From a virus, in the IMG/VR virus record IMGVR_UViG_3300032046_000183, positions 1 through 26,459 of that record: 26,459 bases of DNA; one strand, written 5' to 3'. The notes under the pieces are model-generated. The model worked only from the letters and a program-made list of their open reading frames with translations, made no database searches and was not told the DNA's origin. How positions within the stretch are numbered: position 1 is the first letter of the stretch; every line of letters starts with the position of its first letter. This document shows positions 1 through 26,459 of this stretch, in pieces. Position numbers and translations under genes: made by a program.

Positions 1-2471
1 ATTTTACCTGATGGATATCTACCAAATATAGCATTATCCATACCATATTTTGATTGTAATTGTTCAGATACACTTCTATAGTAAATATCCATTTGGTTCA
101 TTTGGTTTTGGATTACATCCCTAACTATTACATCACCAGGACCTTTTAATCTTGGATTTGTTAAATCAGTATTTGATGATGCCCCATATTCATTTGATGT
201 TCCGTATTGATATTTATTTTTAGAAAATAAATTATTTTTTTCAACCAATGGTGTTGAAAGGTCATAAGAAGCTACGCTCATGAATCCATCTATAGTATAT
301 TTAGATGGTTTATTCTTTGAAAGAAGAACTTGTCTTAATATAATACCCTGAGCAAGAACTCTTGAGAGACCTAAAAATGCAGATGTACCAATCCCTTCTA
401 CAACAATACCAAGTTGGTTTGTTGGTGGATTATGAGCAAGATTATTATCTCTAAATTTTTTTGAATATGATTCAAGGTCAGTATTAGACGGTACATTCGA
501 ACTTATTAAATTATTTCTTAGAGGAATCGAATCTGCTAATAAATTATTTCCAGTAGAAACATTGGAAGCTAAGTTGCTATTTAAATATTCTTTCGAGTCA
601 CTTAATAAGTCACTATTATCTGGAACATTAGAAGCTAAGTTGATATTTAAATATTCTTTCGAGTCACTTAATAAGTCGCTATTATCTGGAACATTGGAAG
701 CTAAGTTGCTGTTTAAATATCCTTTAGAATCTGATAACAAATCGCTAGTGTCTGGAACATTAGAAGCTAAGTTATTATTTAAATATTCTTTTGAATCTGA
801 TAATAAATCACTTGACTTTGGCGTATTTGATGCTAAATTATTTTGCAAGAAATCTTTTGAGTCAGCTTCTAAATCAGAATTGTTTGGCTTATTAGCTGAT
901 ATATTGTTTTGAAAAAATGATTTAGAATCATTTTCTAAGTCAGAATTATTTGGTTTATTCGCAGCAATATTATTTTGAAAAAATTCTGCTGAATCTACTT
1001 CTAAGTCACTTGAGTTTGGCTTGTTTGCAGAAATATTATTTTGCAAGAAATCTTTTGAGTCAGATTCTAAATCACTATTATTTTTTTTGTTGGCCGATAT
1101 ATTGTATTTTAAAAATTCTACAGAGTCATTTTCTAAATCAGAACTATTTGGTTTATTCGCAGCAATATTATTTTGTAAGAACTCCTTTGAGTCATTTTCT
1201 AAATCAGAACTCTTTGGCACATTGGTAGCAATATTATTTTGCAAAAACTCCTTTGAGTCATTCTCTAAATCAGAGCTCTTTGGTACGTTTGCGGCAATAT
1301 TATTTTGCAAGAACTCCTTTGAGTCAGTTTCAAGGTCACTTGTATTAGATACATTAGCAGAAATGTTATTTTTAAAGAACTCCTTTGAGTCATTCTCTAA
1401 ATCAGAATCCTTTGGTACGTTTGCAGCTATATTGTTTTGAAAGAACTCTTTTGAGTCACTCTCCAAATCAGAATCCTTTGGTACGTTTGCAGCTATATTG
1501 TTTTGAAAGAACTCTTTTGAGTCATTCTCTAAATCAGAACTATTTGGTTTATTTGCAGAAATATTATTTTTTAAGAATCCTTTTGAGTCAGTTTCAAGGT
1601 CGCTTGTATTAGGTACGTTTGCAGATATATTATTTTGCAAGAACTCCTTTGAATCATTCTCTAAGTCAGAATTGTTTGGTTTATTTGCAGCAATATTATT
1701 TTTAAGAAACTCTTCAGAATCTATTTGCAAATCAGACTCATTTGGCTTATTAGCAGCAATATTGTTTTTTAAAAACTCAGTTGAATCAATTTGTAAATCA
1801 GACTCATTTGGTTTGTTTGATGAGATGTTGTTTCTTAAAAATTCTTTTGAATCTTTTTCAAGGTCACTTGTATTAGATACATTAGCAGAAGTATTATTTT
1901 TTCTTATATCTTCAGAATCGCTTAATAAATCACTTCCATTAGAAACGTTTTTTGATGTATTATTAACTCTAAATTCATCAGAATTTGAATCTATGTTTTG
2001 TTTTGTACTTAAATTATCGTGATTTTTAACAATATTATTTATTCTCGCTTGGTTTGAATCTATTAAGACATCACTATTATTTGGTACATTCTTAGCTATA
2101 TTACCGACTCTGTATCTATTAGACTTTTCTAATAAATCATCTGCAGATTTAATTAAATTATTTCTGGCCAATAAAGAGTTTCTTGTATCTTCTGATAATT
2201 TTTCTAAACTTATGTTCTCAGAAACCAATTTTGCTATAAGGGCATCTCTTATTGTTTTTGAATTTTCTTCAAGATTTATTATTTTTGGAACATTCTTAGC
2301 TAATAAAGAATTTTTTGTCTGAGGATACAGAACATCATAAACATTTTGTGGAGCGATTAGATTCCTATGAAGCAATTGCCTTCTGATACTAGCGGAATAT
2401 TCCTCATAGAAATACCTTAAGTTTTCTTCACTTACACCTTCTAAATCATTATCATCCAAATATGATGCCAT
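1..2471 (-). CDS. 22-residue-repeat structural protein, 3' part beyond window edge
   Basis: The reading frame is open from ATG at 2471 to the left edge of the window, giving 823 residues with no stop, so the C-terminus is missing. The first ~120 residues are non-repetitive (begins MASYLDDNDLEGVSEENLRY). Then comes an array of about 25 copies of a 22-residue unit with consensus N-I-A-A-N-V/K-P-x-x-S-D-L-E-x-D-S-K-E-F-L-Q-N. A non-repetitive part follows, including a hydrophobic stretch GIGTSAFLGLSRVLAQGIIL and ending FGRYPSGK at the edge. I do not recognise the family. The repeat pattern (a ~16-residue helix-like segment, then an N-x-P turn) suggests a stacked helical or fibrous rod, which is inference. 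It follows the tape-measure gene, has its own promoter-like motif and lies after a terminator, so it is probably a separately transcribed virion protein, possibly a tail or baseplate fibre. No signal peptide is visible. Confidence 0.85.
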   Translation of the reverse strand, partial: MASYLDDNDLEGVSEENLRYFYEEYSASIRRQLLHRNLIAPQNVYDVLYPQTKNSLLAKNVPKIINLEENSKTIRDALIAKLVSENISLEKLSEDTRNSLLARNNLIKSADDLLEKSNRYRVGNIAKNVPNNSDVLIDSNQARINNIVKNHDNLSTKQNIDSNSDEFRVNNTSKNVSNGSDLLSDSEDIRKNNTSANVSNTSDLEKDSKEFLRNNISSNKPNESDLQIDSTEFLKNNIAANKPNESDLQIDSEEFLKNNIAANKPNNSDLENDSKEFLQNNISANVPNTSDLETDSKGFLKNNISANKPNSSDLENDSKEFFQNNIAANVPKDSDLESDSKEFFQNNIAANVPKDSDLENDSKEFFKNNISANVSNTSDLETDSKEFLQNNIAANVPKSSDLENDSKEFLQNNIATNVPKSSDLENDSKEFLQNNIAANKPNSSDLENDSVEFLKYNISANKKNNSDLESDSKDFLQNNISANKPNSSDLEVDSAEFFQNNIAANKPNNSDLENDSKSFFQNNISANKPNNSDLEADSKDFLQNNLASNTPKSSDLLSDSKEYLNNNLASNVPDTSDLLSDSKGYLNSNLASNVPDNSDLLSDSKEYLNINLASNVPDNSDLLSDSKEYLNSNLASNVSTGNNLLADSIPLRNNLISSNVPSNTDLESYSKKFRDNNLAHNPPTNQLGIVVEGIGTSAFLGLSRVLAQGIILRQVLLSKNKPSKYTIDGFMSVASYDLSTPLVEKNNLFSKNKYQYGTSNEYGASSNTDLTNPRLKGPGDVIVRDVIQNQMNQMDIYYRSVSEQLQSKYGMDNAIFGRYPSGK
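444..2102 (-). repeat. In-frame 66-bp tandem repeat array (22-aa units)
   Basis: About 25 consecutive units of 66 bp encode the 22-residue repeat; one unit near 1962-2036 is 75 bp (25 residues). From 1961 leftwards the period is exactly 66 bp. Units fall into subfamilies: NVPK/NVPN, NKPN, and a C-terminal set NLASNVPDxSDLLSDSKEYLN. Neighbouring units are often the most alike (for example those starting at 1499 and 1433, and three near 773-575), which indicates growth by local duplication. Conserved positions are N-N, N-x-P, S-D-L and D-S-K-E. Confidence 0.93.
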
Positions 2472-2484
2472 TTATTGCTTTCTA

Positions 2485-2492
2485 TATAAATA
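2485..2492 (-). promoter_or_regulatory. TATTTATA motif before the repeat-protein gene
   Basis: On the minus strand TATTTATA lies 13 nt before the ATG at 2471 and just downstream of the terminator of the tape-measure gene. The same motif at the same 13-nt spacing precedes the genes starting at 5833 and 10998. I read it as a promoter -10 type element; a translation-enhancing leader is the alternative. Confidence 0.5.
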
Positions 2493-2499
2493 ATATATA

Positions 2500-2530
2500 A
2501 AAAAAAACCTCCTTAAACTAAAGAGGTTTT
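2500..2530 (-). terminator. Rho-independent terminator after the tape-measure gene
   Basis: Inverted repeat AAAACCTC (2504-2511) and GAGGTTTT (2523-2530) with an 11-nt loop. On the minus strand it is followed by a long U-run (the A-run at about 2499-2507 on the plus strand). It lies about 25 bp past the stop codon at 2555. Confidence 0.8.
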
Positions 2531-2554
2531 GTTGATACTATTATACAATTCAAC

Positions 2555-5500
2555 TTATTTAATTATAGCTGTGTCTTTAACAATTGTATGTTGTATGTCT
2601 CTACCATTCATTTTAAAGCTAATTTCTAACTTCCTCGTTTCTCCGCCTCCACCAGCACCACCAGTTGCGCTTGCAACATTTGCCATAGCAGCCATAGCAT
2701 TTCCGCCACCAGAAGCATCAGCCATTGCCTCAGAAAGTTCTTTTAGTTTTTCTAATTTTTCCAAACTTAGAGATTCTGCTGCAGCGCTTAATTTTGCCAA
2801 TCCATCTCCAGCTGAATTTAAACTATCAGCCAATAATTGAATAGCTGGCGCAATTAATGCAAGCTCAGATAATTGAGAAAACATTCCGCCTCCAAAGAAG
2901 CTCATTACTCCACCAATCATAGCAGCAGCACCAAATGCTATCATTGCAACAGATAATACTCCCAAGCCAGCAGCTAGTGCAAATAAACTACCAGCATCTA
3001 TTGTGGATAATTTTAATATAGAATCAGCTATTGTGCTAATTACCATAGAAACAGCCGTACCAACCGCAAGAACAACTGTCGCTATTCCATTAAAAACAGA
3101 TGTAATCAATGGAGCCAGTGCCCCAAGTCCTTCTGCAAATATTTTAAATGCAAATGCCAATCCTATTATAGCTACTGTTAATACAAGTATTATTGGTATA
3201 AATGGAGTTAATATTCCAAGTCCCGTAGCGGCTGCAGACGCAAAGGCAGTTATTCCTTGTCCAAGAGCACTCATTAATGATATAAATGATTTTGTTACAA
3301 TACTTACCAATTGACCAACAATTTGTTGAACTACACCTATTGCTCTAGATGCACTTTGTAAAACAGTAGTAAGTCCATCAACAATTCTTGTTGCCAAATC
3401 TAAAATCTGTTGAATTATATCTCCAACAAAAGTAAGTATTTGACCTGCTATATCTTTTATGAAATTAAAAATACCACCAATTGAATCTTTTATTCCTGTT
3501 GCTATTTTTGTAATTGAGCTTTTAATTGTCTCCCAGGTCTTAGCCATGTCCATCCCTTTTTTTGTATCAACATCTCCAGTTCCGCCTTCTCCTTCTGCCC
3601 CTCCTCCCATTCCAAGAGCTCCTGTAACTTTTGACTTTATCTTACCAAGCATGCCGCCAAGTCCACCTACACCTTTTGCAATAAAAGATTTTACACTAGC
3701 TCCAAAACTTGTTCCAAATAATATAAGAGCTGGTATTGCCCATTGTAAAATAGTACCAAGCTTACCTAATTTACCAAAAGCCTCCCAAACACCTGTAAAT
3801 ATTGTTGTAACTCCTTGTATTGCCCATGTCAATAATTCTAGTGCTGGTTGAAATATTGTAAAAATACTCATAAAAGCACTTATAAAATTAGCAAAAGATT
3901 CTTTTAAATCTTGGTTTCTTTTATTTTGTTCTTCAAGAGTTAATTCATCCGCCTTCATTTTATCTGCCAAATCCTGCCCATTTCTACTCTGTAAATCTTC
4001 CATTGATTTAATGCCCATTTTTTTAGCCATATCACTGCCTGCATAAAATTCTACCTTTCCGTCTTTACCCATTTTTAGCATGCTAGCTATTCCAGATTTA
4101 GCCAAATCTCTATCTGCTTCTTTTACGCCATCAATAGTGCCTTGAAAAGGATTTAGTTTAGCTTCATCTGTTGCATTTTGGGCAATCATTTTTTGAAATT
4201 CTTCTACAGGCACATGTGCTGCTGCAGCTGCAATTCTTAATCTATCTGCATCAATTGGGTCAAATTCATATTCTCCTTTTTCATTAAACTTGCCTATGTC
4301 TTTACCCATTCCAGTTAATATCTTCTGAAGTTCTTTTGGCCCTTTTCTTGCTGCGGCCAACAAATCCATCGGATTTATATTAGAAAAAGAGCCACCAGCC
4401 AACTGTAATTCAGAAGCCATTTCCATAGCACCCTCAATATTTCTAGCATGTTCTGCCATATTAAATATAGACTCTACACTCATATGTAATTTTTCCGCTT
4501 GAATCACCATCTTTTTTAAAGAATCTTCTCCGCCCGTAAAACCCATACTTCTCATTTTGCTCATATTCTTACTGATACCAGCAATGACCTTACTTGAACT
4601 TACTCCAAATCTTCTCGCTTCCTGGTCAGCTCCCTGCATAAAATCTTTTACTTGTTCAGAACTTTCTCCCATTCTCATTAATTCTCCCGCAAGATTTGTT
4701 ATATCGCCAGCAGCAGCACCAGTAGCACCTTCAATGGCTGCAAAATCTTTGGCCGCAGTAGATAATACAGAAAAATCTGTTGTATTTAATTCTCCAGACA
4801 TATCTGCCATTGTCTGTGCAGCCTTTTCAACTGAAACACCATATTGTGCAACATCAGTTGTTAATCTTGACATTGCCTGTTCATTATCATCCATTAAAAT
4901 ACCAGTACTTCTTTGAACTTTATGCAATTGTGTATCAAAATCAGTAAGTGCAGCTATCCAACCTGTTTTTATTTGTTTGGTTATACCATCACCAAGACCC
5001 TTCATTAAATCAAATTTCTTATTTAATTCAGAAGAGCTTTTTATTTTTTCTTCAATCAACTCGTTACCATCATTAATTATTGCATTACTCTCAAGTAACT
5101 TGTCTCTTTGGCTTGACATAATAGCCAAGACTTCTCTCTGTTTAGAGGTACCTGATTTTATTATATCATTCCAATCATTTCCTTTTGCTATTTTTTCAGT
5201 CAAACTTATTAAATCAGACTCACTAAGATTATTTAATTCTACATATTCTTTGCTTATTTGACCCATTTTTTCTAAAACCAACTTCTGCTTGACTTGATAG
5301 TCTCTAGCATAATCCATTTCTAGCTTTTTATATTCTTCTTGTTCTCTTAATTCTTTTGTTTGTTCTTGAGATAGTTGCAAATTACCATTTAATACATTTT
5401 TTAAATCTTCTTCATTTTTAATTAGATTTTTTAAAACTGGACTCATCTTTGAATTTAGAAGAGCAAAATTTGCAGCAAATGATTCTTGAGATACACTTGA

Positions 5501-5833
5501 TACATCTCTAAAGGCATCACCTAATTCTTGTTGAATCATTTCTGCCATTTCTGTTATTCGTGGAGATGAGTTTTTTACAATGTCAGCAAACTCATCTCCA
5601 AGAGTACTAACTTTATCTTTTATGTCTTTTATTTCTTCTGCTATTTTTATTAATTCAGCTGGAGTTTTTTTAACTTCTTTGAAAAAGGAAGCTCCATCAA
5701 TTTTAAATATTTCTGACGATATAGAACCCCATGACTCTTTCAAGCCATCTGTAGATTTCTTCAAAGCTTTCTGTTTTTCCAGTAAAGCATCTAAATTCTT
5801 CATTGCATCTTTATATGCGTCTTCTTTTGCCAT
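2555..5833 (-). CDS. Tail tape-measure protein
   Basis: 1092 residues. Residues 1-300 are charged and mostly helical or coiled-coil. Residues 300-500 are Ala/Met-rich helical sequence (FDTQLHKVQRSTGI..., MADMSGELN...) as in tape-measure N-terminal domains. Residues about 645-980 hold repeated hydrophobic helices separated by glycines, the strongest at 874-900, 915-937 and 948-980. A Gly-rich linker lies at 743-753 and another at ~1041-1063, before a small C-terminal end (ISFKMNGRDIQHTIVKD). Long helical protein plus membrane-like segments near the C-terminus is the usual tape-measure architecture: it sets tail length, scaffolds tube assembly and may enter the host membrane at infection. The hub-type genes upstream fit this. 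The gene is flanked by two terminators and has its own promoter-like motif, so it seems to be a single-gene transcript. The assignment rests on architecture, not on a diagnostic motif; another membrane-active virion protein is possible. Confidence 0.8.
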   Translation of the reverse strand: MAKEDAYKDAMKNLDALLEKQKALKKSTDGLKESWGSISSEIFKIDGASFFKEVKKTPAELIKIAEEIKDIKDKVSTLGDEFADIVKNSSPRITEMAEMIQQELGDAFRDVSSVSQESFAANFALLNSKMSPVLKNLIKNEEDLKNVLNGNLQLSQEQTKELREQEEYKKLEMDYARDYQVKQKLVLEKMGQISKEYVELNNLSESDLISLTEKIAKGNDWNDIIKSGTSKQREVLAIMSSQRDKLLESNAIINDGNELIEEKIKSSSELNKKFDLMKGLGDGITKQIKTGWIAALTDFDTQLHKVQRSTGILMDDNEQAMSRLTTDVAQYGVSVEKAAQTMADMSGELNTTDFSVLSTAAKDFAAIEGATGAAAGDITNLAGELMRMGESSEQVKDFMQGADQEARRFGVSSSKVIAGISKNMSKMRSMGFTGGEDSLKKMVIQAEKLHMSVESIFNMAEHARNIEGAMEMASELQLAGGSFSNINPMDLLAAARKGPKELQKILTGMGKDIGKFNEKGEYEFDPIDADRLRIAAAAAHVPVEEFQKMIAQNATDEAKLNPFQGTIDGVKEADRDLAKSGIASMLKMGKDGKVEFYAGSDMAKKMGIKSMEDLQSRNGQDLADKMKADELTLEEQNKRNQDLKESFANFISAFMSIFTIFQPALELLTWAIQGVTTIFTGVWEAFGKLGKLGTILQWAIPALILFGTSFGASVKSFIAKGVGGLGGMLGKIKSKVTGALGMGGGAEGEGGTGDVDTKKGMDMAKTWETIKSSITKIATGIKDSIGGIFNFIKDIAGQILTFVGDIIQQILDLATRIVDGLTTVLQSASRAIGVVQQIVGQLVSIVTKSFISLMSALGQGITAFASAAATGLGILTPFIPIILVLTVAIIGLAFAFKIFAEGLGALAPLITSVFNGIATVVLAVGTAVSMVISTIADSILKLSTIDAGSLFALAAGLGVLSVAMIAFGAAAMIGGVMSFFGGGMFSQLSELALIAPAIQLLADSLNSAGDGLAKLSAAAESLSLEKLEKLKELSEAMADASGGGNAMAAMANVASATGGAGGGGETRKLEISFKMNGRDIQHTIVKDTAIIK

Positions 5834-5846
5834 TAATGTATTTTTT

Positions 5847-5854
5847 TATAAATA
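5847..5854 (-). promoter_or_regulatory. TATTTATA motif before the tape-measure gene
   Basis: Minus-strand TATTTATA 13 nt before the ATG at 5833. It begins only 6 nt after the U-run of the preceding terminator, which favours transcription starting afresh here. The leader has no Shine-Dalgarno sequence. Confidence 0.55.
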
Positions 5855-5860
5855 ATAGGC

Positions 5861-5894
5861 AAAAAAAAAGCCGACCAGATTCTGGTCGGCTTTT
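5861..5894 (-). terminator. Strong rho-independent terminator
   Basis: GCCGACCAGA (5870-5879) pairs with TCTGGTCGGC (5881-5890), giving a stable GC-rich stem in an AT-rich genome. On the minus strand it is followed by nine U (5861-5869). It ends transcription of the membrane-protein gene at 5914-6465. A short T-run on the other side (5891-5894) could give weak bidirectional activity. Confidence 0.92.
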
Positions 5895-5913
5895 AACATA
5901 TAAACTTTAAAAT

Positions 5914-6465
5914 TTATTTACTCAAGTTTTTTGTCAAGTAACTAATTGCTTTATCTGGGCTCATAGTATTTAATTTAGACTCTAAATATGAAACAGCACC
6001 TCTTGTGTTAGGACCATTATAATATCCGCTTCTCAATGTGTCTAAAATTGCTGTATCTGTCATCAATTTAGAGGCCTTTTCTGGACTCATTGAAGACATT
6101 TTAGACTCTCTATAGCTCAATACAGCATCAATGTTCTTAAACTCAGAAGAGCCAATTGGTACATTAAAACTCAATTCGCTTAATGATATTTTTGAGTCAT
6201 CAAATGTCGGTATTGATTGATTAAAAGTACAAACTCTATAAGCGCCTCTCACAGCACACACCAATATCAATCCAAAAATAAAAAATTGAACAAGACCAGT
6301 TACTGCACTAGCTAAAGATTTTGGTAAAAAACCAAATAAGTCATCTCTCAAATATCTTTCTGCGTGTATTATGTCTATATTTGACACATTTGTCATAAAC
6401 AAAAAGGCTATTGTAAACATTACAGAACCCGTAACAAACTTATAAAGTGGACTAAAATTTTTCAT
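5914..6465 (-). CDS. Two-helix membrane protein with internal duplication
   Basis: 183 residues, family not recognised. Two predicted membrane segments lie at about residues 10-28 (VTGSVMFTIAFLFMTNV) and 53-73 (ASAVTGLVQFFIFGLILVCAV), followed by a soluble domain. In that domain a ~24-residue unit occurs twice: AVLSYRESKMSSMSPEKASKL (114-134) and AVSYLESKLNTMSPDKAISYL (157-177). The gene sits between the 537-aa protein and the tape measure and ends at a strong terminator. A small membrane protein beside the tape measure could be a virion protein used in DNA entry, a holin-like protein or a host-membrane effector; the sequence does not decide. Start chosen at the first Met, which directly precedes the first hydrophobic helix. 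Confidence 0.75.
   Translation of the reverse strand: MKNFSPLYKFVTGSVMFTIAFLFMTNVSNIDIIHAERYLRDDLFGFLPKSLASAVTGLVQFFIFGLILVCAVRGAYRVCTFNQSIPTFDDSKISLSELSFNVPIGSSEFKNIDAVLSYRESKMSSMSPEKASKLMTDTAILDTLRSGYYNGPNTRGAVSYLESKLNTMSPDKAISYLTKNLSK
5932..6129 (-). repeat. Duplicated ~24-residue unit inside the membrane protein
   Basis: Codons for residues 113-136 (6058-6129) and 155-178 (5932-6003) encode similar units sharing A-V-x-S-Y, E-S-K, M-S-P-E/D-K-A and L-x-T. The DNA has diverged, so this is an old duplication or a conserved helical motif. Confidence 0.7.
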
Positions 6466-6482
6466 ATTACTTGTTTTATATT

Positions 6483-6513
6483 ATTATACGCAAGTACTTA
6501 TAAAAAGTTTCAA
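6483..6513 (-). promoter_or_regulatory. Possible sigma70-like promoter before the membrane-protein gene
   Basis: On the minus strand TTGAAA (6508-6513) and TATAAT (6483-6488) are separated by 19 nt, upstream of the ATG at 6465. The spacing is longer than optimal and the -35 box overlaps the stop of the upstream gene. A degenerate TTTTTATAA lies between them. Weak evidence. Confidence 0.25.
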
Positions 6514-8123
6514 TAATTGTTATTTATTATTTTTCTAATCTCAAATCGTATAGATTCTGGCAATCCTTTACCTAAGCCTTTAGATACTATAGATTTAGTA
6601 CTAGATTTAGTACTAGATTTAGATGGAGTTGCTGATGATGAGGTAGTTACAGGATTAGTTACAGGCGCAATTGGGGCCATATTTTCAGTTCCTAAGGCCG
6701 TTTTTAACCTTGAAATGATTAAGTCCTGTACTTCCTTATTTGGACTTCCATCTGGCATATTAATATTGTCAACAAAGTATTTTATAAAATTGTTCAAATT
6801 TTGCATAGACTTGAATTCCTCTGATTTTTCTGGCTCTTGAGTTGGTTGTGCAATTGGTGTCGAAATCGCTGGCTTAGTCTTTTTTGGAAAATTAAATTTT
6901 TTAGTAGCCCTTTTAGCTTCAGCTAACCCAATAGCTTTTTGGCCAGGAATATTATTAAATATTGGGCTTAAAAATTGAAAATTTCCATATCCGTCAATTT
7001 GTCCATATTTTATTGCCCTAGCTATATTTTTTATATCCTGTTTTAAAGCGCCAGAATTTATCTGAGAAGTTACTTTATTAAATTCTCCAAACTCTTGCAT
7101 AGAATCAAAAGAAAAATTAACATCTGGCGATACTTCTCCAGTTGGGCCAGAAATAGTTTGTATATTCAAATATGGAATTTTACTTAAATTAAAAGTATAT
7201 TGTTTTCCAGGAACAAATGTAGAAGCCGCTGGTGTTGGTGTTGTTTTTTTAGTTGTAGTTGTTGAAACCGATATGAACATTTCTTTTGGATTAATAGCAT
7301 CTCCAGAAGGTATAACTATTAGCCCAGCTATATTTATTGAATTTCTGTTTATGTCAAGTATTCCCTGTCCTTTTTTGTCCCAATTTTCTAAAAAATATTG
7401 CCAATCTTTAGTTACAATTTTTGGTATATCACTTTTAAATCCATCTAATACTTCAAACTGAAATATTGAATTTGACTTATCTAATCTTTTTAAAACTTTT
7501 ATATAACTTGACTTTCCATTAACAGACTTAAACTCAAGCATATTTCCTGGAGGAATTGTTATTATATTAAATTTCTTCGTGCCTAAGCCTTTTAATGATA
7601 AAGTATTTGGTTTACCTAAAATTCCAGTATTTGTTATATCATGGAAAGAACCTGCAGCAAACGTATATGGTTCCGACCTATAATCTTCGTTTTTACCGTA
7701 AAAATGACCTTTGAAATAACTTCCCTGAAATATGCTGTTCATAAAATAATCTCCAATAAAAGGACCTGACTCCCAAATACCATTTTTAAATGCATATATT
7801 TTTTCTTTCTTTAAATCGAAACTTATACTTTCGCCCTTAAAATTAGTTTCAGGAGCAACAACAAATTTAAGCTTACTTTTTTCCCAAACATAATATTTTA
7901 AATAAGTTGCATCAGATGTTTCTTTTACGGTATTATGTCCGCCAAAAACAAAAGTACCATCTTTTTCCTGTCTGAAATTTGGATTTACTTGCGTTTGTTG
8001 TGCTTGTTGTGTGTTTCCAGTATTAGAAGCTTGTTGTGTGTTTCCAGTTTTAGAAAATAGATTTCCAAATAAACCTTCGTTTATCTCTTTTTGCTTATTA
8101 AATTGGTCGAAATAGTCTATCAT
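6510..8123 (-). CDS. 537-aa protein of unknown function, probably virion-associated
   Basis: Family not recognised. The N-terminus has a short Gln/Thr repeat (TGNTQQASNTGNTQQAQQTQ, 27-46). Residues 50-285 look beta-rich, with aromatic-Gly alternation near 115-145 (GPFIGDYF, FQGSYFKGHFYGKN). A Thr/Pro linker follows (288-300). A second domain (301-410) leads to a Lys/Pro linker, a short helical segment (435-478), a Ser/Thr/Lys-rich linker (494-511) and the C-terminal helix SIRFEIRKIINNN. Several domains joined by flexible linkers fit a phage structural or baseplate component; no catalytic motif was seen. The gene carries its own promoter-like motif and lies between the hub genes and the tape-measure region. 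Confidence 0.75.
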   Translation of the reverse strand: MIDYFDQFNKQKEINEGLFGNLFSKTGNTQQASNTGNTQQAQQTQVNPNFRQEKDGTFVFGGHNTVKETSDATYLKYYVWEKSKLKFVVAPETNFKGESISFDLKKEKIYAFKNGIWESGPFIGDYFMNSIFQGSYFKGHFYGKNEDYRSEPYTFAAGSFHDITNTGILGKPNTLSLKGLGTKKFNIITIPPGNMLEFKSVNGKSSYIKVLKRLDKSNSIFQFEVLDGFKSDIPKIVTKDWQYFLENWDKKGQGILDINRNSINIAGLIVIPSGDAINPKEMFISVSTTTTKKTTPTPAASTFVPGKQYTFNLSKIPYLNIQTISGPTGEVSPDVNFSFDSMQEFGEFNKVTSQINSGALKQDIKNIARAIKYGQIDGYGNFQFLSPIFNNIPGQKAIGLAEAKRATKKFNFPKKTKPAISTPIAQPTQEPEKSEEFKSMQNLNNFIKYFVDNINMPDGSPNKEVQDLIISRLKTALGTENMAPIAPVTNPVTTSSSATPSKSSTKSSTKSIVSKGLGKGLPESIRFEIRKIINNNY

Positions 8124-8143
8124 TGTATTTGCGAAAACTTTCT

Positions 8144-8156
8144 AATAAATAGGTTA
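8144..8156 (-). promoter_or_regulatory. TAACCTATTTATT motif before the 537-aa gene
   Basis: The minus-strand core TATTTATT (8144-8151) lies 20 nt before the ATG at 8123. The full 13-mer TAACCTATTTATT is identical to the one 21 nt before the terminase gene at 22036. Confidence 0.5.
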
Positions 8157-8161
8157 ATTTT

Positions 8162-9178
8162 TTATCTTTTACCCTTAGATTTAGCCTTTGCAACAGCCGA
8201 TTTTTCAGCTTCATTCTTCTTTGTAATCTCTTCGCTAAGCCTATTTATGAACCAGCGCCTTTCGCCAACTGGCATTCTTTTGGCACCTTCCTCAGAAATA
8301 CCCTTACTATAATGAGCTAAAAGAAATATTTCTTCTAATACATTATTCATAAAAGAAGCAGGTAATTTTAAGAAATCAGCGCCATTACTACCAAAATTAA
8401 TATTGGAGCTTTTCTCGCAAAAAGAACATTCATATATGATATTGGTATCAATTCCTGGAAGATTATCAAATACCGTTTTTCTTATTTCTCTGGATTCTGT
8501 TATTTTTAAAATAGATAGCATTTTTACAATTCTATCTCTATCTCTCTCTCCTTCAAATTCTGCTATATAAAACCCAGTTGTTTCAACTTGTTTTCTTTTT
8601 GTTTTTTGAAAATCAATTTCTTCGAAATAACTTCTTGGTTTTATTTTTATTTTTTTATTAATTTTTTCAATTAAAATTTCTATTTCTCCATTTTCATCTG
8701 GATTCAAATTTATATCTTTTGATTTAAAATTTGAAATCATTATTGTATGCTTATCTTTTTTGCCACAATGAGGGCAGTCAATATCAACTTCAATATTATT
8801 TCCATAAGAATAAGCTCTCAAAAACATTGATATGGCTTGTACGTCACAAGAAAGAATTTCCTTAACATTAAAATCATTGTTAATTATAATTTTTTCTAAA
8901 ACTATAGGCATAGCTATGTTAGCCTCATGCATCATTTCGTTGGTTAGTATATTTTCCTCGAAATATGTAAGGTACCCAATAAGAAGAAATTCATTTTTGT
9001 CTTTATAAAAAAGGCCTTTTGAGGGTAAATTTAGCATCCCAAAAGGTCTTTCTTCATTTTTTTTACCTGCCAATCTTTGTTCAAAATCAGCATGCTCTTT
9101 AAAATTTTTTTTAAACTTTTCAAACTCTTCTCTTAACTTGGATAATTCTTCTAATATAGTAGAATCATGATTTTCCAT
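8162..9178 (-). CDS. T4 gp26/gp51-like baseplate hub protein/chaperone, paralogue A
   Basis: 338 residues. An N-terminal coiled coil (8-35) is followed by the motif LPSKGLFY (51-58), which is typical of the T4 baseplate hub family (gp26, gp51). Two CxxC pairs, CPHC (135-138) and CSFC (251-254), can form a zinc site. The C-terminal helical part (LEEIFLLAHYSKG... MPVGERRWFINRL) is also characteristic of this family, and a Lys/Ala-rich tail ends the protein. In T4 such proteins help assemble the central baseplate hub on which tube and tape measure are built. It starts 3 nt after the paralogous upstream gene (stop 9182), so the two are co-translated. T4 gp26 is shorter (about 208 aa); the extra length is the coiled coil, the zinc modules and the tail. 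Whether it stays in the virion or acts as a chaperone is unknown. Confidence 0.8.
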   Translation of the reverse strand: MENHDSTILEELSKLREEFEKFKKNFKEHADFEQRLAGKKNEERPFGMLNLPSKGLFYKDKNEFLLIGYLTYFEENILTNEMMHEANIAMPIVLEKIIINNDFNVKEILSCDVQAISMFLRAYSYGNNIEVDIDCPHCGKKDKHTIMISNFKSKDINLNPDENGEIEILIEKINKKIKIKPRSYFEEIDFQKTKRKQVETTGFYIAEFEGERDRDRIVKMLSILKITESREIRKTVFDNLPGIDTNIIYECSFCEKSSNINFGSNGADFLKLPASFMNNVLEEIFLLAHYSKGISEEGAKRMPVGERRWFINRLSEEITKKNEAEKSAVAKAKSKGKR

Positions 9179-9181
9179 TTA

Positions 9182-10021
9182 TTAGTCAACGTCTGGATAG
9201 AATAATTTAGAATTAATAGGAACATTTTTAGTTTCTGTATGATTACAATAAGGGCACTCAAATTCATAATCAAGGTCAATACCTGGTTCAATAACTCTAT
9301 TATATTCTCTAAAAAATAAAGAATCTTTTGTCGGCATTGCATTTATAAATTTAGAAATATAAGTCTTATCTTTATTTCCATTTACTTCCATAATCTGAAG
9401 CAAATATCTTTCTGTAATAAGTCTTGATACTTTCGTTCCTCCTGGTTTTTTTTGACCATTTTCAATTAATTTTGTAAGTCTTTTTTCATCAGAACCTCTT
9501 AGTAATCTGAATTTAATATTCATTTTTGTAACAGGTAACTCCAATTCATAAAGACCGTCTTCTCCTGGCATAACCTCAAGCATACGTGGCTTTAATTTAT
9601 TTAAATCAACTGTTGGGTCATAATCTTGTTTACAAGAACCACAAGATATATTTCCAGGTTTATAAAATTCTCCAAATCCAGTTTTTCTTATTTCAATAAG
9701 CAATAAATTTCTGTCTCCAGAAACCATATCTTCTGGCCTAAGGTCTTTGTCTAAGATTGCACTTTCTAATAAAACATCCAATACTTTACCGCTTCTAATA
9801 AGGTCGGTAGAAAATAAGATATTATCTTCCTCTGCAGTAAGGTATTTAATTTTTACAGTAGATTTTCCATTTGCATAAAATGCGCCACGAGAAGGAAGTT
9901 CAATCTCTTCTGTTGGTACTTTAAATTCATCATCACCCATTGGGGCTCCTGCAAATGGAGGGTTATTGTTATTGCCACCATTGTTGGCACCGCCAATACT
10001 TATTCTTTCATTATCACTCAT
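9182..10021 (-). CDS. T4 gp26/gp51-like baseplate hub protein/chaperone, paralogue B
   Basis: 279 residues. A disordered Gly/Asn-rich N-terminus (8-30) is followed by LPSRGAFY (42-49), the counterpart of LPSKGLFY in the next gene. Then come YLTAEEDNILF (60-70) and two CxxC pairs, CGSC (127-130) and CPYC (256-259). Order and spacing of these elements match the downstream gene, so the two are tandem paralogues, but this copy ends shortly after the second CxxC and lacks the C-terminal MPVGERRWF region. Likely role: baseplate hub assembly, perhaps as a hetero-oligomer with paralogue A. It is the first gene of the hub unit and has a promoter-like motif upstream. Start at 10021 is the only Met before the LPSRG motif that keeps the whole disordered tail. 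Confidence 0.8.
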   Translation of the reverse strand: MSDNERISIGGANNGGNNNNPPFAGAPMGDDEFKVPTEEIELPSRGAFYANGKSTVKIKYLTAEEDNILFSTDLIRSGKVLDVLLESAILDKDLRPEDMVSGDRNLLLIEIRKTGFGEFYKPGNISCGSCKQDYDPTVDLNKLKPRMLEVMPGEDGLYELELPVTKMNIKFRLLRGSDEKRLTKLIENGQKKPGGTKVSRLITERYLLQIMEVNGNKDKTYISKFINAMPTKDSLFFREYNRVIEPGIDLDYEFECPYCNHTETKNVPINSKLFYPDVD

Positions 10022-10043
10022 AATTATCTTTTTTAAGGTTTTA

Positions 10044-10063
10044 GATAAATATAATAGATAAAT
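10044..10063 (-). promoter_or_regulatory. TATTTATC motif, duplicated, before the hub genes
   Basis: Minus-strand TATTTATC (10044-10051) lies 22 nt before the ATG at 10021. A second ATTTATCT copy sits 12 nt further upstream (10056-10063). It is a one-mismatch version of the recurrent TATTTATA element. Confidence 0.4.
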
Positions 10064-10087
10064 TTTTTAAAATAAATGGATTTTTAA

Positions 10088-10558
10088 TTAAATTGCAGAT
10101 GGCAATGATGGCAAAGAGCTTGTAGAAGCAGTTTTCTCTCCTTTTCCTGACAATTCAGCCTGCTTTTCTATATCAATAGCTTTTTTATCTAAGTCTCGTT
10201 TAGCTATTTGCATAGCATTTTGAGCATCTTCAAGGTCTTTAATTTGCTTTTCTTTAGATTGATTTAACTGTGCTTTTAATGGTAATGACCTTTCGAGACC
10301 CTTTTTCTCAGCATTGTCAACATCTCCAATTTTAGGGCTCAAAGCGTTTTTTTTCTGACTATCTTGTTTGAATATTTCTTTATCATTTTTTAAGCTTGTC
10401 TTTTGCGTGTCAATTATTTTACTCATATTTTCAACATCTTTTTGAATCATCGCTCCAATATCTGTAATAGTTCCACCAATAGCATTATCGGCTCCTGTAG
10501 CATCTTCTTCTTGAAAAACTCTGCTAATTTGCTCTCTTATAATTTTTCTTAAATTCAT
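10088..10558 (-). CDS. Coiled-coil protein of unknown function
   Basis: 156 residues. A short amphipathic basic N-terminal helix, MNLRKIIREQISRVFQEE, is followed by a Gly/Ala-rich bend, then long charged helices (about 45-65 and 90-135, rich in Lys, Asp and Gln) and a Ser/Pro tail (SSLPSLPS). N-terminal peptides of this L-R-K-I-I-R-E type occur in several phage structural proteins, which is a weak hint of a head or tail assembly role. It follows the Vsr-like endonuclease gene by 2 nt and probably shares its transcript. No domain is recognised; scaffold or tail-assembly factor is a guess. Confidence 0.65.
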   Translation of the reverse strand: MNLRKIIREQISRVFQEEDATGADNAIGGTITDIGAMIQKDVENMSKIIDTQKTSLKNDKEIFKQDSQKKNALSPKIGDVDNAEKKGLERSLPLKAQLNQSKEKQIKDLEDAQNAMQIAKRDLDKKAIDIEKQAELSGKGEKTASTSSLPSLPSAI

Positions 10559-10560
10559 TT

Positions 10561-10998
10561 TTATGATTTTAATATTTTTTTAAACCTTGCTTTAACTGTT
10601 TTATAATCTTCTTTTAAATCTGATTCCCAAACTCTCTCTATGCCAAATCCCATACCAATAGCTAAAGAGTCTTTAAAAGCATCGTTTCTTATATTCTTCT
10701 TTTGCATATTATTTAAGACATCAAACTTCTCTGGATTTCCATGAAAATAACATCCATCAACTTCAACAAGTAAATTCAAATGAGGTATATAAAAATCAAA
10801 AATTTTATTTCCAACTATTTTTTGAACTTCGAATTCTACACTCAGTTCTTTTAGCATTTTTTTAAATTCTCTCTCAGGCCAAGTCATTTTTGTCGACATT
10901 TTTGCCGCATTCCTCTTAAGATGAGTTTTTATGCCAAGAGGATTCCTAGCCTTTTTTTTAATTTTTGCAATCATCTTTCTTGCCCTATTTGATGCCAT
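10561..10998 (-). CDS. Vsr-like / DUF559-type PD-(D/E)XK endonuclease, possible EDxHD homing enzyme
   Basis: 145 residues. A very basic N-terminus (1-36) is followed by a compact nuclease core: TWPEREF (39-45), IFDFYIP (66-72), LLVEVDGCYFHG (76-87) and RNDAFKD (104-110), then GFGIERVWESDL. This order of E, D, E-x-D-G and H-G matches the very-short-patch-repair (Vsr) / DUF559 fold. The set E42 or E44, D68, H86 and D106 would fit the EDxHD class of phage homing endonucleases. It is either a free-standing homing nuclease or a DNA repair/nicking enzyme. Its site among structural genes without other repair genes favours the mobile-nuclease reading, which is inference. It has a TATTTATA motif 13 nt upstream and is divergent from the plus-strand pair at 11065. 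Confidence 0.8.
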   Translation of the reverse strand: MASNRARKMIAKIKKKARNPLGIKTHLKRNAAKMSTKMTWPEREFKKMLKELSVEFEVQKIVGNKIFDFYIPHLNLLVEVDGCYFHGNPEKFDVLNNMQKKNIRNDAFKDSLAIGMGFGIERVWESDLKEDYKTVKARFKKILKS

Positions 10999-11011
10999 TT
11001 ATTAACTTTAT

Positions 11012-11019
11012 TATAAATA
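11012..11019 (-). promoter_or_regulatory. TATTTATA motif before the Vsr-like gene
   Basis: Minus-strand TATTTATA, 13 nt before the ATG at 10998, in the 66-bp divergent intergenic region. Confidence 0.5.
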
Positions 11020-11044
11020 ATCAAAAAAAGCACAAAAACCTGTA

Positions 11045-11052
11045 TATTTATA
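11045..11052 (+). promoter_or_regulatory. TATTTATA motif before the plus-strand operon
   Basis: Plus-strand TATTTATA, 12 nt before the ATG at 11065. It is the one case where the downstream genes are on the plus strand, and the motif has turned with them; this shows it is oriented relative to genes. Confidence 0.55.
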
Positions 11053-11064
11053 ACAAAAAAAGAG

Positions 11065-11283
11065 ATGGCAAAAAGTAAAAAAACAGCAGGAGGCCCTAAA
11101 AAAGCTACATCTATATCTGATAAAAAACCTGCAAAAAAAACTCAACCGAAACTAAATGAAATAAAAGTTAAAACTATCTCTAAAAAAATCACAGAAATTA
11201 ATAACAATTTCGAATGCCTAATAAATGAATGCAGAGTTGCTCTAACTCATTTAATGACTAAATCTACAAGCGTAACCAACTAA
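11065..11283 (+). CDS. Small Lys-rich protein, unknown
   Basis: 72 residues. The first 35 are Lys/Ala/Thr-rich and probably disordered, much like nucleic-acid-binding tails. The rest is a predicted helix (KTISKKITEINNNFECLIN) with two cysteines, C50 and C56. It is the first gene of a two-gene plus-strand unit; its stop is followed after one base by the ATG of the next gene. The promoter-like motif upstream and the tight coupling support a real gene. Function unknown; DNA or membrane association would both fit the charge. Confidence 0.65.
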   Translation: MAKSKKTAGGPKKATSISDKKPAKKTQPKLNEIKVKTISKKITEINNNFECLINECRVALTHLMTKSTSVTN

Positions 11284-11284
11284 A

Positions 11285-11680
11285 ATGGCAGAAAAAAATA
11301 CAGATAGAGTGCTCGACCTTATATTAAACCAACTAGAAAAACTTAACAACAATCAAGAAAGGCTTTCTGAAGAAATACAGAAAACAAATGTTGAGTTAAC
11401 AAAAATTTCTGGCCTTAAACATGCTATTTCTGATTTTAAAGAATGGAAAGATGGTATTGACAAAGCAGTTAATGCTGATGACCTTATAAAAATAAAAGAA
11501 TTTTATACAAAACACCAAGATGTTGATGATAATATCACAGACCTTTTTTTAATCACAACTGAATTGAGAAATGAAATTGATGATTATAAAAAATTCAAAA
11601 CAAAAACAATGACAATAATTGCTGTAATTTCTTTTTTGTTTGCAACGGCAATGACAATTCTTGGTATAGTTGTTAAGTAA
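11285..11680 (+). CDS. Tail-anchored coiled-coil membrane protein, unknown
   Basis: 131 residues. Helical heptad-like segments (7-40, 80-108) end in a single C-terminal membrane helix (about 111-129, TMTIIAVISFLFATAMTILGIVV) with KTK just before it, so the bulk should face the cytoplasm. The layout resembles XhlA-type phage membrane proteins and some holin or antiholin partners, but it is longer and I saw no specific motif. The gene is on the opposite strand from nearly all others and its last 8 bp overlap the end of RNase HI, so the two transcripts converge. A role in lysis timing or membrane tethering of a phage complex is possible and unproven. Confidence 0.7.
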   Translation: MAEKNTDRVLDLILNQLEKLNNNQERLSEEIQKTNVELTKISGLKHAISDFKEWKDGIDKAVNADDLIKIKEFYTKHQDVDDNITDLFLITTELRNEIDDYKKFKTKTMTIIAVISFLFATAMTILGIVVK

Positions 11681-12116
11681 TTGGCTTTTTAGCCATTTCA
11701 TCTACCTGAACAGCAAACTCATTTGACCTTCTTTTTATTTTAATGAATGATGCATTATATTTTTTTTGAAAATATATTAAAGCTTCCCATAGTTCTTTAT
11801 TTAGAACTGGTTTTTTGGCTGAGCTAACCCATCCATTTTTAAGCCATCCAGAAATCCAATCTTCCACAAATCCATTAACCATATAAGCACTATCTGAAAT
11901 TATTGAAACATTTATATCTTGGAAAAACTCAAGCTTATCCAACTCCTCAAAACCTTTTATAGCGGCAAGCATTTCGCATTTATTATTTGTTGTTTCTATT
12001 TCTGAACCACTTTTTTTTAATTTTATATTTCCGTCTTCTAACATTATAAATGACCAACCTCCAGGTCCAGGATTTCCGCTACATGCACCATCGGTGTAAA
12101 TTTCTATATTAATCAT
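11673..12116 (-). CDS. rnhA: Ribonuclease HI
   Basis: 147 residues, normal length for RNase HI. It cleaves the RNA strand of RNA-DNA hybrids, in phages mainly to remove lagging-strand primers. Acidic residues are in the expected places: D9 in YTDGACSGNPGPGGW, E48 in TTNNKCEMLAAI, D75 in ISDSAYMVNG and D139 in VDEMAKK. The loop that normally carries the catalytic-cycle histidine (GHxGHxxNE in bacterial enzymes) reads KRRSNEFAVQVDE here, so that histidine is missing. It starts 2 nt after the HNH gene and lies in the replication block downstream of dnaE, a plausible partner for a primer-dependent replicase. Its last 8 bp overlap the convergent plus-strand gene. Confidence 0.94.
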   Translation of the reverse strand: MINIEIYTDGACSGNPGPGGWSFIMLEDGNIKLKKSGSEIETTNNKCEMLAAIKGFEELDKLEFFQDINVSIISDSAYMVNGFVEDWISGWLKNGWVSSAKKPVLNKELWEALIYFQKKYNASFIKIKRRSNEFAVQVDEMAKKPIT

Positions 12117-12118
12117 TT

Positions 12119-12529
12119 TTAAAAATTAGAAGGTATATATTCATTATTTAAACTTCCATCATCATTTATTTTACAATGAATTATTTTATGACAATTACCG
12201 CATAGTAAAATACATTTGTTTAACTCTCTCAATAAATTATTCCAAGATTTCTTTCTCATTTGACCCCAATTCATTTCTTTAGTTTTAGGCACTAAATGGT
12301 GAAAGTCATAACATGAAAAGTGTCCTACAAAATCACACCTCTTACATTTACCACCTAAATATTCAATAGCTTTTTTCTTTAAAATTCTATTTCTTTCTAT
12401 ATCGTATTTAGTCCCGCACTCTCTACATGGCCCATTTCTTTCAAAATATGTTTTACAATATTCATTTTTTTTTTTTATTTTTTTACAAACATAACAATGT
12501 TTTTCAGTTTCAATTTTTTCTTCTGGCAT
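12119..12529 (-). CDS. HNH endonuclease with N-terminal zinc finger
   Basis: 136 residues. An N-terminal treble-clef-like finger uses CYVC (12-15) and CREC (35-38). The HNH core follows: CKRC (62-65), YDFHHLVPKT (74-83) and CILLCGNCHKIIH (106-118), giving HH, N and H catalytic positions and a structural zinc from C62, C65, C110 and C113. This two-module form is common among free-standing phage HNH genes, which are usually homing enzymes. It is wedged between the 66-aa gene and RNase HI in a block otherwise devoted to replication, as expected for a mobile gene. A 12-base A-run in codons for KKIKKKN (12465-12476) keeps the frame but is slippage-prone. Confidence 0.9.
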   Translation of the reverse strand: MPEEKIETEKHCYVCKKIKKKNEYCKTYFERNGPCRECGTKYDIERNRILKKKAIEYLGGKCKRCDFVGHFSCYDFHHLVPKTKEMNWGQMRKKSWNNLLRELNKCILLCGNCHKIIHCKINDDGSLNNEYIPSNF

Positions 12530-12534
12530 AATAT

Positions 12535-12735
12535 CTATTTAAACAATTCAACAATCTTAGTTTTTATTTCACTATAACTACATTGAATTTTTTCATTTGT
12601 GCCAACTATAAACTTCATTGACCAATCTAATCCAATTGAATTTTCGCTTGGCAAATATAATCCAATTCTTCCAACTCCATCCACATTTATCCAATTATCA
12701 TATATCCAAATATCTTTTTCTGTAACCTTTCTCAT
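12535..12735 (-). CDS. Small protein coupled to dnaE, unknown
   Basis: 66 residues, MRKVTEKDIWIYDNWINVDG then a short beta-rich segment and the C-terminal helix SEIKTKIVELFK. Its ATG overlaps the TGA stop of dnaE (ATGA), so translation is probably coupled to the polymerase. No family recognised. Partner protein of the polymerase or an unrelated filler gene are both possible. Confidence 0.6.
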   Translation of the reverse strand: MRKVTEKDIWIYDNWINVDGVGRIGLYLPSENSIGLDWSMKFIVGTNEKIQCSYSEIKTKIVELFK

Positions 12736-15700
12736 AAATCCAATTTTTTAAATTGTGCACCTCTTTTAAAATTGACGAAACCTCCTTGGTTTTTTTCAAA
12801 CCTAGATAAATATACTTTACCAACTTCAAGTTCTGGTCTTATTTTATCTGCCATAGGAGAGAAAACTCTTAAATTTGTACTGCCTATTCCGTCACCAACT
12901 TTAAGTGTCAAATATTTTGTTCCAGTCTTGGCTGTTGATTCTTTTATATCTTCTAAAATAAAGAAATACCAATCATCATCTTCAAAATTAACAATATTTT
13001 CAATAGGAGCAGTTCTCTTTGACATCTTATTAACATCAGCTCTAATACTTGACATTCTCTGTATTTTTTCAAGGTCAAAATTACAAACTTCCATGAATCC
13101 AGATTTCTTTTCTTCTAAAGATGTTTTTGGAAATTCACTTGTATCAATTTTTAAATCAAATTCTTCTCCTCCCATATCAAACATCATTATTTGATTTGGT
13201 ATCACTTTTTTCTTCTTCTTTGACTTTAAGTGATTAAGGTAAGACCTAGATTCTGACCAACTATCAAATACTCCAGCTTTGACACAAGATTCAAAAGCTG
13301 TTTTATTAAACTTAGAAAATGGTAGTTCAAAAAACTCTGCCATTGTAATTGTTTCTAAAGTTTTGCTATTTCCAGTTGAGTCTTTCTTTTTGTCAACTAA
13401 TGAAATTAATTCAGCATAAGCAATATCTCCCAATCCATTTATTCCAGAGAAACCCATTGAAATTTCTTTATCTCCAGTCATTGTCCATGCTTTACCAGAC
13501 TTAAGAGATGGCGGTAATATTTTGATGCCTCTCGACATGGCTGCAGCAATAGATGCAGCTAACCACTCTTGCACTTTTTCTTTTTTACCACTATCTTTTG
13601 GATGATTAAGAAGTGCCGTATAAAATTCAGTAGGATAATAATGTTTTAAAAATAATGTACGCATTGCTAAATAAGCATAACATACAGCATGACTTCTATT
13701 AAATGAATAACCTAAATATTTAATTACCCAATCCTTAATAACATCTACTTCATTTGCATTATAACCATTTTTTACGGCACCATCAATAAATTTGTTCCAA
13801 TATTTATCAAATTCTTTATAGTTATCATCTTCTTTTTTATTTAAAGATTCTCCCTTACCTTTTTTCATGATAGCTGAACTTGCCTTGTCCATATATCTTC
13901 TAAGCATATCCCCTTCCCCCTTGCTCATTCCGCCAATTTCGTGAGCAATAAACATTAATTGTTCCTGGAAAATTAATACTCCATTAGTTTTAGATAAAAT
14001 TGGCTTAAGAGCTGGGTGAATATATGAAATCTTATCTGCATTAAATTTATTATGTATATACTCCTCATGAGCTTTAATACCCATTGGTCCTGGTCGATAT
14101 AAAGCGTTTGCGGCAACAACTTCTTCAAAATTTTCTGTGCTCATTCCACGAATAAGCGCATTCATACCAGCACTTTCAAATTGGAATATACCATGATTCA
14201 TTCCTAATCTAAGTTCAAAATATAAATTCTTATCATTAAGGTCAACATTTTTTATTTTCTCAGAAATATCAATTCCTTTTTTTTCTTTTACAAGAGCAAT
14301 AGCATCTTTAATTACATTTAAAGTTTCAAGCTTTAATCTATCAAGTTTTAAAATTTGAAGTTCCGATAAATCTTTACCTGACTTATCAGCTTCTTGAAAT
14401 GCTGTTACAATACTTTTTTGTTTAGGAATTATATTTGTTGGCAAATATTCCCAACAAGGCCCAGGTGTAATTACTATACCAGCCGCATGCTGTCCTATAC
14501 CACGTATTTGTCCTTGAAATTTTAATGTCTCTTCAAGAATTATTTTATGTGTTGGATTTGTAAGCCAACTTCTAACTTTATCAGTACACGCTTGGTCTTT
14601 AGGCCAATTATTAAACCAATCCCTAAGAGAAAACTCAACCTTATCAAAGTTTGGCATTTCTTTAGTAACAGCATCTACATCAGAATCGAATCCAGTATAT
14701 TCTTCTCCATAGTGAGCTCTAACAACATCCTTTATAGTATTTCTCTCACTAAATGTAGAGAATGTTGATACGCTTAATACTCTTTCTTTACCATATTTCT
14801 GATGCAAGAAATCATCAGTTATATGGTCAGTGCCAGTCTCAAAATCCACGTCAATATCTGGCATTGATTTGCGTGTTGGGTTCATGAACCTCTCAAAATA
14901 AAGGTCAAATCTTATAGGGTCAATATCAGTTATTTCAAGACACCAAGATAATAAACAACCTGCAGCACTACCTCTACCAGGGCCTATCGTATGCCCTTTA
15001 CTTCTGTAGTCACGTATCAATTCCCAGTATACAAGAAAATAATCAAGAGCGTTTTTATCTTCAATTACATCTAACTCAAACTTTAATCTATCAAAATATT
15101 CCTGTTCTTTTTCAGGAGTCATTTCAACTATTTTATTTTCTTTATATTCTTTTATTTTTTGTCTTAATTTACCAATAGCAAGTTTTGTTATAATTTCTTT
15201 TGTGCTTTCTGTTTTAAAATAACTTATAACTTCTGGAGTAGCTTCATATTTTGGAAATTTTTCTGTCTTTAAATCAAAATCGAAACTACATCTCTCTACA
15301 ACTTTTAAAGTGTTTTCGAGACATTTATCAACAAACTTTTCTGGATAATTAAATCCAAAATCTTTATTAAATTTATGAAAATCATCTGCATTTGCATAGT
15401 ACAAATTTCTTGTTTCTAATTTAAATGCTTCTCCTAATTTTTTCTTTTGATTTATTGCAATTAAAGTATCTTGTAATTGTCCTTCTCCAGGAAATGCATA
15501 ATGGACATCATTAGTTAATATTGGCATCAAATTATACTTGCTGGCCATCTTTATTAACCAAGTATTGTAAATTTTTTGCCCATCAAATTCATTAAACTGC
15601 AATTCTACAGCCAAGTCCTCCCCAAACTCTTTTATGAGCATTACTAAATATTCTTCAGCTTCTGATACTTTTCCTTCACGAACAAGCTTCGACATATGAC

Positions 15701-16265
15701 TAACAGCGCAAGATGTGGTTACAAACAACCCTTCCTTATGCTCTATTAACCAATCTGTTTTAATACGACCTCTACCATAAAATCCTTCTGTATATGACTT
15801 ATATGCAAGTTTGTTTAAGTTTGTAAATCCTGTAGTATTTTTTATAAAAATAGACTGATGTGAATTGTTTCCCTCATATTTTTTTTCTTCGAATTGGCCC
15901 ATTGTGTTATTCACATAAGCCTCCATTCCGATAATAGGTTTTACACCAGCGGCTTTACATTTTTTCCAAAACTCAAAAGTACCAGACATGGTTCCATGGT
16001 CAGTAATTGCCATTGCTGGATGATTGTATTCTTTTGCTAACCTTATGTAATTATCAATACTTCCAGCGCCATCAAGAATAGAGTGAAAGGTATGAAGATG
16101 TAAGTGAGCCATAGGAGTTTTCTTCCTATCTAATATTTCAATCTCTTTTTTTAGATTATACTTCTCTTGTTCGAATTTCTCTAAATTCTCCTTAGTAGGT
16201 GAAAGATTGGGTATTGGAGTATGTGAACAACTACACTCACTGGTATGTCCGCACTGTTTTTGCAT
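12732..16265 (-). CDS. dnaE: DNA polymerase III alpha subunit (DnaE type)
   Basis: 1177 residues, the size of bacterial DnaE; it would be the replicative DNA polymerase of the phage. PHP domain (about 50-330): HLHLHT (54-59), TDHG (88-91), GMEAYV (113-118) and NDVHY (252-256), so metal ligands look largely intact. Palm: GPGRGSAAG (428-436), catalytic PDIDVDF (469-475) and third aspartate D642 in KLDRLKLETL, where the usual FLGL has drifted. Further family blocks: LYRPGPM (722-728), FQEQLMFIAHEIGGMSKGEGD (766-786) and YSFNRSHAVCYAYLAM (853-868). After the helix-hairpin region comes QIMMF (1025-1029), matching the beta-clamp-binding QxxMF, then an OB fold (about 1098-1170). The 50 residues before the PHP domain include CGHTSECSCSH (5-15), a possible metal-binding tag. 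M52 is an alternative start giving MAHLHLHT, but the upstream frame is open and I keep 16265. Confidence 0.97.
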   Translation of the reverse strand: MQKQCGHTSECSCSHTPIPNLSPTKENLEKFEQEKYNLKKEIEILDRKKTPMAHLHLHTFHSILDGAGSIDNYIRLAKEYNHPAMAITDHGTMSGTFEFWKKCKAAGVKPIIGMEAYVNNTMGQFEEKKYEGNNSHQSIFIKNTTGFTNLNKLAYKSYTEGFYGRGRIKTDWLIEHKEGLFVTTSCAVSHMSKLVREGKVSEAEEYLVMLIKEFGEDLAVELQFNEFDGQKIYNTWLIKMASKYNLMPILTNDVHYAFPGEGQLQDTLIAINQKKKLGEAFKLETRNLYYANADDFHKFNKDFGFNYPEKFVDKCLENTLKVVERCSFDFDLKTEKFPKYEATPEVISYFKTESTKEIITKLAIGKLRQKIKEYKENKIVEMTPEKEQEYFDRLKFELDVIEDKNALDYFLVYWELIRDYRSKGHTIGPGRGSAAGCLLSWCLEITDIDPIRFDLYFERFMNPTRKSMPDIDVDFETGTDHITDDFLHQKYGKERVLSVSTFSTFSERNTIKDVVRAHYGEEYTGFDSDVDAVTKEMPNFDKVEFSLRDWFNNWPKDQACTDKVRSWLTNPTHKIILEETLKFQGQIRGIGQHAAGIVITPGPCWEYLPTNIIPKQKSIVTAFQEADKSGKDLSELQILKLDRLKLETLNVIKDAIALVKEKKGIDISEKIKNVDLNDKNLYFELRLGMNHGIFQFESAGMNALIRGMSTENFEEVVAANALYRPGPMGIKAHEEYIHNKFNADKISYIHPALKPILSKTNGVLIFQEQLMFIAHEIGGMSKGEGDMLRRYMDKASSAIMKKGKGESLNKKEDDNYKEFDKYWNKFIDGAVKNGYNANEVDVIKDWVIKYLGYSFNRSHAVCYAYLAMRTLFLKHYYPTEFYTALLNHPKDSGKKEKVQEWLAASIAAAMSRGIKILPPSLKSGKAWTMTGDKEISMGFSGINGLGDIAYAELISLVDKKKDSTGNSKTLETITMAEFFELPFSKFNKTAFESCVKAGVFDSWSESRSYLNHLKSKKKKKVIPNQIMMFDMGGEEFDLKIDTSEFPKTSLEEKKSGFMEVCNFDLEKIQRMSSIRADVNKMSKRTAPIENIVNFEDDDWYFFILEDIKESTAKTGTKYLTLKVGDGIGSTNLRVFSPMADKIRPELEVGKVYLSRFEKNQGGFVNFKRGAQFKKLDL

Positions 16266-16266
16266 A

Positions 16267-16289
16267 CGTATTTCTATTTAAGAAATACG
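16267..16289 (-). promoter_or_regulatory. Perfect inverted repeat in the dnaE leader
   Basis: CGTATTTC (16267-16274) and GAAATACG (16282-16289) form an 8-bp stem with a 7-nt AT loop. It begins one base upstream of the dnaE start codon. There is no U-run, so it is not a terminator for the upstream gene. It could be an operator or an mRNA hairpin limiting dnaE translation. Confidence 0.45.
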
Positions 16290-16319
16290 AATATACTGAA
16301 AAAATACAATAAAACAAAA

Positions 16320-16562
16320 TTATGAATAATCACTACTATAATCCTGCTTGGTTTTCAGTATTTTACGGGCCATTGTGGGCAATAATTCATTTTTAAGCTT
16401 GGTTATTTTAGACCTAGCCTTTACACCCCTTGCTTTTGGTTTTTTTGGACCCAAAAACTTTGTAATATCAACCTCAATTTCAGATATTAGTTTTTTAATA
16501 TCATCCAAATCTTTTTTTATTTTATAAGTGTCATTTACATTAAAAAAATCATCAATTTTCAT
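16320..16562 (-). CDS. Small basic helical protein after the portal, unknown
   Basis: 80 residues: an acidic N-terminal helix (about 1-36), a Lys/Arg hinge GPKKPKARGVKAR and a C-terminal helix (50-75). Its ATG overlaps the portal TAA (TAATG), so it is translationally coupled to the portal. In T4 the small prohead core genes 67 and 68 follow the portal, so a scaffold role is possible by position. The sequence itself is not acidic like gp67, and I do not recognise it. Confidence 0.65.
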   Translation of the reverse strand: MKIDDFFNVNDTYKIKKDLDDIKKLISEIEVDITKFLGPKKPKARGVKARSKITKLKNELLPTMARKILKTKQDYSSDYS

Positions 16563-19030
16563 TATTCATTACTTGGGTACATAGTATTGCTTTTTTGAGC
16601 ATCATCTTGACTTGCATTCAATCCAGTTCCAGTATTTGTCTGGTCCAACATACTCGTTGCATTTGAATCGTCTTGATTAGCGCCCATCAAAGTATTACTA
16701 GAGCTAATAATATTATCTTGAGTCATTTCTCTTTGCTTGTCATCTTGATGAGCATTCATACCATTATTATCGTCTGTAGCATTTACTTGACTATGGTCTC
16801 TTTGTTGGTCATCTTGATGTGCAGTCATCCCATTATTGTCGTCTTCATAGATTATTTCATCAACTTCTTCCATATCTTCAACCTCTTCAACTTCTTCTAT
16901 TTCTTCTGAAATGATATCGTTTTGTTTATTGAACATATTTCCAAGAAAATTTAACATATCATTAGTTTCGTTAACTAATTTTTCATTTTTAGAAAACAAA
17001 GGATTTTCTTCTGTATTTTCTTTTAATAAATTTTCCTCTGGAATATTAGTTTTACTAATATCTAAATCTTGCTGAATTCTTTCAAACAACTTCTGAGTTT
17101 TATAATTTAATTTTTGATTATTTTTTAATAATGATGTTTCAGAATCTTCATTAATTTTTTCATCTTTACCCAACAAATCATCTAAATAATTATCAAATCT
17201 ATTATCTGATTCTTTAAGTGTTTTTTTAAGCATTGTATTTCTACTCTCAGCTAATGGAGGTAATTCTTCTCCACCTCCTGCTTCAGGGGTTGGTCCACCA
17301 GCACCCGCTTCAGCGCCACCACCTAATTCTCCGCCAACTTCTCCACCAGCAGCTCCAGGACCACCAGCAGCTCCAGGACCACCAGCAGCTTCTGGTCCGC
17401 CACCTAAATCAGCTCCACCACCTAAACCTCCGCCAAGAACACTTCCGCCGCCTCCGCCGCCACCCATATCTCCACCACCTTCATCACCACCCTCAATACT
17501 TGCCTGAGCAACCGCACCAGGTATTTCATATTTAGCATCAAGCTCATCAAATAAGCCAATCTTTTTATATGTATCAACGGCTGAATCAATTTCTGCAAAT
17601 ATTTTCTTCTCAACTTTCTTCTGCTTCAATATTAATTTAATATCTGCTTTAGAAAATCCAAGAATGTTTTCCATTACCCAAGTCCATGATGTGAACGAAG
17701 TAGAATCTGGTGCATAATATTCTTTGGCAACTTCTAATCTTGCCTTCATTGTCTCAAGCTTTAAAAGTTCTTGTTGAGTAGAAGGGTTTGTAAGACTTAA
17801 TGAGAAATTATCAATATCATCTTTGAATCCTGCGAAATACAAATGTATGTTTGCTATTCTTCTTAATTCCATTAAAACAATTTCTTGAATGGAATTTATT
17901 GTTCTAGAAAATCTTAAATCAGCTTGAGATAAAGTACTACCACCTGGCATACTCTCTGCATAGTTCAAATAGGTTTTAGGAACTTGCAATGAAGCAAATA
18001 GTTTGTTTTGTAAATATTCGATATCCTGAATATCTCCTAAATTAGAAGCTCCAGGTAATGTATCAATTCTTGAAGACTTATCTCCACGAATAGGGATGAA
18101 ATAATCCTCAGTAATGTTCATTGGATTATATTTCATGTTTATGTTTCCAGTTTTCTGGTCAACAATAGGCGCTTTTTTAATTTGATTTTGAATTTTTTGA
18201 ACGTATTGTTTTACATCCCCATCTTCTAAATTACCAATCTCAATATAAAATACTCTTCTTTCTGGAGCTCTTGTAATACGATATACCAACATTGAGTCTT
18301 CTGCAAGTTGTAATTGCTTCCATAATTTTCTTGCTGGGTCCAATATAGAACGACCATAAGGAAGTTTTTTTGTATCTTCAATTAATCTAAAATGTGCAAT
18401 CTGCCATTCTTCAAAATAATCATTTGTTGTTTCCCATCTAAATCTTACGGCATTTGGTTTTCCTTCATAACCTTCTTCTCTATGAAGCTCTTCAACTGGA
18501 AGTGTCATATAATCATATATACCATCACTTTTATCAATATGAAGATGTACAAAGTAATCTCCATATTTAATTAAATCTCTAATCCAAAGTTTAAGATTAA
18601 ATTCTACATTTAAACGTTTATTAAACAAATCTTTTAATACATCTTTTACTCTTGAATTTTCAGAATACACTTCAAGAATATTTCCTTTTTCATTTCTTGT
18701 CAAACATTCATCTCTAATAATATTAAGTGCTGCTGCAATTTCTGGAGACATGTCCATAGCTCTATAATCTTGATAAGCTGATATTCTATCGGTATCAAAA
18801 TATAAAGTTCTTTGATATAAATTATGTCCAATTTTATTTACTTGCCAATCTAAATATTGCTGTTGAATATCTTCAATTGCATTACTTTGATTTGAAATAA
18901 GTCCGCCACTTCCTTGGGATGAAAATTGTGCTGTATGAGGCATCTCAGGAGTTATTCTTTTACCTCCATTTATAGCGTCTAAAACACCTTGAAATATGCT
19001 ACTTTGTTGATTTTGTTGACTTTCTGCCAT
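16562..19030 (-). CDS. Portal protein, T4 gp20-like, with long C-terminal extension
   Basis: 822 residues. The core (about 55-500) is the T4-type portal: YFDTDRISAYQDYRAMD (77-93), MSPEIAAALNIIRDECL (94-110), WIRDLIKYGDYFVHLH (149-164), PYGRSILDPARKLWKQLQLAEDSMLVYRITRAPERRVFYIEIG (224-266) and LPGASNLGDIQDIEYLQNKL (325-344). It forms the dodecameric ring through which DNA enters the head. T4 gp20 is about 524 residues; here about 310 more follow: a Gly/Ala-rich stretch (513-588), helical and acidic segments (708-730) and four QDD repeats (732-810). The C-terminal side of portals points into the capsid, so the extension may act as an internal scaffold or bind a core protein; that is inference. 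It lies downstream of the terminase gene with a 54-bp gap, and no clear promoter is visible there. Confidence 0.93.
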   Translation of the reverse strand: MAESQQNQQSSIFQGVLDAINGGKRITPEMPHTAQFSSQGSGGLISNQSNAIEDIQQQYLDWQVNKIGHNLYQRTLYFDTDRISAYQDYRAMDMSPEIAAALNIIRDECLTRNEKGNILEVYSENSRVKDVLKDLFNKRLNVEFNLKLWIRDLIKYGDYFVHLHIDKSDGIYDYMTLPVEELHREEGYEGKPNAVRFRWETTNDYFEEWQIAHFRLIEDTKKLPYGRSILDPARKLWKQLQLAEDSMLVYRITRAPERRVFYIEIGNLEDGDVKQYVQKIQNQIKKAPIVDQKTGNINMKYNPMNITEDYFIPIRGDKSSRIDTLPGASNLGDIQDIEYLQNKLFASLQVPKTYLNYAESMPGGSTLSQADLRFSRTINSIQEIVLMELRRIANIHLYFAGFKDDIDNFSLSLTNPSTQQELLKLETMKARLEVAKEYYAPDSTSFTSWTWVMENILGFSKADIKLILKQKKVEKKIFAEIDSAVDTYKKIGLFDELDAKYEIPGAVAQASIEGGDEGGGDMGGGGGGGSVLGGGLGGGADLGGGPEAAGGPGAAGGPGAAGGEVGGELGGGAEAGAGGPTPEAGGGEELPPLAESRNTMLKKTLKESDNRFDNYLDDLLGKDEKINEDSETSLLKNNQKLNYKTQKLFERIQQDLDISKTNIPEENLLKENTEENPLFSKNEKLVNETNDMLNFLGNMFNKQNDIISEEIEEVEEVEDMEEVDEIIYEDDNNGMTAHQDDQQRDHSQVNATDDNNGMNAHQDDKQREMTQDNIISSSNTLMGANQDDSNATSMLDQTNTGTGLNASQDDAQKSNTMYPSNE
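16601..16837 (-). repeat. Four NxMxAxQDD repeats at the portal C-terminus
   Basis: Units NNGMTAHQDD (732-741), NNGMNAHQDD (755-764), NTLMGANQDD (779-788) and GTGLNASQDD (801-810) are spaced by 22-24 residues. The first two are nearly identical also in DNA (around 16770 and 16830). Confidence 0.8.
17267..17494 (-). repeat. Gly/Ala/Pro-rich low-complexity tract in the portal gene
   Basis: Residues 513-588 are almost only Gly, Ala, Pro, Glu and Leu. An 18-bp unit coding GGPGAA is tandemly repeated near 17345-17390. The stretch is visibly richer in G+C than its surroundings, which follows from glycine codons and need not mean foreign origin. Confidence 0.85.
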
Positions 19031-19084
19031 TTTATAGTAATTTTAAAAAATATAATTAAATCGTTATCTAAAACAAATAGTTTA

Positions 19085-22036
19085 TTAACCCATTAACCAA
19101 CTTAGGTCATCTTCTGGTTCATCAGTACTTGTGTTGTTTTGTATAAATAAACCTCCGCTTCCGCTAGGAACATCTATTTCTTTCTTAGGGGTGCCATCAT
19201 CTACTTTACCAGTTGATGAACTGCTGCCTATTGATATAGCGTCTAGCATGCTCTTATACATATTATTTGTAACTGCAACATTTCCATATTCAGTATCTCT
19301 AATATATAAAGCCAAGCCTAATGCAAATATTAAATCGTCATTATAACCTCTTTCTGCTTCTGGCCTATCACCCTTCATAATAAATGTTGACATCTCGGAA
19401 ACTAATCTTGGAGAATTAAGAATTAAATTCCCTTCTCTCATATGTTCAATTATCGCTTTTATAATAAGCGGTCTTGACATTCTGGTGGTTTGGAAACCAG
19501 GTATTTCAACGCCTAAAGGAATTTTATAATCATAAGGCCTTACGTGAATATCTTGAGTGTTTTTAGAATAGAATAAACGTCTGTAATGAAACTTGTCTCT
19601 AAGGTCTAATCCAACACTTAAACCAAACGAGTTTGCCTCTATAACCAAGAATGCTTCATTGTATGTTCGACCAACCCAATCAATTAGATATGGTAATAAA
19701 TCGACACCTATTTTATCTCTATATTCAGCAACCTGTTCTAAAGTTTCTACATCTATAACTTGTATCGTTGAATAGTCTTTTCCATCACCTCTGGCAACGT
19801 CACAATTATGAGTTGTTATATGATGGCACATAAAAGTATGTGTATCACATTCGAAATTATATATATTGCCTGTAAATGTAGATTTATCTATATTTTTTAT
19901 TTTAAAACACATAAAATCTTCATTATCAATAAAATGACAAGATGATATAATTCTTTTATTCGTATTATTAAATTCTGATATTTTAAATTTATTTAACTTT
20001 ATATCTTTTGAATCATATAATAACTCAACTAATTTTAGACTATCAAAATTTGCTAAGTCTAAATTATAGCACTCTTTTGTATCACACAACTGTCCTTTTA
20101 TTAAATGCGTTTTTGCATTTCTTAACTTGTTAATACTAGATATAATTCCAACAGAAAATAAAATATCTTGGACAGACTCAAGTAAGTCTAGGTTTATACT
20201 TACAAATGATATTTTAGAATTATTTTTATTATTTTTTATATGTTTTATCCAACACCCATCACTATTAAAATAGCCCTTTATTAATTCAATTTTATATTGT
20301 TTTGGTATAAATTTTACCCATTCTGATATTTTTTTACCATAAGAATATTGTCCAAAATTTTCTAATATAAAATGATAAAGCTCTTTACTGTTAAATGTAA
20401 GGTCAAAAGTAGAATCTCTTTCTGTAATAGAAGGTTTTCGGTTAAATAATTTTTCAATTATTGCCATACTTTTTTCTAAATAATAATATTCTTTTTTATT
20501 AAAACATACAGTAATTGTATGTGAATATTTATTTTTACCTATCCAACCATCTCCTATCCACAAACCAATAAACCACCAAAAATCTTTATCTTTTAATGGA
20601 GAATTTATTGTAAAATCAGTTCTAGTGCTTTTATTATCAACAAAAGACCATTTATCATCAATATTAAAACTTAATTCTTTTTTATATATATTTGGAACTT
20701 TAATCCAGTCTCCAACTTTTAATTCTTCAGCTCTTGAATATTTAAAGTCAAAATCCCAATATCTCTTTCCCTCTTTTTTAGAAGCAAAATCATATGGTCT
20801 TTTTAATTTTGTATTTTGACTAACTAGTATTGGATGTTCTTTTGTAAATTTTGTTGTTCTAAATGTATTATCAACCTTAATATTATAAACATCTTCATTT
20901 TCAACTTCATATATTTGCTTGTTTATAATATTAACATAATCTCCTTTTTCATTAATTAACTTATCAGATTGCGTTACGTCTTCAATGTTTTTTAAACCAT
21001 TATTAGTTAATACTTTTTCTCCAGGAGGTAAACATCCAATTATATAACTTTTTCCAGCTACAGGCCTTTTCCAGATATGGAAACCAGTTTCTTCAGTTAC
21101 GAAGGTACCAGCCTTAACATCTCCTTTAAATAAAAAATCATACTTTAAATAAAGATATGGCTTAATTTTTCTTACAGCCTTTTCATATTTTTCTATTAAA
21201 ATACTTTCAATAGCCAAATACTTAGAGCCCTCAAATGACAAATCTAATTCTTGTGCGATTTTTACACTATCATAATTCAATCTCCTACACTGTTCTTCAT
21301 ACCATGGACTCCAAGGAACTTCATTACCAGAAGGGTCTTTTCTCATTTCTAATCCAACTGAAGATTGTGGATTTTCTGTCCAATGAACATTTAAATGATT
21401 GAAGTCATTTTCTCTATTTATAGAACCTATCCATGTTTTATGATACAAACTTCCTGTTCCATTTGGAGTAGAAATCATTATACACTTTCCTTTTGTTGCA
21501 GAAAGGGCCATACCAGCTCCCATCCAAATGGCCTGGTCATCTTTTATAAAGGCTGTCTCATCCAATATAAGCATTGTTAAAGCCTCACCACGACCAGCGT
21601 TTGGACTTGATGCTTTTGCTTCTACCCATGATTTATTTGAGAACTCTAATTTTGTTTGATTGTTTGTAACAACAGCGTCTGGCTGAAGCCACTTTGGTGT
21701 ATTATCAATAAATTGTTTTACTGTTGCCAAAAACCTTCTTGCTCCAGCTCCATCGTTGGCAATGATTAATATTTTTTCATCATATCTAAACATTAATCTC
21801 CAAGCAACATATCCAGCCGTAATAACAGAAAGACCTGTTTGTCTTGACTTTAATACAATATTATTTTGGAATTTATGGAAATCTAATACACATCTTTCTT
21901 GATATGGAAAACATTCCATTTTCATTACTTTCTTCTGAACTGCATTAAAAACATGACCATATGTATTCAGATAATACAATGGACTTTTTGTACATTTATA
22001 CTTTTCTTTAAGTATATTCTGTGGACTTAAAATCAT
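19085..22036 (-). CDS. terL: Terminase large subunit, T4 gp17-like, containing an intein
   Basis: 983-residue precursor; 573 residues after intein removal, a normal terminase size. ATPase domain: variant P-loop KSRQTGLS (63-70), Walker B MLILDE (155-160) and coupling motif STPNGTG (189-195). Nuclease domain: CDVARGDGKDYS (745-756) with the first catalytic Asp at 746, VIEANSFG (798-805) and NDDLIFALGLAL (899-910). The enzyme pumps DNA into the head through the portal and cuts the concatemer. The intein occupies residues 335-744, directly before the Cys-Asp of the nuclease active site, so packaging nuclease activity needs splicing. The gene starts a packaging unit with the portal downstream, and a TAACCTATTTATT motif lies 21 nt before the start. 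No small terminase gene was seen in the window. Confidence 0.97.
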   Translation of the reverse strand: MILSPQNILKEKYKCTKSPLYYLNTYGHVFNAVQKKVMKMECFPYQERCVLDFHKFQNNIVLKSRQTGLSVITAGYVAWRLMFRYDEKILIIANDGAGARRFLATVKQFIDNTPKWLQPDAVVTNNQTKLEFSNKSWVEAKASSPNAGRGEALTMLILDETAFIKDDQAIWMGAGMALSATKGKCIMISTPNGTGSLYHKTWIGSINRENDFNHLNVHWTENPQSSVGLEMRKDPSGNEVPWSPWYEEQCRRLNYDSVKIAQELDLSFEGSKYLAIESILIEKYEKAVRKIKPYLYLKYDFLFKGDVKAGTFVTEETGFHIWKRPVAGKSYIIGCLPPGEKVLTNNGLKNIEDVTQSDKLINEKGDYVNIINKQIYEVENEDVYNIKVDNTFRTTKFTKEHPILVSQNTKLKRPYDFASKKEGKRYWDFDFKYSRAEELKVGDWIKVPNIYKKELSFNIDDKWSFVDNKSTRTDFTINSPLKDKDFWWFIGLWIGDGWIGKNKYSHTITVCFNKKEYYYLEKSMAIIEKLFNRKPSITERDSTFDLTFNSKELYHFILENFGQYSYGKKISEWVKFIPKQYKIELIKGYFNSDGCWIKHIKNNKNNSKISFVSINLDLLESVQDILFSVGIISSINKLRNAKTHLIKGQLCDTKECYNLDLANFDSLKLVELLYDSKDIKLNKFKISEFNNTNKRIISSCHFIDNEDFMCFKIKNIDKSTFTGNIYNFECDTHTFMCHHITTHNCDVARGDGKDYSTIQVIDVETLEQVAEYRDKIGVDLLPYLIDWVGRTYNEAFLVIEANSFGLSVGLDLRDKFHYRRLFYSKNTQDIHVRPYDYKIPLGVEIPGFQTTRMSRPLIIKAIIEHMREGNLILNSPRLVSEMSTFIMKGDRPEAERGYNDDLIFALGLALYIRDTEYGNVAVTNNMYKSMLDAISIGSSSSTGKVDDGTPKKEIDVPSGSGGLFIQNNTSTDEPEDDLSWLMG
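19805..21034 (-). mobile_element. LAGLIDADG homing intein in the terminase
   Basis: 410 residues, C335 to N744 of the precursor, with Cys745 as the +1 nucleophile. Block A: CLPPGEKVLTNNGLKNIEDV (335-354). Block B: TKFTKEHPIL (395-404) with the T-x-x-H pattern. Blocks F and G: IYNFECDTHTFMC (725-737) and HHITTHN (738-744), with the penultimate His present. The central endonuclease has two LAGLIDADG-type helices, FIGLWIGDGWI (489-499) and LIKGYFNSDGCW (585-596), each with its acidic residue, so splicing and homing both look potentially active. Removing it joins SYIIG to CDVARGDG. The intein appears richer in Lys, Asn and Ile than the terminase around it. Confidence 0.96.
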
Positions 22037-22057
22037 AAATAACTCTAATTGTTTACA

Positions 22058-22070
22058 AATAAATAGGTTA
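22058..22070 (-). promoter_or_regulatory. TAACCTATTTATT motif before terL
   Basis: Minus-strand core TATTTATT (22058-22065), 21 nt before the ATG at 22036. The 13-mer is identical to the one before the gene starting at 8123. Confidence 0.5.
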
Positions 22071-22087
22071 GAATTATTTATATGCCA

Positions 22088-22399
22088 TTATAGGCCTATA
22101 TAGATGTTTTGTTCAAATTCACTATCTGGTCTTACATTTACTGTATTTGATACAAATATAACGTCTGTCAAATTATTTTTTGTGTATAATTGATAGTCTC
22201 CAATGGTATCTGCTGACCAAGAGAATGTAAAAATTCCTCTAATAGGGTCAGTAAGTGTAGGTGGGCTTATGGTTGTTCCTGTGAATATTGTATTATTTAA
22301 ATATAAAACAGAATCAAACGTAGCCCCAGTTACTGGATTATTATCCACATCTAAAGAAAGTACGTTTTCATACGCTGTTTGTCCTGTTCTAATATTCAT
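22088..22399 (-). CDS. Small Ig-like beta-sandwich protein, unknown
   Basis: 103 residues of beta-rich sequence. The pattern (SLDVDNNPVTGATFDSVLYL..., GIFTFSWSADTIGDYQLYTK, SNTVNVRP) fits an Ig-like or fibronectin-type domain of the sort found on phage heads, tails and fibres. It follows the hydrolase candidate gene by 2 nt and precedes terL, ending the adhesion block. It could be a surface decoration or neck protein. Family not recognised. Confidence 0.65.
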   Translation of the reverse strand: MNIRTGQTAYENVLSLDVDNNPVTGATFDSVLYLNNTIFTGTTISPPTLTDPIRGIFTFSWSADTIGDYQLYTKNNLTDVIFVSNTVNVRPDSEFEQNIYIGL

Positions 22400-22401
22400 T
22401 T

Positions 22402-23058
22402 TTATCTAGCTTTCAATTTATAATTATGTCCAAATAAACATTTTACTTCTTTATTTTTTTCATAATATGACATATCTGGAGCTGGTGCCTCATCATGAAT
22501 CAAAATAAAATTATCATCTATAAATCTCCTGAAATCTTCTGGAGTTATAAGGTTTAAAAAATTATATGTATTTAATCCAAGTAGTTCACAATAATATTGA
22601 GCAAATTCACTACAAATAAATCTCCCCTTTTTACCAAGTCCACTTAAATCAATTCCTGTTTTTTTAATAAGAGCAACTCTTGGAAGAAGCATAGTGTCAT
22701 ATTTTATATCTCTACCATCCCATTCTTGTAGAGATGCATTTATAGCTCTTGATATTTTTTGTGTTGATACTTTTGGTCTTAAAATACAAAAATCAGAATA
22801 ACCATCCATTCTTCTAGATAATGGCAAGCATGTTAATCCTTGCTCCCACATATCAAGAGTTAAAACTCTATCTGTATCTTCTGGTCTCCAAACAACTCCA
22901 ATATGATTATAAGCTGCTTTATCAAAATACATAATGGATTTTGCTAAAAAACTAGTTCCTTTATAAAGAATCAAATCTCCATTTTCAATTTCATCTCTAA
23001 GTTTAGAATATTTTTCAGGATATCCTTTGCTGTTTGTTTTTGTGAAAATACCGCTCAT
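22402..23058 (-). CDS. Permuted NlpC/P60 (YiiX-like) papain-fold hydrolase candidate
   Basis: 218 residues. GDLILYKG (27-34) begins the fold, YNHIGVVW (50-57) supplies the probable catalytic His52, and GRFICSEFAQYYCELLG (145-161) the probable Cys149. In this permuted superfamily His precedes Cys, as seen here; classic NlpC/P60 has Cys first. Known members are cysteine peptidases or amidases, often acting on cell-wall peptides or lipids. There is no signal peptide and no wall-binding domain. The gene lies among virion surface genes, 10 nt after the 263-aa gene, so it may be a virion-associated wall hydrolase or a modifier of a structural protein. Substrate cannot be read from the sequence. Confidence 0.8.
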   Translation of the reverse strand: MSGIFTKTNSKGYPEKYSKLRDEIENGDLILYKGTSFLAKSIMYFDKAAYNHIGVVWRPEDTDRVLTLDMWEQGLTCLPLSRRMDGYSDFCILRPKVSTQKISRAINASLQEWDGRDIKYDTMLLPRVALIKKTGIDLSGLGKKGRFICSEFAQYYCELLGLNTYNFLNLITPEDFRRFIDDNFILIHDEAPAPDMSYYEKNKEVKCLFGHNYKLKAR

Positions 23059-23068
23059 AATTTATTTA

Positions 23069-23860
23069 TTAAAATGTTAGTTGTTCTATTACTGCTTCTT
23101 TTATTCCTACTGTTAAATAAGGTTTTGTTGAAGCACTTACCGCATCTCTTAATGGCTGAGTATACCCTTGAGTAAAATATTCCATTTGAGTTTTAACTGA
23201 TGTAAGCATATCAAAAGCATATGTCTGATTTAATGGTTCTCCATAAATTGCTTTTAGACCATCCAACAAAGAGGTCTTTGCAAATGATAACATATTACCC
23301 CTTCTGTCTATACCTTCTTGAATTGCTTCTTCTGGAGTATAATATTTTCTGAAACTCAAAGTTAATCCTGTTGTGCCATCATTTAAAATCCAATTACAAG
23401 TCATATCTCTATATTGAACTAAGCCTATCACATCTCTGGTATAATTTCTAAATTCAGAAACCACCAAGTCGCTATATGTTTGAGAAGTTGGAATATAATT
23501 TGTATAATATTCTACGCTTTTAAGTTCGCCTTTTACAATTGTTCTTTTTTTATTAAATCCCAAAATATCATAATCAATATTTGAGGGGTTTTCATTAGAG
23601 TCATTTATTTTAAATTTCTTCGACTCACAATAATTTGGGTCATAAACATAATTTGAAATTAAATCGGTTAAAATTCCTTGTTCTGTAGGGGTTAGATTAT
23701 TATAAAAACCCAGTGTAATATTAGAACTTTCACTTAAGAAATATCCATCAGTCACTTCTCCTTCATAATTAGCGACAAGTTTTTTGTTTAATTGAATATA
23801 GACTTCGTTTAATATTTGGTCTACATTAAATTGCGATATAGTATAATTATAGATATCCAT
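23069..23860 (-). CDS. Unknown protein of the fibre block
   Basis: 263 residues, mixed alpha/beta, rich in Tyr and Asn (starts MDIYNYTISQFNVDQILNEV), with WILNDGTTGLTLSFRKYYTPEEA in the middle and a helical region near 190-240. No motif recognised. It starts 1 nt after the stop of the complete fibre gene and runs into the hydrolase gene, so it is co-transcribed with them. A fibre-associated virion protein or attachment factor is likely by position only. Confidence 0.65.
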   Translation of the reverse strand: MDIYNYTISQFNVDQILNEVYIQLNKKLVANYEGEVTDGYFLSESSNITLGFYNNLTPTEQGILTDLISNYVYDPNYCESKKFKINDSNENPSNIDYDILGFNKKRTIVKGELKSVEYYTNYIPTSQTYSDLVVSEFRNYTRDVIGLVQYRDMTCNWILNDGTTGLTLSFRKYYTPEEAIQEGIDRRGNMLSFAKTSLLDGLKAIYGEPLNQTYAFDMLTSVKTQMEYFTQGYTQPLRDAVSASTKPYLTVGIKEAVIEQLTF

Positions 23861-23861
23861 T

Positions 23862-26090
23862 TTAAACTAAATTAGTTGTTAGTGTTCCTATGATAGATAA
23901 GGTTCTTCCAGATACTGATGCAGTTCCTGTTTGTGCAGACATTTGAATTTTGATTGTGTCTCCATTTGTTACGCCAGTTATAAAAGCTATAGAGCTTGCA
24001 TTTCTTCTAAAACTAGCCATCTGTGTAGTAGAGTTTGTATAAATTGTTCTTGCATTTATTATTTCTGTTGAATTAACTATAACTCTAAGCGTTGTGTTTC
24101 CAGCAGCGTTATTGTTGTTAAAATTGGCATTATAAAATATTTGATATGTTGTTGCAGATGAGCCTAAATTTTTTGCAGTTAAAGTGACTAAATCTACTAA
24201 AGTTGTAGTTACTGAAATAGTATTTGCTGTACTTATGCTTTGCATGTCTAATTTTGTAGTTCCACTACCTGATGTAGGATTTGCTTGCCAAGTTGCATTC
24301 CCGCTTGCATCTGATGTTAACAAATAACCAGCTACAGGTGACACAGGATATTTTATAGAACTTATAAATACTGATGTGTTTGCACTTAAAGTTGTTGCAC
24401 TTAACGTTGGAATATTAACTTGGCCCGTAAATGTTGCTGCAGATAAATTTGCCTTTGTTGCATTAGCTGCACCAAACAAATTAAATGTTGTTTGCAAATT
24501 TGTATTTCCAGAAAATATTGTTCCGCCACTTAATGTTGTTGCAGATAAACTTGGAGCATTAACTTGGCCCGTAAATGTATCACCTGAATCATTTGCTTTT
24601 GTTACAAGTTGTGCATTTATTGTATTAAAATAAGTCTGAAGATTTACACTTCCTGAAAAGATATTTGTTCCTGATAAAGTAGAAAATGTTGCACCATCAG
24701 CTCCAGTAAGCTGACCTAATAAATTTATTGTTCCTGCAGAAAAAGTAGATGCTGTTAATCCTTGTGTAAATACTGTATTTCCAGTTACTGTTCCTCCAGA
24801 TAAATTTAAATATGGGTCCTGGTCAGCATTTCCAATAGATTGAAAAATAGAATATAAATTTGTTGAACCAGATATAAATGTTGTTGCGCTTAAAGTTGTG
24901 AAACTTGAAGCTCCTGATGCAGTAACTGAATTAAATGAAGGTGATGCAACAACAGATACTGTTGGTAAATTTACAGTTCCGCCAGTTATTATGTTTGAAC
25001 CTGGCTGAACTCTTGTTATATCATTTTGGTCTGGAATTGTCGCAAATATAGAATATAAGTTTGTTGAGCCACTTAAAATTGTTCCACCACTTAAAGTTGT
25101 TGCAGAAAGAGATGTAAATGTACCCGCACCTGCTTGTACAGTTCCTCCAATTGCAGTTCCAGAAAATGTAATATTGTTTACTGAAGGAGAATCAACTAAA
25201 TTTATAATTGGCTCTGATGAAGTTCCTCCAGTTGTAATATTTGTTCCTGGTTGAACATAAGTTGAAGCTCCTCCTGGCCCTCCAGTTGAAAATATATCAT
25301 AAAGATTTGTATTTCCAGATATAAATGTTGTTGCGCTTAAAGTTGTAAAACTTGAAGCTCCTGATGCTGCAACTGAATTAAACGAAGGCGAATCAACAAC
25401 AGATATAATTGGACTTGCTGCAGAGCCTCCAGTTAAAATATTTGAACCTGGTTGTACATATGTTGATGTTCCTGTTCCACTTGTACTTGTATGTAAAACA
25501 GCAATAAAAATACATCCTTTATTATTTTGAGGAACGCCCCCTCCAGTATCAGAAAATACAGAAACTGGAATTGAGAACCATCCAGTATTATCAATAGAAT
25601 CTCCTGTAACATTAAATAATGTAGCTTTAGAAGAATCGTCTCTTTGTTGAACATATATTTGCGCTCCTGATTTAATTCTATCTAAAATAACTTTAGCATC
25701 TATTCCATTTTCTGTAATGTTATCAATATAAATTTCTGATATACTTAATGGTGTTGAGTTATTATACCTAAGACTTCCGCTTCCAGGGTCAGAATTAGAT
25801 GTAGTTGTAGAAAATTTCCAAGATAAATTAGCGCTAACCGCATTTCCAACACCAGTTAAATTTGAGCCATCTCCATATAAAGTTCCACCACTTAAAGTAT
25901 TTGCAGAAACGCCTGCAGAAAAAACGGTTTGTCCAGTAACAGTACCTCCAGAAATTGGCAAGTACCCACTTGGCGTACTTGGTGCAAAAATTTGTTGTAG
26001 GGTTTGTGAACCCATAACAATAGTTGTTGCACTTATCGTTGTTGCCGAAAGTGTACCTCCTAAATTTATGTCATCAATTTCTAAAGCCAT
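23862..26090 (-). CDS. Tail fibre / receptor-binding protein with SATT repeats
   Basis: 742 residues, dominated by repeats rich in Ser, Thr, Gly and Asn: LSATTFISGNTNLYDIF, LSATTLSGGTILSGSTNLYSIF and similar, with a second module (T-Y/R-V-Q-P-G-S/T-N-I-x-T-G-G ... DSPSFNSV) present three times. LSGGTVTGNTVFTQG and YLLTSDASGNATWQ are well-known phage fibre phrases. The last ~135 residues (from about TTKLDMQSIS) are non-repetitive and beta-rich, with NTTLRVIVNSTEI, probably the globular receptor-binding tip. Such proteins form trimeric beta-structured fibres that bind the host surface. It starts 2 nt after the preceding fibre gene, whose repeats it shares. Confidence 0.88.
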   Translation of the reverse strand: MALEIDDINLGGTLSATTISATTIVMGSQTLQQIFAPSTPSGYLPISGGTVTGQTVFSAGVSANTLSGGTLYGDGSNLTGVGNAVSANLSWKFSTTTSNSDPGSGSLRYNNSTPLSISEIYIDNITENGIDAKVILDRIKSGAQIYVQQRDDSSKATLFNVTGDSIDNTGWFSIPVSVFSDTGGGVPQNNKGCIFIAVLHTSTSGTGTSTYVQPGSNILTGGSAASPIISVVDSPSFNSVAASGASSFTTLSATTFISGNTNLYDIFSTGGPGGASTYVQPGTNITTGGTSSEPIINLVDSPSVNNITFSGTAIGGTVQAGAGTFTSLSATTLSGGTILSGSTNLYSIFATIPDQNDITRVQPGSNIITGGTVNLPTVSVVASPSFNSVTASGASSFTTLSATTFISGSTNLYSIFQSIGNADQDPYLNLSGGTVTGNTVFTQGLTASTFSAGTINLLGQLTGADGATFSTLSGTNIFSGSVNLQTYFNTINAQLVTKANDSGDTFTGQVNAPSLSATTLSGGTIFSGNTNLQTTFNLFGAANATKANLSAATFTGQVNIPTLSATTLSANTSVFISSIKYPVSPVAGYLLTSDASGNATWQANPTSGSGTTKLDMQSISTANTISVTTTLVDLVTLTAKNLGSSATTYQIFYNANFNNNNAAGNTTLRVIVNSTEIINARTIYTNSTTQMASFRRNASSIAFITGVTNGDTIKIQMSAQTGTASVSGRTLSIIGTLTTNLV

Positions 26091-26459
26091 TTTTATTTTT
26101 CTCCATATTCAATTGCTGTCCAATTTACATTTCCAGCATTAAATGCTGTATTAGCATTTGAGTTTATAACAAAACTTCCTGCTGCTTTTGATTCCCAAGT
26201 CCAAGTTCTATTTGTATCAGATGAAATTGTAATAGCGTAATTTGTATTTGCGAATGCAGTAGCAAATGTAACAGTTGCCTTCTTAGGATTTCCTGTAAAT
26301 GTTGAACCTGATATTGTACCTGATTTTTGAATTAATGTACTTCCTGTTTGTGCAAATATTTGATAAAGATTTGTCGAACCGCTTATCATTGTTGTTGCGC
26401 TTAAAGTTGTAAAACTTGAAGCACCTGATGCAGTTACTGAATTAAATGAAGGCGAAGCG
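24880..26459 (-). repeat. Near-identical 62-bp DNA repeats shared by two fibre genes
   Basis: A 62-bp segment coding S-F-N-S-V-x-A-S-G-A-S-S-F-T-T-L-S-A-T-T occurs at 24880-24941, 25327-25388 and 26391-26452. Copies one and three differ at 3 positions, and copies one and two at 4. The third lies in the neighbouring gene, so this is a possible site of recombination between fibre genes. Confidence 0.9.
26093..26459 (-). CDS. Second tail fibre-like protein, C-terminal part only
   Basis: The frame is open through the right window edge, so the N-terminus lies outside; 121 codons are visible. The part nearest the edge reads ASPSFNSVTASGASSFTTLS, the same repeat as in the next gene. It is followed by TNLYQIFAQTG and a C-terminal domain ATVTFATAFANTNYAITISS ... 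SKAAGSFVINSN ... VNWTAIEYGEK. That end matches a widespread phage fibre C-terminal domain (receptor-contacting, H-type-lectin-like). A start at the Met at 26389 would cut a repeat unit and is rejected. It lies upstream of, and only 2 nt from, the complete fibre gene. Confidence 0.85.
   Translation of the reverse strand, partial: ASPSFNSVTASGASSFTTLSATTMISGSTNLYQIFAQTGSTLIQKSGTISGSTFTGNPKKATVTFATAFANTNYAITISSDTNRTWTWESKAAGSFVINSNANTAFNAGNVNWTAIEYGEK

What the first reader, a model, noticed from the sequence alone, without database searches (positions are those of the whole stretch)
1..2471. Unrecognised virion-type gene built from ~25 copies of a 22-residue repeat
The consensus NIAANVPxSSDLExDSKEFLQN repeats with an exact 66-bp period for over 1.4 kb, with subfamilies that indicate recent local duplication. 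I know no named phage repeat with this signature. Two turns of an 11-residue helical period, or one helix plus an N-x-P turn per unit, could give a rod. Copy number variation would change rod length, a ruler-like or phase-variable trait.
Basis: partly seen in the sequence, partly recalled or inferred. Interest (0 to 1): 0.72.

Follow-up and report, generated by a model that had tools for sequence, protein, structure and literature searches.

The report
Tail-tube initiator with tail-length repeat array
The repeated gene makes what is most likely the tail-tube starter protein of a contractile-tailed phage, carrying about 30 copies of a 22-residue unit; across twelve related phages the number of copies tracks the length of the neighbouring tape-measure protein, which suggests a second, modular ruler (or sleeve) that helps match the parts of the tail to its length.

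Summary
The repeat is real: 24 consecutive 66-bp/22-aa units in exact register (window 402-1985, - strand), preceded by six degenerate units. The contig cuts off the C-terminus. The gene directly follows the tape-measure protein (TMP). One 154-kb relative (L247) and ten further IMG/VR phages carry the same array, in the same gene position, and show the missing part. It holds a conserved domain shared with hundreds of post-TMP proteins that have no Pfam or PHROG entry. A predicted model of that domain matches tube initiators (Afp7/Pvc7, T4 baseplate-tube complex, Mu), Z 9-12.

Copy number is not free: 27-31 units, rising with TMP length 1013-1148 aa (n=12, r=0.96; phylogenetic contrasts r=0.96, p=6e-7). 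TMP per unit is 36.3-38.0 aa throughout. Seven phages with TMP cores mostly about 40% identical all have 31. Neighbouring gene lengths do not follow; the rest of the same protein follows more weakly (r=0.73). A separate clade with 44-aa units shows a similar, weaker relation.

Best reading: a tube initiator whose array lies along the TMP/tail as a modular sleeve or second ruler. That location is inferred, and one unit per tail ring is possible but not shown. Phase variation is not supported.

The parts
3..2471 (-). Repeat gene: post-tape-measure tail-tube-initiator-type protein; C-terminus cut off by the contig end (orthologues are 1196-1526 aa)
1986..2396 (-). Six degenerate N-terminal units (aa 26-162); the first, YSASIRRQLLHRNLIAP, matches the N-terminal motif of array-less relatives
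402..1985 (-). Regular array: 24 units of 22 aa (66 bp) in exact register, consensus in the window DSKEFLQNNIAANVPxSSDLEN
3..413 (-). Post-array region (aa 687-823, LGIVVEGIGTSAFLG...), conserved across the 22-aa clade
2555..5833 (-). Tape-measure protein (1092 aa), directly upstream in the transcript
   Evidence: (PHROG tail length tape measure, E 4e-7)
5914..6465 (-). 183-aa protein with apparent membrane segments (by eye), conserved position in the clade; its length does not track the TMP
6510..8123 (-). 537-aa protein, conserved position in the clade; its length does not track the TMP
8162..9178 (-). T4_baseplate-family protein, copy 2
9182..10021 (-). T4_baseplate-family protein, copy 1; marker used to find relatives

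Best explanation
The gene encodes the tail-tube initiator of a T4-related contractile tail (the part that T4 gp48/gp54, Mu gp43 and Afp7 play: a ring on the baseplate hub on which the tube polymerises), extended at its N-terminus by a tandem array of about 30 helix-plus-linker units of 22 residues. The array lies along the tape measure, most likely inside the tube lumen, with each unit engaging a fixed length of TMP or tube. The initiator ring thus carries arms that sleeve the TMP and help set, or check, tail length together with it. Shown: the array; its position after the TMP; orthology; the conserved C-terminal domain in orthologues; the fold match of a predicted model; and the tight, phylogenetically robust correlation of unit number with TMP length. 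Inferred: that the arrays lie along the tail, that they are in the lumen, and that they act in measuring or sleeving.
For: (1) Synteny: the gene directly follows the TMP in the window and in all 11 orthologues; in L247 it precedes a baseplate wedge gene (PHROG 7145). T4 and Mu tube-initiator genes occupy the same slot (gene order from own knowledge; proteins from PMC3004832, PMC11915804). (2) L247's complete protein aligns with the window at 48% identity, and its C-terminus matches the post-TMP family profile at E 6e-25. (3) The predicted post-array model of L247 matches Pvc7/Afp7, phage P1, phiCD508, T4 baseplate-tube complex (5iv5), Anabaena CIS, cyanophage A-1(L) 'baseplate-initiators', Mu and pyocin R2 at Z 9-12.4; Foldseek's best hit is a CIS baseplate protein, E 5e-4. 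(4) Unit number against TMP length, 12 phages: r=0.96; independent contrasts r=0.96, p=6e-7; automatic slot counting agrees for 11 of 12. A line fitted on six phages predicted the array length of five of six new ones within 26 aa. (5) Specificity: lengths of the 537-aa-type gene, the membrane gene and the hub gene do not track TMP or unit number. (6) Unit number rather than array length looks conserved: L260 has units of 34-46 aa at its end, an array 62 aa too long, but 31 units. (7) An unrelated 44-aa array in the Microcystis-phage clade also tracks TMP (contrasts r=0.88 without one outlier, 0.73 with it): one unit per 25.6 TMP residues.
Against: The window itself lacks the C-terminal domain. 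The initiator assignment rests on a low-confidence model (pLDDT 49 overall, 70-80 in the best beta-strand blocks) and found no sequence match to PDB initiators. The rest of the same protein also correlates with TMP length (contrasts r=0.73, p=0.01). Absolute numbers do not give one unit per ring: 1136 aa of TMP at the 26-29 aa per ring of T4 and A-1(L) predicts about 40-44 rings against 31 units. Most relatives have no array, so it is dispensable in general. In another amplified lineage (L208/L209) the slope is quite different (7.4 aa per TMP residue). The repeat model is low-confidence. L260's count was made by eye.
Confidence: 0.5

Rival explanations
1. Built-in tape-measure chaperone: the array binds TMP segments one by one and keeps the long, partly hydrophobic TMP soluble until tube growth displaces it. 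Unit number scales with TMP length because there is more TMP to cover, but the array does not measure anything and need not remain in the tail.
For: Same correlation; acidic, polar, low-complexity units; the TMPs carry long hydrophobic stretches; TMP chaperones are known elsewhere (lambda gpG/GT, phage p2 ORF12: own knowledge and a reference in PMC5099701).
Against: The array is fused to what looks like a permanent baseplate ring protein, and many relatives with TMPs of about 1000 aa lack any array (immuto, L079).
Confidence: 0.25
2. External structure: the array is a flexible arm or whisker on the baseplate or along the sheath, for example for host contact; its length follows the tail because it is laid along the outside.
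For: Repeated polar units with flexible linkers resemble extended surface structures; some relatives carry an OmpA (peptidoglycan-binding) insert in the same protein family.
Against: No receptor-binding or fibre domain found; copy number is strikingly constant among divergent phages, unlike typical host-range regions; the N-terminal motif in array-less relatives is strongly conserved.
Confidence: 0.13
3. No functional link: the array expands by slippage and unequal exchange, and the correlation with TMP length reflects shared ancestry of large versus small variants.
For: Units are homogenised locally (97% identical neighbours in the window; runs of identical units in L247 and L264); the C-terminal part also correlates with TMP.
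Against: Contrasts on a TMP tree leave r=0.96; excluding the four shortest-TMP phages still gives contrasts r=0.90; neighbouring genes show nothing; seven phages whose TMP cores have a median identity of 42% have exactly 31 units.
Confidence: 0.12

Closest known systems
Tail-tube initiators: T4 gp48/gp54, Mu gp43, A-1(L) gp18, Afp7/Pvc7
   Same: Position after the TMP gene; predicted fold of the C-terminal domain; expected role as platform for tube polymerisation (PMC3004832, PMC11915804, PMC10966104)
   Different: No long N-terminal repeat array is described for these in the passages read; no detectable sequence similarity to the solved ones; here the beta domain is split by a predicted helical insert
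Post-TMP proteins of Microcystis phage Mel-JY01 (WWT39329) and the uncultured 484-kb phage LR756508
   Same: Same gene slot and conserved C-terminal domain; also N-terminal arrays
   Different: Different units: 44 aa in the Microcystis-phage clade and about 17 aa in LR756508, with no recognisable similarity to the 22-aa unit
Flavobacterium phage immuto_236 (QQO91915)
   Same: Same slot and C-terminal domain
   Different: No array although its TMP has 1006 aa
Tape-measure proteins with internal repeats (e.g. phage TP901-1, PMC5099701)
   Same: Length linked to tail length; repeats
   Different: There the repeats are in the TMP itself; here they are in a second protein
Tape-measure chaperones (lambda gpG/GT, phage p2 ORF12; own knowledge)
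   Same: Would act along the TMP
   Different: Separate small proteins, encoded before the TMP, not fused to a baseplate ring protein

Membership tests
Tail-tube initiator (gp48/gp54/gp43/Afp7 type) | Gene directly after the TMP, within the tail cluster | tested here: met
   Window and all 11 orthologues
Tail-tube initiator (gp48/gp54/gp43/Afp7 type) | Tube-like beta-barrel domain | tested here: inconclusive
   Met in the predicted model of orthologue L247 (Z up to 12.4), but the model has low confidence and the window lacks this part
Tail-tube initiator (gp48/gp54/gp43/Afp7 type) | Sequence similarity to a solved initiator | tested here: inconclusive
   No profile match in PDB sequences; such proteins are often too diverged
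Tail-tube initiator (gp48/gp54/gp43/Afp7 type) | Hexameric ring between hub and tube in the virion | not testable with these tools
   needs cryo-EM
Post-TMP protein family of Mel-JY01/immuto/L089 | Conserved domain FPPY..(D/E)S..W....(F/Y)(I/L)GR.E..YTYN...R | tested here: met
   L247 orthologue, profile E 6e-25; the window itself is truncated before this domain
Post-TMP protein family of Mel-JY01/immuto/L089 | N-terminal motif S..(F/V)R..LL.(K/R)NL | tested here: met
   Profile-profile comparison E 1.3e-4, probability 54%; the repeat unit itself only E 0.03
Phase-variable repeat gene | Copy number differs between close relatives | tested here: not met
   L265/L273 29/29, L250/L252 31/31, L248/L261 31/31
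Known phage repeat family (Pfam, PHROGs) | Profile match of the repeat region | tested here: not met
   none (one sub-significant PHROG hit, E 0.025)

The most novel reading that the evidence does not exclude
A second, modular molecular ruler in phage tails: the tube initiator carries a digital array, one unit per tail-tube ring or per fixed step of the tape measure, so that tail length is specified twice, and at least two unrelated unit types (22 and 44 aa) have evolved for it.
Probability: 0.3. Interest if true: 0.85.

Novelty: new variant of a known kind. Interest (0 to 1): 0.62.

Why it matters
Tail length is thought to be set by the tape measure alone. A second tail protein whose repeat number is tied to TMP length would mean that length information is shared between two proteins, in a countable form that can be edited unit by unit. 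The T4 review read here calls the detailed mechanism of length determination unknown (PMC3004832). It also gives a likely role to a widespread, unannotated phage gene family (hundreds of IMG/VR contigs).

Tried and rejected
Direct tblastn of the whole protein in phage records and a single-protein scan of IMG/VR: nothing. Profile of array-less relatives against the window's post-array and N-terminal regions: no better than shuffles, so my by-eye alignment of those regions was dropped and membership now rests on L247. The 22-aa profile found no unit in other clades' loci. Prophages: a genome-contig scan found none. Strict threshold counting of units gave no correlation with TMP because degenerate N-terminal units fall below the cut; counting slots in register restored it; both results are reported. 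Fold search with the low-confidence repeat model was not run. Literature on a second tape measure or on a tube-initiator array: none found in the open library. The phrog_2441 hit (sigma32 decoy, E 0.025) is taken as a chance match to repeats.

Full report
Observation. The gene at 3-2471 (- strand) is an uninterrupted frame that runs off the contig's first base. Within it, 24 units of 22 aa follow each other without a single insertion (aa 163-690, window 402-1985). DNA self-identity is 0.71 at lag 66 against about 0.30 at neighbouring lags. Six degenerate units precede them (aa 26-162), so the array holds about 30 units.

Surroundings. The window is a 26-kb fragment of a T4-related virus: T4-type portal and terminase, two adjacent T4_baseplate-family proteins, a 537-aa protein, a small protein, the tape measure (2555-5833), then the repeat gene. 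The nearest isolated phages by these markers are Microcystis phage Mel-JY01 and Flavobacterium phage immuto, with an uncultured 484-kb phage. In all three the gene after the tape measure shares a C-terminal domain. In Mel-JY01 it also has 44-aa repeats, in the 484-kb phage about 17-aa repeats, in immuto none.

Finding the orthologues. A scan with the window's tape measure found one 154-kb contig (L247; 43% identity in the best segment, match spanning the whole TMP). Its next gene is the complete orthologue: 1209 aa, the same N-terminus, the same array, and the C-terminus that the window lacks. Its C-terminal part matches the post-TMP family profile at E 6e-25. Further scans gave ten more phages, so the clade has twelve members with the same gene order. 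No relative was found in the collection of 84,980 bacterial and archaeal genomes.

What the protein is. Neither Pfam nor PHROGs knows the family. The model of the post-array part of L247 is of low overall confidence. Its beta-rich part nevertheless matches, almost exclusively among phage and contractile-system entries, tube initiators and baseplate-tube junction proteins: Pvc7 (Z 12.4), Afp7 (12.0), phage P1 (11.6), Anabaena system (10.7), the T4 baseplate-tube complex (10.2), A-1(L) initiators (10.2), Mu (9.3), pyocin R2 (9.0). Matches of the helical insert to coiled coils at similar Z are not informative. With the gene position after the tape measure, this makes a tube initiator the best identification.

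The repeat. Across the clade the unit is DSxxFRxxDLSxNVPxxSDLEx, with S2, R6, L10, N13, D19 and L20 among the best conserved positions. The predicted model shows one helix of about 14 residues and a linker of about 8 per unit, with no compact packing (pLDDT 57). If extended, such a unit reaches roughly 40-48 A (21 A of helix plus up to 27 A of linker; my arithmetic). The first, N-terminal unit resembles a motif (S..FR..LL.(K/R)NL) found once at the N-terminus of dozens of array-less relatives (profile comparison E 1.3e-4), so the array probably arose by amplification of that motif.

The test of the ruler idea. Unit numbers and TMP lengths are: window 30/1092, L247 27/1013, L248 31/1133, L249 31/1124, L250 31/1146, L252 31/1148, L260 31/1138, L261 31/1126, L263 31/1142, L264 28/1064, L265 29/1058, L273 29/1054. 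The correlation is r=0.96 (p=7e-7); with independent contrasts on a TMP tree r=0.96 (p=6e-7). Automatic slot counting gives the same numbers except L260, where long terminal units make it 34 instead of 31; with that value r falls to 0.86 (contrasts 0.82), without L260 it is 0.96. TMP length divided by unit number is 36.3-38.0 everywhere. A line fitted on the first six members predicted array lengths of five of the six later ones within 26 aa. Excluding the four shortest-TMP phages leaves contrasts r=0.90.

Controls. Lengths of the 537-aa-type gene, the small gene and the hub gene show no relation to TMP or unit number. The non-array part of the same protein shows a weaker one (contrasts r=0.73), so part of the signal may be a general size difference. 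The Microcystis-phage clade, with an unrelated 44-aa unit, shows N-terminal length tracking TMP (contrasts r=0.73 with all ten, 0.88 without L021) at 1.7 aa per TMP residue, that is one unit per 25.6 TMP residues. Its control is mixed: no relation with L021 included, r=0.77 without it. A third lineage (L208/L209 and relatives) has about 53-aa repeats that grow much faster with TMP length and does not fit one unit per ring.

Mechanism. T4 has 23 sheath rings of 40.6 A (PMC3004832) and A-1(L) 24 tube rings (PMC10966104); with a T4 TMP of 590 aa (own knowledge) and an A-1(L) TMP of at least 689 aa this gives about 26-29 TMP residues per ring. The slope within the 22-aa clade is one unit per 33 TMP residues (about 31 if TMP is regressed on units), near but above that range, and the absolute numbers (31 units, about 40-44 rings expected) do not match one per ring over the whole tail. 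The safest mechanistic statement is that the array is co-extensive with a fixed share of the tape measure. A sleeve or second ruler inside the tube is my first choice, a fused chaperone the close second.

Phase variation is rejected: close pairs have equal numbers and divergent phages converge on 31. Units do homogenise locally (97% identical neighbours in the window; runs in L247 and L264), so the constancy of number points to selection on the count.

Limits. The C-terminal domain is inferred for the window from orthologues; the fold match rests on a low-confidence model; unit counting of degenerate N-terminal units uses their register, not their individual scores (strict scoring alone shows no correlation); twelve members is a small sample.

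Noticed in passing
window 19085-22036 (-): Terminase large subunit interrupted by an apparent intein with a LAGLIDADG endonuclease domain (PF14528, E 2e-11).
   Followed up: partly
window 12732-16265 (-): A complete bacterial-type DNA polymerase III alpha subunit lies between portal and baseplate genes; the same gene lies upstream of the baseplate genes in L247.
   Followed up: partly
window 8162-10021 (-): Two adjacent, diverged T4_baseplate-family paralogues, where the relatives Mel-JY01, immuto and LR756508 contributed one each.
   Followed up: partly
window 16562-19030 (-): The portal protein has a long extra C-terminal tail with a low-complexity glycine-rich stretch and repeats of the type NNGMNAHQDD.
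   Followed up: no
L089 15694-20142, residues 835-897: An OmpA-type (peptidoglycan-binding) domain inserted into a tube-initiator-family protein (PF00691, E 1e-6).
   Followed up: no
L208, L209, L214, L180, L225: A separate array of about 53-aa units in array-poor relatives, whose length rises steeply with TMP length (r 0.99, n=5) with a slope that no ring model explains.
   Followed up: partly
L004 17765-22504 (LR756508.1): A very acidic array of about 17-aa units in the same gene slot of a 484-kb phage with a 1602-aa tape measure.
   Followed up: no
window 23862-26458 (-): Fibre-like proteins with repeats of the type SATTLSGGT..SG.TNLY.IF at the other end of the window.
   Followed up: no
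L087 (IMGVR_UViG_3300020048_000772): The closest relative found by baseplate protein (78-81% identity) ends inside the second baseplate gene, so its array is unknown.
   Followed up: yes
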